64,000 bases of DNA from a virus. A model generated the notes under the pieces. That model saw only the letters and a program-made list of their open reading frames with translations, made no database searches and had not been told where the DNA came from. The stretch covers positions 56,030 through 120,029 of IMG/VR virus record IMGVR_UViG_3300023184_000046. One strand, written 5' to 3'. Shown here piece by piece: positions 1-64,000 of this stretch (the stretch's first letter is position 1; the number at the start of each line of letters is the position of its first letter). The position numbers and the translations under genes were made by a program.

Positions 1-1
1 T

Positions 2-511
2 AAAGAAATTGATATAAAAAGATATTTCATTTTTACAGTTTTAAGAAATCCTTGGGATAGAATGGTTTCTTATTATTTTTTTTACAGAGACATTGTTAAA
101 AGAAATGAAAAAATAGCAAATAAAGCTAAGAAATTTGATTTCAAAGATTGGGTTTCTTACATTTATGATAATCCGAAAATTTTTAATTTTATTCACGATA
201 ATTGTTTAGACTATTTAACATGCGAAGATAAAGTAATTGTTGATTATATTATAAACTTCCATAATTTCTCAGAAGACATTGATGATTTGAAAAATATTTT
301 ACATTTAAAATTGCCTACATTGCATGTTAATTCTTCTAAACATGATTTTTACAAAGACTATTATTCAGAAAAAGAAATTGAAATAATATCAAAAATTTAT
401 AAAAGAGACATTGATTATTTTAATTTTGATTTTGAAAAAACAACTCAAATGAGTAAAATAATAAATGAAGAAAAAATTAATATTATTAGAAATAAAAAAA
501 TTAGTTTATAA
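2..511 (+). CDS. Sulfotransferase-like protein, 5' end outside window
   Basis: The reading frame is open from the left edge, so the gene starts upstream. The visible part begins just before RNPWDRMVSYY, which matches the 3'-phosphate-binding strand and helix of PAPS-dependent sulfotransferases; the P-loop (PKTGGSS-like) must lie outside the window. An internal ATG at 62 lies inside this motif and is not the real start. The C-terminal half (HVNSSKHDFYKDYYSEKE, then DIDYFNFDFE) closely parallels the sulfotransferase at 5082-5726, so the two are paralogues. Predicted role is transfer of sulfate to a sugar or protein acceptor; the substrate is unknown. Confidence 0.8.
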   Translation, partial: KEIDIKRYFIFTVLRNPWDRMVSYYFFYRDIVKRNEKIANKAKKFDFKDWVSYIYDNPKIFNFIHDNCLDYLTCEDKVIVDYIINFHNFSEDIDDLKNILHLKLPTLHVNSSKHDFYKDYYSEKEIEIISKIYKRDIDYFNFDFEKTTQMSKIINEEKINIIRNKKISL

Positions 512-520
512 AGGTAAAAT

Positions 521-721
521 ATGATAATTATTCCAACTGAAATCAAATTAAGTGTAAAATTTTTAACTATTGATGCCAATACTGAGTCAGTAGTCGAAAC
601 TAATGATTTTTCATTAGATTTTCAAAAAATTGATAAAACCCTTTTCATAGAAGCTTATGAAGCATTAGAAAAAATTAAGCAAGAATTGATTGAAAAAAGC
701 AAAAAACTAAATCAATCTTAA
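521..721 (+). CDS. Small hypothetical protein, 66 aa
   Basis: Starts 9 nt after the preceding stop with an AAAGG ribosome-binding site, so it is probably co-transcribed with the sulfotransferase. The C-terminal half is a charged amphipathic helix (EALEKIKQELIEKSKK). No family is recognised and there is no signal peptide or membrane segment. Confidence 0.6.
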   Translation: MIIIPTEIKLSVKFLTIDANTESVVETNDFSLDFQKIDKTLFIEAYEALEKIKQELIEKSKKLNQS

Positions 722-732
722 TACATATTTTT

Positions 733-1320
733 ATGAACTTTGCTTTATGGTTAGAAAAAAAAGATATAGAACTATATGAATCTATTTTAAATGAAATGGA
801 TCGCAGAGAATTTTTAAAAGCTGCTGGTCTTGGATTAGCTGGATTAACTGGTTCTAATGCAGAAGCTGCTCCTGAAGAAGAACCCAGTAGAAAAAAAGAA
901 ATAACTATAAAGCCAATGACAGCTTCTTTGCAAAATGATTCTCCAAATGGCATGTTTTCTATAACAATAGAAAATGCCAAAGGTAAAAAAACTCATGATA
1001 TTCAATTTTTAATAAAAAAACAAATTGAGAAATTTTTAAACAACAGACAATTGAAGCTAAAAGATCCTTATGTAAATATAGATGTCTATTCTTATTTGAC
1101 AAATAAAACAAAAGATGATGTTCATGAAAAATTTATTACCACGAAAGATTTATTTATTTCTTATCCTCATGGTTCTTCATCAAATAAACTAGAAGCTTTT
1201 TTAATGAATAATAAGGATGCATATGATAATGATTCTTTAACATTTGTATTTAAATATACAGAGAAAAGACCTAAAGGTAATGGACAAGGCAATCCTTTGC
1301 AAAATCCTTTAAGAAAATAA
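733..1320 (+). CDS. Tagged hypothetical protein with Tat-like segment
   Basis: 195 aa. The first residues MNFALWLEKK match the recurrent N-terminal tag of this region. Residues 22-45 read like a twin-arginine signal: MDRREFLKAAG, then a Gly/Ala/Leu-rich stretch and an A-x-A-like end (AEAAP). A Met at residue 22 offers an alternative start that would give an ordinary Tat signal peptide, but no ribosome-binding site precedes it. The rest (IKPMTASLQNDSP, a basic C-terminus) matches no family I know. Either a capsid-targeting tag precedes a Tat-exported domain, or the Arg-Arg motif is fortuitous. Confidence 0.7.
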   Translation: MNFALWLEKKDIELYESILNEMDRREFLKAAGLGLAGLTGSNAEAAPEEEPSRKKEITIKPMTASLQNDSPNGMFSITIENAKGKKTHDIQFLIKKQIEKFLNNRQLKLKDPYVNIDVYSYLTNKTKDDVHEKFITTKDLFISYPHGSSSNKLEAFLMNNKDAYDNDSLTFVFKYTEKRPKGNGQGNPLQNPLRK

Positions 1321-1515
1321 TTAATTACCTTCAGTTTTTTCTTCTAACCATTCTTTAAAAGATTTAAATTTCTTCTTTTTTTTCTTGTGCTTAACAACTT
1401 TATCAGGCAATTTTGAATAATCAGTTTTCCTTGACCATTCCCCACAATCTACTTTTCCTCCAAATCCGTTACTTGCAAAACAAGCCTTCATTTGTGCTTT
1501 ACTAGAAAATGGCAT
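1321..1515 (-). CDS. Small Cys-containing phage protein with C-terminal FKSFKEWLEE
   Basis: 64 aa. The start at 1515 (MPFSSKAQMKACFA) is chosen because AGGAG lies 5 nt upstream; the longer upstream frame lacks a signal. Begins with a phage-type SKAQMKACFASNGFGG segment, has a second Cys (KVDCGEW) and ends with a run of lysines followed by FKSFKEWLEE. That C-terminal block is the same FK-x-FKEW tag seen at the N-termini of neighbouring genes, here at the opposite end. Convergent with the gene at 733, with no gap. Confidence 0.7.
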   Translation of the reverse strand: MPFSSKAQMKACFASNGFGGKVDCGEWSRKTDYSKLPDKVVKHKKKKKKFKSFKEWLEEKTEGN

Positions 1516-1569
1516 AATTACTCCTAATTTTAAAATTAATAATGATATATATTTGAAAAGGAGATAAAA

Positions 1570-1878
1570 ATGAAAGATAAATACTTGCTTTACTTGTCTG
1601 GAGTTATAAATGAAGAAACTTTTATTAAACAATCAAAAAATATAAAAGAATCCGAAAACAAAGAACTTAACAATTATATGTTTTTTCAAAACTTAAATGT
1701 TATTAAAAAGTGTATAGAAGATGTGTTAAATATGAATCAGGAAGATGTAGATAATTTATTGGAAGATGGTCATGATTGGGCTAACGATCATATTTCTGGA
1801 GCAAAGAATTCTATTGAACAAGTATGTGATTGGCTTAGAAATTCAACTAATAAAGATAAAAATATGGAGAATATGTAA
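1570..1878 (+). CDS. Hypothetical acidic helical protein, 102 aa
   Basis: Good Shine-Dalgarno (AAAAGGAG, 6 nt before ATG). Mostly helical and acidic. Contains DGHDWANDHISGAKNSIEQV, a pattern common in small phage proteins of unknown role. The stop overlaps the next start (TAATG), indicating translational coupling with the HExxH protein downstream. Confidence 0.65.
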   Translation: MKDKYLLYLSGVINEETFIKQSKNIKESENKELNNYMFFQNLNVIKKCIEDVLNMNQEDVDNLLEDGHDWANDHISGAKNSIEQVCDWLRNSTNKDKNMENM

Positions 1879-2654
1879 TGGGAGGCAGTGAATCTATTGT
1901 AACTTGTGCAGATAGGAATAATCCAAATTTTCAAGTTTGGGGTGCAATGTCCGATCTTGGATGTAATAAAAAAAAGAAATATAAATTTAAATCATTCAAA
2001 GAATGGATTTCGACAAATAAAATACATCTTGAAGCTATAACTCTAGGAACTGAAGAAGTTGATGAAAGTCAAATAGATTCTGCTTATCAAAATGCAAAAT
2101 ACGCAGTTCAATTAGTAAAATTATATGATTTGACATTTCCTAAAGGCCAGAAGTTACTTGCAAACATAAGTACCATAGCGACTTTAAACCAAGGAGTTTA
2201 TGGTCTTTATAATTCTAAGGAAAATAAAGAAGTTATATTAAACCAACTTGCTATAAAACCAGAACAGCTTAATAAAATTAAAATGACTTTTGGTCAAGAT
2301 GCAATTGGAAAAGAAAATATTGATGGATTGCCTAGAGATGTAGTAAAAGGTGTATCTCTTAATGTTATTAAGAAATACATTCCCGAAATTAATGTTTCAA
2401 ATTTTTCGCCATCTAGTGTCATACATGTAAATGTTCAAAAACATTTGCAAAATCATAAAGATCCAATATCAGCAGTAATAGAATTAGCAAGCACCATCGT
2501 ACACGAAGCAACTCACGAATTAGATTTCACAAATACTAATGCAACATCAGAATCAAGTGCTGTAGCAGCAGAAGGTAAATTCAAAAATTGGGTTAAAAAT
2601 AACTGGAATATGATAACTCAAAAAATAAAATTTTTTTCAGAAAAGGTAAAGTAA
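1878..2654 (+). CDS. HExxH metalloprotease-like protein with internal tag
   Basis: 258 aa. Residues 209-213 are HEATH, a zincin HExxH motif, followed by ELDF and a downstream SESSAVAAEG stretch that could supply a third ligand. The N-terminal 50 residues contain two Cys, a Lys-rich run and KFKSFKEWIS, the regional tag, placed after the lysines as in the protein encoded at 1321-1515. Translation is coupled to the gene at 1570. Inferred role: a peptidase, perhaps packaged in the head and injected. The protease call rests on the motif alone. Confidence 0.65.
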   Translation: MGGSESIVTCADRNNPNFQVWGAMSDLGCNKKKKYKFKSFKEWISTNKIHLEAITLGTEEVDESQIDSAYQNAKYAVQLVKLYDLTFPKGQKLLANISTIATLNQGVYGLYNSKENKEVILNQLAIKPEQLNKIKMTFGQDAIGKENIDGLPRDVVKGVSLNVIKKYIPEINVSNFSPSSVIHVNVQKHLQNHKDPISAVIELASTIVHEATHELDFTNTNATSESSAVAAEGKFKNWVKNNWNMITQKIKFFSEKVK

Positions 2655-2657
2655 AAT

Positions 2658-4487
2658 ATGAAAAAATATAAAAAAATCTTTATTCTTGGTTCAACAGAGC
2701 CTCCAATTACTACAACACCAGAACCAACGACCACAACACCAGAACCTACGACCACAACACCAGAACCTACTACCACAACAACGGTTGCACCTACTACTAC
2801 AGAAGCACCTACAACAACAACGACTACTACAGAAGCACCTACAACAACAACGACTACAGAAGCACCTACAACAACGACTACTACAGAAGCACCTACAACA
2901 ACGACTACTACAGAAGCACCTACAACAACGACTACTACAGAAGCACCTACAACAACAACGACTACAGAAGCACCTACAACGACTACTACAGAAGCACCTA
3001 CAACAACAACAACAACGACTACTACAGAAGCACCTACAACAACAACGACTACTACAGAAGCACCTACAACAACAACGACTACTACAGAAGCACCTACAAC
3101 AACAACGACTACAGAAGCACCTACAACAACGACTACTACAGAAGCACCTACAACAACGACTACTACAGAAGCACCTACAACAACAACGACTACTACAGAA
3201 GCACCTACAACAACGACTACTACAGAAGCACCTACAACAACGACTACTACAGAAGCACCTACAACAACAACGACTACTACAGAAGCACCTACAACAACAA
3301 CGACTACAGAAGCACCTACAACGACTACTACAGAAGCACCTACAACAACAACGACTACTACAGAAGCACCTACAACAACAACGACTACTACAGAAGCACC
3401 TACAACAACAACGACTACTACAGAAGCACCTACAACAACAACGACTACTACAGAAGCACCTACAACAACGGTTGCACCTACGACAACGGTTGCACCTACG
3501 ACAACGGTTGCACCTACGACAACGGTTGCACCTACGACAACGGTTGCACCTACGACAACGGTTGCACCTACTACGACTACATCAACTACTACCACACCAG
3601 AAGTTTGTCCTGCACTTTTTAATAGATTGGCTAATCTTAAAATTAGAAAAAGAAAAATTAAAGAATCTTTAAAAAACAATAAAGAAATTTATTCTAAAAA
3701 TGATAAAAATTATAATTATAAATCTTTAAGGAATATGATTGAAGAAATTAAAGATAAAATTAAAAAAATCAAAAAACAAATTATAGACAATTGTCCAGGT
3801 CCAAAATGTGATGCTGCTAAAAAAGCTGTAAGTGACAAAAAAGAAGAAAATAAAAAAAATGAAGCAGATTTGAAAAGTACACAAGAAGGAATTTTAAAAT
3901 TAGAAAAATTGGTCAAGGCAAACTTTACTAAAAAAGGAGATGCAGTAGATGAAACAGTTTGTGTAAATAAATGTGAAAGCAGCAAAACAGCTTGTTTGAA
4001 TAATTGTGGTAAAAACCAAAAATGTAAAGTCAACTGTGAAAATAATAGAAAAACTTGTGTTACTAATTGTATAGAAACAAATGTACTTGCAAATTTTAAA
4101 GTAATCGACAACGCTGTTTTAAAAATTGATCCAATTAATAAAAATATTGCAAAATTAAATTTTGACCTTGATGTTTTAAATGATCTGCAAGAAGAAAATC
4201 CAACAAATTCTAGGAAAAAAGAAATTGAAAATGTTAAGATAGAAATTGAAAATAAAAATAAAGAATATACACAAAAATTGGATGAACTTGGTAACTTGTG
4301 TAAAAAAGGTATAAAAAAACATGGAAAAGAATATTCTCCTTTTAAAACTCCAGCTATAAGTTTTAATAATATTAAAGATATATTAGCAAAGAAAAGGCTA
4401 GCAGAAAAATTACAACTTTATGTAGATAAAGGACGAAAAGAACTAAAGGATTTAGAAGCAAAAAAGAAAGAGATTTGTGGCAATTGA
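2658..4487 (+). CDS. Thr/Pro-rich repeat protein with Cys-containing coiled-coil C-terminus
   Basis: 609 aa in three parts: a short basic N-terminus (about 10 aa), about 300 residues of EAPTTTTTT and VAPTTT repeats, and about 290 charged residues with coiled-coil character. The C-terminal part contains a Cys cluster (CVNKCESSKTACLNNCG, about residues 435-470) spaced like a small disulfide or metal knot. Similar Thr-rich linkers end the protein at 10868. In marine-type phages such low-complexity stalks are found on structural or adhesive proteins; that role is inferred. Nothing N-terminal resembles a signal peptide. Confidence 0.75.
   Translation: MKKYKKIFILGSTEPPITTTPEPTTTTPEPTTTTPEPTTTTTVAPTTTEAPTTTTTTTEAPTTTTTTEAPTTTTTTEAPTTTTTTEAPTTTTTTEAPTTTTTTEAPTTTTTEAPTTTTTTTTTEAPTTTTTTTEAPTTTTTTTEAPTTTTTTEAPTTTTTTEAPTTTTTTEAPTTTTTTTEAPTTTTTTEAPTTTTTTEAPTTTTTTTEAPTTTTTTEAPTTTTTEAPTTTTTTTEAPTTTTTTTEAPTTTTTTTEAPTTTTTTTEAPTTTVAPTTTVAPTTTVAPTTTVAPTTTVAPTTTVAPTTTTSTTTTPEVCPALFNRLANLKIRKRKIKESLKNNKEIYSKNDKNYNYKSLRNMIEEIKDKIKKIKKQIIDNCPGPKCDAAKKAVSDKKEENKKNEADLKSTQEGILKLEKLVKANFTKKGDAVDETVCVNKCESSKTACLNNCGKNQKCKVNCENNRKTCVTNCIETNVLANFKVIDNAVLKIDPINKNIAKLNFDLDVLNDLQEENPTNSRKKEIENVKIEIENKNKEYTQKLDELGNLCKKGIKKHGKEYSPFKTPAISFNNIKDILAKKRLAEKLQLYVDKGRKELKDLEAKKKEICGN
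2701..3598 (+). repeat. Coding minisatellite for EAPTTT / VAPTTT repeats
   Basis: About 900 bp built from CCTACAACAACGACTACTAC- and GAAGCA-containing units, switching near 3460 to a homogeneous 15-bp GTTGCACCTACGACAACG-type unit. Unit lengths vary by multiples of 3 (5-9 Thr codons), so the frame is kept while length varies. Long open frames on the other strand and in other frames (Val/Gly-rich, Gln/Leu-rich) are by-products of the repeat. Confidence 0.9.
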
Positions 4488-4512
4488 TTTATTTATGAAT
4501 TTATGTTATAAT
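4484..4512 (+). promoter_or_regulatory. Sigma-70-like promoter
   Basis: TTGATT at 4484-4489 and TATAAT at 4507-4512 are separated by exactly 17 bp, 18 nt before the ATG at 4530. It overlaps the end of the preceding gene. It suggests separate transcription of 4530-4865. Confidence 0.5.
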
Positions 4513-4529
4513 TAAAAAAAGGAAGAAAT

Positions 4530-4865
4530 ATGGATCTTGATGATTTACAAAAAGTTAAAATTATTGTTGATTTGGGTAATGGAATTAAATGGACTTATGA
4601 AAATATAAATGCTATTATTGCTGAAGATAAGTTAGTAAGTTTAGAAAATCCAAATTCAACAATTCATGTTTTAAATATAGAAGCTTCATTGGTTACTGTT
4701 ACAAAAAGTGAAGGCGATGAAGAAAAAAATAAAAAATGCATCGAGAAAATTAAAAATTTAATTCAAGAATTAAATCCAATTTATACTGATGTTTCATCAG
4801 AAGTCAGCTGCACAAAAGATTGCGTTAATTGTGAAAATGGCTGTAACGGAAATTGTTGTTGTTAA
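4530..4865 (+). CDS. Hypothetical protein with Cys-rich tail, 111 aa
   Basis: AAGGAAG ribosome-binding site. The body (IIVDLGNGIKWTYENINAI) is mixed alpha/beta. The tail has 8 Cys in the last 19 residues (CTKDCVNCENGCNGNCCC), suggesting a metal-binding or redox tail. No family recognised. Preceded by its own sigma-70-like promoter. Confidence 0.6.
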   Translation: MDLDDLQKVKIIVDLGNGIKWTYENINAIIAEDKLVSLENPNSTIHVLNIEASLVTVTKSEGDEEKNKKCIEKIKNLIQELNPIYTDVSSEVSCTKDCVNCENGCNGNCCC

Positions 4866-4894
4866 TTTATTAAACTACAATCATATATAAATAC

Positions 4895-5089
4895 ATGAAG
4901 ACTTTTATAGAATTTGTAAAAGATTTGTATGGAGAAGAAATAGTTGGAATATATCCACCTTTATATAACGGAGTTGGACAATATCCTCCTCTTGCTAATC
5001 AAACTGGCTCAGATATGATTTATGTTAAAGCAAGTAGAGATAGCTTAAAAAAGAAAAAGAAAAAGAAAAAGAAAAAGAAAATTAATTAA
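4895..5089 (+). CDS. Small tagged protein with poly-Lys tail
   Basis: 64 aa. Begins MKTFIEFVKDLYGEE, strikingly like the T4 internal-protein targeting peptide MKTYQEFIAEA. The middle is Pro/Tyr/Gly-rich and the end is an almost pure Lys run (KKKKKK...IN), well suited to binding DNA. No Shine-Dalgarno; CATATATA/TATAAATA sits immediately upstream (4882-4893). Small size, tag and polycation resemble T4 internal head proteins. The 3' end overlaps the convergent gene at 5082 by 8 nt. Confidence 0.7.
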   Translation: MKTFIEFVKDLYGEEIVGIYPPLYNGVGQYPPLANQTGSDMIYVKASRDSLKKKKKKKKKKKIN

Positions 5090-5726
5090 ACATTTTCTTA
5101 GTTATAAATTTTTTAAATATATCATATTTTTCTTTATTTATAACTCTATCAAAATCAGAATAATATTTATCATCAAAATTAAACTTGAAGTAATCAATGT
5201 CTTTCTTGAATATTTCAGAAACCATTTTTATATTATCATCATTTTTATAATAATTTTTATAATACTCATGATTGCTTTTGTTAACATGAAGCAAATTATC
5301 TTTTCTATTTATTATATTTCTTATAAATTCAAAATCTTTCTTTATAGTATGAAGATTACAAATATAATCAACAATTATATTATTGTCTTCAGAAATCCAA
5401 TCAAGTACTGTTCTAATATGAGAATTACTATTTAAGAAAGCATTATATTCATTTTTCAAATAAGTGTCAAAACATGGATTTTCATGAATGAACAATTCTT
5501 TGGTTTGAAATGAATTACCTGACTTAATCTGATAAAAATAAGACGAAACAATTCTTGTCCAAGGGTTCCTCGTGCAAGCAAAAACTAAATATTTTTCATA
5601 TATTCTAGGAAATGATTTTTTGTAATAAGAAGCAGCACGATGCTCTTGATTACTTTTGAAATATTTAGTAATAGAAGACCCACCAGTTTTTGGAATATGT
5701 ATAAATATAAAAGGATTTGTTATCAT
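5082..5726 (-). CDS. Sulfotransferase-like protein
   Basis: 214 aa. IPKTGGSS (residues 11-18) is the 5'-phosphosulfate-binding loop and RNPWTRIVSSY (53-63) the 3'-phosphate-binding motif, in the usual order. Length fits the short carbohydrate-sulfotransferase-like P-loop family found in phages and marine bacteria. The C-terminal HVNKSNHEYYKNYYKNDD block parallels the partial gene at 2-511. It lies on the opposite strand to its neighbours. Acceptor unknown; it may modify a host or virion glycan. Confidence 0.8.
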   Translation of the reverse strand: MITNPFIFIHIPKTGGSSITKYFKSNQEHRAASYYKKSFPRIYEKYLVFACTRNPWTRIVSSYFYQIKSGNSFQTKELFIHENPCFDTYLKNEYNAFLNSNSHIRTVLDWISEDNNIIVDYICNLHTIKKDFEFIRNIINRKDNLLHVNKSNHEYYKNYYKNDDNIKMVSEIFKKDIDYFKFNFDDKYYSDFDRVINKEKYDIFKKFITKKMFN

Positions 5727-5785
5727 ATTTTATTTATACTTTTAAAATAAAAATTAATATTTTAAAATTAACTAGTAAATAAATT

Positions 5786-6238
5786 ATGAAGTTTAAATTT
5801 TGGATAATGACAGAAGAATTAATTTCATCTTTACCAAGAGATGATTATGGATCTCCAATTGCATGGGAAGAAGATAACTACAGAATAACACTTTATAATA
5901 CTAGCAATTACTTTAATGCTTATTTGATGCACAATGAAAACAATTGGAAACAAATTGGTTCATTGAAAACAAAAATATCTACAAAAAAAATAAATGGCAC
6001 TAAAATTAAATACGCTGAAGTTTCTACTATCTCTCTTCATAAAGAACACCAAAATAAAGGCTTTGGAACTCAGCTTTATAAAATATTATTAAAATATTTG
6101 CCAGATGATATTGTTGGTATTGGATCAAATTTACAATACAGACTAAATAAAAAAGAAATACCTAAAATATATCAAAAATTAGGATATGAATCTTATAATG
6201 ATGGTGATTTTCAATTAATAAAAAAAAATACAATTTAA
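5786..6238 (+). CDS. Tagged GNAT-family acetyltransferase
   Basis: 150 aa. N-terminus MKFKFWIMTE is the regional tag, ending in an [LI]-x-x-E/M-T-E site. The remainder has GNAT features: ISLHKEHQNKGFGTQLYKILLKYL (residues 82-105) corresponds to the acetyl-CoA pyrophosphate-binding Q/R-x-x-G-x-G/A loop (QNKGFGT), followed by a KLGYESYNDGD-type beta-6 region. An AGTAAATA box ends 4 nt before ATG and there is no Shine-Dalgarno. Predicted to acetylate an unknown small molecule or protein, possibly as an injected effector. Confidence 0.75.
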   Translation: MKFKFWIMTEELISSLPRDDYGSPIAWEEDNYRITLYNTSNYFNAYLMHNENNWKQIGSLKTKISTKKINGTKIKYAEVSTISLHKEHQNKGFGTQLYKILLKYLPDDIVGIGSNLQYRLNKKEIPKIYQKLGYESYNDGDFQLIKKNTI

Positions 6239-6261
6239 AATTTTATTTTATGTAGGTATAA

Positions 6262-6915
6262 ATGAAAATTCTTAAATTTAGCCATATTACAAAAACTGCT
6301 GGATCTACAATAGTGTGGATTGCACATTTAGATAATGTAAAATGGGGCTGGGGCGATGAACAATTCTGGAAGAATCTTATAGTTTCTTCAAGATATAAGT
6401 ATAAAGGTTGCATTTGGCATTTTCCAATAAGTTTTTGTGAAAACAAGTTATTAAATGAAACACTTTTAAAGTATAATTTTTTTACAGTAGTTAGAAACCC
6501 ATATGAGCGATGTATCAGTGAATATTATTGCAAATGGGGAGGGCCAGAAATTAAATCTAAAGAAAAAAAAGATTTCAACTCTTATATTCAAAAAAATCTA
6601 ATAGATATTAAAAATTTTAAATTTACATCTGGTCATTTTATTCCGCAATTTTTTTATGCATATGACGAAAATAATAAAAGAATTATTGAAGATGTATTGA
6701 AATATGAAAATATAGAAACTGAATTTAATAATTTGATGAATAAATATAATTATAAATTTAAATTTTTTTACGATAAAAATAAAAATTTAATTAAAAAATT
6801 CAAACAATGTGATTTTTCAAAAGAAACTATAAAGTTAATACAAGAAGTTTATTATAAAGATTTTATTTTTTTTAACTATGATTTAGAACCTGTAATAAAT
6901 ACATGTGATTTTTAA
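6262..6915 (+). CDS. Sulfotransferase-like protein
   Basis: 217 aa. ITKTAGST (residues 9-16) is the P-loop variant and VVRNPYERCISEYY (about 76-89) the 3'-phosphate-binding motif. Divergent from the other two copies in this window, e.g. Trp-rich after the P-loop (VKWGWGDEQFW). TAGG ribosome-binding site. The N-terminus lacks the FKxWL tag. Likely an O-sulfotransferase for a glycan; target unknown. Confidence 0.78.
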   Translation: MKILKFSHITKTAGSTIVWIAHLDNVKWGWGDEQFWKNLIVSSRYKYKGCIWHFPISFCENKLLNETLLKYNFFTVVRNPYERCISEYYCKWGGPEIKSKEKKDFNSYIQKNLIDIKNFKFTSGHFIPQFFYAYDENNKRIIEDVLKYENIETEFNNLMNKYNYKFKFFYDKNKNLIKKFKQCDFSKETIKLIQEVYYKDFIFFNYDLEPVINTCDF

Positions 6916-6940
6916 TTAATAAAATATAAACTTTGAATTT

Positions 6941-7180
6941 TTATTTATCAAGCATTTTTCTTACTCTCATTAATGATTGTAGATCATTAAACTCATTTTC
7001 TGTTAATGGATCTAAACTTGGGCCTGTTGAAATCTTATCTATCATTTTTTCTATAGTTTTAACTATTTCTACTTTTATACTATATGCTTTGCTACTGTAA
7101 AAACCTGATAAATATGACATTACTGAAAAAAATAAAACTATGAAGAAAATCATTAAAATATCATTGTCATCTTTTTCCAT
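6941..7180 (-). CDS. Small membrane-anchored protein, 79 aa
   Basis: AAAGGAA ribosome-binding site. Charged N-terminus (MEKDDND), one hydrophobic segment at about residues 8-30 (ILMIFFIVLFFSVMSYLSGF), then a helical charged tail. Topology suggests an inner-membrane anchored peptide. Function unknown. Confidence 0.6.
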   Translation of the reverse strand: MEKDDNDILMIFFIVLFFSVMSYLSGFYSSKAYSIKVEIVKTIEKMIDKISTGPSLDPLTENEFNDLQSLMRVRKMLDK

Positions 7181-7196
7181 TGTAATATTCCTTTGG

Positions 7197-7781
7197 TTAA
7201 ATTTTTTGTTTCTCCCTTATTAATATAAACTTGTATTTTTCTATATTCTTCATTGAATCTTCACACCATTCTTTATGTATTACTAATTTTTTATTTATTA
7301 AATAATTTAATTGATCTTTGTAAATTCTTACTGCAATATCATTAGGAGAAAATCCAGAATATATTTTGTGAGGTAGATTTTCTAGCATCCATTCCAATGA
7401 TGCTTTGCCAAATATAAAATATTCCTTGCATTTAGTTAACGCTACTTTTGCATTTTGTTCACATGCCTTCTTTATTGAAAAAACTTTGAATGAATAAAAA
7501 CTATCTAAGAATTCTGGAGCAGTTTTTATTTCTATTAATTCCTCTTCATCGCCTATTATGTATTTCTTGTCAACATTATGATTATTTAGATTGTTTTCTA
7601 TTAAATTACCTGAATTATCAATTCCGTTTTCACTTAATATTACTTTGACTTTCATCCTACTCTCAAATTCAATTCTTAAACATTCACCATATATTGATTC
7701 TCTCTGAGTATAATCATAAATATTACTCGCAAATACCTCTTCTGATCTATTGTCTTTTCTAAAATACAATGAATTATTCAT
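7197..7781 (-). CDS. Hypothetical protein, 194 aa
   Basis: Soluble, mixed-composition protein beginning MNNSLYFRKDNRSEEVF. Ends 16 nt before the small membrane protein gene and probably shares its transcript. Contains a central GDEEELIEIKTAPEF stretch. No family recognised. Confidence 0.55.
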   Translation of the reverse strand: MNNSLYFRKDNRSEEVFASNIYDYTQRESIYGECLRIEFESRMKVKVILSENGIDNSGNLIENNLNNHNVDKKYIIGDEEELIEIKTAPEFLDSFYSFKVFSIKKACEQNAKVALTKCKEYFIFGKASLEWMLENLPHKIYSGFSPNDIAVRIYKDQLNYLINKKLVIHKEWCEDSMKNIEKYKFILIREKQKI

Positions 7782-7833
7782 TATAATATTCTAATATTTA
7801 AGTGCTTAAATAGCAATAAAATACAAAGCAAAT

Positions 7834-7841
7834 CATAAATA
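7834..7841 (+). promoter_or_regulatory. T4-late-like promoter box, leaderless spacing
   Basis: CATAAATA, 5 nt before the ATG at 7847. If the last A is at -6, as in T4 late promoters, the start codon itself is the predicted +1. No Shine-Dalgarno. Confidence 0.55.
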
Positions 7842-7846
7842 AATAT

Positions 7847-9301
7847 ATGAACTTTAAAAACTGGCTATTATTATCTGAAGGTTCAATTAAAATTCCTTAC
7901 AAGGTAATTCAACCTATTGTTAATGATTATTTTGATTTTTACAAAAATGTTAACTTGGGTAAATCAAAATTTAGAGATGAAGAACACATATACACACTTG
8001 ATCTTTCAGATACAAACTACAATTTCCCTAATATAATTCCAAAATTAAAAGTAACTTACAAAGGCATTAAGGGTAAAACTACTATAGGAGGCTTTACACC
8101 ATCTAAAACTAAAATTGAATACCCACCGTTACCTTATAATCCTACAAGAGATCCAATTACTGTAATTGGAGATATTATATTAAAAAAAGATTTACCTTCT
8201 AACGAATCTCCTGTTAAATTAATTGAACATGAAGTCATACATTTTATACAAGACCTTATAAATATTCACATGTCACACAATAAAGGAATTTACAAAAATG
8301 ATGGTCAATTAGGTAGTGGCAAAAGACCTGATTTCGGTGGCAGCGGACCAAGAAAATTAACACAAGATTTAATGAATAAATTAAATGTTGATTTTCTTGG
8401 TGATAATAAAAAACATGGAAGAAGAATAGATCACGAAAAAATAGCAACTGAATATCAAACTAACTTAAGTTCTATTATAATTTTATTATATCAACAATTT
8501 ACAAGTACATTTTTAAATGGAAATTTAAACCCAGATTATTATTCTTATCCTTATGACATTATAAAAAATATCAAAACTAAAGAAGATTTTGAAAAAAACA
8601 AAGATGTAATTATTGAATTTTTAAATAATCAAACCGCAAAAAAGAAATTTATTCAAAAAATTAATATTAATAAATTAACAAAAATTAAAGATTTCAATAA
8701 AGAATTGTATAATTGGTACTTAAGTGAAATTTATAAAAACTTTGTAATAAAAGATATTGAAGAATATAAACTAAATCAAATTGTAGATGAATATTTCTTT
8801 GTTAAAAATAAATCATCTAATGAAGATAAATATTTTGCAAATAACATAACTTTAAGAAATTTTATAAAACTATTTAAAAATACAGATTCTAATAGTTATA
8901 CTATAAATCACAGTAATTCTTTGCAAGAAATACCTTATCACAAAACCATTGAAAATGTTAGTTCAAGTTATTTATTTGATTTTGCAAAAAGAATAATTGA
9001 TAAGTTTTATCAAGTTAAAGCAAAAGACATGGATTTGAAAGATTATAGATATGGACCAGAAGTTTCTAAGAAAACTATCAATCGCAATGACTTAAAAATT
9101 ATTTTTAATTTTATTAAAAAGTTAAAAGAAAAATCCAATACTTATGCACCAGAAGGCTTTGTTGGATTAGAAGAACTTTCAAGAGAACTTGTTGTATTCT
9201 TAGCAGAAGATATCGCATGGTCATATGAACAACATTATAGAAATAAAAAAATAGATAAAATTCCACCTACAACATATGATATAATAGAAGACTTTTTATG
9301 A
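7847..9301 (+). CDS. Tagged HExxH metalloprotease-like protein
   Basis: 484 aa. N-terminus MNFKNWLLLSE is the canonical regional tag with an L-L-S-E end resembling the T4 prohead-protease site ([LI]-x-E). HEVIH at residues 128-132, inside LIEHEVIHFIQDL, is a zincin HExxH helix. The long C-terminal region is helical and unassigned. No ribosome-binding site; a CATAAATA box lies 5 nt upstream. The next gene starts in an ATGA overlap. Inferred: a head-packaged peptidase delivered with the DNA; the substrate is unknown. Confidence 0.7.
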   Translation: MNFKNWLLLSEGSIKIPYKVIQPIVNDYFDFYKNVNLGKSKFRDEEHIYTLDLSDTNYNFPNIIPKLKVTYKGIKGKTTIGGFTPSKTKIEYPPLPYNPTRDPITVIGDIILKKDLPSNESPVKLIEHEVIHFIQDLINIHMSHNKGIYKNDGQLGSGKRPDFGGSGPRKLTQDLMNKLNVDFLGDNKKHGRRIDHEKIATEYQTNLSSIIILLYQQFTSTFLNGNLNPDYYSYPYDIIKNIKTKEDFEKNKDVIIEFLNNQTAKKKFIQKININKLTKIKDFNKELYNWYLSEIYKNFVIKDIEEYKLNQIVDEYFFVKNKSSNEDKYFANNITLRNFIKLFKNTDSNSYTINHSNSLQEIPYHKTIENVSSSYLFDFAKRIIDKFYQVKAKDMDLKDYRYGPEVSKKTINRNDLKIIFNFIKKLKEKSNTYAPEGFVGLEELSRELVVFLAEDIAWSYEQHYRNKKIDKIPPTTYDIIEDFL

Positions 9302-10812
9302 ACTTTAAACAATGGTTATTACTAACTGAATCTGTATCAATTTCTCAATCTTTAAAGAAATTTAAAAATAATAAAGATTTCGAAAAAACATATAATATTG
9401 CTTTTAAAAAAATCAGCAGTTTACCTCCTAATGTGCCAGATAAATTAAAAAGAATTTATGTAAATTATTTTGCGTGGAATACTTTCAATGCAAAAGAATT
9501 AACTGGCATGCCAAGTGTAAAGATTATGATTGATGATAAGATAAATAGTAATATAGATGATGTTAAAGATTATTTAGTTGCAAATAAAGACAACAATGTT
9601 TTGACATCTAAATTAAATAACCCTGAGTTTTCATTAGAAGAATTAAAAAAATTAAGTGAAGTTTGGCATGAAGAATTAAAATCTAAAAAATTAACGCCAG
9701 CTAAAGAAGGAGAAACACTTATTGATTTATCTAATTTGGGATCTCAATGGCAAGGATGGAGATGGGTTTCTTTAAACGAAAAATATTGCAACCAAGAAGC
9801 AAATGCTATGGGTCACTGTGGAAATGCTGCATACAAAACAGGAGATAATATACTTTCTCTGAGAGATTCACAAAATGTACCACACCTTACATTTATTGAA
9901 AACAGAGGTGTTTTAGGAGAAATGAAGGGAAGAAATAATTCTAAACCTTCACCTAAATATCATTTGCCAGTTATAGAATTGCTTAAAAGCAATAAAATAC
10001 TATCAGTAAGAGGTGGTGGACATGCCCCAGAGAGTAATTTTTCATTAGATGATTTAATTAACAAAGAAGCTTTATTAAAAATAAAACCAAAGTTAGATTT
10101 TAACATTTATAAAAAAGAATTTATCAATTCCTTGCTGAAGCTTCCTGATAATGAAAAAATTAATGAAATAGAAAACATCTTAGATGAAAGATTTACTTTA
10201 GATGAGCATGAAGATTTTGTTTATAGCAAATTTAAAAGCACTGAAGAATTTTTATCTTGGATGAATAAATTTACTAGTTCGAATATAAAAAGAAACCTTA
10301 ACTTTGGATTTTTAGATGAAATGATGGATCATATAGATATAGATATATCAGGCGAAGAAATAAAAGAAGCAATTGAATATATTGATGAATTTAATTTTGA
10401 AAAAATTAAAAAACTAGCAAAAAATGAAAATGTTTCTTTAGAAGAACCAAAAGATATTCTAGAATTAACAGATTCATCTTTTAAAGATGATATCATGCAG
10501 CACATTACTGATGCTTTAAGAAACACATATGAACAAAGTATGTTAGATGAAATTTGGGATGATTTTAAATCTTCTTTTGAAAGCAATGAAGACAAAAATT
10601 ATTTGCTGAATAGAATCTATCATTCAAATGACATAAGAATTGTTTTAAACAAAAAATTACTAAATGATATTTTAACTAAATTTTCAAGTGAATCAAATAC
10701 TGAAAATTTTCAAAATTTGTTAGAAGAAATAAAATACACTTATTATCCAGCAGATGTTTACCCTAGTTTAAACAAAGAATCTTTTAATGAATATCTAAAA
10801 AGTTTAATTTAA
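9298..10812 (+). CDS. Tagged PcfJ-like protein
   Basis: 504 aa. Tag MNFKQWLLLTE, nearly identical to the preceding gene's. The central region (about residues 145-240) contains EANAMGHCGNAAY, then LSLRDSQNVPHLTF and GEMKGRNNSKP; this GHC...SLR...T...G..N order resembles the PcfJ-like family of plasmids and phages, whose biochemical role is unclear. The C-terminal half is helical and acidic. Starts within ATGA of the upstream protease gene, so the pair is translationally coupled. Confidence 0.65.
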   Translation: MNFKQWLLLTESVSISQSLKKFKNNKDFEKTYNIAFKKISSLPPNVPDKLKRIYVNYFAWNTFNAKELTGMPSVKIMIDDKINSNIDDVKDYLVANKDNNVLTSKLNNPEFSLEELKKLSEVWHEELKSKKLTPAKEGETLIDLSNLGSQWQGWRWVSLNEKYCNQEANAMGHCGNAAYKTGDNILSLRDSQNVPHLTFIENRGVLGEMKGRNNSKPSPKYHLPVIELLKSNKILSVRGGGHAPESNFSLDDLINKEALLKIKPKLDFNIYKKEFINSLLKLPDNEKINEIENILDERFTLDEHEDFVYSKFKSTEEFLSWMNKFTSSNIKRNLNFGFLDEMMDHIDIDISGEEIKEAIEYIDEFNFEKIKKLAKNENVSLEEPKDILELTDSSFKDDIMQHITDALRNTYEQSMLDEIWDDFKSSFESNEDKNYLLNRIYHSNDIRIVLNKKLLNDILTKFSSESNTENFQNLLEEIKYTYYPADVYPSLNKESFNEYLKSLI

Positions 10813-10835
10813 ATTAATAAACTATAAACTTTAAG

Positions 10836-10843
10836 TATAAATA
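10836..10843 (+). promoter_or_regulatory. T4-late-like promoter box
   Basis: TATAAATA, exact T4 late consensus, 24 nt before the ATG at 10868. Here the predicted transcript has a normal leader carrying AAAGGA. Confidence 0.6.
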
Positions 10844-10867
10844 TATTACTACCCAAAGGAAGCAATT

Positions 10868-11887
10868 ATGAACATAGCAATACTCGGAGCAATAGACGAA
10901 CCAACTTGGCTTGAAGACATTCAAACTAAATTGATGGCAACTAATAAATTTCAATTAGTTGATATTGTTGATGTTATAGAGTCTACACCAACTCTTTCAA
11001 CTTTGTTGAATTATGACTCGTTATTGGTCTTTAATGATATAGATTACTATGACAATCTAGAATTGGGAAATATAATTGCTGATTACATTGATACTGGAAG
11101 AGGAGTAGTCACTTCGGTTTTTGAAACAGCAGGGGAAATGGGCTATTTGCAAGGAAGATGGAGTAGCGAAGGATACTATGTGATCGACCCATCTGGACAG
11201 GAAGATGGTATTCAATTATATCTTGGAACTGTATTTATTCCATCTCATCCCATCATGGTTGGAGTTACTACATTTGATGGCGGTTCTAGTAGTTATTATG
11301 GATCAGGAAGTCTTTCTCTTTACACTACGCTAATCGCTAATTGGACTAATGGATCACCTCTCATTGCAGAAAAATCAAATAAGGATAATGGCGATCCAAT
11401 AGCTGGCAAATGTGTTGCTTTAAATTTTTACCCGCCTTCTTCAGATGTTAGAGTTGATTTTTGGAATCCTGCTACTGATGGTGCAACAATAATGGCTAAT
11501 GCTTTGGAATACGCAGCAGGAGGAGTAGTAGTAAATTACACAGTTAAATTGACTCCAGATGAAGTTAATATTGGAACCGAAGGGTACTTAGATACTTCTG
11601 TTGTTAATGGTGTATCCAAACAAAGAACTATTGGGCCTGTTGAAACTGTATTTTCTAATGGTGATCGAAAAGTTGTAGGAAACTTAAAAGATGGAGATAA
11701 TTTTGATAATCAAGTACAAAATTTAGCTGACATTATTGGATTGATTGAATTAACTACAACGACAACGACTCCAGAACCTACAACAACTACTACAACTACA
11801 ACACCTGCACCAACTACTTCAACTACCACAACTACCACAACTACTCCTGCACCAACGACTACAACGACAACAACTGTTGCACCATAA
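10868..11887 (+). CDS. Glutamine-amidotransferase-fold-like protein with Thr-rich tail
   Basis: 339 aa. The N-terminal region (MNIAILGAIDEPTW, then LLVFNDIDYYDNLELGN and GRGVVTSVFETAGEMG) looks like a flavodoxin/class I amidotransferase-like Rossmann fold, but no catalytic Cys-His-Glu triad is evident, so it is probably non-enzymatic. Ends with about 45 residues of TTTTTTPEP/TPAP/VAP repeats, the same low-complexity stalk as the protein at 2658. Strong AAAGGA site and an exact TATAAATA box suggest late expression. A structural or surface-display role is inferred. Confidence 0.7.
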   Translation: MNIAILGAIDEPTWLEDIQTKLMATNKFQLVDIVDVIESTPTLSTLLNYDSLLVFNDIDYYDNLELGNIIADYIDTGRGVVTSVFETAGEMGYLQGRWSSEGYYVIDPSGQEDGIQLYLGTVFIPSHPIMVGVTTFDGGSSSYYGSGSLSLYTTLIANWTNGSPLIAEKSNKDNGDPIAGKCVALNFYPPSSDVRVDFWNPATDGATIMANALEYAAGGVVVNYTVKLTPDEVNIGTEGYLDTSVVNGVSKQRTIGPVETVFSNGDRKVVGNLKDGDNFDNQVQNLADIIGLIELTTTTTTPEPTTTTTTTTPAPTTSTTTTTTTTPAPTTTTTTTVAP

Positions 11888-11890
11888 ATA
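11883..11890 (+). promoter_or_regulatory. T4-late-like promoter box, leaderless spacing
   Basis: CATAAATA overlaps the stop codon of the preceding gene and ends 4 nt before the ATG at 11895. Confidence 0.5.
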
Positions 11891-11894
11891 AATT

Positions 11895-12416
11895 ATGAAA
11901 TTTAAACTTTGGCTGGAAAATGAATCTAATGATCTTTTAAATTGGTTGAAAAGTAAACCGCAATCAACCTTAACAAAATCTTGGGAAGATGAATCTTCTA
12001 CAGATTATTTGATTACAACTAAATTAAAAGATGATTCATTTATTCATTTTACTTTAAAAGATAGAGCATTGAAAATACTAGAAACTAAAAAAATATTGGC
12101 TAAACCACCACACGAAAGATATTTGTATTTCGGTGCTTATGCTATATCAGTAAACTTTGGATATCTTGTAGAAGATGTACAAATTAATCATGTTAAAGAA
12201 AATGAAACAAAAGAAAACCCAGCAGTTGCTATTAAGTTTAAAACTAATACTTTCCCACATAGAAAAATTGGACACCCAGAAGAGATAAATTGGGATCGAG
12301 ATGTTAGTATTATTGGTGCTGAAATTATTAAAGTTTCAGATGCATTAAATATGCTTAAAAATAATAAACCAAATCTTAAAGAAAACGATGGCTACTCAAT
12401 AGAGTATACAAAGTAA
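11895..12416 (+). CDS. Tagged protein, possibly ADP-ribosyltransferase-like
   Basis: 173 aa. Tag MKFKLWLENE, identical to the next gene's. Following sequence has IHFTLKDRALKILETKKI, then AYAISVNFGY, and AVAIKFKTNTFPHRKIGHPE with EINWDRDV near the end. This H-F-T / Ile-Leu / hydrophobic-strand order is reminiscent of DarT-type or other ADP-ribosyltransferase-fold proteins; the resemblance is weak and no catalytic Glu can be fixed. No Shine-Dalgarno. Confidence 0.6.
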   Translation: MKFKLWLENESNDLLNWLKSKPQSTLTKSWEDESSTDYLITTKLKDDSFIHFTLKDRALKILETKKILAKPPHERYLYFGAYAISVNFGYLVEDVQINHVKENETKENPAVAIKFKTNTFPHRKIGHPEEINWDRDVSIIGAEIIKVSDALNMLKNNKPNLKENDGYSIEYTK

Positions 12417-12419
12417 ACT

Positions 12420-13019
12420 ATGAAATTTAAACTTTGGTTGGAAAATGAAGATTACAGAGGTACACATCAACCTCCAACCAAAGAAGATGCTCCACTTCAT
12501 GATTTAACTAATACTTATCCAGATGATATTTATGGTCCAAATGGTGCAAGATATTATGGGCATGGTGACCCTAATATAGATAACTATACCATTAGTATTA
12601 TTCAATCTGCTAGAAATAAACCAAATATGCAAGTTAAAATTTATAGAGCTATGCCAAAAGTACTTTCTAGTCAAGAAAAAATAAATGATCTGGAAAAACA
12701 AAAAAAGTACATACAAAAAACAGGAAAAATACCTCCTGCTGCTATGGATTATCTTGGCTCTGCTAGTTCTTATTTTAATCCTTCTAAATATTATGAAATT
12801 CTTAACAAGGAATTAGAAAAAATAAACTCTAAACCTCTTGTTGAAAAAGAAAAAATTAAAATAAACTCTGGTGATTGGGTTTCAATAAATAGACAATATG
12901 CAGTCGAACATGGACAAAGCAGCTTAAGAAATAATTACAGGATTTTAACTAAAACTGTTCCAGCTAGAACACTTTTTACTAATGGCGATTCAATCCACGA
13001 ATGGGGTTATAATCCTTAA
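12420..13019 (+). CDS. Tagged ADP-ribosyltransferase-like effector
   Basis: 199 aa. Tag MKFKLWLENE, 3 nt after the preceding stop. VKIYRAMP (Arg76) fits the first ART strand, INSGDWVSINRQYAVEHG (149-165) the middle Ser/aromatic motif, and GDSIHEWGY (189-197, Glu194) the catalytic-Glu end; this three-part pattern is shared by many phage proteins. T4 Alt is an ADP-ribosyltransferase packaged in the head and injected to modify host RNA polymerase, so tag plus ART-like domain is a telling combination. Activity and target are inferred. Confidence 0.68.
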   Translation: MKFKLWLENEDYRGTHQPPTKEDAPLHDLTNTYPDDIYGPNGARYYGHGDPNIDNYTISIIQSARNKPNMQVKIYRAMPKVLSSQEKINDLEKQKKYIQKTGKIPPAAMDYLGSASSYFNPSKYYEILNKELEKINSKPLVEKEKIKINSGDWVSINRQYAVEHGQSSLRNNYRILTKTVPARTLFTNGDSIHEWGYNP

Positions 13020-13051
13020 TTTATAAAAAATTAAATTTTTTGAATTACTAT

Positions 13052-13059
13052 TATAAATA
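13052..13059 (+). promoter_or_regulatory. T4-late-like promoter box, leaderless spacing
   Basis: TATAAATA, 4 nt before the ATG at 13064; no Shine-Dalgarno sequence between them. Confidence 0.55.
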
Positions 13060-13063
13060 AACT

Positions 13064-13852
13064 ATGGAACTTGAAACTGTTATTTTTACATGTACAACAT
13101 TTTTTGATTTTGAAAATAAAGATAATCAAAACAAATGGAATTGTTTTTGCAATGCTATTGACAGTATTTTAGAAAAACATACACAAGATGATTTAAATAA
13201 AATAAAAAAATGGATAATTGTCAATGAATATTCAGAATCCCCAAAAAGAGATTGGGTAGCTGCTGTTCATGAAAAATATCCATTTATTGAAGTAATTCAA
13301 AAGACTAAAGAAAATATAGGACAAGCCCGTTCACTTAATATTATTCTTGAAAAAATTAAAAAATATACATATTGGATTCATTGGGAAGAATCATGGTATT
13401 GCAAATTACCATGTTTAAATCGCATGTTTGATGTTATGCATAATACTAACATTACGCAATTGCAATGTACGCAGGAGAATGGAATGCCAAGTTGGATTAG
13501 ATCAAATCCTAATCTTCATCCTCTAAGTAAAACTATAAATGGAACTGAATTTTACGAACTTAATCCTAATTCTGCTGAAACATATGAGAATCTTAATAAA
13601 AAAATCTCTGAATTTTACAAAAATTTTAGTTCTTTTATTAATAATTGGCCTCTATATTCATTACGACCTTCTACAAATCGTGTAAGTGGCTATAAATTTG
13701 GAGATTTTTCCACACAACCAGAATATTGGCCGTTTAGGTTTGAATGGGATTTTGGTAGACGATGGCTGTTGGCAGGAAATACAAAAGCAGTACTTCCAGA
13801 TGGACCAATTATGAGAAATGAAGAAAGCCATGTAAGTACATGGTCTGTATAA
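13064..13852 (+). CDS. Family-2-like glycosyltransferase
   Basis: 262 aa. The N-terminal strand VIFTCTTFFDF, then IKKWIIVNEYSES, QKTKENIGQARSLNIIL (about residues 83-100) and YTYWIHWEESW (about 105-115) follow the GT-A order: donor-binding strand, an N-x-G-x-A-R-S-x-N helix and an acidic DXD-equivalent (WEES). Lacks the FKxWL tag although the upstream box and AAACTATG context match those of tagged genes. Probably glycosylates a surface or virion component together with the nearby sulfotransferases; that link is inference. Confidence 0.7.
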   Translation: MELETVIFTCTTFFDFENKDNQNKWNCFCNAIDSILEKHTQDDLNKIKKWIIVNEYSESPKRDWVAAVHEKYPFIEVIQKTKENIGQARSLNIILEKIKKYTYWIHWEESWYCKLPCLNRMFDVMHNTNITQLQCTQENGMPSWIRSNPNLHPLSKTINGTEFYELNPNSAETYENLNKKISEFYKNFSSFINNWPLYSLRPSTNRVSGYKFGDFSTQPEYWPFRFEWDFGRRWLLAGNTKAVLPDGPIMRNEESHVSTWSV

Positions 13853-13889
13853 TTGTATAGTATTAAAAACTCAAATAATTTTTTAATTG

Positions 13890-13897
13890 CATAAATA
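13890..13897 (+). promoter_or_regulatory. T4-late-like promoter box, leaderless spacing
   Basis: CATAAATA, 4 nt before the ATG at 13902, in the context GCATAAATAAACTATG shared with 17908. Confidence 0.55.
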
Positions 13898-13901
13898 AAC
13901 T

Positions 13902-14735
13902 ATGAACTTCAAACATTGGCTTAATGAAGAAAATACAGATAGTCAATCCAAACTCATGGATAGACTAAAGCACATAAACGATACATCCAATTATAGTGAT
14001 GGATTTGGAAATGATGGAGGAAACCACTTTCTTCTAACTCTATATTCAGCAGCCATGGGATATCCAAAAGGCACTAAAATCGTATCCATTCTCAATAGTA
14101 ATTTAAATTATTGGAAAGATCCTGATGTAAAAAATCTCATGGATAGTCTCGTCAGTGATGGCAAACTAAAAATTATTAATAAAAACGAAAACTTATTTGT
14201 TGGTGAACCAAATGCCGTAAATGCAATAGTTAAAGAATGGGAATATATTAGTAAATTTAAATGGGATAGCGAAAATCCAAGAATGAGTGAAAACCTTAAA
14301 AATGCACATAGAAGAATCGGGGTTTTACTTGGATACAAACCAGATGTAACTGAGGATTTTCTTGTGCATGCTGATAACTTGCACCACAATGTCCCAGAAA
14401 CAATTCTCATCGGCTCTGCTAGGATATACCTCATCGGAAATACTTTGATGATTAATGGGGAAAAGCAAAAATTTAATATAAAAATAACACCAGATCAAGT
14501 TGATATGCTAAAAAATATGGGAACCCTTAGCACTTTACAAAAAGAAAATATTATCGGAATAATGCCTCCTAATAAATCTGATTTTAGTAGTTCTCCAAGA
14601 CCTGCTGGACAGGAATTCATTAACCTTGGGGTTGCAAGAGTACAATTATCCAAGGATTCCATACATTTAAACAAAACAGTGATACCATTAACTAAACAGC
14701 AAGTCCAAGATATAAAAGATATGCTTGAAATATAA
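13902..14735 (+). CDS. Tagged hypothetical protein, 277 aa
   Basis: Tag MNFKHWLNEE, ending in L-N-E. The rest has two apparent parts: a helical domain (residues 20-160, GNHFLLTLYSAAMGYPKG) and a C-terminal part with two related segments (IYLIGNTLMINGEKQ and VQLSKDSIHLNKTVI), each followed by an LTKQQVQDIKDM-like helix, suggesting an internal duplication. No family recognised. Leaderless-type start. Confidence 0.65.
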   Translation: MNFKHWLNEENTDSQSKLMDRLKHINDTSNYSDGFGNDGGNHFLLTLYSAAMGYPKGTKIVSILNSNLNYWKDPDVKNLMDSLVSDGKLKIINKNENLFVGEPNAVNAIVKEWEYISKFKWDSENPRMSENLKNAHRRIGVLLGYKPDVTEDFLVHADNLHHNVPETILIGSARIYLIGNTLMINGEKQKFNIKITPDQVDMLKNMGTLSTLQKENIIGIMPPNKSDFSSSPRPAGQEFINLGVARVQLSKDSIHLNKTVIPLTKQQVQDIKDMLEI

Positions 14736-14747
14736 AAATATAACTAA

Positions 14748-15923
14748 TTAAACAACGGTTATTGCCATAGTAACCTCATAACCTGCATCTACACTTATAA
14801 ATCCTTTTTTTGTTCCAAATGCTCTTATTGGATTTAGGTTTCCCTTTTTTTGGAAATCATTACCGAATTTATTATTTCCAAATTGTCCAAAGGTATTAGT
14901 ACCCCAACAAAACAATTGACCAGCTTTTATCGCTGCTGTGTGACTCCATCCACAAGAGACTTGTTTCCAATTTGTTCCATATGTTGTTGTTTGTACTGGT
15001 GATGATTTTGGTTGAAGTCCAGGTTTGCCAGTACCAAGCTGACCATGATCATTATTACCCCAACACCATAATGTTCCGTCTGTCTTTATTGCTGCTGTGT
15101 GCCTATTACCACAAGAAACTTGTTTCCAATTTGTTCCAAATGCAATTGTTTGAACTGGCGAGCTTCTATTTGTTCTTGTGTTATCGCCCAATTGCCCATA
15201 AGGATTTTCTCCCCAACACCATAATGTTCCGTCTGTTTTTATCGCAGCTGTGTGAAGACCACCACAAGATACTTGATTCCAATTTGTTCCAAGTGCTGTT
15301 GTTTGAACTGGTGAGTTTTTGTAACCATTTGTATTGTCGCCAAGTTGACCATCGAAGTTTATTCCCCAACACCATAATGTTCCGTCTGTCTTTATTGCTG
15401 CTGTGTGTGCCCCACCACTAGCAGAAACTTGCTTCCAATTTGTTCCAAAGGTAACTGTTTGAACTGGTGAACTTCTAGAAGAGGTTAAGGTGTTGACAAC
15501 GCCTAATTGACCATAGCCGTTATCACCCCACAACCATAATGTTCCGTCTGTCTTTATTGCTGCTGTATGTGCACCTCCACAAGAAACCTGTTTCCAGTTA
15601 TTACCTCTAGTAATTGTTTGTACTGGTGATGATTTACCAACTACTGTATTATCACCAAGCTTTCCAGTCGTTGTTCTTTTTATTAGTGGTTCATAACCCC
15701 ACAACCATAATGTTCCGTCACTTTTTATACCTGCTGTATGTCCAAATCCACAAGAAACCTGTTTCCAGTTATTACCTCTAGCAATTGTTTGTACTGGTGA
15801 GCTTCTATGTACTATTGTGTTATCTCCAAGTTTTCCATTGTGGTTTGCTTGATCTCCTTTTGGTGGGAAACCACCATCATTTAAACCAGAACCAAATAAA
15901 AAACCGCTAGTATTTAATGTCAT
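14748..15923 (-). CDS. RCC1-repeat beta-propeller protein
   Basis: 391 aa made almost entirely of about seven 50-residue repeats with the RCC1 signature: HTAAIKTDGTLWCWG, GQLGDNT, SSPVQT, WKQVSCG. This predicts a seven-bladed propeller. There is no extra catalytic domain, signal peptide or tag. The repeats are also highly similar as DNA, implying recent amplification. Convergent with the gene at 13902 (13 nt gap). RCC1 folds bind proteins or nucleic acids; in a phage the role could be receptor binding or virion decoration. Confidence 0.85.
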   Translation of the reverse strand: MTLNTSGFLFGSGLNDGGFPPKGDQANHNGKLGDNTIVHRSSPVQTIARGNNWKQVSCGFGHTAGIKSDGTLWLWGYEPLIKRTTTGKLGDNTVVGKSSPVQTITRGNNWKQVSCGGAHTAAIKTDGTLWLWGDNGYGQLGVVNTLTSSRSSPVQTVTFGTNWKQVSASGGAHTAAIKTDGTLWCWGINFDGQLGDNTNGYKNSPVQTTALGTNWNQVSCGGLHTAAIKTDGTLWCWGENPYGQLGDNTRTNRSSPVQTIAFGTNWKQVSCGNRHTAAIKTDGTLWCWGNNDHGQLGTGKPGLQPKSSPVQTTTYGTNWKQVSCGWSHTAAIKAGQLFCWGTNTFGQFGNNKFGNDFQKKGNLNPIRAFGTKKGFISVDAGYEVTMAITVV

Positions 15924-15980
15924 AGTTTACTCTTTTCTTTGTTGATATTTTTTAAAAACAACATAATATATATTAATTAT

Positions 15981-16340
15981 TTAATAATTCACAAATACAT
16001 TTTTACCATTTGTTTTTAATGTATCGTAATGCTCGCCATCTATATCCGTTCCTTTTTCATCATACCAATATGGATTTACTCTTGGATTGTAAAATATACA
16101 CTTGCCACTAATATCTGTTGCAGACTCTATCTTTACCCACTCACATTTAATCCAAGAACATACAGTTTTACTACCACCCTTGTAAATCTTATTAGCTGTT
16201 TTTTTACTATTGCACAAAACACAATTATATAAAGTTAACTTTACGGCCATAGGATCAAAATAACTTTTAATACCATCGTCATCTGTTATTTGCCACTTCT
16301 TAAAATTCTTGCCTTTAGCTAAATGAAATCTAATCTTCAT
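15981..16340 (-). CDS. Hypothetical Cys-containing protein, 119 aa
   Basis: Begins MKIRFHLAKGKNFKKWQI and contains NCVLCNSKKTANKIYKGG then KTVCSWIKCEW, four Cys that could bind metal. Resembles small conserved phage proteins of unknown role. Its start overlaps the upstream stop by 11 nt, so the pair is coupled. Confidence 0.6.
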   Translation of the reverse strand: MKIRFHLAKGKNFKKWQITDDDGIKSYFDPMAVKLTLYNCVLCNSKKTANKIYKGGSKTVCSWIKCEWVKIESATDISGKCIFYNPRVNPYWYDEKGTDIDGEHYDTLKTNGKNVFVNY

Positions 16341-16707
16341 TATTTTTACCTTTGTTTTTTATTAATAACTCGCCTACAACTTCTATTTTACCTACTAACT
16401 TTTGAAAATCAGATTGATCCATCTCAGAAATATTATTCATGTATGAATGAAGCTCAGAACATAACTCCTTGTATTCCTCTTGAAATTTCTTGCGATTAAA
16501 CTTACCTTCTGATGCTTTTTTGTAATATGCTAACTTAACATGAAAATGATCATAAGTCAATAATGCAAGTCCACCTTTTTCTTTTGCATTAGAAGCAATT
16601 TTGCCTGCTCCCTCTTCCCTCTTCTTTGCAAATTCTTCTATTGATAATTCTTCTTGCTCTGTAAGCAAACCAGATAATCTTAACAGTTGTTCGTTTAACT
16701 TATTCAT
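16330..16707 (-). CDS. Hypothetical protein, 125 aa
   Basis: GAGGA ribosome-binding site. Begins MNKLNEQLLRLSGLLTEQEE; the L-L-T-E here would also fit a prohead-protease-type site. Helical, with KEKGGLALLTYDHFHVKLAYY in the middle. Unknown family; co-transcribed with the gene at 15981. Confidence 0.6.
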   Translation of the reverse strand: MNKLNEQLLRLSGLLTEQEELSIEEFAKKREEGAGKIASNAKEKGGLALLTYDHFHVKLAYYKKASEGKFNRKKFQEEYKELCSELHSYMNNISEMDQSDFQKLVGKIEVVGELLIKNKGKNNED

Positions 16708-16767
16708 TTGTCCTCTTTTCTTAAAATTTCATCACAATACTATTTATTGCTTTTTCTAAAAAAAAAA

Positions 16768-16799
16768 CGGAACTAATTTGCCTCGCTATTGCATAAATA
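16768..16799 (+). promoter_or_regulatory. 32-nt conserved late-promoter element, copy 1
   Basis: Starts CGGAACTAATTTGCC, continues TCGCTATTG and ends in the CATAAATA box. Copies of exactly the same length lie at 17286, 17872 and 18453. The ATG follows 27 nt later with an AAGGA site. Confidence 0.6.
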
Positions 16800-16826
16800 A
16801 CTTATTGATTTTAAACAAGGAACATT

Positions 16827-17294
16827 ATGAAAACATTTAAAGAATTCTTAAAACAAAAAATTAACGAACAAATGGATATGCAAGAGCCACCAGCTATGGT
16901 TAGCCCATCAAAATACGATAAATACGAAAATTTAAAACAAGAAAAGCTAAAATATTTTAATGAAAAATTTCAAAATGCAAGACCTGATGCTAAAGAAGCT
17001 ATACAATACTGGGTATTTGATAGAGATGTTAGCATGGAAAATTTTAAATCAATAGCTAATCGCATTCAAGATTTAACTGCTAATAATAAATGTAAATTTT
17101 TAACTCTTGATATTGGTGTAGCAATTATATGGTTTGATAAAGAAAAAGGAAAATTTGTAACCTCTTTTGCCCAGTCTGAGTTTGATAAATTTGTAAAATT
17201 ATTAGAAAAAATAATTCCATCATCTCCTGATTCTACTATGCAATCAAATCCTATGCCATCAAATATTGGAGATTATTTGCCTAAGCGGAACTAA
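16827..17294 (+). CDS. Tagged hypothetical protein, 155 aa
   Basis: Tag MKTFKEFLKQKINEQ, closest to T4 MKTYQEFIAE; I-N-E could be the cleavage site. Then a Met/Pro-rich linker (MDMQEPPAMVSPSKYDKYE) and a compact alpha/beta body with ILTLDIG-like strand LTLDIGVAIIWFD. Leader has AAGGAAC. No family recognised. Confidence 0.65.
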   Translation: MKTFKEFLKQKINEQMDMQEPPAMVSPSKYDKYENLKQEKLKYFNEKFQNARPDAKEAIQYWVFDRDVSMENFKSIANRIQDLTANNKCKFLTLDIGVAIIWFDKEKGKFVTSFAQSEFDKFVKLLEKIIPSSPDSTMQSNPMPSNIGDYLPKRN

Positions 17295-17317
17295 TTTGCC
17301 TCGCTATTACATAAATA
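17286..17317 (+). promoter_or_regulatory. 32-nt conserved late-promoter element, copy 2
   Basis: Same order as copy 1, beginning CGGAACTAATTTGCC and ending in CATAAATA. It overlaps the last codons of the upstream gene. 27 nt to the ATG at 17345, with AAGGAG. Confidence 0.6.
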
Positions 17318-17344
17318 ACTTATTAATTTAAAACAAGGAGTATC

Positions 17345-17554
17345 ATGAGTGAATTTTTAAATTGGCTAGAACAAAAAGATAACATGCTTTTCATCTCTAT
17401 AACAGAAGGAAAGAAAAAACATAAAAAAGATATTACTGGAGATGGCAAATCTGATTTTGCCGATGTTATAAAAGCTAGAGTCTTAGCTAGTGGCAAATCT
17501 GAAAAAGAAGCTCAAGGAATTGCTAAAAAGTATCATAAAAACAATGACAAATAA
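17345..17554 (+). CDS. Small tagged protein with EF-hand-like loop
   Basis: 69 aa. MSEFLNWLEQ is a variant of the tag. Residues 28-48 contain KKDITGDGKSDFADVIKAR, where D-x-T-x-D-G-x-x-D resembles a calcium-binding loop. Ends in a basic SEKEAQGIAKKYHK helix. Similar tiny acidic/basic proteins accompany T4-like head proteins. Leader is homologous to those of 16827 and 17611. Confidence 0.65.
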   Translation: MSEFLNWLEQKDNMLFISITEGKKKHKKDITGDGKSDFADVIKARVLASGKSEKEAQGIAKKYHKNNDK

Positions 17555-17610
17555 GTAAATATAAACAAAATTATTTGCTGTGAACTTATTAATTAAAAAC
17601 AAGGAATACG

Positions 17611-17868
17611 ATGAAAACAATTAAAGAATATTTAAAAGAAAATAATTTACTTGATTCTAATCATAAATTGTCAACAGATCATAGTTTTAAGGATTTAATT
17701 ATAGATTCAATTCCAACTGATGCACTTAAAAATTTAAATCAATATAATTTAAACCATGGATCTGATCTTAAATATTTATTTAAAAATAAAAATTGGTCTA
17801 TAAATATACCTGATGAACATTGGGAAAATAGTTTTAATTTTCTTAAAAACAATAATTTCATTAAATAA
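17611..17868 (+). CDS. Small tagged hypothetical protein, 85 aa
   Basis: Tag MKTIKEYLKEN (L-K-E could be cleaved). The remainder is acidic/amide-rich (NLNQYNLNHGSDLKY). The leader AACTTATTAATTAAAAACAA then GGAATACG is homologous to the leaders of the two upstream genes, but the 32-nt element is missing here. Confidence 0.6.
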   Translation: MKTIKEYLKENNLLDSNHKLSTDHSFKDLIIDSIPTDALKNLNQYNLNHGSDLKYLFKNKNWSINIPDEHWENSFNFLKNNNFIK

Positions 17869-17871
17869 AAG

Positions 17872-17903
17872 CGGAACTAATTCGCCTCGCTACCGCATAA
17901 ATA
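17872..17903 (+). promoter_or_regulatory. 32-nt conserved late-promoter element, copy 3
   Basis: CGGAACTAATTCGCC, then TCGCTACCG, then CATAAATA, ending 4 nt before the ATG at 17908 (leaderless spacing). A 21-nt part of this element recurs inside the following gene. Confidence 0.6.
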
Positions 17904-17907
17904 AACT

Positions 17908-18450
17908 ATGAAAACATTTATTGAATATATTAACGAAATAGAAAATAATAAAAGCGGAACTAATTCGCCCTATGATTACAATCATGAATTTAAAAAATGG
18001 ACTGTTTTCCTTGAAAAAAGAGATGCTTGCTATCATAAAGTAAAAAGCAGATACCATGTGTGGCCTTCGGCCTACGGTTCTGGGGCCCTGGTTAAATGTA
18101 GAAAAGTAGGTGCGAAAAATTGGGGCAATTCTAGAAGAAATGAAAATACTGAAACTACTGAATTAAATGAAGATATCTTTAAATCAGAAAAAGAAAAAGG
18201 ATTACGAGGCTGGTTCAATAGAAATAAAGGAAAAGGATGGATAGACTGCAAAGCTAGCAAAAAAGGAAAACTCGTTTCTTGTGGCCGTAAAAAAGCTGGC
18301 AAAGGTACTGAAAGAAAATATCCAGCATGTAGACCAACTTTATCAGCATGTAATAAAACTGGAATTAAAAGAAAAATAAGCAGTAAAGCTATTTCTTGGA
18401 AAAAGAAAATACTTGAAATGATAACATCTAAGATAGAAACAATAGAATAA
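17908..18450 (+). CDS. Tagged DUF5872-like protein
   Basis: 180 aa. Tag MKTFIEYINEIEN. Two conserved modules follow: EKRDACYHKVKSRYHVWPSA plus GALVKCRKVGAKNWG (about residues 37-72), and GLRGWFNRNKGKGWIDCKAS with YPACRPTLSACN (about 95-145). Both are widespread in T4-like cyanophages and giant viruses (DUF5872-like), strongly basic and of unknown function. Residues 15-20 (KSGTNS) are encoded by a copy of the upstream promoter element. Confidence 0.78.
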   Translation: MKTFIEYINEIENNKSGTNSPYDYNHEFKKWTVFLEKRDACYHKVKSRYHVWPSAYGSGALVKCRKVGAKNWGNSRRNENTETTELNEDIFKSEKEKGLRGWFNRNKGKGWIDCKASKKGKLVSCGRKKAGKGTERKYPACRPTLSACNKTGIKRKISSKAISWKKKILEMITSKIETIE

Positions 18451-18452
18451 AA

Positions 18453-18484
18453 CGGAACTAATTCGCCCCGCTATTGCATAAATA
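18453..18484 (+). promoter_or_regulatory. 32-nt conserved late-promoter element, copy 4
   Basis: CGGAACTAATTCGCC, CCGCTATTG, CATAAATA; 4 nt before the ATG at 18489. Confidence 0.6.
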
Positions 18485-18488
18485 CACC

Positions 18489-19292
18489 ATGGATACTTTT
18501 GAAAATGCTACATCTTGGCTTCACCCTAATGGAACTTTCCATCCAATTAAAAAATATGGTAGCCATTCAAACTGGGCTTATCACAATAATAAAAAACTAG
18601 AAGAACTTTTTGCATCTGGATGGATGAGAGTAACTTTTATAGGCGATACTATCTATGTTAGCAATGATCTTTCTGTTCTTCCAACTTTTAAACAAAAAAA
18701 ATCAATAATGGATTTGTCAATAGAAAGTAACGAAAGATTTAAAAAAGCAATCTATGAAAATGGCAAAGGAAAAGAAACTACATTATTCTCATCTTATGAC
18801 TTCTCAGAATCAAATAATCACATCAACTTTAAAAACTGGCTACTACTCTCTGAAACTAGAGAAGGACTTCTACGATACCTTAAAGAAAAATTACCACATG
18901 TTCCTGAATATGTCTTATTTGATTTATTTTATAGAACTATTAAAAATTCTAAACCTGAAGAAATAGAAGAATTTATAGAAACATATAAAGATTATAAATG
19001 GGAACTTAAAACAAATTTTCCTATAAACTACGAAATATTTGATACTAACACTATCCGTAATTTTAAGGAAAGAAAAGGTGGATCAGAAAACCCTTATGGA
19101 GTTCCTAACGATAAACAAAGACATGATAAACAAAAAGAATTAATCGCAATTACAATTCCTAAAGAACCAATCATATTAATAAAAAATGGTACTAAATATT
19201 CACTTGCAGAAGGATGGCATAGAACCATTCAATTATTTGAAAAATATCCAAAAGGATTTGTATACCCACAAGTTTATATAGGTATACCATGA
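18489..19292 (+). CDS. Fusion of small phage domain with tagged ParB-like protein
   Basis: 267 aa. Start 18489 (MDTFENATSW) is preferred because the promoter box ends 4 nt upstream; the earlier TTG lies inside the box. Residues 1-110 form a domain common in phages (ASGWMRVTFIGDTIYVSND). At residue 112 the sequence INFKNWLLLSE restarts the regional tag, with ATC where other genes have ATG. The C-terminal part ends with PIILIKNGTKYSLAEGWHRT (about residues 225-245), like the ParB/sulfiredoxin G-x-H-R motif. It looks like two genes joined by loss of a stop and a start codon. Confidence 0.7.
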   Translation: MDTFENATSWLHPNGTFHPIKKYGSHSNWAYHNNKKLEELFASGWMRVTFIGDTIYVSNDLSVLPTFKQKKSIMDLSIESNERFKKAIYENGKGKETTLFSSYDFSESNNHINFKNWLLLSETREGLLRYLKEKLPHVPEYVLFDLFYRTIKNSKPEEIEEFIETYKDYKWELKTNFPINYEIFDTNTIRNFKERKGGSENPYGVPNDKQRHDKQKELIAITIPKEPIILIKNGTKYSLAEGWHRTIQLFEKYPKGFVYPQVYIGIP

Positions 19293-21121
19293 ACTTTAAA
19301 AACTGGCTAATACTCTCTGAAGAACAACTTTTAAATGAGGACTTCAAAACTCAAAGAGAAAAATTCATCCAACAAGGCATAGAACCAGATGCCGTTGACT
19401 ATTACCTCAATACATTTAAAACTATCAAAGATAAAAAATACAAACAAATAAATGACCCAATACCAAATCTTGAACATATCAAAGATAAAACCAATATAGA
19501 TGCTTTTAAAATATGGAAAGAACTAGAAGACTTCGTTGATTATGTGAAAAGCCAAGTAGATGTTTCTGGTAAAACTAGTTACAAGAATATCAAAGTAGAC
19601 GCAATACCAATTTATGAAGATAACGACCTGATAATTTATTACGCAGATACTCCTCAAGCATGCGTTACTTACAAAGGCAATGTTCCATATTCTTGGTGTG
19701 TTGCCCGAACCGATGCAAGTAATATGTTTTATCACTATAGATTTGGAACACATAAACCATCATTCTATTTTGTAAAAAACAAGGAACGAACCAATAAAGA
19801 ACTTGAAACATTTAAAGGAGGAACATTCACTGATGAATATCACTTCTTCGTAATCCAAGTAATAAAATATGCTAAACCTGAAAATAAAGATGATCAACAA
19901 TACATTGTAACTTCTGCACAAAATATTGGTGATCAACAAATGTCATGGAATGATATATTAAAACTAGAACCTAAATTAACTAATAAAGAAAATATATTTA
20001 TCAGCAAGCCTCTTGGAATTAAAGAAGAAGAACTATACAAAAAATTCATAAATGGTATTTCTGATGAAGAATTTGAAAACTTACCTTTTGATGAAAAAGA
20101 TATGTACTTAAATATTTATGTTAGACAAAACCGACCACTAACCGACAACCAATTTAAATTTTTACCACCTGATTTAAAAAATAAGTATATTGGCTTTGGA
20201 GTTGGTTTGTCTGATGAACAAGTTGAAATGATTGATTCTAAATTATATAAAAGATATGAAGATGTCACAAAAACTAAAATAGAAAAAACTATTGGAACTG
20301 ACGAATTTAAATTTACACCAAGCGAAGTTAATATATTATTAAAAAATATAAATGAATTTGATTTTAACAAGCTTTCTTATGCGAATGTTGCATATTTGCT
20401 TAAATACGCAACCGATACAGACAATATAGACAACATGGCAAAGTTAATTATACAAAAGAAACAAGAACTTAATGGTATTGATGTTTTTAATTTGCTTGAT
20501 AATGCAACCGATAAAGAAGAAATAGCAGAACTATTACAAAAAGATAAAAAAGATAAAAAAGATAACATTAGTAAACTTAAAAACAATGATATTGTTACAT
20601 TGCTTGATAATGCAACCGATAAAGACAAAATGGCAGAACTACTTATAAAATATAAAACAAAACTTCATGATCCATGGACCTCGAGTATTTGGCATTTGAT
20701 GAATAAGGCAAAAGACAAAGACAAAATAGCAGAACTAATTATCCAAAAAGAAACAGAACTTTCTAGCTTAAATCTCGTTCCTGAGAGTGGTATCGAAGCG
20801 TTACTTTATGATTCAAACGACACAGAAAAAATAGCAACCTTGCTAGGAACAGATAACATAAATAGACTTGAAAGTAGAAATATTCAAAATTTGATTACAA
20901 AATTAGAGGGCAGACCTTTAAAACTAGAAATAATTGCTAAAATATTAGGAGAAAAAAATATAAGTAAACTTACTTATGATTCTATTAAGTTAATGCTTAG
21001 CAAATCATATCCCAAAAAAGAAAATACCGCAAAAATACTAAATCAATATTACGCAAATAAAACACCACAAATAAAAAGATTAATTAATAAACATTTAAAA
21101 ACAAAAACCCCTCCTGAATAA
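19289..21121 (+). CDS. Tagged large protein, PcfJ-like N-terminal half plus helical repeats
   Basis: 610 aa, starting in an ATGA overlap. Tag MNFKNWLILSE. Residues 120-230 contain ADTPQACVTYKG, PYSWCVARTDASNMFYHYR and a VIQV strand, a Trp-Cys-x-Ala-Arg pattern related to that of the PcfJ-like protein at 9298. From about residue 250 the protein consists of repeats such as LLDNATDKEEIAELL and LLDNATDKDKMAELL (about 30 residues each), probably an alpha-solenoid for protein binding. Last gene of the plus-strand block, converging with an HNH gene 4 nt away. Confidence 0.7.
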   Translation: MNFKNWLILSEEQLLNEDFKTQREKFIQQGIEPDAVDYYLNTFKTIKDKKYKQINDPIPNLEHIKDKTNIDAFKIWKELEDFVDYVKSQVDVSGKTSYKNIKVDAIPIYEDNDLIIYYADTPQACVTYKGNVPYSWCVARTDASNMFYHYRFGTHKPSFYFVKNKERTNKELETFKGGTFTDEYHFFVIQVIKYAKPENKDDQQYIVTSAQNIGDQQMSWNDILKLEPKLTNKENIFISKPLGIKEEELYKKFINGISDEEFENLPFDEKDMYLNIYVRQNRPLTDNQFKFLPPDLKNKYIGFGVGLSDEQVEMIDSKLYKRYEDVTKTKIEKTIGTDEFKFTPSEVNILLKNINEFDFNKLSYANVAYLLKYATDTDNIDNMAKLIIQKKQELNGIDVFNLLDNATDKEEIAELLQKDKKDKKDNISKLKNNDIVTLLDNATDKDKMAELLIKYKTKLHDPWTSSIWHLMNKAKDKDKIAELIIQKETELSSLNLVPESGIEALLYDSNDTEKIATLLGTDNINRLESRNIQNLITKLEGRPLKLEIIAKILGEKNISKLTYDSIKLMLSKSYPKKENTAKILNQYYANKTPQIKRLINKHLKTKTPPE

Positions 21122-21124
21122 AAT

Positions 21125-21670
21125 CTAACAACGCCAATCATCTGAATACATCCACTTGAAACCACCTGATGTATTAAAACTCTTTCTTCCACTGCAAACA
21201 CTTGATATATTTGCCTTTCTACATCCACTTTCTTTTTCAGCAACCTCTAATGACTCGTACTCTTCTATAAACTCACCTTCTATACTTAATTTTACCACTC
21301 CTTTCTTACCACTCCTGAATCCTAATTCTTCTATCGCATGCCTTGTGTTCATGTAATTACTACACCATTCTAAATTCCCAATCTCGTTATCACCTTTTAT
21401 ACCATTCTTGTGATTTACTTGATCATATCCATTTGGATTAGGTATAAATGCAATTGCCACCAAACGATGAACCTTCATCTTATGCGACTTGCCTAACTTA
21501 TGCAGATAACAATACTGGTAACCTTTATCTGTATAGTGTTGAATACAGATCTTCTCTCTGTCTTTAAAATACAACTTTTTTAACCTGCCGAAATTACTAA
21601 TTAAATATGATTCAAATCCAGCCACTTCTCTCCACTCTTCGTTTAAATCTTTAATTTCTAATTTACTCAT
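21125..21670 (-). CDS. NUMOD4/HNH homing endonuclease
   Basis: 181 aa from ATG 21670 (MSKLEIKDL), chosen for the AGGAG 8 nt upstream. EWREVAGFESYLISNFGRLK is a NUMOD4 DNA-binding motif; VHRLVAIAFIPNPNGYDQVN and HKNGIKGDNEIGNLEWCS form the HNH core (His-Asn-Asn type); the C-terminal SLEVAEKESGCRKANISSVC is a NUMOD1-like helix-turn-helix. A free-standing homing endonuclease at the boundary between the late plus-strand and early minus-strand blocks. Confidence 0.88.
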   Translation of the reverse strand: MSKLEIKDLNEEWREVAGFESYLISNFGRLKKLYFKDREKICIQHYTDKGYQYCYLHKLGKSHKMKVHRLVAIAFIPNPNGYDQVNHKNGIKGDNEIGNLEWCSNYMNTRHAIEELGFRSGKKGVVKLSIEGEFIEEYESLEVAEKESGCRKANISSVCSGRKSFNTSGGFKWMYSDDWRC

Positions 21671-22001
21671 ATTTAACTCCTTTCTTTTAATATACTGAAT
21701 TTTATTAAACCTTGTCAAACCTGAAAAAATATCACCGCCCTTTTTTTTACCAAACCTCTTTTTATAAATACTACTTTTTTGTACACTAATATACATTTAC
21801 TTAGTATCCAATTTTGCAACAACACAGCACACACCAAAAAATATAGTTCATTAAACAAACAAAGGGAGTGATGATACCACAGGCTATATAGGGAGTACCC
21901 AACTCTCTAATGTTTTTTATTTTTAATTTATTAATTTTTAATTTTGCAACAATTATTTTTTATGATAATGAAATATATTCATACTACTTGTGTAGCTAGT
22001 T
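21671..22001. other. AT-rich non-coding spacer
   Basis: About 330 bp upstream of the HNH gene with no convincing ORF. ATTTTGCAACAA occurs twice (near 21809 and 21940). An AAAGGGAG signal before ATG at 21870 leads only to a six-codon frame. Confidence 0.5.
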
Positions 22002-22103
22002 CCCAGTCCCAGTCCCAGTCCCAGTCCCAGTCCCAGTCCCAGTCCCAGTCCCAGTCCCAGTCCCAGTCCCAGTCCCAGTCCCAGTCCCAGTCCCAGTCCC
22101 AGT
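22002..22103. repeat. Hexanucleotide array (CCCAGT)17
   Basis: Seventeen perfect copies of CCCAGT followed by one 17-nt dispersed motif copy. Located downstream of the terminator of the minus-strand gene at 22192. The open frames across it (Gly-Leu or Thr-Gly dipeptides) are repeat artefacts. Confidence 0.95.
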
Positions 22104-22144
22104 CCTAAGTACATCCGTGCAATACGAAACACTAGGCACAAAAA

Positions 22145-22175
22145 AATACCCTACACCAAACTGGTGTAGGGTATT
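22145..22175 (-). terminator. Hairpin terminator, 14-bp stem
   Basis: AATACCCTACACCA / TGGTGTAGGGTATT around a 3-nt loop, followed on the minus strand by a T-run. Ends the unit 22192-22560. Confidence 0.85.
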
Positions 22176-22191
22176 AAGTTTATTACTTTGC

Positions 22192-22560
22192 TCATGTATG
22201 TCTCTCAAAGATTTCGCTTAACTCTTTAAGGAAGGTTGACCTTATGTTCTTGATAAACTCACTAAACTGTTCGGTAATATCCTGACTATTACCTTCATCA
22301 TCAGGTATACCACAGAACAAAACATCACCTACAAGGTAGTCATTAAACTTAGTTAGCTTATTAGCACGATGCCAAACAGCCGTAGCAATTATATTATCAC
22401 GCAAGCCTTTAAGCTTGCCTTCTTCATTAACAAACCCAGAACCAATATTGCCAGCTTCGATGGCTTCTATGTAGCCACCAACTGCTCTTTGAATTTCTTT
22501 CAGGCCTTCAGCCTGAACTTCAATGATTTCGCCAGAAGTCTTTACAATAACTGCCTTCAT
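22192..22560 (-). CDS. DUF3846-like protein
   Basis: 122 aa from ATG 22560 (MKAVIVKTSG), with GGAG 7 nt upstream; longer frames add unsupported residues. Contains the DUF3846 pattern: EIIEVQAEGLKEIQRAVGGY (strand then helix), FVNEEGKLKGL and LVGDVLFCGIPDDEG. This family is common in phages and mobile elements and has no known function. A paralogue lies at 53899. Monocistronic, with its own TTGAAA-17-CCGATA promoter and terminator. Confidence 0.8.
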   Translation of the reverse strand: MKAVIVKTSGEIIEVQAEGLKEIQRAVGGYIEAIEAGNIGSGFVNEEGKLKGLRDNIIATAVWHRANKLTKFNDYLVGDVLFCGIPDDEGNSQDITEQFSEFIKNIRSTFLKELSEIFERHT

Positions 22561-22658
22561 GATTATCTCCAACATAGCTGGAATTGGTTGTTTATAAATG
22601 ATTAAGTCACCAGCAATGACTAACATCATCAGCAATGTTTATAACTTGCTTACTGTAC

Positions 22659-22687
22659 TATCGGTTTAAAAGCTGTGCCATTTTCAA
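22659..22687 (-). promoter_or_regulatory. CCGATA-type promoter (A)
   Basis: Minus strand TTGAAA (22687-22682), 17 bp, CCGATA (22664-22659). About 100 nt upstream of 22560. A/T tract upstream of the -35. Confidence 0.7.
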
Positions 22688-22717
22688 CTATTTAAAAAAT
22701 ATTTTATAAGATTGTTC

Positions 22718-22906
22718 TTAAGTACAACTGTGCAATAGGAAATCTTAAGTACAACTGTGCAATAGGAAATCTTAAGTACAACTGTGCAATAGGAAATCTT
22801 AAGTACAACTGTGCAATAGGAAATCTTAAGTACAACTGTGCAATGGGAAATCTTAAGTACATCTGTGCAATAGGAAATCTTAAGTACATCTGTGCAATGG
22901 GAAACA
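22718..22906. repeat. Seven tandem 27-bp repeats carrying the 17-nt motif
   Basis: Seven units of TTAAGTACAACTGTGCAATA followed by GGAAATC, with C/T and A/T variants in the last two. Each unit contains one copy of the dispersed AAGTACAWCYGTGCAAT motif. Lies between promoter A and the terminator of the next gene. Confidence 0.95.
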
Positions 22907-22919
22907 CTAGGCACAAAAA

Positions 22920-22954
22920 AATACCCTACACCATTTTGTTTGGTGTAGGGTATT
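22920..22954 (-). terminator. Hairpin terminator, 14-bp stem
   Basis: AATACCCTACACCA / TGGTGTAGGGTATT, with the same stem as at 22145 and a different loop. Terminates 22972-23427. Confidence 0.85.
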
Positions 22955-22971
22955 AAGTTTACTTACATGGT

Positions 22972-23427
22972 TTACATGGCCTTGGATGATTCGATCTCGG
23001 CAAAGCTGGCCTGCACCTTTACAGTTTGCTTGCCTGATACCGATACCTTTGGTATCGTTTCGGCAAAGACTTCTTTGATTGTATCCATCTTTGCTTTCAT
23101 TTTCTTTGACAGGATTACCAGCTTACCATCTTCTTTTTTCTCAAGCATTGCAGCCATGGCCTTCGCAGCCTTCTCGACTGCTTCATCACCATAGCTACCA
23201 AACTCGGCAGCAAATGCAGCAGCAAACTCATAGATGCTTACAGAGACAGTACCAGTCCTCTCGTAATCTTCGCCTTTATTGATTGAACCAGAAACATCAA
23301 TGTTCTGGATATCACCAGAAATATTATCAAGGATTGTTATCGAGCAATCAATTTTATGATTACCCGTGTTAAGCTTTTCTTCTTTTTCTCCAAATACCTT
23401 CTGGACTGCGATAAAAATCTCATTCAT
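22972..23427 (-). CDS. Hypothetical protein, paralogue of 38764-39219
   Basis: 151 aa. GGAG ribosome-binding site. Shares with the 38764 product: VFGE, a TGNHKIDCSITILD strand, GSINKGEDYERTGTVSVSIY, an Ala-rich helix with AVEKAAKAMA, and a terminal KEVFAETIPKVSVSGKQTVK. Such conservation in two separate units points to a functional family, but I do not recognise it. It looks like an early accessory protein. Confidence 0.7.
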   Translation of the reverse strand: MNEIFIAVQKVFGEKEEKLNTGNHKIDCSITILDNISGDIQNIDVSGSINKGEDYERTGTVSVSIYEFAAAFAAEFGSYGDEAVEKAAKAMAAMLEKKEDGKLVILSKKMKAKMDTIKEVFAETIPKVSVSGKQTVKVQASFAEIESSKAM

Positions 23428-23512
23428 AGCACTATCTCCATCATAGCTGGCATTGATTGTTTATAAGTGATTGTCACCAGCAATAACGAATCACTTTGTT
23501 TGTCTAATGTAT

Positions 23513-23541
23513 TATCGGTTTAAAAGCTGTGCCATTTTCAT
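23513..23541 (-). promoter_or_regulatory. CCGATA-type promoter (B)
   Basis: ATGAAA (variant -35, 23541-23536), 17 bp, CCGATA (23518-23513). Sequence from -35 to -10 nearly identical to promoter A. Confidence 0.65.
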
Positions 23542-23571
23542 CTATTTAGAAAATATTTTATAATTTATGAT

Positions 23572-23822
23572 TCTTAAGTACATCTGTGCAATAGGAAATA
23601 AGTTTATGATAATAATTCTTAAGTACATCCGTCCAATGGGAAATAAGTTTATGGTTTATGATTCTTAAGTACATCCGTCCAATGGGAAATAAGCTTATGG
23701 TTTATGATTCTTAAGTACATCTGTGCAATAGGAAATCTTACGGCAATGGTAAATCCTAAGTACATCTGTGCAATAGGAAATCTTACGGCAATGGTAAATC
23801 CTAAGTACATCTGTGCAATAGG
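23572..23822. repeat. Dispersed 17-nt motif cluster (six copies)
   Basis: Copies of AAGTACATCYGTSCAAT at roughly 45-bp spacing, each followed by GGGAAATAAG or AGGAAATC, with a recurring TTTATGATTCTTAAG linker. Two copies read GTCCAAT instead of GTGCAAT. No ORF. Confidence 0.85.
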
Positions 23823-23899
23823 GATTGCATTACATTGTGTTTTAAAGCGTTTGTTCTTTACTTGACCTAAGACTCATCTTAGCAAGAGATCGTTGAAAA
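23823..23899. other. Conserved non-coding element, copy 1
   Basis: GATTGCATTACATTGTGTTT then TAAAG...TTGACC...AGATCGTTGAAAA; alignable over about 80 bp with 28781-28861. Sits between the motif cluster and the GATGATATG array in both modules. Confidence 0.6.
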
Positions 23900-23916
23900 T
23901 AGACGCATTGTGTGGG

Positions 23917-24003
23917 TGCTGGTGATGATATGCGGGTGATGATATGCGGGTGATGATATGCGGGTGATGATATGCGGGTGATGATATGCTGGTGATGATA
24001 TGG
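23917..24003. repeat. GCGGGTGATGATAT tandem array (six units)
   Basis: Six 14-bp units, the first and last diverged (GCTGGTGATGATAT). Same core (GATGATATG) as arrays at 29348, 34120 and 40554. It lies just beyond the terminator of 24056. Confidence 0.9.
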
Positions 24004-24012
24004 AAACGAAAA

Positions 24013-24047
24013 AATCCCCTACACCATTTTTAGTGGTGTAGGGGATT
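24013..24047 (-). terminator. Hairpin terminator, 14-bp stem
   Basis: AATCCCCTACACCA / TGGTGTAGGGGATT, 7-nt loop; T-rich on the minus-strand exit side. Confidence 0.85.
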
Positions 24048-24055
24048 AGGTTTAT

Positions 24056-24253
24056 TTACTTGGCCAGCTTTTTTAATTCTACTGGGTCAAGGTGGTTCTT
24101 TTCAACATGATCGACCAGCTTAACTTTAATTTCCTTCAACTTCTCTTTGAGAACTTCGATTGTTTTCTCGATTGCATCTTTTTTGGAATCTAATGCAATC
24201 CATTCAGCAACAGGAAAGCAATCACCAGCATAGTTATAATTTTCAGCTTCCAT
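24056..24253 (-). CDS. Small hypothetical protein, 65 aa
   Basis: Start at 24253 (MEAENYNYAGDCFPV) chosen for the ACGAGGA site 8 nt upstream. The second half is a charged coiled-coil-like helix (KKDAIEKTIEVLKEKLKEIK). The leader contains GATTCGTTATTGCTGGTGAC, also found upstream of 22972. No family recognised. Confidence 0.65.
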   Translation of the reverse strand: MEAENYNYAGDCFPVAEWIALDSKKDAIEKTIEVLKEKLKEIKVKLVDHVEKNHLDPVELKKLAK

Positions 24254-24335
24254 AACATTAATCCTCGTAGCTGGAAGTAAATGGTTGTAAATGATTGTCA
24301 CCAGCAATAACGAATCATTTATGTAGGTTTAATAA

Positions 24336-24368
24336 TCCCCTTGCACCATGTTAATTGGTGCAAGGGGA
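24336..24368 (-). terminator. Hairpin terminator, 13-bp stem
   Basis: TCCCCTTGCACCA / TGGTGCAAGGGGA; terminates the AAA+/VWA unit ending at 24376. Confidence 0.85.
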
Positions 24369-24375
24369 GATAAGT

Positions 24376-26217
24376 TTATTTAGTAACTAACTTTTTGATG
24401 GCCCTGCAAAGTAGTGGCAGGGATGACATCGTATCAGCAAGCGTAACCCAGTTACCTTGGCCGTAAAGCTTGTCGCCTATTCGATGATCGAAAGCATTAG
24501 CAATCCCGATTCCGAATACTCCAACTCCCGATTTTCTAGCTTCAACTACACATTTGTTTGTGTGATTTACTCCTAGACTTCCATCGTAACAGTTAGCACT
24601 TGGTTGACCATCTGAAATAACAAACAGATGATGAATCGAGTTAGCATTTGCTGGATTGGTTTCTATCATTTTTTGAGATATAAACCTCACGGCAAATCCA
24701 TCTGCATTGTTTGCAATTCCATCTGCAACTGCCAAGTTTTTAGTGTTGTCGAAACCTTTCCCAAAATATGGGAACATTTGGACAACATTGGCAACTCCAC
24801 CAGAATCAGCGGTATGACCATAAACAACTAAGTCTATGCCCCTAATGCCTTTTATGGCTTCGACAAGCTGCAAGCAAACTGTTCTTGCATCTGTAATGTT
24901 TCGGCCCATCATACTGCCTGACTGGTCAAGCAATAATCCAATGGTGTACTGTTTTCCTTTAGGCACTTCCTTTGTCTCAAATAGGCGAATCTTTTCACCC
25001 ATTTGAAATTTATGAAGTCCATTAACATCGAGATCGCCAAGCGTTTTACCAAAGTCTGGCCTTGCAAGCTTTACCGATTTAAACGCAAAGCTATTTTTAA
25101 TAGCTTCGATTGCTCTGCGATTTTTTATTAGAAAATCTCGGTAAGCATCTTTGGTTTTTGGCTTCATCCTAGCGTTTGTAACTTGATACTTGACCTTGGC
25201 TGGATCACCTTCCTTGGCTTCTGGTTCTTCGAGTTTTACTTCTTCTGGTTTTTCATCACCAGAGGAAAGCTTGTTTAACTCTGCAAGAACTGGTGAATGT
25301 TCTTCTGGTACTGGCGAATCTAAGAGTCTTTCAGCAGGTGTTTTAAATGGCGAACCATGGCCCTTGCACTTTTTATCTTTTCCTTCACCTTCACCATCGC
25401 CACCTTCAGCTTCTCCTTCACCATCTTCACCTTCACCACCTTCACCACCTTCACCATCGCCATCTTCACCTTCACCATCTTCTGGTGGTGCTGGTGGTGC
25501 TGGTGGTGCTGGTGGTTTTTCTTCTTCTTCCAATTCGATTATTTTGTCCTTAATCGTCTTGTAGATTCGTTCTGCGACTTCCAGTCTTTCATATCCCTCT
25601 GGACTATGATTGACTTTGAAATCCTCGGAAACATGGTCAAGAATCTCTTTAAATTCTTCCCAATGTTCTTGGATACCAGTATCACCAAAGTCTACTTCTG
25701 ATTGTGGCAATGTCCACTTTTCCATGATTGCGTTTACTTTTTCTGTCATGCTAGTTTTCTGGTTCACTTGTTTTTCGCATGAAATAGATTCTTGAAAAGC
25801 TTCAACTTCTGGTGTGAAACCAGTCCACTTTTCTTTGACTTTATCAAAGCTATTTTTGGTCAAGATTCCGTTGAAAATACTAATGCCTGTTTTACTTACC
25901 ATGTCACCAGTTTGACTGGTAAATCCTGTTACTGACATTTTCTCTTTGCTGGTCTTGCTTCTTAGCATTTCTTGCTTCGCAAGTATTCTACCCTTTTCTT
26001 CAAGCATGGCCTGTTCTACTTGTTCGACCTTTTTGCCATCAGCACTAATAAATTTACCAGCATCAATCACGATACTGTTTGAAGCACTTGCACCAGTAGC
26101 TTGTGTGAACCGAACTTCAATATTCTTTTCTGATCCATCTGAACTGTTCTGGATTAAATTGGCGGTGTTTGCCAATTCCCTAAGAATATCCATGCCAACA
26201 TCTTTGTTATTACTCAT
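24376..26217 (-). CDS. VWA-domain protein, CobT-like (module A)
   Basis: 613 aa from ATG 26217 (AAGGATG upstream; the TTG two codons earlier is less likely). Residues about 240-285 are a Pro-Ala then Gly-Glu-Asp low-complexity linker. The C-terminal third (from about 425) is a von Willebrand A domain with MIDAS motif DQSGSM (about 431-436), a Thr-containing region and FVISDGQPSANCYDG. MoxR-type AAA+ ATPases pair with such VWA proteins to remodel or metallate client complexes. The AAA+ partner is directly upstream. The paralogue at 29483 is about 600 aa and collinear. Confidence 0.85.
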   Translation of the reverse strand: MSNNKDVGMDILRELANTANLIQNSSDGSEKNIEVRFTQATGASASNSIVIDAGKFISADGKKVEQVEQAMLEEKGRILAKQEMLRSKTSKEKMSVTGFTSQTGDMVSKTGISIFNGILTKNSFDKVKEKWTGFTPEVEAFQESISCEKQVNQKTSMTEKVNAIMEKWTLPQSEVDFGDTGIQEHWEEFKEILDHVSEDFKVNHSPEGYERLEVAERIYKTIKDKIIELEEEEKPPAPPAPPAPPEDGEGEDGDGEGGEGGEGEDGEGEAEGGDGEGEGKDKKCKGHGSPFKTPAERLLDSPVPEEHSPVLAELNKLSSGDEKPEEVKLEEPEAKEGDPAKVKYQVTNARMKPKTKDAYRDFLIKNRRAIEAIKNSFAFKSVKLARPDFGKTLGDLDVNGLHKFQMGEKIRLFETKEVPKGKQYTIGLLLDQSGSMMGRNITDARTVCLQLVEAIKGIRGIDLVVYGHTADSGGVANVVQMFPYFGKGFDNTKNLAVADGIANNADGFAVRFISQKMIETNPANANSIHHLFVISDGQPSANCYDGSLGVNHTNKCVVEARKSGVGVFGIGIANAFDHRIGDKLYGQGNWVTLADTMSSLPLLCRAIKKLVTK

Positions 26218-26251
26218 GTTCAATCATCCTTTAAAAAACTACAAAAACAAA

Positions 26252-26276
26252 AAGCTTGCAAAACATTTGCAAGCTT
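26252..26276 (-). terminator. Hairpin between AAA+ and VWA genes, module A
   Basis: Perfect 11-bp stem AAGCTTGCAAA / TTTGCAAGCTT, 3-nt loop, just upstream of the VWA start. Together with the hairpin at 26295 it may attenuate VWA expression. Confidence 0.55.
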
Positions 26277-26294
26277 GATTACCACAATCAAATT

Positions 26295-26326
26295 TAACCC
26301 CCCTAATTCTTTGATTAGAGGGGTTT
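26295..26326 (-). terminator. Hairpin downstream of AAA+ gene, module A
   Basis: TAACCCCCCTAATT / ATTAGAGGGGTTTA, slightly imperfect, 11 nt after the AAA+ stop codon. No CCGATA-type promoter lies between this and the VWA gene, so the VWA gene should depend on read-through. Confidence 0.6.
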
Positions 26327-26336
26327 AAAAGGTTTA

Positions 26337-27581
26337 CTAGGCTAATCCCGCACCCTTCAACAACTCCCGAATTTTAGCCCTTTCGGATTCCTTAGAACCA
26401 TCATCTGTAAAATGGTTCACGATAGAAAATTCCAAACTGCTATTCCCGATTACTGCAAGCTTGGAAGCTGCGTTTTCCAGCAATCTGGTACTTAAGCTTT
26501 TGGTGTAAACTTCGCAAGCTTTATGTTTTGCACGAACTGTTCGGGCAATCATTGCAAGCTTATCTGACCTTGCAGCATCTAGGCCATGCTTACGCTGCAA
26601 TAGCAAGCTTTCATCCTTTTCATCGAGATAATCGACTTCGATTATATCGGAGAACCGATCACTAATTGCACCATCCATTTGATCTGTTCCCGTGAATTGC
26701 GATCCTTCATTCATCGTAGCAAAGAATGTAACTCCCGCTGCAACTGTGATAAACTCGCCAGTATCATCGAGAAAAGTTTGCCCCCTTGAATCTGCCATGG
26801 GAAGAAAAGTATTCATTGCCATTGGACTAAGGCGGTTGATTTCATCCAAGATGACTACCATCCTTGGCACTCTAATAGCGTTTACAAATTGGGAATAAAT
26901 CCATCGTATTCCCTTGTCATCCGCTGTTTTGAAACCAAACAAATCTTTGGCTTCACGCAAGGTAGGGCAATCAATTATTACTGCTGGTCTTTTTGCCTTG
27001 GCAGCAAATTGTAAGGCCAGCATTGTTTTCCCGCATCCAGCAGGGCCGACCAAACGAATCTTTGCACTAGGTTTACCCGCTGCGAAATCCCTGCGAGATA
27101 ACTTTTCAATCCCATTCAAATATTCCTTCAACTTTGGGTTGAAGGTAAAGTGGGGATCAATTGTTGGTATTGGAACTGGTGCAACTACTGGTGCAACCTT
27201 GGGAACAACTGGTGCTGGTGCTGGTTTAACTGCAACTGGTGCTGATTCCAATTCAGCATCTTTTGGCACTTCATAACCATCATCTAGGCCATCATCGTAT
27301 TCACTCATACTCTCAATATCCTCCATAAAGTTTTCTTCTTCAACTGGTGCAACTGGAACAACAACTACTGGTTTAACTGGTGCTACTGGTGTTTCACCAG
27401 CTTTAACTGCTTCCTTATACTGATGTCTTACTGCTGACCACTCAGCCTTTGTGATTTCGATACAAGCATCTTGGCAAGTCTTATGACAAGCTTCAAAGCT
27501 TGCCAAACCCTTTGAGTTTACCATTACTTCCCTAAGTAATTTGTACTTTTCGCTTCTTGCTTCACGGCTGAAAAAACTCAT
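26337..27581 (-). CDS. AAA+ ATPase, MoxR/CobS-like (module A)
   Basis: 414 aa from ATG 27581 (MSFFSREARSEKYK, AGGAG upstream); the open frame further upstream runs into the promoter. The N-terminal 60 residues (REVMVNSKGLASF, HQYKEAVKAGETP) resemble a small DNA/chromatin-like fold, then a long Pro/Val/Ala linker (65-140), then the ATPase: Walker A GPAGCGKT (179-186), Walker B VVILDEIN (about 242-249), sensor ATMNEG, arginine-finger region GAISDRFSD. Works with the VWA protein downstream; client unknown. Confidence 0.88.
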   Translation of the reverse strand: MSFFSREARSEKYKLLREVMVNSKGLASFEACHKTCQDACIEITKAEWSAVRHQYKEAVKAGETPVAPVKPVVVVPVAPVEEENFMEDIESMSEYDDGLDDGYEVPKDAELESAPVAVKPAPAPVVPKVAPVVAPVPIPTIDPHFTFNPKLKEYLNGIEKLSRRDFAAGKPSAKIRLVGPAGCGKTMLALQFAAKAKRPAVIIDCPTLREAKDLFGFKTADDKGIRWIYSQFVNAIRVPRMVVILDEINRLSPMAMNTFLPMADSRGQTFLDDTGEFITVAAGVTFFATMNEGSQFTGTDQMDGAISDRFSDIIEVDYLDEKDESLLLQRKHGLDAARSDKLAMIARTVRAKHKACEVYTKSLSTRLLENAASKLAVIGNSSLEFSIVNHFTDDGSKESERAKIRELLKGAGLA

Positions 27582-27660
27582 AATCAAACTCCTAAATTTA
27601 AAAAAAACAACAAAAAACCACATGGCAACAAAACCCTGTGGTGTGATAAGCTTATTGGTA

Positions 27661-27689
27661 TATCGGTTTGAAACTCGATCCATTTTCAA
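27661..27689 (-). promoter_or_regulatory. CCGATA-type promoter (C)
   Basis: TTGAAA (27689-27684), 17 bp, CCGATA (27666-27661), with a long A-tract upstream. Drives AAA+/VWA module A; leader about 75 nt. Confidence 0.72.
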
Positions 27690-27713
27690 CTATTTTTTTT
27701 TATTTTGAAAATA

Positions 27714-27944
27714 TTAATTTTCATCATCATCTTCACAATTAAAAGGCAGTTTACCAAGGTATAACTTATACCCTGCCTTTAATAATGTTTCTTTCACTTC
27801 CTCATTAGTTCCGAATATGTGTGCCTTATTATTGTTTTTATCAAAATACACGGCTTCAACGATATCATCCGTGAAAAACATTGGCAATCCTAGTGCTTTA
27901 ACATCGAAACCCATTACATCTGGCATCAAATCAAATGTTTCCAT
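27714..27944 (-). CDS. Hypothetical acidic protein, 76 aa
   Basis: GAAAGG then ATG. METFDLMPDVMGFDVKALGL and an acidic tail (NCEDDDEN). One beta-rich segment (EAVYFDKNNNKAHIFG). No family recognised. Own promoter (D); the next promoter (C) starts 25 nt after its stop. Confidence 0.6.
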   Translation of the reverse strand: METFDLMPDVMGFDVKALGLPMFFTDDIVEAVYFDKNNNKAHIFGTNEEVKETLLKAGYKLYLGKLPFNCEDDDEN

Positions 27945-27991
27945 GACATAACCTTTCAGTTAAATAAAGGGGCAACAAATTACTATTGTTG

Positions 27992-28020
27992 TATCGGTTT
28001 AAATTTTGATCCATTTTCAA
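27992..28020 (-). promoter_or_regulatory. CCGATA-type promoter (D)
   Basis: TTGAAA (28020-28015), 17 bp, CCGATA (27997-27992), 48 nt upstream of 27944. Confidence 0.72.
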
Positions 28021-28072
28021 CTATTTTTTTTTATTTTAAAAGTATTTTAAGATTACAAAGTTTATAACCTTA

Positions 28073-28690
28073 CATTTCTTATTGTACGGATGTACTTTAG
28101 GATAAGCTTATTTCCTATTGTGCGGATGTACTTTAGGATAAGCTTATTTCCTATTGTGCGGATGTACTTGCAGGCGGATGTAATTATAAAAAAATAAGTT
28201 TACAAGTACATCCGTATAATAAGTTTATAAGTACATCCGTGCAATAAGTTTATAAGTACATCCGTGCAATAAGTTATTAAGTTGAATTGTTTTAAGTACA
28301 TCCGTGCAATAAGGAAAAGCTTATTTTGTTTTATTTCGTATTGCACGGATGTACTTAATAAAGTTTAAGGTCACAAATTGTGACCTTAAGTACATCCGTC
28401 CAATGGGAAATAAGTTTATAGTTTATAATTCTTAAGTACATCCGTGCAATGGGACACAATTCTGGGACATAAATTATTTTGTAAGTACATCTGTGCAATA
28501 GGAAATAAGTTTATAGTTTATGATTCTTAAGTACATCCGTGCAATCGGAAATCTTAAGTACATCTGTGCAATAGGAAATAAGTTTATGGTTTATGATTCT
28601 TAAGTACATCCGTGCAATGTGAAATAAGTTTATATTTATAATTCTTAAGTACATCCGTGCAATGTGAAATAAGTTTATGATAATAAGTTT
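28073..28690. repeat. Large cluster of the 17-nt motif, both orientations
   Basis: Roughly 17 copies of AAGTACATCCGTGCAAT or its complement ATTGCACGGATGTACTT, mixed in orientation. Inverted neighbours (e.g. 28225-28390) could form cruciforms. Linkers are AT-rich (AATAAGTTTATA). No ORF; part of a 1.5-kb gene-free region. Confidence 0.88.
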
Positions 28691-28780
28691 ATAAACTTGG
28701 TAAACTTTATTAATAAGTTTAATTAAATTGATTTTAATGTTTAGTAATTAAGTAATCTTTATTATTAGTTTGAATTAAAA

Positions 28781-28861
28781 GATCGCATTAGATTGCGTTT
28801 TAAAGAACTTTGTTTATTGGTTGAGTCTTTAGTCGTCTTTAGTATAGATCGTTAATTTTAA
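28781..28861. other. Conserved non-coding element, copy 2
   Basis: GATCGCATTAGATTGCGTTT then TAAAG...GGTTGAGTC...AGATCGTTAATTTTAA; counterpart of 23823-23899 in the same relative position within the duplicated module. Confidence 0.6.
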
Positions 28862-28867
28862 GCTTAT

Positions 28868-29310
28868 CCTGTTACGCCTTAACCTGCTGGGCGTTAACCT
28901 GCTGTGCCTGCTACGCCTTAACCTGCTGGGCGTTGAACCTACCTGAACCTGCTGTGCCTTAACCTGCTGGCTGGGCGTTGAACCTGCTGGGCGTTGAACC
29001 TGCTGTGCCTGCTACGCCTTAACCTGCTACGCCTTAACCTGCTGGGCGTTGAACCTGCTGGCGTTGAACCTGCTGTGCCTGCTACGCCTTAACCTGCTGG
29101 CGTTGAACCTGCTGTGCCTGCTACGCCTTAACCTGCTACGCCTTAACCTGCTGGGCGTTGAACCTGCTGTGTCTGCTACGCCTTAACCTGCTACGCCTTA
29201 ACCTGCTACGCCTTAACCTGCTGGGCGTTGAACCTGCTGGCGTTGAACCTGCCTGAACCTGCTACGCCTGAACCTGCTGGCGTTGAACCTACCTGAACCT
29301 GCTATGCCTG
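28868..29310. repeat. GC-richer minisatellite (AACCTGCT units)
   Basis: About 440 bp of 15-16-bp units alternating AACCTGCTGGGCGTTG and AACCTGCTACGCCTT with irregular order. ACGCC and GGCGT are complementary, so adjacent units can form short hairpins. No open frame worth calling. Confidence 0.9.
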
Positions 29311-29347
29311 AACACTACTAAAAAGAGACAATGATTGTATTAAATAG

Positions 29348-29427
29348 TGCTGATATGGAATTGCTGATATGTGATGCTGATATGGAAGATGCTGATATGC
29401 GGTTGATGATATGCAAGATGCTGATAT
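29348..29427. repeat. GCTGATATG / TGATGATATG array
   Basis: Seven degenerate units (TGCTGATATGGAA, GTTGATGATATGC) beyond the terminator of module B; the equivalent of 23917-24003. Confidence 0.75.
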
Positions 29428-29438
29428 GTAAACGAAAA

Positions 29439-29472
29439 AATACCCCATACCATTTTATTGGCATGGGGTATT
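29439..29472 (-). terminator. Hairpin terminator
   Basis: AATACCCCATACCA / TGGCATGGGGTATT with one A-C mismatch, 6-nt loop; ends module B. Confidence 0.85.
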
Positions 29473-29482
29473 AAGTTTAAAA

Positions 29483-31285
29483 TCAAGATGTAATTAGTTT
29501 TTTGATCTCTCGGCAAAGCAAAGGTAAAGAACTAATTGTATCCTTTAGGATTACATAATTTCCCGAACCGTAAAGAGAAGTGCCAACGGAATTGTCAAAG
29601 GCGTTTTGAATGCCAATTCCAAAAACATTAATCTTTCTTTCGGTAGACTGTTTCACGCATTTAGCCGTGTGTCTAATACCATTGTTTCCCGCATAGCAGA
29701 TTGCTGCTGGTTGACCATCTGAGATGACAAACAGGTGGTGTACGCTGTTTGCATTTGCAGGATTGGTTTCCAACATTCTCTCTGATATAAATCGGACAGC
29801 AAATCCATCTGCATTGTTTGACAATGCTTGTGCATTTGCTAGTCCAATGGTATTATCAGCACCCTTCTGATAATAAGGAATCATCTCTAGTGTGTTACCT
29901 TCGCCACGATCTGCGGAGTGTCCATAAACTACTAGGTCGATTCCTTTTATGCTTTTTATAGCTTCCACTAAAGCAAGGCAAACTGTAGAAGCATCTTTTA
30001 TCTTACTTCCACACATACTGCCTGATTGGTCTAGTAAAATTCCAATGGTATATTTCTTACCCTTGGGGATTTCCTTTTCTTCAAACAGGCGAATCTTTTC
30101 ACCCATATGAAATTTGTGTAAACCGTTGATATCAAGATCACCGACTGTCTTGCCAAAATTTGGTCTAGACAAGTGAACCGATTTAAAAGCAAACGATTGT
30201 TTTATAGCTTCAATCATTCTGCGATTGGTAATCATAAAACTACGATAAGTTTCCTTGTCTCTATTTGTTGGTTTAAACTTATGAACCCTTACTTTTATTT
30301 TTGCAGGGTCATAAGCTTCAGCGGATGAGGGAATATCTTTTGGAGTATCGTTGTTTGCCTTTAGATCCTGAAAACCTTGTGGGCTTGCAGAATTATCAGG
30401 TCGTTCAATAATTCTATCTCCAATGTTTTTAGAATCTCTTAAAGGCTTTTTACCTTCAGGATTTTCACCTTCACCTTCACCTTCACCTTCACCTTCACCT
30501 TCACCTTCACCTTCACCTTCACCTTCACCTTCACCTTCAGGTGCTTCAGGCGTTTCATCTTCACCTTCTGGCGTTTCAGGTGTTTCAGGCGTTTCATCTT
30601 CTACTTCTGTAATCCTAGAAGCGATTTCATCGTAGATTCTTTTTGAGATTTTTAACCTCTCGTTTTTTGCCGTTGGCTTTTTAAATTCTTCAGCTACATG
30701 ATCGAGAATCTTTTCAAAATCTTCAAAGTGTTCGCCAAGGCCAGTATCACCAAAATCAATGTTAGAATTTGGTAGTGTCCATTTTTCGATTATGGATTCT
30801 ACCTTTTCTTCCATTCTAGATTCTTTGGTAACTGAAATATCCTGACCAATAGAATCTTTAAAAGATTCAATCTCAGGTGCAAAGCCTGACCATTTTTCTT
30901 TAACACTATCAATTGCATTTTTAGCAGATACACCATTAAAGATTGTTTTTATCTCAGGTGTAGCTAACTCAGTAGATTCTTCTGAAAATCCACTAAGCGT
31001 CATTCGTTCATGTTGCGTAGTGGTTTTGAGTAATTCTTGTCTAGTCAAGATTCTACCCTTTTCCTCAGATAAAGCTTTATCATTAAGAACCAAGCTTCCA
31101 TCTTCTGCTGTAAACTTAGATAGATCAGCAACTAAATCTGTACGATCTGTTGTAGATTTAAATCCAACCGACAAGGTTTTCTCTTTATCACCCTCGCAAC
31201 CATTTGATAAAAGGTTTGCGGTTTTGGTCAATTCTGCCAAAATTTCTTGTCCGATTACGATGCTTTCTTTAGTCTTAGTATTCAT
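29483..31285 (-). CDS. VWA-domain protein, CobT-like (module B)
   Basis: 600 aa from ATG 31285 (MNTKTKESIVIG; GAGGAT upstream). The 63-codon extension upstream is hydrophobic but crosses the intergenic hairpin and lacks a site. Same architecture as module A: helical N-terminus, an acidic (Glu-Gly)n linker encoded by a CACCTT hexamer array near 30470-30540, then the VWA domain with DQSGSM (about residue 419) and FVISDGQPAAICYAG. Similarity to module A runs the whole length and is highest in the VWA domain; the linker differs completely. Confidence 0.85.
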   Translation of the reverse strand: MNTKTKESIVIGQEILAELTKTANLLSNGCEGDKEKTLSVGFKSTTDRTDLVADLSKFTAEDGSLVLNDKALSEEKGRILTRQELLKTTTQHERMTLSGFSEESTELATPEIKTIFNGVSAKNAIDSVKEKWSGFAPEIESFKDSIGQDISVTKESRMEEKVESIIEKWTLPNSNIDFGDTGLGEHFEDFEKILDHVAEEFKKPTAKNERLKISKRIYDEIASRITEVEDETPETPETPEGEDETPEAPEGEGEGEGEGEGEGEGEGEGEGEGENPEGKKPLRDSKNIGDRIIERPDNSASPQGFQDLKANNDTPKDIPSSAEAYDPAKIKVRVHKFKPTNRDKETYRSFMITNRRMIEAIKQSFAFKSVHLSRPNFGKTVGDLDINGLHKFHMGEKIRLFEEKEIPKGKKYTIGILLDQSGSMCGSKIKDASTVCLALVEAIKSIKGIDLVVYGHSADRGEGNTLEMIPYYQKGADNTIGLANAQALSNNADGFAVRFISERMLETNPANANSVHHLFVISDGQPAAICYAGNNGIRHTAKCVKQSTERKINVFGIGIQNAFDNSVGTSLYGSGNYVILKDTISSLPLLCREIKKLITS

Positions 31286-31315
31286 ATTATCCTCATTTGA
31301 AAAAAGTAAAAAGGT

Positions 31316-31342
31316 AAAGCCCCACCACATTGGCAGGGCTTT
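31316..31342 (-). terminator. Hairpin between AAA+ and VWA genes, module B
   Basis: AAAGCCC / GGGCTTT, 13-nt loop with internal CCACCA pairing potential, in the same relative position as the module A hairpins though its sequence differs. Confidence 0.55.
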
Positions 31343-31349
31343 GAAACAA

Positions 31350-32540
31350 CTACTCTGAAAGTCCTGAACCCTTAAGCAATTCCCGAATTTTTGATCTTTC
31401 CGAATCTTTGCTACCATCGTCAACAAAATGGCTAACAAGAGAATACTCAAGAGAACAAGCACCAATTTTAGCAAGCTTTTTAGCTGCGTTTTCCAGCAAT
31501 CTGGTGCTTATGCTTTTAGTATAAACTTCACTAGCCATAAATTTAGCCCTGACCGTTTTTGCAACCAATGCAAGCTTATCCGATCTAATTTTATCAAGAC
31601 CATGTTTTCTTTGCAGGAGCAAACTTTCATCAGGTTCTGATAAATAATTGATAGGAATCAAATCACAAAATCTATCGCATAAAGCGGAGTCCATTTGATC
31701 CGTTCCAGTAAACTGCGATCCTTCATTGCAGGTACTGAAAATCGTCACGCCTGCTGCAACCTTTATTTCCTCTTTGCTTTCGTCAAGATATGTTTCACCC
31801 CTAGAATCTAGCAAAGGCAATAAAGTATTCATGGTCATAGGGGATAATCTGTTTATTTCATCCATTACGATTACCATGCGGGGTATTCGTATTGCATTGA
31901 CGAATAAACTATTAACCCATTTAAGACCATCTTTATCTACTGTTTTATTACCGAATAAACTTAGCCCTTCTCTAAGTGTCATGCAGTCGATTATGACACA
32001 TGGGCGTTTGGTTTTAGCTGCAAACTGAATTGCCATGCTGGTTTTACCACAACCTTGATGGCCAACCAACCTGATAGCTGCACTAGGTTTGCCTGCTGCA
32101 AAGTCATCTCTCGACATTTGTTCAATGCCATTGAGATAATTTTTAAGATTGGTATCAAAGGTAAAATGAGGGTCAATCTGGTGCATAAATTTAGCTTTAA
32201 CCCACTCAGGGTATTCTGCTTTTTTAGGTGCAGGTGCAGGAACAAATTCTTCCATTTCAGGTTCATCCATAGGTTCAGGTTCTTCCATTACAGGAGCAGG
32301 AGCAGGTTCTTCCATTACAGGTATTGGTGCAGGTGCAGGTATTGGTGTTTCACCTGCTGCGATAGCATTTTTATACTGGTGTTTGATAGCACTCCAGTCT
32401 GCCTTAGATACTACAATGCCAACTGCTGCCAATGATTTATGGCAATGTTCAAAAGATGCTTCACCTTTAGTATTAACGAATATTTCCCTAAGTAAACGAT
32501 ACTTAGTAGTCCTAGCTTCTCTGCTGAAAAAATTACTCAT
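31350..32540 (-). CDS. AAA+ ATPase, MoxR/CobS-like (module B)
   Basis: 396 aa from ATG 32540 (MSNFFSREARTTKY; AAGGATT upstream). Walker A GHQGCGKT (160-167), Walker B VIVMDEIN, sensor STCNEGSQFTGTDQMDSALC and arginine-finger CDRFCDL. The N-terminal 60 residues align with module A; the linker is Pro/Ala/Glu-rich (VMEEPAPAPVMEEPEP, itself a repeat). Expected to act with the VWA protein at 29483 as a chaperone-like remodeller. Confidence 0.88.
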   Translation of the reverse strand: MSNFFSREARTTKYRLLREIFVNTKGEASFEHCHKSLAAVGIVVSKADWSAIKHQYKNAIAAGETPIPAPAPIPVMEEPAPAPVMEEPEPMDEPEMEEFVPAPAPKKAEYPEWVKAKFMHQIDPHFTFDTNLKNYLNGIEQMSRDDFAAGKPSAAIRLVGHQGCGKTSMAIQFAAKTKRPCVIIDCMTLREGLSLFGNKTVDKDGLKWVNSLFVNAIRIPRMVIVMDEINRLSPMTMNTLLPLLDSRGETYLDESKEEIKVAAGVTIFSTCNEGSQFTGTDQMDSALCDRFCDLIPINYLSEPDESLLLQRKHGLDKIRSDKLALVAKTVRAKFMASEVYTKSISTRLLENAAKKLAKIGACSLEYSLVSHFVDDGSKDSERSKIRELLKGSGLSE

Positions 32541-32571
32541 CGTTTCTAATCCTTCTAAGACATGAGACATG

Positions 32572-32682
32572 ACTATCAATTAATCTGCCGTTTCTAATCG
32601 GCATGAAAACTAACTGATATTAAAATCTATACTATCAATTAATCTGTCATTTGCAATCGGCATGAAAACTAATTGATATTAA
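32572..32682. repeat. Duplicated 52-bp leader element
   Basis: Two copies (32572-32623 and 32631-32682) of ACTATCAATTAATCTG...AATCGGCATGAAAACTAA in the leader between promoter E and the module B AAA+ gene. Copy 1 contains a GCCG/CGGC hairpin. Possible RNA regulatory element. Confidence 0.7.
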
Positions 32683-32684
32683 CC

Positions 32685-32713
32685 TATCGGTTTGAAACCT
32701 CACCCATTTTCAA
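32685..32713 (-). promoter_or_regulatory. CCGATA-type promoter (E)
   Basis: TTGAAA (32713-32708), 17 bp, CCGATA (32690-32685), long A-tract upstream. Drives module B. Confidence 0.72.
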
Positions 32714-32765
32714 CTATTTTTTTTTATTTTGAAAATATTTTAACATTACAAAGTTTATAAACTTA

Positions 32766-33030
32766 CATTTCCTATTGCACGGATGTACTTGATAATCATA
32801 AACTATAAGTTTATTTCCTATTGCACGGATGTACTTGATAATCATAAACCATAAGTTTATTTCCTATTGTGCGGATGTACTTAAAATTTCCCGTTGTCCC
32901 ATTGCCCGTTGTCCCATTGCACGGATGTACTTAATATTTAAATAAATAAATTCAGTTAAAGTTATAAGTACATCCGTGCAGTAAATTTATAAGTACATCC
33001 GTGCAATAAAATTATAAGTACATCCGTGCA
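32766..33030. repeat. 17-nt motif cluster, inverted then direct
   Basis: Four copies as ATTGCACGGATGTACTT (32774-32932) followed by three as AAGTACATCCGTGCARTAA (32967-33030), giving an overall inverted arrangement. Then AT-rich TTATAAG runs to 33080. No ORF. Confidence 0.85.
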
Positions 33031-33115
33031 ATAAGTTTATAAACTTATAAGTTTATAAGTTTATATTTTATAAACTTATAATGTTTTTTCAGGCGGAGAT
33101 TTGAACTTATAAAAA

Positions 33116-33532
33116 TTATTTTTTCTTAAAGGTAATAGGAAGCTTACAGGCAGGACATCTATAAGTAAAAATTTTCGCTGGTTTCTTATAACGATAGAAC
33201 TTTTTATTACAGCACTCAGCAACTAATGGTGCATCATTGTGAAAATCATCACTTACAGACTTGCAACGGTTTGGTTTTGCTCCAATTTTAACACACATAG
33301 ATTTCCAAACATTATCATGCCAGTGATTTGGGCCAACAAGGGCGTGAGCTACTTCGTGCAAAATTGTGTCAATGATTTCACATTCTTTATCTAAATCTAA
33401 GTGGCGTTTAGAAAGTGTAATTGTTTTTTTGTTATATTTACAGCAACCTAGTCTACTTCTGGCATTATCAATTACAAGATTCCATTCTTCCAATCCATGA
33501 TCATTCATAATTTCTCTTGCTTTTTTAGACAT
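33116..33532 (-). CDS. SprT-like zinc metalloprotease
   Basis: 138 aa. HEVAHALVGPNHWHDNVWK (His59-Glu60, His63, His70) is the SprT/Spartan HExxH-x(6-8)-H pattern, preceded by RSRLGCCKYNKKTITLSKRH and followed by a C-terminal zinc ribbon (CCNKKFYRYKK, YRCPACKLPITF). Spartan-type proteases act on DNA-protein crosslinks; phage homologues are common. Start uncertain: 33532 fits the family's N-terminus (AREIMNDHGLEEW), but the only strong site (AAGGAG) lies 7 nt before an in-frame ATT at 33631. Confidence 0.8.
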   Translation of the reverse strand: MSKKAREIMNDHGLEEWNLVIDNARSRLGCCKYNKKTITLSKRHLDLDKECEIIDTILHEVAHALVGPNHWHDNVWKSMCVKIGAKPNRCKSVSDDFHNDAPLVAECCNKKFYRYKKPAKIFTYRCPACKLPITFKKK

Positions 33533-33735
33533 ACTTTTTCTTTTTATGGCATTTTTCCAAGTAGAACTAATGTTTAACAATGATTTTGCCAAGTTTAATG
33601 TCTTTTCAATGATTAGTTTTATTGCGTCAATGTTTTTGCTCCTTAGTATTAACACTTACTTTTTGTTTTACTACTTATTATTCGTTGGCATTTAAAAAGA
33701 TTTCACAAAATTATTTTAATTTATTAGGTAGTATA

Positions 33736-33763
33736 ACCATTTTCTTGATTCCACGAAAATGGT
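33736..33763. other. Inverted repeat, 9-bp stem
   Basis: ACCATTTTC / GAAAATGGT with a 10-nt loop, in the gene-free region upstream of the SprT-like gene; could be an operator. 33656-34275 has no intact gene. Confidence 0.5.
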
Positions 33764-33835
33764 CGATGTCGGTAAAACATTTTGGCGTACAGGAGTTGAT
33801 TGATATTATCATAATCTTATAAGATTATTTTATTA

Positions 33836-34104
33836 GGAATTCCAGGTCGCACTGGAGCTACCGTTAGACTGGAGGAGCATAGCAGGAGCAGGATCAGGGA
33901 CTCGTGGCGTATTGGGACTCGTGCGTCAGAAGTTAAATTATAAACTTATAAGTTTATAAGTTTATAAGTTTATTTTAATGGTTTAACTGGTGCTACAGGT
34001 TCAACTGGAGCTACAGGTGAGACTGGACATACTGGAGACAGGTTAGACAGGTGAGACTGGTGCAACTGGTACTACTGGAGCTACGGGACAAACAGGATCA
34101 GATA
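33836..34104 (+). pseudogene. Decayed collagen-like (Gly-X-Thr) repeat gene
   Basis: Fragments in shifting plus-strand frames read as collagen-like triplets: GIPGRTGAT near 33836, GLTGATGSTGATGETGHTGD at 33980-34040 ending in a stop, and, one frame over from 34050, GETGATGTTGATGQTGSD. No start or ribosome-binding site. Collagen-like repeats are typical of phage tail fibres; this looks like a remnant broken by frameshifts. Confidence 0.6.
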
Positions 34105-34119
34105 ATTTTATAAGATTAT

Positions 34120-34190
34120 GCCTGCTGATATGCGGTGATGATATGTGGTGATGATATGTAGCTGCTGATATGGAAGGTGCTGATATGGAA
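34120..34190. repeat. TGCTGATATG / GTGATGATATG array
   Basis: Five degenerate units of the GATGATATG family, 35 bp beyond the terminator of 34276. Confidence 0.7.
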
Positions 34191-34224
34191 GGTTTTTTAA
34201 TTTTTAAAAGGTTTAATGATATGG

Positions 34225-34258
34225 AAAAAGCTCACTTGTATAAACAAGCGAGCTTTTT
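34225..34258 (-). terminator. Hairpin terminator, 15-bp stem
   Basis: AAAAAGCTCACTTGT / ACAAGCGAGCTTTTT with one mismatch and a T-run. Terminates 34276-34551. Confidence 0.88.
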
Positions 34259-34275
34259 GATTAGTGTAAGATATG

Positions 34276-34551
34276 TTATTCAAACATTTTTATAATTTCT
34301 GGTTGAGAATCAATTAACTTTCCTTCTTTATCTGCAAGGACAAGGTATGAGTAGGCAATGCTTGATCTTTTCACAAGGCAATCGCCATCAATCACAACAT
34401 AAACATTAACTCTGTAATGATTACCAAAGACATTAATTGCTTTGGCCTTCATAAAGTTAGGCGGTGTGCCTAACTGTTTCATTACTGCTACTTCTACTCT
34501 TTCACAGACATCTGTTTTCACAGACACAGGCATTTCAGTTGTTGTTGACAT
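34276..34551 (-). CDS. Hypothetical protein, 91 aa
   Basis: AAAGGAGG site 7 nt before ATG. Alpha/beta: KTDVCERVEVAVMKQLGTPP, then NVFGNHYRVNVYVVIDGDCL, a basic strand and a C-terminal helix. Reads like a small single-domain protein. Monocistronic (promoter F, strong terminator). No family recognised. Confidence 0.65.
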   Translation of the reverse strand: MSTTTEMPVSVKTDVCERVEVAVMKQLGTPPNFMKAKAINVFGNHYRVNVYVVIDGDCLVKRSSIAYSYLVLADKEGKLIDSQPEIIKMFE

Positions 34552-34608
34552 TCTACTATCCTCCTTTGAAAAGGTTCTAACATTATTTATCCTTCACACC
34601 TATTACTA

Positions 34609-34637
34609 TATCGGTAAAAATTATAACAAAGTTTCAA
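34609..34637 (-). promoter_or_regulatory. CCGATA-type promoter (F)
   Basis: TTGAAA (34637-34632), 17 bp, CCGATA (34614-34609), 58 nt upstream of 34551. Confidence 0.72.
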
Positions 34638-34642
34638 CTTTT

Positions 34643-36106
34643 TTAAAATTTAAAAAAGGTTTGTTCCTTTTTAATTCTATTAGCAACCAAACTTCTAACA
34701 TAGTATTGTTGTTTTTCTGTTATTCTTTGTTTAAATCTTTCAATATGGTGCTTGTAATTGGATTTAATATCATCATCAACAGAGTTTATATTTGTCTCTG
34801 CTTCTTTGAATCTAATATCTAATGCTAGTGCATATTCCATTGATGCTAATCTATCAGTAAGAATAAGTTTTTTTAATTTATCGCTTTTAGAATTACCAAA
34901 TTTAATTTCTTTATTTCTAATTAAATAAGATAATAGTTTTGCATTAGAAGATTCAACTATTAAGTCTGCTATTTTGTCATTGAAACTTGAAGCTTTTGTA
35001 CTATCAACATAGTATCTTATATTTTGGAAAAAGTTACTTACTTTATTTTCATCTCCATAAGGATTAAATGTAATTACTTTCTTTAATTCTTCAATGACTG
35101 ATTTTTCAAATAATTCTATGCGGTTATTTTTTTTGTTTGAAATTACTCTTGATAAATAAGAATACACATCATCGTTATCATTGCACAGATGAGATGCAAA
35201 CAGTTCTTTCTCTAGGACTTCCCATCTTTCCCAGTTACCAGATGATCTATAAGTGGTTTTATTAATTTGAAAAGCAATTTCATGGTATTCAACCATGCTT
35301 GTTATATCATTACTTAGCAAGTGTTCAAACTCTGGTATTCTTTTATCTTTACAATAAGCTAAAGTTAATCTTGCTAATAATTGAGGTTCTAATTTTTTAC
35401 TATTTTTAATAAAATCATAACTCAAAATTGCATTAGGTGAATGTCGCATATAACTAATTAATTCTTGTGCATCTTTTGAATTTGTAATTTCTAAATCAAA
35501 ATCTTTAATGATAAATTTTTCTATTAACTTATATGAATTATCTACAAGAGACATGATATATGGTGATTTATTTTTAATTGCATATTCTTCTAATTCCTTC
35601 CATTTTTTACTACCATACACATTGTTTATGTAATTTGCAAGATATCTTGTACTAATGTGTTTTATTATTTTCTCAAGTGGCATACTAAGCAATTCTTTTT
35701 CAAGATTACTTTCTTTTTTTGAACCAATGTTAAATCTATTTTTTTCAAAATAATCTAAAAATGCAAAGGAAATCTTATCATACTTAATAAACGCAGAAAT
35801 TAGTTTATTTAATTCATCTTTAGAGAATTGGTGGTTTCTACCAGCATATCCATATGTAAGCTTATGTAAGAAATCATTCACTTCATTTTCTGGTACTTCT
35901 GTAGAATTTAAACTTAGAAATTCCACAATGAAGTCAACCCAAGTTTCTCGTTTTATTTGATAAGAGTGAGTCAAAGTTTTTTTAAGTAAGTTAAAGAAAC
36001 CTTTTGGGTGTTTCTTAATTTTATCAAGTGCTTCATCTTTAGTGATAGCATTGTCATTTGCAATCAAGAATCTTTCTACTTGAGAGAGGTTAATTTTTTT
36101 AGCCAT
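34643..36106 (-). CDS. Helical-repeat protein with FFKF tail
   Basis: 487 aa, all-helical by composition. Contains repeat-like segments such as SMEYALALDIRFKEAETNI near the C-terminus, matching the Y-A-x(5)-R-F-x-x-x-E pattern of the proteins at 57002 and 62677. Ends KKEQTFFKF, a C-terminal aromatic tail shared with several genes here. Stop lies 5 nt from the -35 of promoter F. Function unknown; probably an alpha-solenoid. Confidence 0.65.
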   Translation of the reverse strand: MAKKINLSQVERFLIANDNAITKDEALDKIKKHPKGFFNLLKKTLTHSYQIKRETWVDFIVEFLSLNSTEVPENEVNDFLHKLTYGYAGRNHQFSKDELNKLISAFIKYDKISFAFLDYFEKNRFNIGSKKESNLEKELLSMPLEKIIKHISTRYLANYINNVYGSKKWKELEEYAIKNKSPYIMSLVDNSYKLIEKFIIKDFDLEITNSKDAQELISYMRHSPNAILSYDFIKNSKKLEPQLLARLTLAYCKDKRIPEFEHLLSNDITSMVEYHEIAFQINKTTYRSSGNWERWEVLEKELFASHLCNDNDDVYSYLSRVISNKKNNRIELFEKSVIEELKKVITFNPYGDENKVSNFFQNIRYYVDSTKASSFNDKIADLIVESSNAKLLSYLIRNKEIKFGNSKSDKLKKLILTDRLASMEYALALDIRFKEAETNINSVDDDIKSNYKHHIERFKQRITEKQQYYVRSLVANRIKKEQTFFKF

Positions 36107-36117
36107 TGTAATATCCT

Positions 36118-36501
36118 TTAGAATTTAAAAAAGAAAGGTTTATCTGGTGGTTGTTTGTGATAGTCTAAAAGAATAGTTAGACATTCACCAGTAGCAAGTT
36201 CTATTGCTTTTTTACATTCTATACCTTTGAAGTTATCAGTTAAGTATCTTACTATATCTGTTTGGTTATTTTTAACCGCTTCCTTCAAAGCTGGTTCTAG
36301 TTGTTTTGCATCAAAGCTACCAACTTCGACTAATGATTTTAATATAAACAATCTTCCGTAGTGTGCTGCAAACTTTATACAATTGGTAAAATTATTTGCA
36401 CCAAAGTCTAATGATTCTTCTACTTTGTTTATATTATCTTCTAATACAGCGTTGAACATTTGTTCATTAAGTTGTTTAATTGTAATGCGTTCTTCGTCCA
36501 T
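36118..36501 (-). CDS. Ankyrin-repeat-like protein with FFKF tail
   Basis: 127 aa. Three or four ankyrin-type units: AVLEDNINKVEESLDFGANN, then CIKFAAHYGRLFILKSLVEV and ALKEAVKNNQTDIVRYLTDN. Ends PDKPFFFKF. Likely a protein-binding adaptor. Lies between the solenoid gene (11 nt) and a 200-aa gene (4 nt) in one operon. Confidence 0.75.
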   Translation of the reverse strand: MDEERITIKQLNEQMFNAVLEDNINKVEESLDFGANNFTNCIKFAAHYGRLFILKSLVEVGSFDAKQLEPALKEAVKNNQTDIVRYLTDNFKGIECKKAIELATGECLTILLDYHKQPPDKPFFFKF

Positions 36502-36505
36502 GTGA

Positions 36506-37108
36506 TTAACCTTTAATCAAGGTACTGAGGTAGTGCATCAATAAAAGACCGCCAATGTTTCTGCCAGCTTCGCATATTTGGTGTTCGTGATTATCTTCCC
36601 AAGTAAACTTATTTTTTTCTTCATCATAGACGGAGTTATTGTAAATCCAATCAAACAATTCATTATTAAGTTTGCAGAAGATTATTACTTCTGGTTCTTG
36701 TGATAGAGGAACATATTTAGCGGGATTTCTTTTATCAAGTGGGTGTTTGCCATCAATCATTATAAAGAGTAATTCATCTTCTTTATCTTCTTGTGGTGTT
36801 GGGTCATAAATTTCACCTGTTGGAGATTTATAGATAATATGTGGTTCAAAGTTTAAATAAAGTTCTTTTGCCCCTAGCCAGCAAATATAACCATGAATGG
36901 CTTCTCCCCCATGTTTTTCAATTATCTTTGCTATATTTCTATTTGATGATAGCATTTCGCAATCTTCTTGTGGTTTTAAAGTAACCACAATTGGAGTGCC
37001 TATTTTAGCCAATTCATCTTTATATTTTTCTTGGAATATTTTCTTAGTTGGAATCACACCATTTTCGTGTGAAATTTCAAATAAGTTATCTGCCATGCTA
37101 TTAATCAT
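36506..37108 (-). CDS. Conserved hypothetical protein, 200 aa
   Basis: AGGAG 8 nt before ATG. Core region HGGEAIHGYICWLGAKELYL then EPHIIYKSPTGEIYDPTPQE (about residues 70-120) matches a widespread phage/bacterial family of unknown function with the pattern G-G-x-x-x-x-G-x-I-W...H-x-V/I...D-x-T-P. A Cys may be lacking, as no clear catalytic set is visible. First gene after promoter G. Confidence 0.65.
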   Translation of the reverse strand: MINSMADNLFEISHENGVIPTKKIFQEKYKDELAKIGTPIVVTLKPQEDCEMLSSNRNIAKIIEKHGGEAIHGYICWLGAKELYLNFEPHIIYKSPTGEIYDPTPQEDKEDELLFIMIDGKHPLDKRNPAKYVPLSQEPEVIIFCKLNNELFDWIYNNSVYDEEKNKFTWEDNHEHQICEAGRNIGGLLLMHYLSTLIKG

Positions 37109-37128
37109 GTTTTGTTCTCCTGTTATTA

Positions 37129-37157
37129 GATCGGTAATTAAGTTGGCAAAATTCCAA
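37129..37157 (-). promoter_or_regulatory. CCGATA-type promoter (G), variant
   Basis: TTGGAA (37157-37152), 17 bp, CCGATC (37134-37129). Both boxes deviate by one base; spacing is intact. Drives 36506-37108 and downstream genes. Confidence 0.6.
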
Positions 37158-37163
37158 CTATTT

Positions 37164-37580
37164 TCAAAATTCTATATCAAATCCAGATGCTGTAAGACAG
37201 AAGGTATAGAAAACTCCTAGAAGAATAGCGTTTAGTATTTCAATTTTTACACTTGGGTTTTGAATACTATCTTCAAATTCTTCTTTGATTTCATCATCTA
37301 TTTTAAATAACATTTCTTCTTCCATTTCTTCAAACAAGCAATTCAGATCATTTGAAGTTTTCAGTCGTTCACATAAATCAAAGTAATTATCTAATATTTC
37401 TTTGAATTGTTTATTATATTTACTGGAAACTAAAACATCTTCATTGCCAGTAATTTGATAAGTTAATTTTCTTATTAATGCTTTAATCTTATCAGATTCC
37501 ATGTCATTAATATTAATTAACGGCCTAATGTTATCATCATAGGCTTTTCTAATTTGATTTAATAGTGCTTGTTCTTCCAT
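37164..37580 (-). CDS. Hypothetical helical protein, 138 aa (FGDED family, divergent)
   Basis: Begins MEEQALLNQIRKAYDDNIRP. The QITGNEDVLVSSKYNKQFKE region aligns with YRNFGDEDLIVKGVSTRKDQ of the next gene upstream, so it is probably a third, diverged member of that family. No Shine-Dalgarno; a TTGATT...TATTAT pair ends 5 nt before ATG, giving another leaderless-looking start. Confidence 0.6.
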   Translation of the reverse strand: MEEQALLNQIRKAYDDNIRPLININDMESDKIKALIRKLTYQITGNEDVLVSSKYNKQFKEILDNYFDLCERLKTSNDLNCLFEEMEEEMLFKIDDEIKEEFEDSIQNPSVKIEILNAILLGVFYTFCLTASGFDIEF

Positions 37581-37622
37581 GACTTATAATATCATGGAAG
37601 AAGGCACGAAATCAAGAGGGTA

Positions 37623-38213
37623 TTAACTGTTAATTTTTGTAATTACCTCAACGATTTTATCTACAGTTTGTTTAACTGCTTTTTCATTTACATTTTCTTT
37701 ATTGGAAGTTAACCAGCTTATAAGAAAGCCTGTTATTTTTGTTCTTAATCCATCAACATCTTTATCGTTACGATACTCTTTTATAGCATTTTCAACTTCA
37801 CCACTATCACCAAAATCAACTTCATTAGTTGGTTCTTCAAGTTCATATTTCTCAATGCAATATTGGAATATTTTCTTTGAGAAATGGTCAATCATAAACT
37901 TAACTTTTAAATTATTATATTTTTCACTATTAATCTTATAGTTTTCTTTTACATTATCAGAAATATCTTTATCAGAAGTAACTTCTATGAGATTTTCAAA
38001 ATATTGCATTAAATCTGTAACTTGGTCTTTTCTTGTACTTACACCTTTTACAATTAAATCTTCATCTCCGAAATTACGATAAAGACACATATCAACATTT
38101 CTTGCTAGGTTTGAAATGTTTTCAAAGCTTGTATCTTGTTGGTTAGCAACCCTTTTAATAAAAGGTTCAATTGTACTCTGTAAGCATTTCTTGAAATCAC
38201 TTGCACTAATCAT
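37623..38213 (-). CDS. Hypothetical helical protein, paralogue of 61861
   Basis: 196 aa. Shares with the 61861 product CLYRNFGDEDLI versus VLYRSFGDEDII, KVKFMIDHFSKKIFQYCIEKYE, and a C-terminal EYRNDKDVDGLRTKITGFLI segment. All-helical. Function unknown. Good AAAGGATG site. Confidence 0.65.
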   Translation of the reverse strand: MISASDFKKCLQSTIEPFIKRVANQQDTSFENISNLARNVDMCLYRNFGDEDLIVKGVSTRKDQVTDLMQYFENLIEVTSDKDISDNVKENYKINSEKYNNLKVKFMIDHFSKKIFQYCIEKYELEEPTNEVDFGDSGEVENAIKEYRNDKDVDGLRTKITGFLISWLTSNKENVNEKAVKQTVDKIVEVITKINS

Positions 38214-38256
38214 GGTATCATCCTTTATGTAAAAAACTTATTAGCCACACACTTAC

Positions 38257-38285
38257 TATCGGAATTTAAACAACCAAAATTTCAA
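38257..38285 (-). promoter_or_regulatory. CCGATA-type promoter (H)
   Basis: TTGAAA (38285-38280), 17 bp, CCGATA (38262-38257). The -35 overlaps the last codons of 38282-38764. Confidence 0.72.
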
Positions 38286-38764
38286 CTTTTACACATTAAT
38301 TTTTCTAAAGTTTTTGCAACTTCATCTTTTATTTGTTCAATTGAAAGATCATCTACTTTTATATTGTATAAAACTGCCATGTGTACAACATTAAGCCATT
38401 CTTGATTAATAGGTGTAAAATACTTATTTTTAGATATAATGTTAGTGAGTACATCTACTTTTTCGTATATCTTATAGCACATTATTTGTGGCATAGAAGA
38501 TAAAGTTATATCATAGTGAACATCATTTTCATCTACTACCCAAGCATGAGTTATTGGAAGTCCTATACTGGTAACTACTATTCCTTCTGCATATCGTAGT
38601 TTATGCAGGTTCTGCATTACAATTCTTTGGGAATTTGCAAAGCATTGTTTAGCTTGTGGTCTAAAATTAGCAGCTTTAATAGATTCTTTAATGTGTTTTG
38701 GATGGTGTTTGTAAGGAACAGGACACCACCCATTCTTCATTAACTTATTAAAAACATCGTTCAT
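38282..38764 (-). CDS. Conserved phage hypothetical, 160 aa
   Basis: Pattern KQCFANSQRIVMQNLHKLRY, AEGIVVTSIGLPITHAWVVD and VHYDITLSS (residues 38-92): Cys, His and Asp in the C-F-x-N / H-A-W / D-x-T order seen in a common phage family that may be papain-like. Starts in an ATGA overlap with 38764. Confidence 0.65.
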   Translation of the reverse strand: MNDVFNKLMKNGWCPVPYKHHPKHIKESIKAANFRPQAKQCFANSQRIVMQNLHKLRYAEGIVVTSIGLPITHAWVVDENDVHYDITLSSMPQIMCYKIYEKVDVLTNIISKNKYFTPINQEWLNVVHMAVLYNIKVDDLSIEQIKDEVAKTLEKLMCKS

Positions 38765-39219
38765 TACATTGCTTCCTTATCCTGAGAAAACATTGATCTA
38801 ACTTTTACAGTTGTTTTGCCAGATACAGATGTTTTTGGCAATGTTTCTGCAAACACATCTTTGATATCATCAACTTTATCTTTAATTTTCTTAGAAAGTG
38901 TTGTTGCTTTGCCATCAAGTTTTTTAGCAACCACTTTACCCATAGCTAACGCAGCTTTTTCAATAGCTACTGCATCAGAGATGCCAAGTTCGGTTGAATA
39001 TTGTGCAATAAATTCGTAAAGGGCAACTGAAACAGTTGCAAGTCTTTCGTAATCTTCGCCTTTATTGACAGTTCCCTTAATATCTGCATTAACAATTGCA
39101 TCATTTTTGTTGTCCACTACTGTGATAGTAAGGTCAACATCATGGCTGCCAGTAGCCAATTTAGTGATTTGTTCTCCAAAAACCTTTTCGATTGCTGCAC
39201 AGGCTACTTCATTTAACAT
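38764..39219 (-). CDS. Hypothetical protein, paralogue of 22972-23427
   Basis: 151 aa, same length as its paralogue. Conserved blocks: VFGEQ, GTVNKGEDYERLATVSVALY, AIEKAALAMGK and KDVFAETLPKTSVSGKTTVK. AAAGGAAG site. First gene of a two-gene unit from promoter I. No family recognised. Confidence 0.7.
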   Translation of the reverse strand: MLNEVACAAIEKVFGEQITKLATGSHDVDLTITVVDNKNDAIVNADIKGTVNKGEDYERLATVSVALYEFIAQYSTELGISDAVAIEKAALAMGKVVAKKLDGKATTLSKKIKDKVDDIKDVFAETLPKTSVSGKTTVKVRSMFSQDKEAM

Positions 39220-39263
39220 GATATACTTCCTTTATGTTGTATTACTTAGTTTCCCTATCATAC

Positions 39264-39292
39264 TATCGGAAAGTTATTCGTTTGAATTTCAA
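39264..39292 (-). promoter_or_regulatory. CCGATA-type promoter (I)
   Basis: TTGAAA (39292-39287), 17 bp, CCGATA (39269-39264), 45 nt upstream of 39219. Confidence 0.72.
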
Positions 39293-39395
39293 CTATCTTG
39301 CAAAAAATCTTAAATTTTTTAAAAGTATTTTGAAAATCATATAAGTTTATATTTGTCCGCAGGTTAACTAAACGCCTACAGGCAGGCAAGTAAAT

Positions 39396-39490
39396 TTATA
39401 AGTACATCCGTGCAGTAAAGTTATAAGTACATCCGTACAATAAAGTTATAAGTACATCCGTGTAATAAGTTTATAAGTACATCCGTGCAA
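39396..39490. repeat. Four direct copies of the 17-nt motif
   Basis: AAGTACATCCGTGCA(G/A)TAA units at 27-28-bp spacing with AATTTATA/AAGTTATA linkers. Rightmost cluster of this motif in the window; the rest of 39293-39627 shows no gene. Confidence 0.88.
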
Positions 39491-39627
39491 AAATTAAGAT
39501 TTCAGGTAAGTTTAAAGAAAGATTTTAATATTTCAGGAAGATTTTAAGATGCTTGACAAATATAATTATTCAAATACTCTTGTATATTAGATTGGTTTTG
39601 TGATAGGTTAATTACTATAAGTTGATT

Positions 39628-39837
39628 ATGAATAATAACATTGAAGTGAAAATTAAGCAAAATAATAGAAACCCAGAAGATTTGTATTTGGAAAAATACA
39701 AAGATATTCTTCTTTCTGGAAAGGCAAAAAAGTGTACTGGTTGTAAATGCATTACTCTTGGTAGATTGCCTGAAGCAGAACTTCTGTGTTATTTTTGCTG
39801 GTTAATTGAAAATAATTATATAAGCAATAAGCTTTAA
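39628..39837 (+). CDS. Small zinc-ribbon-like protein, 69 aa
   Basis: ATG 39628 preferred over the TTG two codons earlier. Cys pattern KKCTGCKCITLGRLPEAELL then CYFCWL gives a C-x2-C...C-x2-C zinc-binding candidate. One of the few plus-strand genes in this area. No strong ribosome-binding site. Confidence 0.6.
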   Translation: MNNNIEVKIKQNNRNPEDLYLEKYKDILLSGKAKKCTGCKCITLGRLPEAELLCYFCWLIENNYISNKL

Positions 39838-39872
39838 TTGAATATTTCTGTTTTTAATAAGGAGAAGGAAAA

Positions 39873-40061
39873 ATGGATACTTTTGAAAACGCTTCCCCAC
39901 CTCATGAACAACCTGAAAAAGTCCTTGCAAGATGTTGGGAATGCGGTGAAGCTAAAATGTGTTTTGAACATATTGTTTGCTGTACTGGTACTCATTTTCA
40001 TACCTGTCCTGAATGCAGAGTTATTATTAATCAAGCTCCACAATTTAATATGTGGAGGTAA
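39873..40061 (+). CDS. Small zinc-binding protein, 62 aa
   Basis: AAGGAG 8 nt before ATG. MDTFENASPP then RCWECGEAKMCFEHIVCCTG and HTCPECR: two C-x2-C pairs plus His/Cys. The first seven residues are identical to those of the protein at 18489. An overlapping frame from 39838 lacks a start signal and is not favoured. Confidence 0.7.
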   Translation: MDTFENASPPHEQPEKVLARCWECGEAKMCFEHIVCCTGTHFHTCPECRVIINQAPQFNMWR

Positions 40062-40179
40062 TTGACATATTCTTATATCTGTCTGGCTATAATATAGATC
40101 AACATCCCGTCCTTATTACAGGCAGGCTATAATATAAACTTAATAAACTTATACTTTAACCTTAATAGCATCAGGATGT

Positions 40180-40460
40180 TTGTTTCTCTTTAGGCGTTTA
40201 AGGTTTTTGTGTAATTTTATCTCCGACCTTATCTCCGACTTTATCTCCGACTTTATTATTCTTGTGTTAGGAGCTTCCCCTCTTGTGTTAGGAGCTTCCC
40301 CTCTTGTGTTAGGAGCTTCCCCTCTTGTGTTAGGAGCTTCCCCTCTTGTGTTAGGAACTTCCCCTCTTGTGTTAGGAGCTTCCCCTTTTTGAAGCTATAC
40401 CGATGTAAGGGGAGGAGTTCACGCTGTAAGGGGAGGAGTTCACGCTGTAAGGGGAGGAGT
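40180..40460. repeat. Compound minisatellite
   Basis: Three TCTCCGACYTTA units, then six 21-bp units of CTTGTGTTAGGAGCTTCCCC plus T, then three 21-bp units of CTGTAAGGGGAGGAGTTCAC plus G. The second and third sets share a complementary GGGGA/TCCCC core. The region 40062-40514 shows no convincing gene. Confidence 0.88.
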
Positions 40461-40518
40461 TCGCTATTACTGTCAGAAAAGTGCATACTATTTTCTGATT
40501 AACTTACAAAGAAACACG

Positions 40519-40550
40519 AAAGGAACACAATAATCAAATTGTGTTCCTTT
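40519..40550 (-). terminator. Hairpin terminator, 13-bp stem
   Basis: Perfect AAAGGAACACAAT / ATTGTGTTCCTTT, 6-nt loop. Downstream of the 40683 gene, beyond the ATGATGATATG array. Confidence 0.85.
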
Positions 40551-40553
40551 AGG

Positions 40554-40680
40554 TGATGATATGGGGGATGATGATATGGGGATGATGATATGGGGGTGAT
40601 GATATGGGGGATGATGATATGGGGATGATGATATGGGGATGATGATATGGGGATGATGATATGGGGATGATGATATGGGT
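40554..40680. repeat. GATGATGATATGGGG array in 3' UTR
   Basis: About nine 14-15-bp units between the stop codon at 40683 and the terminator, so it should be transcribed as the 3' UTR. Same core as three other arrays. Confidence 0.9.
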
Positions 40681-40682
40681 AA

Positions 40683-41054
40683 TTATCTTCTTCTCTCTGC
40701 TGCATCAAACGACAATTGCCAATCAATATTATCTGCTGCTTTTGCTTTAAGTCTTTCTATTTGAAGTAATTGTGCGTCAACATTAGAAGAATTTACATGA
40801 TTTTTCATAAATGGTATTAAGTAATTCTTAAGCACATGGTTGTTAACAGTAAGAATAATGATTTCTTCGGCTTTTTTATCATCCATATCAGAATGGTTAG
40901 ATAACCAGCTTGCCATTTGGGAGCAATTGGTTTTAATGTATTCTATTTTTTCTTCAATGCTTCCATTTCTAGCAAAATTGAAGATTGATTCTATACTTTG
41001 CAATTCATTTTGTGCTTTAGAGTTGCCAAATAGATTGTTTAAAAAAGAAAACAT
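40683..41054 (-). CDS. Hypothetical protein, 123 aa, with shared C-terminal tail
   Basis: Begins MFSFLNNLFGNSKAQNELQ. Helical. Its last 15 residues (NIDWQLSFDAAERRR) are identical to those of the neighbouring 41057 product, and the DNA over 45 bp is almost identical. The bodies are otherwise dissimilar. Two nt separate the genes. Confidence 0.65.
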   Translation of the reverse strand: MFSFLNNLFGNSKAQNELQSIESIFNFARNGSIEEKIEYIKTNCSQMASWLSNHSDMDDKKAEEIIILTVNNHVLKNYLIPFMKNHVNSSNVDAQLLQIERLKAKAADNIDWQLSFDAAERRR

Positions 41055-41056
41055 TA

Positions 41057-41551
41057 TTATCTCCTTCTTTCTGCTGCATCAAACGACAATTGCCAATCAA
41101 TATTATCAAGTGATTTTACGGTTGCAATAGAAGCATTTAGCATTTGTTGTTTTTGATAATTGTTTTCACCAGCTTGACTTAAAGAATTAAAAATAGAATT
41201 TAATTGGTTGTTTTCAGCTTTGAGACTATAAAACATTTTATCTTCTTCTTCTTTTTGCTTTTTTCTGATTGAGTCTTGTCTACTTTCTTCTCTTAATTCA
41301 GCTAAATGTTCTTGAAGTTTTAAATCTCTTTCTTTTCTTCGTAGTTCATTTCGTTTTTGTTCTTCGGTAAATGCTTCATCACTAGCTTGTTTTTTAAGCT
41401 TCTTTAATCTAATCTTTTCATCTTTTCTAATTTGTTTTTTTTCTTCTTCTGTCAATGATCTTAATTCACAAGAAGGTTTATTAGGAGTTTCACTTTTCAA
41501 AGCAGGGAGTTCTCTTTCCCAAGCAGCAAGCATTTCTTCGGTAGTTGGCAT
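41057..41551 (-). CDS. Coiled-coil protein, 164 aa, with shared C-terminal tail
   Basis: Residues 30-110 are a highly charged coiled coil (EEEKKQIRKDEKIRLKKLKK...). Ends NIDWQLSFDAAERRR, identical to the 40683 product. AAAGGAG site. A scaffold-like protein is possible; no family recognised. Confidence 0.65.
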   Translation of the reverse strand: MPTTEEMLAAWERELPALKSETPNKPSCELRSLTEEEKKQIRKDEKIRLKKLKKQASDEAFTEEQKRNELRRKERDLKLQEHLAELREESRQDSIRKKQKEEEDKMFYSLKAENNQLNSIFNSLSQAGENNYQKQQMLNASIATVKSLDNIDWQLSFDAAERRR

Positions 41552-41595
41552 AACAAATCTCCTTTTTGTTTATAATAATATATTAAACAAAAATA

Positions 41596-41721
41596 TTAAG
41601 AAAGCAAGTCTTTTTCTTTTAATTTTTCTTCTAATAATATTATTATTTGTTTTAGTCTTAAGATTTCAAGTGATAGTTCGTTTGATTTAGATTCTTGTAT
41701 AAAAAATTCATTTTCGTTCAA
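41596..41721 (-). CDS. Small coiled-coil peptide, 41 aa, TTG start
   Basis: Read by eye: TTG at 41721 overlaps the upstream stop (TTGA), with GAGGA 4 nt before it. Sequence LNENEFFIQESKSNELSLEI, then LRLKQIIILLEEKLKEKD, is a regular heptad pattern. Translational coupling and coiled-coil periodicity support a real gene; the non-ATG start lowers confidence. Confidence 0.5.
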   Translation of the reverse strand: MNENEFFIQESKSNELSLEILRLKQIIILLEEKLKEKDLLS

Positions 41722-42080
41722 TTTTCCTCGTTTCTAAATGCATACAAAAATATTTTATTTGGTGTTTTCCTAAAGTAATTAAGTAATTTAAGTGGGAAAT
41801 TACCAAATATAGTTGTGTTTTGAAGATAATAAACATCATCTATAAGATTTAAAGTATAATTATAATTTTCAAATTCATAATTAGAAAACACAAGATAAAA
41901 AAATTCTTGTTCTTTTGGAAATTTGTTATTTATATGTTTGAGAATAATATCGCTGCCGTTTAGAAATTGTTCTTGTTTTATTTTAAAAACCTCGTCATCA
42001 AAAAACCAAAGATCATCATAGAACCAAGGTTCTAAAACTTTCTTTTTTATTCGATAAGGTTTTATTATGAACATCTCCAT
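41718..42080 (-). CDS. Hypothetical protein, 120 aa
   Basis: Aromatic-rich (Tyr/Phe about 20%): EPWFYDDLWFFDDEVFKI, FYLVFSNYEFENYNYTL. Likely a compact beta-rich domain. No family recognised. TTGA overlap with the next gene. Confidence 0.6.
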   Translation of the reverse strand: MEMFIIKPYRIKKKVLEPWFYDDLWFFDDEVFKIKQEQFLNGSDIILKHINNKFPKEQEFFYLVFSNYEFENYNYTLNLIDDVYYLQNTTIFGNFPLKLLNYFRKTPNKIFLYAFRNEEN

Positions 42081-42106
42081 TCTATATTTATAAATGGCAA
42101 TAAAAA

Positions 42107-42136
42107 AACTACTGCAAATTAAATTTTGCAGTAGTT
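42107..42136 (-). terminator. Hairpin terminator, 12-bp stem
   Basis: AACTACTGCAAA / TTTGCAGTAGTT, 6-nt loop, 15 nt after the 42151 stop. Confidence 0.85.
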
Positions 42137-42150
42137 GTTTGTTTTAGAAA

Positions 42151-42423
42151 TTAAACAGCAGGTTTTTCAATGAATCTATTTATATATTCATTTATAGCCT
42201 TTATGTTAATTCTTTCTCCGTGGCCTTTCCCAGGACCACCTAAAGGAAGTTGTTTTAAGCAAATTCCTCTTTCGATGTACTTTTTAGCTCTTTGAAAAGC
42301 TGACTGTGGTTGTAGTTCCAGTTTTTCTGCAACCTCGTAAATGTTACTGCTTTCCATCCATGCTTTAACGAAATGTTCTGCAACAATACGATCCTTGTAT
42401 TTCTTGCTTATTTTCTTAGACAT
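42151..42423 (-). CDS. Helix-turn-helix DNA-binding protein
   Basis: 90 aa from ATG 42423 (AGGGAGACTAATC upstream). Residues about 15-55, AEHFVKAWMESSNIYEVAEK then LELQPQSAFQRAKKYIERG, fit a helix-turn-helix (EVAEKLELQPQSAFQRA) seen in phage regulators that end with G-I-x-L-K. Basic. Monocistronic, with terminators on both sides. Candidate transcription regulator of this phage. Confidence 0.72.
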   Translation of the reverse strand: MSKKISKKYKDRIVAEHFVKAWMESSNIYEVAEKLELQPQSAFQRAKKYIERGICLKQLPLGGPGKGHGERINIKAINEYINRFIEKPAV

Positions 42424-42558
42424 GATTAGTCTCCCTCTAACCAAAAATATGATAAACAACGCTTGTTTATCTTTACCTTATTATTATTATTAGATGTTAA
42501 AATGGGAAAGTCAACTATTTTTAAAATTTTTATTTAAATTTTTTAATTTAAAATGAAA

Positions 42559-42588
42559 GAGGGAAGACCACTACACTAGTCTTCCCTC
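42559..42588 (-). terminator. Hairpin terminator, 10-bp stem
   Basis: Perfect GAGGGAAGAC / GTCTTCCCTC, 10-nt loop, followed on the minus strand by TTTCATTTT. Confidence 0.8.
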
Positions 42589-42603
42589 GAATCGTCTGCA
42601 CTT

Positions 42604-42631
42604 ATATATTAACCACTTTTAGTTAATATAT
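42604..42631. other. Inverted repeat, 10-bp stem
   Basis: ATATATTAAC / GTTAATATAT, 8-nt loop, between the 42660 gene and its terminator. AT-only, so probably an RNA element or binding site and not a terminator. Confidence 0.5.
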
Positions 42632-42659
42632 TATATACATGAAGATAAAAATTTTCAAA

Positions 42660-43160
42660 TTATGAGTTATAATTTTCTTCAAATTCTTTTCCATAAGACT
42701 TGCTTTGTAAGCAAAGTTTTTCAAGTCTTTGTTTAAAAGCCAATATGTATGGAGGAAAAGATTTTAAACTATTGAAAAGATCATATAGTTTTAAACCACA
42801 ATCATTATTCATATTGATGTATATGCACTTTCCAACTTTACCAATATGATAAGACTCTGAAACAAAACACTCATTGTTTTTTTCTGTAATAACATCTTCT
42901 ATATCATTAAGCATCGCATTAATGACAGTATCTGATGTTTGTTTATTAATTTGATCCAATAGTTGCTTTAGGAAAACATCGTTAAATCTAAGGTTAATGC
43001 AATCTTTAAACCTATTAATTTGAAACGCAGGAGTTTCAACAAAGTTTTCATTTGAAATAGTGTTCATATTAACACTACCTTTGTATTGCTTTACATTTCT
43101 TTGGTGAAATGGTTTTGCTCCATTAAATCCATTGCCACTAAAATTCTTATGCTTGAACAT
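42660..43160 (-). CDS. Hypothetical protein, 166 aa
   Basis: TAGGAG site. N-terminal 35 residues are Gly/Asn/His-rich and likely disordered (FSGNGFNGAKPFHQRNVKQY); the rest is alpha/beta (INLRFNDVFLKQLLDQIN, GKVGKCIYINMNNDCGL). No family recognised. Transcribed from promoter J. Confidence 0.6.
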   Translation of the reverse strand: MFKHKNFSGNGFNGAKPFHQRNVKQYKGSVNMNTISNENFVETPAFQINRFKDCINLRFNDVFLKQLLDQINKQTSDTVINAMLNDIEDVITEKNNECFVSESYHIGKVGKCIYINMNNDCGLKLYDLFNSLKSFPPYILAFKQRLEKLCLQSKSYGKEFEENYNS

Positions 43161-43230
43161 TTTTAAACTCCTATAAAGGTATAACTATTTAATGCAGTCA
43201 ACATAACTACAAAGTCATTCTATATTGTAA

Positions 43231-43259
43231 TATCGGTTTTCTCAACTACAACATTTCAA
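43231..43259 (-). promoter_or_regulatory. CCGATA-type promoter (J)
   Basis: TTGAAA (43259-43254), 17 bp, CCGATA (43236-43231), 71 nt upstream of 43160. Confidence 0.72.
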
Positions 43260-43325
43260 CTTTATCAAAAAAATAGTAAAGTTAATATCGAAAAAGCACG
43301 AATAAGTATGTGAAAGGAGTTTTTT

Positions 43326-43478
43326 ATGAAAAAATTAGTTTTACTATGTGTGTTTATATCAGGATGTGCAGGTGTAAAGAATTCAGTTAACACAGAAGCA
43401 AAGACATCCTACTATCCAAATAACACACAAAGTATTGAACGAATAGATTTATCTATTCAAATGAAAAAAGAATGGTAG
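43326..43478 (+). CDS. Small lipoprotein, 50 aa
   Basis: Found by eye. AAAGGAG then ATG. MKKLVLLCVFISGCAGVKNS is a textbook lipoprotein signal with lipobox I-S-G-C (Cys14). The mature part is about 36 residues and polar, ending QMKKEW. Phage lipoproteins of this size include outer-membrane spanins (Rz1-type) and superinfection-exclusion proteins, but no inner-membrane partner is visible here. The stop abuts the 3' end of the convergent tRNA-Asn gene. Confidence 0.75.
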   Translation: MKKLVLLCVFISGCAGVKNSVNTEAKTSYYPNNTQSIERIDLSIQMKKEW

Positions 43479-43551
43479 CTCCCCCTCTTGGACTCGAACC
43501 AAGAACCCCGAAATTAACAGTTTCGTGCTCTACCAATTGAGCTAAGGAGGA
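43479..43551 (-). tRNA. tRNA-Asn (GTT)
   Basis: 73 nt with complete cloverleaf: acceptor TCCTCCT/AGGGGGA, D-arm AGCTCAATTGGTAGAGCA, anticodon loop CTGTTAA (GTT), T-arm with GGTTCGAGTCC. CCA is not encoded. Confidence 0.93.
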
Positions 43552-43691
43552 ATAAAACCACATTAATCAATATTAACAATAATTAGCAATATATCAAGTT
43601 AATTACATTCTTTAAAATAATATTTTAAATAAATTTTTTGTGTTTACTAAATAAGTTATGACAACCTTCATAACCTTTAGGATAAACACCC

Positions 43692-44240
43692 ATGATAAAG
43701 CTTAAATGCCTATTTTGTTATTCCAATTTGACAGGTAAAAAAATAAAATATTGCTCAAAAAACTGCGAAAACAAATATAAAGTAGAAAAAAACAAGATGA
43801 ATAGACATAAAGAAAAAGCTTTAAAGCCAAAAATTAAATGTCTAGTGTGTAAAACATTTATTCCAGAAGGAAAAAGAAAATTTTGTTCTGCTAATTGTGC
43901 TTGCAAATACAAAAACAGAGAAGATAATGGTGCTAGTTCTTATAAAAGCCAGTTAAAAAGAGCTAAAGAAAGAAAATTAATATTAATTAATATGCTTGGT
44001 GGCTCATGTCAATCTTGTGGTTATTGTAAAAATTACTCCGTTTTATCTTTTCATCATGTAGATCCAAAACTTAAAAAGTTTGGAATAGACTCTCGTCAAT
44101 GCTCTAATCGTAGTTGGGAAACTCTATTTGAAGAAGTAGCCAAATGTATCCTCCTTTGTCTTAATTGCCATTCAGAATTACATCATCCACAATGTTCTAT
44201 TGGGCCAGCAGGGAATCGAACCCTGTCTGCCGAATTATGA
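43692..44240 (+). CDS. HNH endonuclease with zinc fingers
   Basis: 182 aa. Two N-terminal C-x2-C...C-x3-C ribbons (CLFCYSNLTGKKIKYCSKNC; CLVCKTFIPEGKRKFCSANC), then the HNH core: CQSCGYCKNYSVLSFHHVDP and CLNCHSELHH. AGGAT site. The natural domain ends at about residue 170; the last 14 residues (GPAGNRTLSAEL) are simply the antisense of tRNA-Met, which the gene overlaps by 40 nt. Likely a mobile free-standing homing endonuclease. Confidence 0.85.
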   Translation: MIKLKCLFCYSNLTGKKIKYCSKNCENKYKVEKNKMNRHKEKALKPKIKCLVCKTFIPEGKRKFCSANCACKYKNREDNGASSYKSQLKRAKERKLILINMLGGSCQSCGYCKNYSVLSFHHVDPKLKKFGIDSRQCSNRSWETLFEEVAKCILLCLNCHSELHHPQCSIGPAGNRTLSAEL

Positions 44241-44272
44241 GTTCGGAACTCTATCCAATGAGTTACAGGCCC
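44201..44272 (-). tRNA. tRNA-Met (CAT)
   Basis: 72 nt. Acceptor GGGCCTG/CTGGCCC with one U-U mismatch, D-arm AACTCATTGGATAGAGTT, anticodon loop CTCATAA (CAT), T-arm CAGGGTTCGATTCCCTG. Elongator Met or lysidine-modified Ile cannot be decided from sequence alone. Confidence 0.92.
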
Positions 44273-44293
44273 ATATTTTAAGTTTATTTAAAT

Positions 44294-44977
44294 TTATGAT
44301 TTTAAGCAAGAGTATTTCTCTAACTTTATTAAACCTTTATCTAATTCTTTATGATGATTAGGGCACAATGCAACTAAGTTTTTAATATCATTAACATCTT
44401 TAATCAATGTTTCCATCGTAAAAGATGCAATGCTTTTAATGTGACAAATCTCAATATAAATAGAATAACCACAAACATAACAGCATTTAGGTTCACCTGA
44501 TTTCTTATAAACTCTTCTGGCGTGATCTCTTATACCAGCGTGTCTATTAGAACCCTTGCCTCTTAAATAATGTAATCCTAATGTATTTTCACCAATATCT
44601 TTTATTTTTGTTATTTTAATAAAACATTTTTTACAATAAGATGCACCAGTTGAAATGTATGTCTCACATCCATCATGGCCACATTTATTAGTAAAGGTTC
44701 TTTTTTTAAAGTTTTTATTATTAATCTTGGCAGAACAGCTTGAAGAACAATATACTAATCCACTAGGAGATATTTCTTTTAACCTGCGATTTACTTCTTT
44801 ATTACAGGAAGAGCAGTTGTAAGTGCCACTTTGGGCGTTTTTTATTTTATCGCTTAAAGAAACATAAGGAACACAATCATAGCAGGATGTCCTATTGCCA
44901 CATTTAATTCTTTTTCCATTAACTTTAGTATTTACTAAGAATTCCTTATTGCACTTAATACAAATTTTGGTCTTCAT
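44294..44977 (-). CDS. HNH endonuclease with N-terminal zinc fingers
   Basis: 227 aa. Several C-x2-C pairs (CIKCNKEF, CYDC, CSSCNKE, CSSSCSAK, CGHDGCE, CKKC) followed by an HNH core: CCYVCGYSIYIEICHIKSIA then LVALCPNHHKELDKG. No Shine-Dalgarno; the start codon is buried in a 9-bp palindrome (44972-44993), as in translationally silenced T4 homing endonucleases. It sits between tRNA-Met and tRNA-Thr. Confidence 0.85.
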   Translation of the reverse strand: MKTKICIKCNKEFLVNTKVNGKRIKCGNRTSCYDCVPYVSLSDKIKNAQSGTYNCSSCNKEVNRRLKEISPSGLVYCSSSCSAKINNKNFKKRTFTNKCGHDGCETYISTGASYCKKCFIKITKIKDIGENTLGLHYLRGKGSNRHAGIRDHARRVYKKSGEPKCCYVCGYSIYIEICHIKSIASFTMETLIKDVNDIKNLVALCPNHHKELDKGLIKLEKYSCLKS

Positions 44978-44993
44978 AAATTATTTTATGAAG
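44972..44993. promoter_or_regulatory. Hairpin covering the HNH start codon
   Basis: CTTCATAAA / TTTATGAAG, 4-nt loop. The ATG of the HNH gene (44977) is in the stem. Could occlude translation or act as a processing signal in the tRNA transcript. Confidence 0.6.
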
Positions 44994-45017
44994 ATTAATT
45001 AAAAATGCAAATTGAAA

Positions 45018-45090
45018 AGCTAATGGAGAGACTTGAACTCTCAACTTCAGGTTTACAAAACCTGCACTCTACCAATTGAGTTACACTAGC
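45018..45090 (-). tRNA. tRNA-Thr (TGT)
   Basis: 73 nt. Acceptor GCTAGTG/CATTAGC (one G-U pair), D-arm AACTCAATTGGTAGAGTG, anticodon loop TTTGTAA (TGT), T-arm GAGAGTTCAAGTCTCTC. Its 5' end overlaps the stop codon of the upstream CDS. Confidence 0.93.
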
Positions 45091-45280
45091 AATTTTTAGT
45101 TTTCTTAACAAATAACACTTTGTTATCATTTTTAAGAAAAAAATGGTCATCATCTTCTTCAAGAAGATTCCATTCTTTATCTAATATAGCATCCGAATTC
45201 ACAGATATAAATTTAATATCTTCAGTGCAAGTTGAAATTAACACACTAATATCTAAATTGCAAAACATTGTATCTTCCAT
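45086..45280 (-). CDS. Small hypothetical protein, 64 aa
   Basis: GGAGG site 6 nt before ATG. Acidic (EEDDDHFFLKNDNK). The TAG stop is bases 3-5 of tRNA-Thr, so the mRNA must be cut to release the tRNA. No family recognised. Confidence 0.65.
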   Translation of the reverse strand: MEDTMFCNLDISVLISTCTEDIKFISVNSDAILDKEWNLLEEDDDHFFLKNDNKVLFVKKTKNC

Positions 45281-45322
45281 GATAAACCTCCATAATAAAT
45301 TTAATATATTTTAAAAACAAAG

Positions 45323-46015
45323 TCAAGATTGAAGATAGTTAGATGTGTCTGTAGCACCATCATATTCATATATTTTTTTAATTAGCGGTGATGCTATCAT
45401 ACCTTTTTCTTCATTGCCAACAATAATAATTGGTGTGTCACTTGGTAAAGAAGAATCTGAAAACCATTTGAATAATATATTAAATCTTAATATTATCTGA
45501 CAAAACCACCAAGGTACTATATCTTTTAGTAAGTATGAACCACCTAAATCATATCCGCAATCTAAATAAATTTCTTTAACACTTTCTGTGCAATAGTATT
45601 TATTTTCATCATTAAAGTTAAAATCATAACTTGGATCTTCATCTGTAAATCTGATAATTGCATCTTTAAAGTTTAACTCATCAAAAACATTAATATTTTT
45701 TAATCTATAAACGCAAAAATCAATCCCCTCCCAATTATCAAACCAATCTAATACTCTTAACTTCCTAGTGCCAAAATCAGAAACATCTATGGCATAGTAT
45801 TCATCTTTATCAACATACATGATTGTGGCGTGAGAATATTTAGAATTAGTGTACTTCTGTACCCATTTAGCAAAAGGAATTCCAAACGGGCCTTTTACAT
45901 TAGAAGAATTGAAAACTATATCACCAGTTTTAAGGTTAAGTTTTTTTAAATTATCTAATAATTGCTTACGCTTTTCATAAAGAGGACCTGGCGTAAATAC
46001 ATTTTTTTTAGTCAT
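45323..46015 (-). CDS. YiiX/NlpC-P60-like permuted papain-fold hydrolase
   Basis: 230 aa. LKTGDIVFNSS (about 28-38), SKYSHATIMYVD with His62, and YYCTESVKEIY with Cys142 follow the circularly permuted NlpC/P60 (YiiX/YebB) order: G-D-I-V, S-H-x-x-hydrophobic, then Cys late in the sequence. Such enzymes hydrolyse amide or thioester bonds in lipids or peptides. Overlaps the upstream gene by 4 nt. Substrate unknown; the host envelope is a candidate. Confidence 0.75.
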   Translation of the reverse strand: MTKKNVFTPGPLYEKRKQLLDNLKKLNLKTGDIVFNSSNVKGPFGIPFAKWVQKYTNSKYSHATIMYVDKDEYYAIDVSDFGTRKLRVLDWFDNWEGIDFCVYRLKNINVFDELNFKDAIIRFTDEDPSYDFNFNDENKYYCTESVKEIYLDCGYDLGGSYLLKDIVPWWFCQIILRFNILFKWFSDSSLPSDTPIIIVGNEEKGMIASPLIKKIYEYDGATDTSNYLQS

Positions 46016-46281
46016 ATGTTGTAATCTACAAAATTAAGGTTTAATAATGATCTTAACCTTTTAACCTCTGCTATTAAATTAACAATATTATCTTTGGCAC
46101 ATAATAAAAAATTAATATTATTTTTAATATCAACTTCAGAATTAGAAAAATCTGCAATTAAAATTGGTTCTAAACTTATCTCTGGCAAACATACTAAAAC
46201 TTTATCGTCTTTAATATACCATTTGCCTTCAGTAATATTATAAACTGTATCTTCAATTTTTTTAATATCTTCTTCTTTCAT
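46012..46281 (-). CDS. Hypothetical protein, 89 aa
   Basis: Coupled to both neighbours (2 nt after the AAA+ stop, 4-nt overlap with the YiiX-like gene). Short alpha/beta, acidic (KKIEDTVYNITEGKWYIKDD). No family recognised. Confidence 0.6.
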   Translation of the reverse strand: MKEEDIKKIEDTVYNITEGKWYIKDDKVLVCLPEISLEPILIADFSNSEVDIKNNINFLLCAKDNIVNLIAEVKRLRSLLNLNFVDYNI

Positions 46282-46282
46282 A

Positions 46283-47482
46283 TCATAATATACTACTCTC
46301 TAAACAATTTTTCTTATCTTTTTGATAAGAACCATCCAACAATCTATCTCCACCACTTAGAAATGAAATAATTACTCTTGGGTCATCTACATTTAACTCT
46401 TTTGCTAATAGCAATGCTGGTTCAACCCATTCAACTTTACCACCATTCTCTTGTACATCTCGAAACAATATTTTCTTAATGGTTTCTTCTGTTGGTCTTG
46501 GAAAATATATTTTATTCTTACATCTGCTTGCTAACGCACCATCTAATAAATTATTGAACTTATCAGAATCATTGACTGTACAGAAAAACAGTATGTCTAT
46601 ATCTTTCACAATAGTTTCTTTGTGACTTACTTTTCTGATTTCTGATCTTTCATCCAATAGTGACAACCAATTTCTCAGCCAATCTTCATTAGCCTTTTCT
46701 ACTTCTTCAAGTATTACAATTGGAGGAATTACTGTATTTAAAAATAACTTCTCTATGCCAGCCTTTGTAGTAGTGGTAGCATCTAACTTGAGAACATTAT
46801 GTTTACCAACAATTTCTTCCAAAGTATTTAGAACACTTGTTTTTCCACAAGCAGGAGGCCCAAATAGAACACAATGTGTCATTCTTTTGCCACCAGAATC
46901 AATAGAAGATTTAAGAGATGACAAGACCATCCTTATTTGACTTTCAATGCCGTAATAACGCTTGTAGGGGCTTTCGTTCATTAAATAATTAGCATCTGAC
47001 AATAACCTATCATCGAAAGTTAATCCTTTCCAAGAATCACACGAAACAATAGGTGTATCAGACTTATCATCCAATCCAGGAATATGAATAGCCATTACTT
47101 CTGGATTTCTAAAAAAATCTAATTCAATCTTCTTCACATCCCAACAATTGAATTTGATAGTGTTCTTAAAAATTTTAACAACTTCCTCAAACGACATATC
47201 AGTAGCTAAAAACATTTCAATTTTACAAATAAGTAATGTTTCTTGTTCTATAAACACAGGCAATATTAATCTTTTGCTTGCATTTAACTTAAAATCAGAA
47301 TCAATAGAATCACTAATAATCTTTCCAATGTCTTTTCTATCTTTGAACTCTATAGGCATATATGCCGATAGTTTAATGTAATAATTACTACTCTCTTCAC
47401 ATATAACCCCAGTAAAACATGATTTATCATTGCTGATGATTGTAGGGTTATCAACACTTGTATTAACATAAAAATTATTCAT
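46283..47482 (-). CDS. AAA+ ATPase
   Basis: 399 aa. Unrecognised 190-residue N-terminal domain (residues 1-190), then Walker A GPPACGKT (208-215), Walker B PIVILEEVEKAN, sensor FCTVND and arginine-finger GALASRCKNKIYF, with a helical lid (LLLAKELNVDDPRVIISFLS). Divergent from the two CobS-like ATPases; no VWA partner. AGGAG site. Probably a remodeller acting with the two downstream proteins. Confidence 0.82.
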   Translation of the reverse strand: MNNFYVNTSVDNPTIISNDKSCFTGVICEESSNYYIKLSAYMPIEFKDRKDIGKIISDSIDSDFKLNASKRLILPVFIEQETLLICKIEMFLATDMSFEEVVKIFKNTIKFNCWDVKKIELDFFRNPEVMAIHIPGLDDKSDTPIVSCDSWKGLTFDDRLLSDANYLMNESPYKRYYGIESQIRMVLSSLKSSIDSGGKRMTHCVLFGPPACGKTSVLNTLEEIVGKHNVLKLDATTTTKAGIEKLFLNTVIPPIVILEEVEKANEDWLRNWLSLLDERSEIRKVSHKETIVKDIDILFFCTVNDSDKFNNLLDGALASRCKNKIYFPRPTEETIKKILFRDVQENGGKVEWVEPALLLAKELNVDDPRVIISFLSGGDRLLDGSYQKDKKNCLESSIL

Positions 47483-47549
47483 GGTTTTCTCCTGTTGAAA
47501 TATTATTAGAATTTTTTACATAAAATTCAATAGGAAAATCTAATATTAC

Positions 47550-47557
47550 TATAAATA
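47550..47557 (+). promoter_or_regulatory. T4-late-like promoter box, leaderless spacing
   Basis: Exact TATAAATA, 5 nt before the ATG at 47563; no Shine-Dalgarno. Confidence 0.6.
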
Positions 47558-47562
47558 TTATT

Positions 47563-48312
47563 ATGAGATTTAAAGATTTTATAAAAGGTGATACAACTCT
47601 TGAACTTCACAAAGAACTAAATCAAAAACTTTGGCGTTGTACTCCATTAGCAAAAGATATTTGTCCACCTGGCAAACTACATCAAGAAATAAAAGATAAA
47701 CTTATAAGTTTAGCATACTATTGGGCGGAATACGCCAAACTAGATAAGAATATTATAAAAGATATTATCCTTACTGGAGGCAATGCTAATTATAACTATA
47801 CAAGTAGTTCTGACTTGGATGTTCATTTGTTAATTGATAAAGATAAGATTAAATGTGACAAACTTGTAGATGATTATATTGTTGATAAGAAAAACTTGTG
47901 GTCTGCTAACCATAATATAAAAATAAAAGGATATCCAGTTGAAGTATTTGCTCAAGATGTAAATCAGGATACTCCTGCTGATCAAGGCGTTTATTCTTTA
48001 TTAAAAGATAAATGGATTACTAAACCTAAAAAAGAATTCGTGGATGTTAAATCAAAAAGCTTTAAATTAAAAGTAAAACACTTCGTAGACCAAATTAATT
48101 ACTTTATTGATAATAAAATTAAAGACTTAGATGCAATTGAAAAATTAAAAGAAAAAATAAGACTTTATAGAATAGCAGGACTTAAACATAAAGGTGAGTA
48201 TTCTTATGAAAACCTTGTGTTTAAAGAACTTCGTAACCTTGGTTATGTCGATAAACTAAAAGATTATGCAAATAAAGTAATAGACAAAAAGTTTTCTTAC
48301 GATAATGATTAA
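47563..48312 (+). CDS. Tagged nucleotidyltransferase
   Basis: 249 aa. N-terminus MRFKDFIKGD is a variant of the tag, located 26 kb from the main cluster. ILTGGNANYNYTSSSDLDVH (about residues 69-88) is the pol-beta nucleotidyltransferase G-[GS]-x(9-13)-D-x-D motif with Asp84 and Asp86; a third Asp may be in PVEVFAQD. The remainder is helical. The leaderless late box matches the other tagged genes. Plausibly an injected NTase that modifies host RNA or protein. Confidence 0.75.
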   Translation: MRFKDFIKGDTTLELHKELNQKLWRCTPLAKDICPPGKLHQEIKDKLISLAYYWAEYAKLDKNIIKDIILTGGNANYNYTSSSDLDVHLLIDKDKIKCDKLVDDYIVDKKNLWSANHNIKIKGYPVEVFAQDVNQDTPADQGVYSLLKDKWITKPKKEFVDVKSKSFKLKVKHFVDQINYFIDNKIKDLDAIEKLKEKIRLYRIAGLKHKGEYSYENLVFKELRNLGYVDKLKDYANKVIDKKFSYDND

Positions 48313-48350
48313 ATGCTATAATAATATATCCAACTACTGAAAGGATTATT

Positions 48351-48599
48351 ATGAGCATTCTATTACCAGAATCTGATGATTTTAAAATTAATTACAAACC
48401 AACTGACTTAGATGAAGAATGTTTCTTCCTTCTTTATCATTTAAGTGTTCAACCAAGTGAAGCAAAAAACCTTGAGACTGAACAACGCAAATGGATGATA
48501 GCTAGATTTATGGCTCAAAAAGAAATGGAACAAGAGGCGGTTACTCGTCATCAACTTATTAATCAAATCGGCCCTGATCTTAAAAACTTTAAGTTCTAA
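48351..48599 (+). CDS. Small conserved phage protein, 82 aa
   Basis: AAGGA site. LDEECFFLLYHLSVQPSEAK then EQRKWMIARFMAQKEMEQEA is helical and resembles small T4-like chaperone or assembly proteins, with no specific assignment. Ends LKNFKF, the aromatic C-terminal tail. A TATAATAATA stretch lies upstream (48318). Confidence 0.65.
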   Translation: MSILLPESDDFKINYKPTDLDEECFFLLYHLSVQPSEAKNLETEQRKWMIARFMAQKEMEQEAVTRHQLINQIGPDLKNFKF

Positions 48600-48607
48600 T
48601 GTTAATT

Positions 48608-48641
48608 AAAGAAGGATAAGCTTATAAACTTATCCTTCTTT
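48608..48641 (+). terminator. Hairpin terminator, 13-bp stem
   Basis: AAAGAAGGATAAG / CTTATCCTTCTTT, 8-nt loop, then TATTAAAA. It ends the plus-strand pair 47563-48599. Confidence 0.88.
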
Positions 48642-48729
48642 ATTAAAACTAAAAAAATTATTGAATTCGCTAAAATATTTATTGTTATTATAAATAAACA
48701 TCCCAAAAAACAAATTACTTTATCTTTAT

Positions 48730-49062
48730 CTACCACCCATACCCACCAATTCCCTGTGTTGCCATACGAAAATAAGGATTGTTAAATGGCATATAACCAC
48801 TTGGAGTTACATAGTTATTGTAACCATTGTTGTACCAATTATTATTTTGCCCATACAAATATAAGTTGTTATACCCATTATTGTAACCATAGTTGTTATA
48901 CCCATTATTGTAACCATAGTTGTTAAAACGATAGTTGTACCCATAGTTGTAATTATAACCATTGTTGTAATATCTTACTTGTGGTTGCATAACAAAAAAT
49001 TGTGCATCAGCAGAATTACTAATCCCTAACAAAACAATCAAACCAATAATAAAAGACTTCAT
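48730..49062 (-). CDS. Secreted Tyr/Asn/Gly-repeat protein
   Basis: 110 aa from the second ATG of a pair (49062), placed 5 nt after GAAGG. MKSFIIGLIVLLGISNSADA is a signal peptide with an A-D-A cleavage site. The mature part repeats NNYGYNNGYN-type units (about 30% Asn, 25% Tyr). Low-complexity exported proteins of this kind may form fibres or coat surfaces. Function unknown. Confidence 0.7.
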   Translation of the reverse strand: MKSFIIGLIVLLGISNSADAQFFVMQPQVRYYNNGYNYNYGYNYRFNNYGYNNGYNNYGYNNGYNNLYLYGQNNNWYNNGYNNYVTPSGYMPFNNPYFRMATQGIGGYGW

Positions 49063-49090
49063 CATAACCTTCTTTCTAAAAAATGTAAAA

Positions 49091-49246
49091 TTACCTTCTT
49101 GCTTTCTTCCACTCACGAACAAACTTAACATAAGCAAAATGTTCCATTAATAAAAACCAAAAGAACGCTGCTATACTTAACATAACACTAAATGTAAAAA
49201 ATAATGTAAGTAAAGCAGGCATGATATCATAAAGATATATTAACAT
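49091..49246 (-). CDS. Small inner-membrane protein, 51 aa
   Basis: Start at 49246 (AGGAGATTT upstream). One or two hydrophobic helices (MPALLTLFFTFSVMLSIAAF, FWFLLMEHF) and a basic C-terminus (KFVREWKKARR) on the cytoplasmic side. 8 nt downstream of the ligase. Confidence 0.68.
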   Translation of the reverse strand: MLIYLYDIMPALLTLFFTFSVMLSIAAFFWFLLMEHFAYVKFVREWKKARR

Positions 49247-49253
49247 AAATCTC

Positions 49254-50393
49254 CTAATCCTCAACATCTTCAGTATCTTTATATTTAATACTGTCAATAT
49301 TATCTACTTCAACATCATCTCTTTCACCAAGATAAACTGGCTGAATTAAACTTCCACCAGCAAAAGCATAAAGATATTTAACTTCTATATGCTTTCCTAT
49401 AGTTGGAATTTCATAATTAACTGGAATAGTAACATTGCCAACTGAAACAAGATTACCATCTTTCATCAAACTAATACCAACACTTCTCTTATTGCTTACA
49501 CTAGAAACAATACAAGTGCAAGACTCACAAAACTTAAATTTCAAGTAGTCACCACCACTTGCTGGCCTACCTACATGGTAACTAGCACTCTTACGCTTAA
49601 ATACTACACCTTCTTTTGCTTTTGAATCATTAAACAACTTTTCTTTTTCTTCTTTTTTACCATAAGCCTTTACAAGCTTGATACATTCTTTTTTATTAAA
49701 ATAAAGCCTAAAAAACTCAGCCAATAAGCTGTATCGTCTTTCAAAACTTTCTTCTCTTAAATCTACATCCATGCTAAGGATATCGAAAACATAAAAAGTT
49801 TCACCAATAAGTTCACCATCAAGGAAACAGTTTGGCGGTAAATCTTCAAAACTTTCAAATAATGTTTTTATTTCTTCACTTACTGGAACTTCTTTACCTT
49901 TTCGATTATAACCCTTAAAGTTAGAACCAAATGGAAGTCCTTCAAATTCTAGCATATACCTAACACCATCCATCTTCTCTTGTATCATCCAATCATTATC
50001 GTTTATAAGATTATGTGCTTGTTCTTCCTTTATAGCATTAAGCAATACACATTTACTTACTGCTACTTCTTCTGTTTTAATTACTGGTATAACTTTAGAT
50101 GGTTCACTAGATTCATTTTTTTCTATAACAGAAATTATACTGCCTTTATATCCTTTATTCATTTTTTCTTGAACTAGCTTGTCGAAAATTCTGTTTGCTG
50201 TAGAGAAATCAACAGGTTCATTTGTTTTAGTTCCAGTCTGTAAAGCATTGCCCCTTCTTCCAAAGGCAAAGTTTACAACACACTTATCATTTTCTACTCT
50301 TTCTAAAGAAACATAGTAAACCTTATCGCTGCTGCCTTCTTTGAAAGATAGAGCAGTTTCCTTAACTACATAATTTGCACAAGCACTAGACAT
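49254..50393 (-). CDS. ATP-dependent DNA ligase with N-terminal WGR-like domain
   Basis: 379 aa; start at the second ATG (50393) because AAGGAG is 7 nt upstream of it. Residues 5-90 are a WGR domain (SSDKVYYVSLERVENDKCVV, FAFGRRGNALQTGT, DKLVQEKMNKGYK; Phe replaces Trp in W-G-R). Nucleotidyltransferase motifs: I EKMDGVR (Lys140 is the AMP acceptor), III FLDGELIG, IV EGVVFKR, V DYLKFKF; then an OB-fold C-terminus (KHIEVKYLYAFAGG). Seals nicks in phage DNA; the WGR domain may sense breaks. Confidence 0.88.
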   Translation of the reverse strand: MSSACANYVVKETALSFKEGSSDKVYYVSLERVENDKCVVNFAFGRRGNALQTGTKTNEPVDFSTANRIFDKLVQEKMNKGYKGSIISVIEKNESSEPSKVIPVIKTEEVAVSKCVLLNAIKEEQAHNLINDNDWMIQEKMDGVRYMLEFEGLPFGSNFKGYNRKGKEVPVSEEIKTLFESFEDLPPNCFLDGELIGETFYVFDILSMDVDLREESFERRYSLLAEFFRLYFNKKECIKLVKAYGKKEEKEKLFNDSKAKEGVVFKRKSASYHVGRPASGGDYLKFKFCESCTCIVSSVSNKRSVGISLMKDGNLVSVGNVTIPVNYEIPTIGKHIEVKYLYAFAGGSLIQPVYLGERDDVEVDNIDSIKYKDTEDVED

Positions 50394-50404
50394 ATCCATT
50401 CTCC

Positions 50405-50512
50405 TTAATTAATAATACTAATGATTACAGAAACTAACGCAACACAAAAAGTAATAGGTAAAACTACAGAAATGTAGATTACGCAAAACCCAAAAAACAA
50501 ATCTTGTAACAT
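50405..50512 (-). CDS. Membrane micropeptide, 35 aa
   Basis: Read by eye: AAGG 7 nt before ATG 50512, within the transcript started by promoter K. MLQDLFFGFCVIYISVVLPI then TFCVALVSVIISIIN is hydrophobic throughout, one or two membrane spans. Precedes the ligase by 12 nt. The coding call rests on the start signal, position and hydrophobicity. Confidence 0.5.
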   Translation of the reverse strand: MLQDLFFGFCVIYISVVLPITFCVALVSVIISIIN

Positions 50513-50525
50513 CTGTCTACCTTTA

Positions 50526-50554
50526 TATCGGAAATAAAAATAGTAAAATTTCAA
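50526..50554 (-). promoter_or_regulatory. CCGATA-type promoter (K)
   Basis: TTGAAA (50554-50549), 17 bp, CCGATA (50531-50526). Abuts the csrA stop codon. Drives the micropeptide, the ligase and probably 49091. Confidence 0.75.
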
Positions 50555-50725
50555 CTATTCTGCTTTTTTAAGTAGTTCTTCTCTAAGAATCTTTATATCG
50601 TCAGGTGCAATTATAACTAACCTAACAGAGTTTCTTCCAACCTCTATTACTTTTACAAAAGCATCGCCAATATAAAAACCTTCACCATTTTTACGCTTCA
50701 AAACCAATCCTGATTGCTTATCCAT
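50555..50725 (-). CDS. csrA: CsrA-family RNA-binding regulator
   Basis: 56 aa, too short for a length-filtered gene search. GGAGG 7 nt before ATG. GLVLKRKNGEGFYIGDAFVK, then VIEVGRNSVRLVIIAPDD and ILREELLKK follow CsrA's order (L-T-R-x-x-G-E...I-G-D...G-x-x-x-R-x-G-x-x-A-P...H-R-E-E-I). The conserved RNA-binding arginine at the C-terminal strand is present (ILREE). CsrA dimers bind GGA in mRNA leaders to control translation and stability; this one could retarget host or phage mRNAs. Located downstream of 50755 in its unit. Confidence 0.85.
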   Translation of the reverse strand: MDKQSGLVLKRKNGEGFYIGDAFVKVIEVGRNSVRLVIIAPDDIKILREELLKKAE

Positions 50726-50754
50726 TTCATATCCTCCTTGAATAGAATTTAAAA

Positions 50755-51183
50755 CTACTTGGCCTTCTTAACTTTCCTTAAATCTGATAAAGACTTTTCT
50801 GTTTTGATAATACCATAATCTGGCTTGAAGTTAATTTCTTCTTCTCCAAGTTCTTCCCAAGTTGTCTCTGGTACTTCAACATTGATTTTAATAACTCCTT
50901 CTTTAAAATCAATTTGAATTGATCCTCTTGAACCCTCATTGTTAAAATCTGCCCTGCCATCTTCTTCTATAATCTTCCAAAATAAATCGTCTATATCAAA
51001 ACCAATAGCACTTATACCACCTTCAAAGGTTGAAAAAGTACCAGCAGACCATGTTAAAATATTGTGATTATAGAAATCTGAAAAACTATCACCACTACCT
51101 TCAAATTGAACACTTATACTACTAATAGTTGGGTGTGCTTGTTTGATTTTCTTTATACCTAAAACTATTTCTTTGTCAGTCAT
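50755..51183 (-). CDS. Hypothetical protein, DUF6878-like, paralogue of 51683
   Basis: 142 aa. SSISVQFEGSGDSFSDFYNH near the N-terminus and FNNEGSRGSIQIDFKEGVIK in the C-terminal half; the G-S-G-D-S and N-E-G-x-x-G-x-x-x-I-D pattern resembles DUF6878-like proteins. Paralogous with 51683 over the whole length. Function unknown. Confidence 0.65.
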   Translation of the reverse strand: MTDKEIVLGIKKIKQAHPTISSISVQFEGSGDSFSDFYNHNILTWSAGTFSTFEGGISAIGFDIDDLFWKIIEEDGRADFNNEGSRGSIQIDFKEGVIKINVEVPETTWEELGEEEINFKPDYGIIKTEKSLSDLRKVKKAK

Positions 51184-51206
51184 GTTTAAATTCCTTTAGT
51201 AAAAAC

Positions 51207-51620
51207 TTATAGTTCGCTGAAAGTATACACTCTTTCTTCGATTGAAACCTTTTCACATATAGTCTTTTCTTTAGTCTTTGGAATATCACCAATAGCATTG
51301 TTCATCCAGTTTTTCAATTCCATTTCTGATAAGTAATCCATTACATTAGGGAAAAACTTAAATCTAAAATCCTCATTGATATGCTGTTCACATATTCTGT
51401 ATATGCTTACAACTTTACCATCAGAATTAGTAATTGTTTTCCCAAAGATTACTTCCATGACCTCATGTATCCAGAAATGGTTATGGGTCAATGCTCTATG
51501 GCGATTATCACCACAGTATTTCTTTGAACAATCCATTTTTTCATGGATTGCAAAGTAATCTTCTGTCTTACCACCAAACTTTTTAACGCTTGATAAAGCA
51601 TGAACAAGTGGTTCTGCCAT
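51207..51620 (-). CDS. DUF6915-like protein
   Basis: 137 aa. HALSSVKKFGGKTEDYFAIH, then DNRHRALTHNHFWIHEVMEV, FGKTITNSDGKVVSIYRICE and QHINEDF match the DUF6915 pattern of conserved His/Asp/Glu residues, perhaps metal-binding. Leader TAGTAGGAGGAAACTAATC before ATG is identical to that of 51683. About 16 nt from the predicted promoter L start. Confidence 0.75.
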   Translation of the reverse strand: MAEPLVHALSSVKKFGGKTEDYFAIHEKMDCSKKYCGDNRHRALTHNHFWIHEVMEVIFGKTITNSDGKVVSIYRICEQHINEDFRFKFFPNVMDYLSEMELKNWMNNAIGDIPKTKEKTICEKVSIEERVYTFSEL

Positions 51621-51642
51621 GATTAGTTTCCTCCTACTACTA

Positions 51643-51671
51643 TATCGGAAACAATTTGAGTAAAGTTTTAA
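51643..51671 (-). promoter_or_regulatory. CCGATA-type promoter (L)
   Basis: TTAAAA (51671-51666), 17 bp, CCGATA (51648-51643). Confidence 0.68.
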
Positions 51672-51682
51672 CTATTTAATAT

Positions 51683-52096
51683 TTATTTTGCTTTTTTTAA
51701 GTTCTTATGCTTTTTTAAGTCAATTTTAGATTCTCCAAGGTCAGTCCAACTTGCTACTTCAACATTAACTTTAATAAACCCTTCCTTAAAATCAATTAAA
51801 ATTGATCCTCTTGAATCCTCATTACTGAAACCTGCTCTGTTATCTACAAACATAATTTCTACAAGCAAATTCGTCATATCAGCACTATATCTTATAGCTT
51901 TAATTTCATCTTTGGATAGGGATACAGTACCAGAAGACCATTCTAAACCAAAATGCTTGGTAACATTCGAGAATTCCTCACCTTTTGCTTCAAACTCACA
52001 ATGTATACTTTTAATATTTGGGTATGATTTTCTAAACTTCGACATGAGTGATAATATTTTCCTGTTAGCCATGATTAGTTTCCTTTTGTTAGCCAT
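51683..52096 (-). CDS. Hypothetical protein, DUF6878-like, paralogue of 50755
   Basis: 137 aa from 52096, where GGAGGA is 8 nt upstream; a 24-bp leader duplication creates a second in-frame ATG at 52072, from which the protein aligns end to end with the 50755 product. Conserved blocks: KSIHCEFEAKGEEFSNVTKH and FSNEDSRGSILIDFKEGFIK. Function unknown. Confidence 0.65.
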   Translation of the reverse strand: MANKRKLIMANRKILSLMSKFRKSYPNIKSIHCEFEAKGEEFSNVTKHFGLEWSSGTVSLSKDEIKAIRYSADMTNLLVEIMFVDNRAGFSNEDSRGSILIDFKEGFIKVNVEVASWTDLGESKIDLKKHKNLKKAK

Positions 52097-52118
52097 GATT
52101 AGTTTCCTCCTACTACTA

Positions 52119-52147
52119 TATCGGAAACGCCATGAGCAAAATTTCAA
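52119..52147 (-). promoter_or_regulatory. CCGATA-type promoter (M)
   Basis: TTGAAA (52147-52142), 17 bp, CCGATA (52124-52119). Leader nearly identical to that after promoter L. Confidence 0.74.
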
Positions 52148-52155
52148 CTATGTAA

Positions 52156-53199
52156 TTAATATTTAAACTTTTTAACTTTTTCTTTTTTCTTCTGAGCATT
52201 ATTAAAAGAAGTGTACAAATTTTCACATACGCCTAATGACTTAAGCAACTTCATGTTTTTTTCATTAGTGCAAAATTCAACATTCTTAGAAAAGAACAAT
52301 TCCATGAATTCACTATCTCTAACAACACCTTCAAAGTATTGCTTTAATCTATCGTATTTTTTAAAAGTTTTTAAGAAATGAGGAAACAATAATACTATGT
52401 GACACATATTTTCATGCGTAATAATACTAGGGAAATTAGCAATAAACTTAAAGATATCTTTACATCTTAGTTTGATAAACTTATCTTCATCCATTTTTTC
52501 TATTATTCTAATTCCACCTTTCTTTACGCCAACCACATGGTTGTACTGCATGCTTTGGTTAAACTTATAATCTAATGTTGCAAAGAAATAGCTAATTGCA
52601 GTGCTTTCTTTCATAGGCAGGAGAATTTCAAAACTCCACGGTATTCTCTTTAAGTAATTCTTTATATAAGTTTCAATTTGCAGAGGGCACATCTGAATAA
52701 TATGCTGATTATTAATGCAATGATTAATACTTATCTTCTGCATCCATTCACGCAACACAGGTTCATCTTTAATGAACAAGTAATCCATTACAGATTGTGG
52801 AACCGATTTCAAATAGATTATATTGTCTAAGTTTTTCTTTGCTAAAAATAAAGCATTTTCTTCTGTTAAATTTATATGCTTTAACATGTCTAATGCATTG
52901 TTTCTTTTTTCCCAATTAGTTTCAGTATTGAATTTTTTAATAAACAATTTTTGTCTATCGAAAGTATTGTATTTTTCTATGAATGCATGTATTTCTTTGC
53001 AGGCTTCATCTTTGTCTTTTTGATAAGAAAGAAGTTCAAGTTTATCCAGCTGACACTTTTCATATGTTGTTAAAATATCATAATATTCTATAATTTTATC
53101 ATAAGAATCATAATCTTCAATACCATCAAGGTTTAGATAAACACTTCCTTCTGTGTACCTGGCATTGTATAAATCATCTGATCCTCTTAAATATAACAT
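52156..53199 (-). CDS. Hypothetical helical protein with KFKY tail, 347 aa
   Basis: Start 53199 (AAGGAG 4-5 nt upstream). Mostly helical, starting MLYLRGSDDLYNARYTEGSV; the first 25 residues recall a leucine-rich repeat start (SVYLNLDGIEDYD). Ends KKKEKVKKFKY. Its stop lies 9 nt from the -35 of promoter M. Function unknown. Confidence 0.62.
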   Translation of the reverse strand: MLYLRGSDDLYNARYTEGSVYLNLDGIEDYDSYDKIIEYYDILTTYEKCQLDKLELLSYQKDKDEACKEIHAFIEKYNTFDRQKLFIKKFNTETNWEKRNNALDMLKHINLTEENALFLAKKNLDNIIYLKSVPQSVMDYLFIKDEPVLREWMQKISINHCINNQHIIQMCPLQIETYIKNYLKRIPWSFEILLPMKESTAISYFFATLDYKFNQSMQYNHVVGVKKGGIRIIEKMDEDKFIKLRCKDIFKFIANFPSIITHENMCHIVLLFPHFLKTFKKYDRLKQYFEGVVRDSEFMELFFSKNVEFCTNEKNMKLLKSLGVCENLYTSFNNAQKKKEKVKKFKY

Positions 53200-53210
53200 G
53201 TAACTCCTTA

Positions 53211-53423
53211 TTAACTGTCCCATCCTTCATAATATTTAGATTCTTCAATCTCGATATTATAACTGATGTTTAACTCTCCTATTTCAGGAGTATAAACTTC
53301 ACCCGTCTTAAAGACAGGTAAAATCTTTACTTCTTCTCCTGTTAATAAAGTTATATAGCTTTCACCAATACTTGTATATTGATTGGTAGTTATAAAACCA
53401 GTTATAGTGAATTTAATGCTCAT
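53211..53423 (-). CDS. Small beta-rich protein, 70 aa
   Basis: MSIKFTITGFITTNQYTSIG then SYITLLTGEEVKILPVFKTG suggests an all-beta fold. VKILPV also occurs in the 60758 product. Weak ribosome-binding site (TATAAGTTT before ATG). No family recognised. Confidence 0.58.
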   Translation of the reverse strand: MSIKFTITGFITTNQYTSIGESYITLLTGEEVKILPVFKTGEVYTPEIGELNISYNIEIEESKYYEGWDS

Positions 53424-53432
53424 AAACTTATA

Positions 53433-53885
53433 CTAGTTATACCACGAAGAATCTGCGTCTTGTTTTGGAATTCTACGCTTTCTTTGCTTAGCTTCTGAAA
53501 GTTCTCTCATCTTTTCAGCAAACTTATATGTGGCGTGTTGAATACATCGCAAAGACTTTTCGAAAATCATTTTTATGTCTTGTGCAGAAGTTAGTAACAT
53601 TTCAACACTTGCGTGTGTTTCCATATCACTAGTTGTAATCTTTATAAGCTTTATTTCATGATTTAACTGAGAACTTGCAAGTAACACTTGGTCAAGCTCA
53701 GTTTCAGATTCTATTTCCCAGAAATTAGGAAGTACAAGTCTAAAGAAACTTTCATCCGTATCATCAACTAATATTGCAAGACTCATGCTTTCACACTTGA
53801 ATACTATATCTCCTTCTTTATCAACCTTAACTTGGTAACCCTGTTCTTTCAAATATTCAAGTATGATCTTTTCTCTTTCTCTCAT
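53433..53885 (-). CDS. YbjN/secretion-chaperone-fold-like protein
   Basis: 150 aa. The arrangement of an N-terminal helix, IVFKCESMSLAILVDDTDES, FFRLVLPNFWEIESETELDQ, a long helix and IKLIKITTSD...ASVEMLL matches the YbjN/type-III-chaperone-like fold. C-terminal basic tail (AKQRKRRIPKQD). Role unknown, perhaps a chaperone or sensor. Confidence 0.62.
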   Translation of the reverse strand: MREREKIILEYLKEQGYQVKVDKEGDIVFKCESMSLAILVDDTDESFFRLVLPNFWEIESETELDQVLLASSQLNHEIKLIKITTSDMETHASVEMLLTSAQDIKMIFEKSLRCIQHATYKFAEKMRELSEAKQRKRRIPKQDADSSWYN

Positions 53886-53898
53886 GATATCTATTCCT

Positions 53899-54366
53899 TT
53901 AAAAGGTTGATTGTAAGTTTACTGTATTGAATATGTCTTGCAAAAATTGCAGGTCTTGAACTGATAATGTTTTATTAGATTTAACATATTCTGCTATCAA
54001 ATTTACTAATAAAATTACTTTTTCTGGGACATCCGTGCTCTCACCTTCTTCATCAGTAGGCCCGTTGATAATCATATTGCCAACAATGACATCAAATAAA
54101 TCTTCTTGGCTTAAACTTTTATTAATAAACTTATTTAATATGCTGATATCTTCTGAAGATCCAAGTATGTAAACTGCAGTCCCAATAATGTTTAATGGAA
54201 GTTTATCTAACTTTCCTTCTTCATTAACAAGACCAGTACAATTTGCAAATCTGGGGAAATAAATTCCTTCAATATATCCTCCTACTGTATCTTGCAATGA
54301 TTGCAACCCATCCAATTGTTTTAATTCTACTTCACCATTAACATTTATAACTATAGCTTTAGACAT
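53899..54366 (-). CDS. DUF3846-like protein
   Basis: 155 aa. AIVINVNGEVELKQLDGLQS, then LQDTVGGYIEGIYFPRF, CTGLVNEEGKLDKLPLNIIG and VIVGNMIINGPTDEEGE give the complete DUF3846 pattern. Paralogue of 22192-22560, with a longer C-terminal helix. AAAAGGAAA site. Confidence 0.8.
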   Translation of the reverse strand: MSKAIVINVNGEVELKQLDGLQSLQDTVGGYIEGIYFPRFANCTGLVNEEGKLDKLPLNIIGTAVYILGSSEDISILNKFINKSLSQEDLFDVIVGNMIINGPTDEEGESTDVPEKVILLVNLIAEYVKSNKTLSVQDLQFLQDIFNTVNLQSTF

Positions 54367-54380
54367 TTTAAATTTCCTTT

Positions 54381-54611
54381 TTATAACTTTGAAATAAGCT
54401 CAATAGCTTCTTTTATCTTTTTTTCATCACCACTTTTTTTTGCATCGAATAGTGCTAGAAACGCAGTATTTGTTTCTAGTAACTCTGCTCCAGTAAAAGA
54501 AACTTGTTTGTCTCCCATGTTAAGCTTGTATACTTTTTCAGGGATTATTTTGTCTTCTAAAGCACCAGTTCTCATTTTTTCGATTGATTCTTCTAAAAAC
54601 TTATCATTCAT
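54381..54611 (-). CDS. Small hypothetical protein, 76 aa
   Basis: AAGGAG site. MNDKFLEESIEKMRTGALED, then a beta strand (KQVSFTGAEL) and a helix. No family recognised; operon member. Confidence 0.6.
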   Translation of the reverse strand: MNDKFLEESIEKMRTGALEDKIIPEKVYKLNMGDKQVSFTGAELLETNTAFLALFDAKKSGDEKKIKEAIELISKL

Positions 54612-54626
54612 CTTACATTCTCCTTG

Positions 54627-55121
54627 TTAATTTACAATGAAATTAAAAACACTAACAAACAAACTAAGCATTACTATTAACAAAATAGCAGATGCAATCA
54701 ACCACTTAAACTTAGATGGTTGCACAATGACTTCTTCGTCTTCCCACTTTACGATGTTGCATATTTTAGGTAGATGCCTATTTGTCTGCTCCTCTGGTAT
54801 ATAACTTATGCTTCCACCTTCTTCGTATATCATCGTTGGGAAACCACCCTCAAGTGCAGCATTGTAGATATTGGCCTCTCTACATCTAATAATCTTTTTA
54901 CATCTAGGGCATTTTACATCGCAATATTTCTTTGTGTTGTTTTCATCCATTTCTTGTCCTTCAATGTCTTCCCAAGAAACAACATCTCTCCACTTCATCC
55001 AGCACTCGCAATCAAAAATTCGTTCTATTATTTTTCTTTTTTCTTCACCATTAAAGAAACTAATTAATCTATCTTTATATTCACCAGTAGCTAAAATCTT
55101 CAGTTCGTTTTTCTTACGCAT
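54627..55121 (-). CDS. Zinc-ribbon membrane protein, 164 aa
   Basis: DVKCPRCKKIIRCREANIYN (about residues 76-95) plus upstream Cys residues form a zinc-ribbon candidate. One C-terminal transmembrane helix (WLIASAILLIVMLSLFVSVF). Tail-anchored topology. No family recognised. Confidence 0.65.
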   Translation of the reverse strand: MRKKNELKILATGEYKDRLISFFNGEEKRKIIERIFDCECWMKWRDVVSWEDIEGQEMDENNTKKYCDVKCPRCKKIIRCREANIYNAALEGGFPTMIYEEGGSISYIPEEQTNRHLPKICNIVKWEDEEVIVQPSKFKWLIASAILLIVMLSLFVSVFNFIVN

Positions 55122-55135
55122 TTCAATCTCTTTGG

Positions 55136-55519
55136 TTAGAATTTAGTTTTTTTGTTAATTTTTACACCAGAAAGATTAGCACCTTCTAGATTAGCCCCTT
55201 TTAGATTAGCACCTTCTAGATTAGCACCTTCTAAATTAGCCCCCTCCAGCCACGCATCAGAGAGATCAGCACCTTTAAGATTTGCACCTTTAAGGTTCGC
55301 ACCAAAAAGACTAGCACTAGATAGATCAGCTTTTTCTAAATTTGTACCAGAAAAATTCATCTGCATAAGATCATGTTCAGAGAGATCAGCATTTTTAAGA
55401 TTTGCACCTTTAATATTACCCCTACCTAATGTTAATTTTCCTCCATATCCATAAACAACACGGCAACTATTAATAACTTTGCCACTTCTGTTCTCAATAT
55501 ACATCGGGTTAACAATCAT
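55136..55519 (-). CDS. Pentapeptide-repeat protein
   Basis: 127 aa. About 15 pentapeptides of the A(D/N)Lxx type: LKNADLSEHDLMQMNFSG, then ANLKGANLKGADLSDAWLEG and ANLEGANLKGANL. Predicts a right-handed quadrilateral beta-helix. Some relatives mimic DNA and inhibit gyrase; whether this one does is unknown. The 15-bp units are also near-identical as DNA. 117-nt gap upstream shows nothing. Confidence 0.88.
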   Translation of the reverse strand: MIVNPMYIENRSGKVINSCRVVYGYGGKLTLGRGNIKGANLKNADLSEHDLMQMNFSGTNLEKADLSSASLFGANLKGANLKGADLSDAWLEGANLEGANLEGANLKGANLEGANLSGVKINKKTKF

Positions 55520-55638
55520 CTTAAATTTCCTTTTTAAGTCTCAGTTAAAACACATTTTAAAAAATACAAGCTGGAGTAACATACTTTAATATTTGCCCAG
55601 AATAAAATTTCTGTTACACCAGATTGTTCACTTGAAAA

Positions 55639-55830
55639 TCACTTTACTTGACGCACAGAAATAATAGTTATTTTATCTTTTCCATACTGTGCTTCTATAA
55701 TGTTCCTAGCAGCACTTGATGAACTTGCCTTAACAATCTCGCTACTACGAGTATAAGGTTTTTTAATTGAAAAGGAAACCTCATATTCATGTAATTCTAC
55801 AAATTTAACATAAGCAGGCATGTCAAACAT
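55639..55830 (-). CDS. Small hypothetical protein, 63 aa
   Basis: AAGGAG 7 nt before ATG. YVKFVELHEYEVSFSIKKPY, then SSSSAARNIIEAQYGKDKIT: a strand-helix-strand phage protein resembling families that end with I-x-V-x-x-V. No specific assignment. Confidence 0.62.
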   Translation of the reverse strand: MFDMPAYVKFVELHEYEVSFSIKKPYTRSSEIVKASSSSAARNIIEAQYGKDKITIISVRQVK

Positions 55831-55841
55831 TTATATACTCC

Positions 55842-56147
55842 TTAATCAAGCACCCATTCTTCAATCATTTCTTCCTTGGAATCAAATGTTTCACACGCAG
55901 AAAAATTAAATTTACTTCCAAGTTGATTAACTCCAACAATAAACTTATCGTTTACCTCGCCTAAGAAAATTGCAAAATTATCATTAGGGTCACCTTCAAA
56001 TAAGTTTCCATTCTTACGCTTTAAACATAAACCGATTGTTTCATCATCACCATAATCTTTATTACTTGTTGGGATTCTCTTATCACCAAACGCAGGTGTG
56101 TTTTCAAGAGCTTCATACGCCACATTAGGACTTAGTCTAGTTTTCAT
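55842..56147 (-). CDS. Hypothetical protein, 101 aa
   Basis: Start at ATG 56147 (AAGGAG upstream), not the TTG two codons earlier. MKTRLSPNVAYEALENTPAF, GLCLKRKNGNLFEGDPNDNF and a beta strand FIVGVNQLG. Starts MKTRL, not the late tag. No family recognised. Confidence 0.6.
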   Translation of the reverse strand: MKTRLSPNVAYEALENTPAFGDKRIPTSNKDYGDDETIGLCLKRKNGNLFEGDPNDNFAIFLGEVNDKFIVGVNQLGSKFNFSACETFDSKEEMIEEWVLD

Positions 56148-56161
56148 AAACAATCTCCTTA

Positions 56162-56425
56162 TTAATGTTTTAAAAGATCAATAGGTTCGCCATTTAACAC
56201 ATGAGCCAAAGCTAAAGCTTCATTATTATCTTTAATATCATCATACCTTTTATCAAACTCTTCATCAATTTCCTGCTTACTTAAATCGGCATAAGGTTTA
56301 TATCTTTCTCCCATTAGAATATCAGATATAAGTTTATAATCTTTTTCAGAAATAGATTCTTTGATTTCAAGTATATCCTCTCCCATCATAAGGGCAATCT
56401 TCTCTTTACTGGTAAACTTTTTCAT
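56162..56425 (-). CDS. Small hypothetical protein, paralogue of 59114
   Basis: 87 aa. YKLISDILMGERYKPYADLS then EIDEEFDKRYDDI aligns with YEFICSILFGDYWTQYNNLT of the 59114 product. Start overlaps the upstream stop (ATGA). Function unknown. Confidence 0.62.
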   Translation of the reverse strand: MKKFTSKEKIALMMGEDILEIKESISEKDYKLISDILMGERYKPYADLSKQEIDEEFDKRYDDIKDNNEALALAHVLNGEPIDLLKH

Positions 56426-56580
56426 AAATAATCTCCTTGTATTCTTCGGACTTCTTCAGTAAGCTTCTTCACTTCATCACGCAGTTTTTGCAACTCAGCT
56501 TCATTTTGCTTTATTGCAAGTGCTGCAAGATCATCTCTGTTTAACTTTATAAGATTGTTGAACTCTTCTTCACTTATCAT
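56422..56580 (-). CDS. Coiled-coil peptide, 52 aa
   Basis: Found by eye. AAAGGAG 6 nt before ATG 56580. MISEEEFNNLIKLNRDDLAA, then AIKQNEAELQKLRDEVKKLT: a continuous heptad coiled coil. Overlaps the upstream gene by 11 nt and the downstream one by ATGA, so it is embedded in the operon. Confidence 0.68.
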   Translation of the reverse strand: MISEEEFNNLIKLNRDDLAALAIKQNEAELQKLRDEVKKLTEEVRRIQGDYL

Positions 56581-56821
56581 TTTTATTCTCCTTTATTAAT
56601 TCTATTCCACAATATTTACCAATGATTGATGAGCGAGCATAGATTTCATGTTCATCTTCCATAACATCATGGTTTTTCCATACCAAGGCATTACCTTGTT
56701 TTTGGAAAATGTGATTAGTTGCAGGTGCTATCCAGTTGCCACCTTCTTTTAAGAAATCGAAAACTTCCTTTAACCACTTAACATGATATTCTTCTGGTAT
56801 CCATTCTACTAAAGCTACCAT
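56570..56821 (-). CDS. Small hypothetical protein, 83 aa
   Basis: AGGAG site. VEWIPEEYHVKWLKEVFDFL then GGNWIAPATNHIFQKQGNAL. The W-I-A-P-A-T stretch is typical of a small conserved phage family without known function. First gene after promoter N. Confidence 0.62.
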   Translation of the reverse strand: MVALVEWIPEEYHVKWLKEVFDFLKEGGNWIAPATNHIFQKQGNALVWKNHDVMEDEHEIYARSSIIGKYCGIELIKENKNDK

Positions 56822-56865
56822 GATAATTTCTCCTGTTTAAATGTTTCACTCTTACTCTACTACTA

Positions 56866-56894
56866 TATCGGTTTAAGGCGTTTCAAAATTTCAA
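56866..56894 (-). promoter_or_regulatory. CCGATA-type promoter (N)
   Basis: TTGAAA (56894-56889), 17 bp, CCGATA (56871-56866), 45 nt upstream of 56821. Confidence 0.74.
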
Positions 56895-56928
56895 CTTCTT
56901 AAAAAACTTTTTGATTTAAATCTTTGCA

Positions 56929-57102
56929 TCAAATAAGTTTATCAATGTCTGCCTTTTCATAAAACCATTGGCCTTGTGAATTGGCATACATACTAAGTGT
57001 ATCAAGTAGAGGCTTGCTCCCCCGCTTCAACCCCTTCACTTTCTTTTCGTAAATCAACTCCACTTGGTTTCCTTCTTTGTCTTTTAGGTCTGGCACTTCC
57101 AT
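56929..57102 (-). CDS. 57-aa protein overlapping the 3' end of the 57002 gene
   Basis: Read by eye in another frame. AAGGA then ATG 57102. MEVPDLKDKEGNQVELIYEK, KVKGLKRGSKPLLDTLSMYA, NSQGQWFYEKADIDKLI. Composition is protein-like, whereas the overlapped tail of the 57002 frame (RPKRQRRKPSGV...) is low-complexity. 101 nt are shared. Either both are translated or the upstream gene was extended by overprinting. Confidence 0.6.
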   Translation of the reverse strand: MEVPDLKDKEGNQVELIYEKKVKGLKRGSKPLLDTLSMYANSQGQWFYEKADIDKLI

Positions 57103-58753
57103 TGTTCAATATTCCTTTGTAAGTTTCATTGTTTACAATATCTGGATAAAGTCTTTCTAACTCAGGCCATGGTTTACCAAAAAATACATTCTTAGCATAA
57201 TTTAAAATACGATTATTAATAAACTCATTTAATGTTTCTTCACTTCTTGTTATCTCAGAAGGTATTGTTTGACAAAGATTCTGATGTGATCTTATCATGT
57301 GAGAAAAACTATACATAAGATCATCTTCTATTGTTTTAATACGCCTGCCTGTGTACCGAGAATAATCCATTGATAATTGAAAACTTTTAGCTAAGAACTT
57401 TTCTGCTTTTGCAATTCTTTTTATCTTATTATCTGGAGAGATATCCGATAAATGCTTTAAATACTTTGTAACTATATTTAAATCAGTATTTCTACCAAAA
57501 ATACTATACTCAGCTTCTATAAACCTTTTCTTGGTCAATATTGCATACTCTACAGCAACATCTGACCTTGTACATAAAACTTTCTCTGCTGTCAAACATT
57601 CTCCTTGTATAACATCACGCACATAATGCCAAGCTTCAAAAATAGAACAAATATTAAAGAAGTTTTCTTCTGCTTCTAAACATCTTTCTCCCAAATGATG
57701 AAGACAGTATTGAAGCATTGTAGTAGAATCTTGCTTTATAATGTCTTCAAATCCTTTAATCCTTTCTTTCTTTGGCACAACTTTTAAATACTTTAAAATA
57801 CAAGATGACCTATTAAATTTAACTAGCACATCCTCAAATTCTAAACTTCTAATATTTCTCTTAACGAAAAATTCAACTAAATTAGTAACAGAAGAATTAA
57901 GAATAGCAAACTTATAACCTTCTTCAAAGCTAGTTGGTTCATTTAATGAATCAATATACTCAAAAGGCATATTAGTATCAAAATCTAAAACATTTGTTGT
58001 TAAAAATGAATTGTTAAAATTATCCATGTCTTTTTTAATGTTCTCTTCAAATTCACCAAACCTTTCTCCCTTTAATATGTTTTTAGTATATTCAATTGCA
58101 CATTCACCATATAGGCTAAATAAATTTCTCAGCTTAACATTATCTGGAATATTAAATTGCACAACATAACGATCAACGCCTTTCATCAAAGTTTTGTCAT
58201 ACCTTCTAGGATTTACCAAAGGCTCAAATAAATAATCTTCTAAATCTTCTTTGCGAAAATTAAAATGACAACAATATTTTAATGCCATTCCTTTATCTGT
58301 AAAAATACTTGGTTCACCTAAAGTAAATCTTTTGTTAGAATGTATAGCATAATCGTAACTTGCATAAACATCTTTAGATATTATTATTTCTCCATCTGGT
58401 ATTTCACTTTCTCTAAATGTTTTTAAATAATGCAATGTAGATGCAGCATCCTTGAAAATTATTTTTTCCCAAGCTTTAAACCTCATTCTAAATCTACTAG
58501 ATAAATTTACTAAGTTATCACAGGTATGTTTTGTGTATTTGCTACTTCCCAATATGTTAATTAAATAATTATACTTTGAAAAGTTCTTTAAAAGTTCTTC
58601 TCTTGAAATTGCATTAATTCGATTGTATGCAAATGAAACTTCTTGATCTTCAACCATTTTGCATTTGTCGATAAAAGCTTTTCTTGGATCTATATAAGCT
58701 TCAACACCAATGCTTTGTAGAACTTCATTTTGCAAAACTTGAAAACTATCCAT
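57002..58753 (-). CDS. Large helical repeat protein (RFxxGE-type), 583 aa
   Basis: AAAGGGAT site. Degenerate 25-40-residue repeats: YDYAIHSNKRFTLGEPSIF, CAIEYTKNILKGERFGEFEE, VEYAILTKKRFIEAEYSIFG and YAKNVFFGKPWPELERLYPD, each an S/A-Y-A helix, then R-F/P-W-x-x-x-E. Same repeat as the tidy arrays at 62677-64000, much diverged. Predicted alpha-solenoid for protein binding. The last 35 residues are basic and disordered. Confidence 0.68.
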   Translation of the reverse strand: MDSFQVLQNEVLQSIGVEAYIDPRKAFIDKCKMVEDQEVSFAYNRINAISREELLKNFSKYNYLINILGSSKYTKHTCDNLVNLSSRFRMRFKAWEKIIFKDAASTLHYLKTFRESEIPDGEIIISKDVYASYDYAIHSNKRFTLGEPSIFTDKGMALKYCCHFNFRKEDLEDYLFEPLVNPRRYDKTLMKGVDRYVVQFNIPDNVKLRNLFSLYGECAIEYTKNILKGERFGEFEENIKKDMDNFNNSFLTTNVLDFDTNMPFEYIDSLNEPTSFEEGYKFAILNSSVTNLVEFFVKRNIRSLEFEDVLVKFNRSSCILKYLKVVPKKERIKGFEDIIKQDSTTMLQYCLHHLGERCLEAEENFFNICSIFEAWHYVRDVIQGECLTAEKVLCTRSDVAVEYAILTKKRFIEAEYSIFGRNTDLNIVTKYLKHLSDISPDNKIKRIAKAEKFLAKSFQLSMDYSRYTGRRIKTIEDDLMYSFSHMIRSHQNLCQTIPSEITRSEETLNEFINNRILNYAKNVFFGKPWPELERLYPDIVNNETYKGILNNGSARPKRQRRKPSGVDLRKESEGVEAGEQAST

Positions 58754-58795
58754 TTTAATATCCCTTTAAAACTTATAGTATGGATTCCTATTGTT

Positions 58796-58824
58796 ACACT
58801 ATTGAATTCATTCTATTTTGTCAA
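58796..58824 (-). promoter_or_regulatory. Possible sigma-70-like promoter, weak
   Basis: TTGACA (58824-58819), 17 bp, TAGTGT (58801-58796). The -35 is perfect and the -10 poor. 43 nt upstream of the 57002-58753 start. Confidence 0.35.
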
Positions 58825-59054
58825 ATAGAAATTTTATAAAAAAGTATAATCTGAGATAAGAAAGGTATTACATCACATAGTATAACATCGTACTGTGCTG
58901 GTTTATATTCCCTCTTATTACCTAACCACTCAAAGAAAAACCAACCCTGCATATCTATGGCTATAAAAGTTGTTAAACTTATACCTAACATAAGTTCATA
59001 AAATACTAAAACTAAACAAATAGAAGAAAGAACCATACGCATAAAGTGAACCAT
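58821..59054 (-). CDS. Small membrane protein, 77 aa
   Basis: Start at 59054 (AAGG 9 nt upstream) in preference to 59063. MVHFMRMVLSSICLVLVFYE then LMLGISLTTFIAIDMQGWFF gives one long or two short spans, and a C-terminal hydrophobic end. Unknown function. Confidence 0.62.
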   Translation of the reverse strand: MVHFMRMVLSSICLVLVFYELMLGISLTTFIAIDMQGWFFFEWLGNKREYKPAQYDVILCDVIPFLSQIILFYKISI

Positions 59055-59113
59055 GACATACATCCTTGTTATTTACTAGAGTTATCCTTGACACTAGTTA
59101 TATTATCGAACTA

Positions 59114-59437
59114 CTATAAACTTTTCTTTAGCTTTTTATTTGCAAATGCAGAAAAATCTATTGGGGGCTTTTCAACTTCGTCTGGAAATAATTGTATAAA
59201 TAATTGTTCAACCATTTCCTTTTTATATTCATCTATCACACCTAGCATATCCTCGAATTCAAGTTCTATTTGTGAGGCTGTTAGATTATTGTATTGTGTC
59301 CAATAATCACCAAATAAAATAGAACATATAAATTCATAATCATTATTATTAATTTCATCTTTTAATTCTATAATATCTCTACAAACTAAATAAGATGATT
59401 TCTGACTTCTGTTTAATCGTTTGCTATCTATACTCAT
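59114..59437 (-). CDS. Small hypothetical protein, paralogue of 56162
   Basis: 107 aa. ELKDEINNNDYEFICSILFG then LTASQIELEFEDMLGVIDEY parallels the 56162 product. The C-terminus KKLKKSL is basic. AAAAGGATT site. Confidence 0.62.
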   Translation of the reverse strand: MSIDSKRLNRSQKSSYLVCRDIIELKDEINNNDYEFICSILFGDYWTQYNNLTASQIELEFEDMLGVIDEYKKEMVEQLFIQLFPDEVEKPPIDFSAFANKKLKKSL

Positions 59438-59448
59438 TGTTAATCCTT

Positions 59449-60036
59449 TTAGCTACCATAGAAACTTTTGTCTTCTTCGTCTTCTAATGCTTCTAAATCA
59501 TTTTCTGTCTTTTCTGAAAACTCTTCAATCTGTTCCATAACTGATTTACCAGATACAGTAATTGAAGTGTTAGTTGAATTAGCTAAATCTTTAATTGTAA
59601 ATTTAATTACATTACCTGTGCTTATATGTGTAATCCTTAATTCTGGTTGTTCTATATCAATAATCCATTCATAAAGATATTCAACAAACATATTGCCAAC
59701 AGTTTCTTTTAAACTTATCTGTTTTTCAATTTCTTCATCATCAAATCCTTTGTAGTTTCCAGTATCAGGATTATATTCATTAAAAGTATAAAGAGAACCA
59801 CAGTAAGTGCCACCTCTAATGCTATGATAAGAATCATATGATCTGAAACTATAATAGGATTCTAAGTAATCTATTTTAAACTTACGAGGAGTCTTTTTAT
59901 CACCTATATTAGATAATAATTTCATCTCTGCTATTATTCGGTACATTTGGTTTGATGGATATCCATCAAATTGTAAATATTGTCCAACATAACCTCCCGC
60001 AGCTTGCGGGAATAAGTGCATTGATCTTGTACCCAT
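59449..60036 (-). CDS. Conserved phage protein, MGTRS family
   Basis: 195 aa. MGTRSMHLFPQAAGGYVGQY then FDGYPSNQMYRIIAEMKLL is the MGTRSL...QFDGYP signature of a widely conserved phage/bacterial protein of unknown function. The C-terminal part is acidic (ENDLEALEDEEDKSF). AAGGAG site. Confidence 0.78.
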   Translation of the reverse strand: MGTRSMHLFPQAAGGYVGQYLQFDGYPSNQMYRIIAEMKLLSNIGDKKTPRKFKIDYLESYYSFRSYDSYHSIRGGTYCGSLYTFNEYNPDTGNYKGFDDEEIEKQISLKETVGNMFVEYLYEWIIDIEQPELRITHISTGNVIKFTIKDLANSTNTSITVSGKSVMEQIEEFSEKTENDLEALEDEEDKSFYGS

Positions 60037-60047
60037 AACTATTCTCC

Positions 60048-60248
60048 TTAATATTTAAAAAACTTTGGCCTTGGCCTTGGTAGTCCATTTGGTTTTATTT
60101 TGTAATAAGTCTCATTTACATAATCTAAGTCATCTTCTTCATCAACTAAATCTATAGAACCCATAATAGGGTTATACACATGATCACCAATGAAAATTTC
60201 ATCAGCAGAAAGAGTGTATCTTACTCCATTAAGCCACACATCTTTCAT
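60048..60248 (-). CDS. Small hypothetical protein with FFKY tail
   Basis: 66 aa. MKDVWLNGVRYTLSADEIFI, then an acidic hairpin (VDEEDDLDYVNETYYKI) and GLPRPRPKFFKY. ATGA overlap with the gene upstream. Carries the C-terminal aromatic tail common to this phage. Confidence 0.65.
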   Translation of the reverse strand: MKDVWLNGVRYTLSADEIFIGDHVYNPIMGSIDLVDEEDDLDYVNETYYKIKPNGLPRPRPKFFKY

Positions 60249-60514
60249 ACTTCCACCTTGCTTTTTTCAAGCTTTGAAAGTTCTTCCTTTACTACATCAA
60301 CACAATCATCTAATGTTAGCTTGCTCATGTCAAAGATATCACAAGCTACAAGCTTAATATCTTTGGAAAACAAAACAGGTTGTTGTAATGGATTTTTCTT
60401 AAGTAGTGATAACTTATAAGCTAAAACTAACTTTAGATATTTCTTCCATTTAGCTAAAGGAACTGAATAGATTCCATCTTCTGCATATATAAATTTATAA
60501 TTATTCAAGTTCAT
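60245..60514 (-). CDS. Hypothetical protein, 89 aa
   Basis: AAAGGAG site. MNLNNYKFIYAEDGIYSVPL, LKKNPLQQPVLFSKDIKLVA and CDIFDMSKLTLDDCVDVVKE: a small alpha/beta protein. No family recognised. Confidence 0.6.
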   Translation of the reverse strand: MNLNNYKFIYAEDGIYSVPLAKWKKYLKLVLAYKLSLLKKNPLQQPVLFSKDIKLVACDIFDMSKLTLDDCVDVVKEELSKLEKSKVEV

Positions 60515-60525
60515 AACCTACTCCT

Positions 60526-60729
60526 TTATAAGTTTAAAAACATTTGTATTTCTGTAGTTTCAATCCACTTGAAACCATCTGGCAATTTGTTTATATCAAT
60601 ATCACCCTTGTAATTACTCGGCCCTGCCAAGGCCAATACTGTACTGAAGAACTGATCAAAAAAGTAAATTGATAAACCATCTTTGGTTTTAAACTCAGTT
60701 TCTTCCAAACCATATGCACTATTATTCAT
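60526..60729 (-). CDS. Hypothetical protein, 67 aa
   Basis: Start 60729 (AAGGAGG 5 nt upstream), not the longer frame overlapping the next gene. MNNSAYGLEETEFKTKDGLS, GPSNYKGDIDINKLPDGFKW. No family recognised. Confidence 0.62.
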   Translation of the reverse strand: MNNSAYGLEETEFKTKDGLSIYFFDQFFSTVLALAGPSNYKGDIDINKLPDGFKWIETTEIQMFLNL

Positions 60730-60757
60730 CGTAACCTCCTTGTTAAAATAAAAACAC

Positions 60758-61255
60758 TTAGTTAAATGCTGCCATTGATTTTTCAAACATATTAGAAAAT
60801 CTTCCAGCAAAATTTACTTTATCTTCTTTTTTAGTTGAACCAAATATTTCCCATTTACCAAGTGAAGCCTTGTCTCCTTCTCTAATAATATTAGCCTTAT
60901 GCAACACTTCTTCACTCATAGATGAATATTGCATAAACAATATTTCTTCACGCTGTGGATGATCAGCTAAACTACCATATTCGTCATATTGCTTTTGTAC
61001 ACTTTCATCTTTCTTTAATGATACTGTCCAACTTTCACTAATGAACAAATATTCACTAATCTTACCTATTTGAATTAAGTGTTTGATTCCTCGCATAATC
61101 TGATCTTTATCATCATTATTGCTAAAGCTAACTGGCAAAATCTTTACTTCTTTACCATCAGAAAGGAAAAACATAGGTGCAACATTTCCTTCTTCCTCTA
61201 AGTTTGCCAATGCAGTTTTCTTAATTTGCTCAATAGAATTTAAAATAATACTCAT
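60758..61255 (-). CDS. Conserved phage hypothetical, 165 aa
   Basis: APMFFLSDGKEVKILPVSFS, then IGKISEYLFISESWTVSLKK, LADHPQREEILFMQY. The H/A-P-x-F...I-S-E-x-W...P-x-R-x-E order belongs to a recurrent phage/mobile-element family of unknown role. AAGGAATT before ATG. Confidence 0.65.
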   Translation of the reverse strand: MSIILNSIEQIKKTALANLEEEGNVAPMFFLSDGKEVKILPVSFSNNDDKDQIMRGIKHLIQIGKISEYLFISESWTVSLKKDESVQKQYDEYGSLADHPQREEILFMQYSSMSEEVLHKANIIREGDKASLGKWEIFGSTKKEDKVNFAGRFSNMFEKSMAAFN

Positions 61256-61266
61256 TGTTTAATTCC

Positions 61267-61791
61267 TTATATTGCTTCTAAGACTGTTCCAGCATCATCT
61301 AACAGCTTAACACTTACAATAGCGTTAAGATTATAACTTCTGTAGATTGCTTTCTTTACAATTCCAACTTGTTTCTTTGGTTCTTTTGGCTTTACCAACC
61401 AAGGTGATAAAACCTTCATGCTTATCGGGTCGCCTGTGTTTGTGTCTAAATATACTGTTTCTATATTCGATTCCACAATACATGGCAAGTAAATCTCACC
61501 ATTGTTCTCTACAAAGGGTGTTCCAACCACTTTAATGCCCCATTTACGAGGTGAAAGTTTATAATCGGCTTCGTACCCTTCTGCAACTTGATTTGCTTCA
61601 ATTTCGGCCTTTAAATCAAGATTACAACCAACCTTAACCCTTCTCTTAGTCATTTTAACGACCTCAAAAGGGCAACCACCTTTGGTCTTTGGTTCTGTAA
61701 CTGTGTCAATCTCTAGGACTTCTACATTTTTTATAGACTTGAAAAAGCTATAAATATCTGGTTCGGATGCTTCAATCTTTCTAAGTGTCAT
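61267..61791 (-). CDS. Conserved phage hypothetical, 174 aa
   Basis: AGGAGG 6 nt before ATG; predicted leader only about 13 nt. VVKMTKRRVKVGCNLDLKAE, YKLSPRKWGIKVVGTPFVEN and NGEIYLPCIVE fit a family seen next to 60758-type genes in other phages; function unknown. Confidence 0.62.
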   Translation of the reverse strand: MTLRKIEASEPDIYSFFKSIKNVEVLEIDTVTEPKTKGGCPFEVVKMTKRRVKVGCNLDLKAEIEANQVAEGYEADYKLSPRKWGIKVVGTPFVENNGEIYLPCIVESNIETVYLDTNTGDPISMKVLSPWLVKPKEPKKQVGIVKKAIYRSYNLNAIVSVKLLDDAGTVLEAI

Positions 61792-61810
61792 ATTAGACCT
61801 CCTATAGTTT

Positions 61811-61839
61811 ATTCGGTATCAGTTACACCAAAATTTCAA
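61811..61839 (-). promoter_or_regulatory. CCGATA-type promoter (O), variant
   Basis: TTGAAA (61839-61834), 17 bp, CCGAAT (61816-61811), 20 nt upstream of 61791. Confidence 0.68.
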
Positions 61840-61860
61840 CTTTCTAAAAAATATTTTTAT

Positions 61861-62517
61861 TTATAAATCATTATTTTCAGAACAAGAAATAATGTCATTA
61901 AGCATTGCAGCAATCATTGCATCAATTTGTTCTTCTGGAAAATCATCTATATTCCTTTTCTCAATTTCATTAGATATCAGTTCCCTTAAAGATGCTTTTA
62001 GTTTTTCAAGGTCTTTAGTTTTCTTATATTCTTTAACAATTGATTTAGTAATAGGAATCTTAATATAACCAGAATCGTTTGTTTCAAACTTATCTTCATA
62101 TTTTGAAATACAGAAAGACATAAGCTTATTCATAAAGTTCATCATAACAAAGCTAAACTTTATATTGCTTCTATTATCTTCATCATTTATAAAATCGAAA
62201 TCAACATTGTTTTCTTTTGCCTGTTCGATGAAGTTATCAACTGTTTCATCTCCACTATCATTTCCATTTTCAAGATTATTGAATACACCTTCCATAGCGT
62301 TGTGTATTTTCTTGAAATAACCTTTTAATTCTTTTACTTTATGAGGTAAATCATTATTGGTGATAATATCTTCATCGCCAAATGAACGATATAGAACACC
62401 ATCTACTAATCTTACCAGAGTTGAAATTGTTTTATCGCTATGATCCCCATTTGCGATATCTTTGATTTTAGGGGTAACTACATCTGCCAATTGCTGCGAT
62501 ACTTCTTCAAGCTTCAT
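61861..62517 (-). CDS. Hypothetical helical protein, paralogue of 37623
   Basis: 218 aa. Start at ATG 62517 because promoter P predicts transcription from about 62567, leaving no site for the upstream GTG at 62565. VLYRSFGDEDIITNNDLPHK and FVMMNFMNKLMSFCISKYED align with 37623. All-helical; unknown function. Confidence 0.65.
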   Translation of the reverse strand: MKLEEVSQQLADVVTPKIKDIANGDHSDKTISTLVRLVDGVLYRSFGDEDIITNNDLPHKVKELKGYFKKIHNAMEGVFNNLENGNDSGDETVDNFIEQAKENNVDFDFINDEDNRSNIKFSFVMMNFMNKLMSFCISKYEDKFETNDSGYIKIPITKSIVKEYKKTKDLEKLKASLRELISNEIEKRNIDDFPEEQIDAMIAAMLNDIISCSENNDL

Positions 62518-62573
62518 CTTACACTCATCCTTTTGTAAAGATATTCTATTTAATGTTCTTGCCACTACTCCTT

Positions 62574-62602
62574 ATTCGGTTTTAATCATATCAAAGTTTC
62601 AA
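62574..62602 (-). promoter_or_regulatory. CCGATA-type promoter (P), variant
   Basis: TTGAAA (62602-62597), 17 bp, CCGAAT (62579-62574). Confidence 0.68.
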
Positions 62603-62676
62603 CTTTATCAAAAAGAATATTGATTTTTTTTTCTAAAATCTCCTTAAACCATTTATAAATCAAACCTTACATCAAA

Positions 62677-63366
62677 TTAATATTTAAAAAATGAAGGCTT
62701 TGGAAATAACTTCATGTATCTATTATGTAAATCTTTATCTTTAACTATTTCCTTTTCGCCTAATTTAAAAGGTGCGTTTAAAACTTCTTTTGCATAAAGA
62801 TAAGAATCATCTATACTTTCAGCTATTGCATTTTCACCTAATTTAAAAGGTGCTTGTAAAACATTTAAAGCATAATGATAAGAATAATGTCCACTTGTAG
62901 CTATTGCAGCTTCACCTAATGGAAAAGGTGCGTTTAAAATATCTCTTGCATAATAATAAGAATACTTTGCACTTGTAGCTATTTCCTTTTCGCCTAATGG
63001 AAAAGGTTCTCTTAAAACATTTTCCGCATAAAGATAAGAAAATTCTGCATCTTTAGATATTTCAGCTTCGCCTTCTGGAAAAGATGTGTATAAAACTTCT
63101 CTTGCGTAACAATAAGAAAACTCTGCATCTTTAACTATCGCAGGTTCACCTAATGGAAAAGGTGCTTGTAAAACATTTAAAGCATAATGATAAGAATCAA
63201 ATGTACTATTGGCTATCGCAGGTTCGCCTAATGGAAAAGGTGCTTGTAAAACATCTCTTGCATAACAATAAGAATAAGCTGCATCTGTAGCTATCACAGC
63301 TTCACCTTCTGGAAAAGGTGCTTGTAAAACATTTAAAGCATATTCATAAGCTTCTTTTGCGTTCAT
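62677..63366 (-). CDS. PFPLGE-repeat protein, 229 aa
   Basis: About nine 24-residue repeats: YHYALNVLQAPFPLGEPAI, YCYAREVLYTSFPEGEAEI and so on. Each is a Y-A-x-x-V-L helix, a P-F-P-x-G-E turn, then A-I-A and a second helix. Ends FPKPSFFKY. AAGGATAAG before ATG. Two similar genes follow upstream. Predicted alpha-solenoid; function unknown. Confidence 0.78.
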   Translation of the reverse strand: MNAKEAYEYALNVLQAPFPEGEAVIATDAAYSYCYARDVLQAPFPLGEPAIANSTFDSYHYALNVLQAPFPLGEPAIVKDAEFSYCYAREVLYTSFPEGEAEISKDAEFSYLYAENVLREPFPLGEKEIATSAKYSYYYARDILNAPFPLGEAAIATSGHYSYHYALNVLQAPFKLGENAIAESIDDSYLYAKEVLNAPFKLGEKEIVKDKDLHNRYMKLFPKPSFFKY

Positions 63367-63376
63367 AAACTTATCC

Positions 63377-63841
63377 TTAATATGTAAAAAATGCTGGTTT
63401 TGGTTTAGGTGGAAATAACTTTTTGTATTGTTTATGGATAATTTTATTTTCAGATATCACCTTTTCGCCTAGCGGAAAAGGTGCTTTAAGTATATCTTTT
63501 GCATACTTAAAAGAACCAACTAGACTCTCAGCTATAGCCTTTTCACCTAGCGGAAAAGGTGCTTTTAAAAGATATTCTGCGTAATGATAAGAATAAGTTG
63601 AATGTGTAGCTATCGCAGGTTCACCTAATGGAAAAGGTGCATTTAAAACATATAGTGCATAATGATAAGAATATTGTGCATCTGTAGCTATCGCAGCTTC
63701 ACCTAATGGAAAAGCTGCTTTTAATACATCTCTTGCATAAGCAAGAGAATAAGCTGCATCTTTAGCTATTGCAGCTTCACCTTCTGGAAAAGCTGCTTTT
63801 AAAACATTATAAGCATGATTATAAGCTTCTTGTGCTGTCAT
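63377..63841 (-). CDS. PFPLGE-repeat protein, 154 aa
   Basis: Six 24-residue repeats of the same kind (YARDVLKAAFPLGEAAI, YALYVLNAPFPLGEPAI), then HKQYKKLFPPKPKPAFFTY. Tandem paralogue of 62677 with the same AAGGATAAG leader; 10 nt apart. Confidence 0.78.
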   Translation of the reverse strand: MTAQEAYNHAYNVLKAAFPEGEAAIAKDAAYSLAYARDVLKAAFPLGEAAIATDAQYSYHYALYVLNAPFPLGEPAIATHSTYSYHYAEYLLKAPFPLGEKAIAESLVGSFKYAKDILKAPFPLGEKVISENKIIHKQYKKLFPPKPKPAFFTY

Positions 63842-63851
63842 AAACTTATCC

Positions 63852-64000
63852 TTAATATTTAAAAAATGCTGGTCTTGGTTTTTTTGGAAATAACTCTTTA
63901 TATTTATTTTGCATAAATTCAGTTCCCATTTTAAATATTATGCGTTCACCTAATGGAAAAGGTGCTTTTAAAACATATCGTGCATAATCGAAGGAAGATA
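63852..64000 (-). CDS. PFPLGE-repeat protein, 5' end outside window
   Basis: Open to the right edge. Visible C-terminus: DYARYVLKAPFPLGERIIF, then NKYKELFPKKPRPAFFKY and stop. Third member of the tandem array; probably one or more repeats lie beyond the window. Confidence 0.72.
   Translation of the reverse strand, partial: SSFDYARYVLKAPFPLGERIIFKMGTEFMQNKYKELFPKKPRPAFFKY

Follow-up and report, generated by a model that had tools for sequence, protein, structure and literature searches.

CsrA controls hundreds of bacterial mRNAs at the level of translation, and a huge phage equipped with a CsrA of its own could divert the metabolism, motility or immunity of its host. Does a 171-bp gene in viral DNA, of a size class that length cut-offs tend to drop, encode such a regulator, and on which mRNAs would it act? 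The question arises from a 64,000-nucleotide stretch (hereafter the window) that makes up the right-hand end of the 120,029-bp IMG/VR virus record IMGVR_UViG_3300023184_000046, itself probably a fragment. Since related huge phages also carry csrA, the question can be tested across a group of genomes, beyond one oddity. Coordinates below are those of the window unless another contig is named.

A first-pass annotation had taken the DNA to be of phage origin, and the contractile-tail genes of this virus record bear that out. The left part of the contig encodes a T4-like baseplate wedge protein (PHROG 219, E = 1.2e-28) and a 2,117-aa open reading frame (ORF) resembling a tail tape measure, together with a DNA primase and an exonuclease.

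A small gene for a diverged CsrA-family protein

The same annotation had proposed a 56-aa CsrA homologue at 50555-50725 and left its strand unstated. Its coordinates proved exact, and the gene lies on the minus strand as a complete ORF running from ATG to TAA, with the translated product MDKQSGLVLKRKNGEGFYIGDAFVKVIEVGRNSVRLVIIAPDDIKILREELLKKAE. The plus strand of this interval holds no coding frame and reads full of stops. The gene sits within a run of small minus-strand genes, between a WGR/ligase-like gene and a pair of paralogues that are 44% identical to one another and flank a DUF6915 gene. The features of this region are as follows.

49254-50399, minus strand: WGR and ATP-dependent DNA ligase-like protein, 381 aa, downstream of csrA and co-directional (DNA_ligase_A_M, E = 7.3e-13; WGR, E = 1.3e-4)
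50405-50554, minus strand: small ORF directly after csrA, 49 aa, with a hydrophobic C-terminal half; coding status uncertain
50555-50725, minus strand: csrA-family gene, 56 aa, ATG at 50725-50723, stop codon (TAA) included; Pfam, PHROG, alignment and fold matches
50733-50739, minus strand: Shine-Dalgarno sequence AAGGAGG, 7 nt upstream of the csrA ATG
50755-51183, minus strand: 142-aa gene of no assigned function, upstream of csrA; 44%-identity paralogue of 51683-52147
51207-51620, minus strand: DUF6915 protein, 137 aa, the query with which close relatives were sought

By sequence comparison, the assignment of the product to the CsrA family is confirmed. The match to the Pfam CsrA profile (PF02599) greatly exceeds what chance would give (E = 3.5e-14, 52.9 bits, gathering cut-off 27 bits) and covers profile positions 2-50 of 53, so that a domain above its curated cut-off extends over the length of the protein. 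Likewise, two PHROG families annotated as regulators match, among them ‘CsrA-like regulator’ with E = 3.5e-7, and phmmer retrieves solved CsrA/RsmA chains with a best E of 1.5e-4. The score against the NCBIfam csrA equivalog model TIGR00202 is 46.5 bits, below the cut-off of 70.1, which marks the protein as a diverged family member outside the called equivalents of bacterial csrA. Pattern scans of IMG/VR viral contigs yielded no close homologues. The sole match among genome contigs, from Sulfurimonas, was discarded as spurious because it sits inside a PAS-kinase ORF.

The Shine-Dalgarno sequence is the consensus and ranks among the four longest matches in the 71 leaders of the window. A TTG at residue 7, which would yield the canonical CsrA N-terminus, was also considered as the start codon, but it has no spacing to any Shine-Dalgarno sequence and the ATG is therefore preferred.

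RNA-contact residues and predicted fold

Absence of RNA-binding residues from an alignment would have spoken against a CsrA homologue, and the protein passes this test. Although only 19 of 51 positions (37%) are identical in pairwise comparison with E. coli CsrA, an alignment that also included CsrA proteins from related phages shows equivalents of E. coli L2, L4, R6, E10, R31, A36, P37, R44, E45 and E46 all to be present, and isoleucines at E. coli positions 40 and 42 retain hydrophobic character. L9 and R48 of the window protein correspond to E. coli L4 in β1 and R44 in β5, the two most critical RNA contacts of the family (PMC7652899). The near-full-length domain and these two residues are thus held in common with bacterial proteins such as E. 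coli CsrA and Pseudomonas fluorescens RsmE.

The window protein departs from E. coli CsrA at several points. Five additional residues precede β1, one residue is deleted between β2 and β3, valine replaces the usual glycine at E. coli position 33, and the C-terminus is short, ending at about the C-terminal helix. Judging from the alignment, the N-terminal extension, the deletion and the loss of Gly33 could weaken RNA binding.

An AlphaFold2 model of the monomer, built with four phage relatives, reached moderate confidence (pLDDT 75, pTM 0.54), as expected when a single chain of an interlocked dimer is modelled. Strands β2 to β4 and the helix are formed, while β1 and β5, which pair across the dimer, are not formed in the monomer model. 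A Foldseek search with this model returned 14 matches at probability 1.00, all of which are CsrA/RsmA chains (TM about 0.6-0.7), and the next match falls to 0.72. The predicted fold thus agrees with the crystal and NMR structures of bacterial CsrA/RsmA proteins, although the best E-values of only about 1e-3 make this evidence supportive and not an independent proof.

Recurrence of csrA in phages

CsrA-family proteins had been described in the first-pass annotation as few among phages, a view that is outdated. According to a survey from 2020, 30 of 2,517 phage genomes carry csrA, as do many plasmids (PMC7366521), and in our phage collection 86 records match CsrA at E ≤ 0.01. The known carriers include Pseudomonas aeruginosa phages F116 and phi297, Vibrio phages, Burkholderia phage JC1 and PTXU04 (gp28) (PMC7366521); most earlier csrA phages measure 38-65 kb, whereas the window contig belongs to a huge-phage group, and their CsrA proteins share less than 45% identity with the window protein. 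A single peptide of the JC1 product has been detected in virions (PMC9144972). Knockdown of the csrA homologue PTXU04_00028 markedly shrinks plaques (PMC11879866), which indicates that a phage-borne CsrA can make a difference to infection; we found no other functional test of a phage csrA in the literature.

Large phages with csrA are also on record. Xanthomonas phage PhiXhv-15 (229 kb), whose public record annotates a ‘translational regulator CsrA’, and the uncultured phage LR756511.1 (595 kb) resemble the group of the window contig in this respect but have no DNA-level match with the window; indeed, nothing in the phage collection matches it closely at that level. The presence of csrA in phages is therefore already known, the window gene adds a member, and the gain is modest. 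What is mildly new is the recurrence of csrA, its duplication and one STAS fusion in huge phages related to the contig. A partial search of the literature turned up no study in which csrA is discussed as a huge-phage feature.

Relatives of the window contig were collected through genes other than csrA. The baseplate protein has at least 99 relatives in IMG/VR, with up to 94% identity and on contigs of up to 459 kb, and a sole close match in the phage collection, at 43.6% identity, in LR756511.1, which carries csrA. Among 66 baseplate-selected IMG/VR records, csrA scored above the cut-off in all four of at least 200 kb (340, 343, 234 and 459 kb), with two copies each in the 340-kb and 459-kb records. 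It was absent from all four fragments of 102-181 kb and from all 58 shorter ones, absences that weigh little, given the long distance between csrA and the baseplate gene (in the 340-kb record, for example, 137 kb versus about 325 kb). All three relatives selected through DUF6915, independently of csrA (190, 75 and 82 kb; 85% identity), also carry the gene. A relative selected through the WGR-ligase (record G001, ligase relative L006) lacks csrA, and its neighbour genes differ. A 177-kb record with two csrA genes was found via csrA itself and was left out of the census count.

The copies in related phages are identical at 16-26 of 51 positions, yet R44 is intact in every one and L4 in all but one. 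Their neighbours vary, including PRPP synthetase, RNA ligase and metallophosphoesterase genes, with no fixed partner operon. In one relative (G071) csrA lies ~18 kb from DUF6915, whereas the two occupy adjacent positions in the window contig, so the copies may not be orthologous. A second csrA past the end of the window contig is possible. Because the copies are mutually diverged and stand beside different genes, they need not descend from a single viral ancestor, and repeated capture is an equally possible source of the recurrence. We entertain only tentatively the broader proposal that this huge-phage group has csrA as a near-constant, diversifying gene whose copies form a viral subfamily that is free of the usual host antagonists and controls host translation.

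Two variant forms were observed among these relatives. The 343-kb record (G024) encodes a 141-aa CsrA-STAS fusion (L088:1228-1653, minus strand), with the CsrA domain at residues 1-51 (E = 1.7e-23) and a STAS domain (E = 2.2e-8). The second csrA copies of the 340-kb and 459-kb records (L092 and L093) each have an insertion after β2 and a PRPP synthetase gene nearby.

Possible targets and roles during infection

The explanation that we consider probable on balance is that the window encodes a genuine CsrA-family RNA-binding protein of an uncultured huge contractile-tailed phage, which shifts translation during infection. The protein most likely folds as an interlocked CsrA homodimer that, by analogy with the known mechanism of the family, would bind single-stranded GGA sites overlapping Shine-Dalgarno sequences. 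Ribosome access would then be blocked on selected host mRNAs, and possibly on some phage mRNAs, and translation in the infected cell would shift as infection proceeds. Host mRNAs may be the main targets, and host carbon storage or motility might be reprogrammed as a result. The strong family match, the fold match, the retention of L4, R6 and R44 equivalents, the perfect Shine-Dalgarno sequence and the recurrence in relatives count in favour of this explanation, whereas the lack of GGA-loop enrichment (see below), the structural departures, the failure against TIGR00202 and the moderate monomer model count against it. The findings suggest, short of proof, that these huge phages alter the choice of mRNAs translated in the infected cell.

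FliW inhibits CsrA through an extended C-terminal tail, as in CsrA proteins of the Bacillus subtilis type. In contrast, the short C-terminus of the window protein lacks this FliW-contacted extension, so it may escape the FliW brake of its host. No FliW gene was found in the record that contains the window or in eight related phage records, and Rfam shows no CsrB/RsmZ-like sponge RNA in the window, the matches being tRNAs only.

Control of the phage’s own mRNAs, as in an early-to-late switch or autoregulation, might be the main role of the protein in place of control of host mRNAs. GGA is present in 43 of the 71 phage leaders, where AGGA-type Shine-Dalgarno sites are in use, and in bacteria CsrA commonly regulates its own expression (PMC7652899). 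However, GGA is not enriched in hairpin loops of these leaders (0.224 observed versus 0.204 in shuffles, s.d. 0.041), the GGA of the csrA leader has a low probability of lying in a hairpin loop (0.05-0.07), and the differing neighbours of csrA among relatives offer no consistent partner operon. We judge a mainly phage-directed role to be less likely than the host-directed one. A TTCA...TGAA hairpin whose loop contains GGA, seen by eye in the csrA leader and considered as a site of autoregulation, was set aside because it is not the predicted structure (P 0.05-0.07).

Interlocked CsrA-type dimers make heterodimer formation plausible, and the window protein might accordingly be a decoy that pairs with host CsrA, or a sink for CsrB-like RNA, releasing CsrA repression instead of imposing it. 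Its small size, divergence and missing C-terminal tail would suit this role, but a pure dominant-negative would have no need of the RNA-contact residues that are retained, and we regard a decoy as improbable. The gene could also be a recently captured bacterial csrA that drifts as passive cargo, a moron with no role in infection. The extensive divergence of the copies in related phages and their lack of synteny are what repeated capture would give; against this, R44 and, with one exception, L4 have been kept throughout, the ribosome-binding site is strong, and every examined record of at least 200 kb has csrA. Passive cargo therefore seems very improbable to us.

Other features of the contig

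Three tRNA genes (Asn, Met and Thr) lie inside 1.6 kb at 43478-45090 on the minus strand. To the left of the window, in the part of the contig designated L002, a 336-aa actin-like protein (contig 4952-5962, minus strand) matches Pfam Volactin (PF25216, E = 2.8e-60), a name used for a haloarchaeal actin. At least seven plus-strand ORFs carry an N-terminal motif like M[NK]FK.WL..(S/E)E that resembles the T4 capsid-targeting sequence, and on the strength of this motif their products may be internal head proteins. ORFs with such a motif are located at 733-1320, 7847-10812, 11895-13019, 13902-14735 and 19289-21121.

Repeats of several kinds are present. Scattered intergenic arrays with a 25-46 bp unit containing AAGTACATCCGTGCAATAGGAAATAAG occur on both strands at 22716-23822, 28074-28681, 32767-33042 and 39386-39490. 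Tandem repeats of 78 bp at 62677-63841 (minus strand) encode repeated YARDVLKAPFPLGEAAIA units, and repeat proteins of the same type are found in a relative (L099, 4217-5553). Two ORFs contain long simple protein repeats, one of 609 aa a TTTTEAP-rich stretch (2793-3571) and one of 1,706 aa SFPCISFCKPP repeats (L002:10772-15892).
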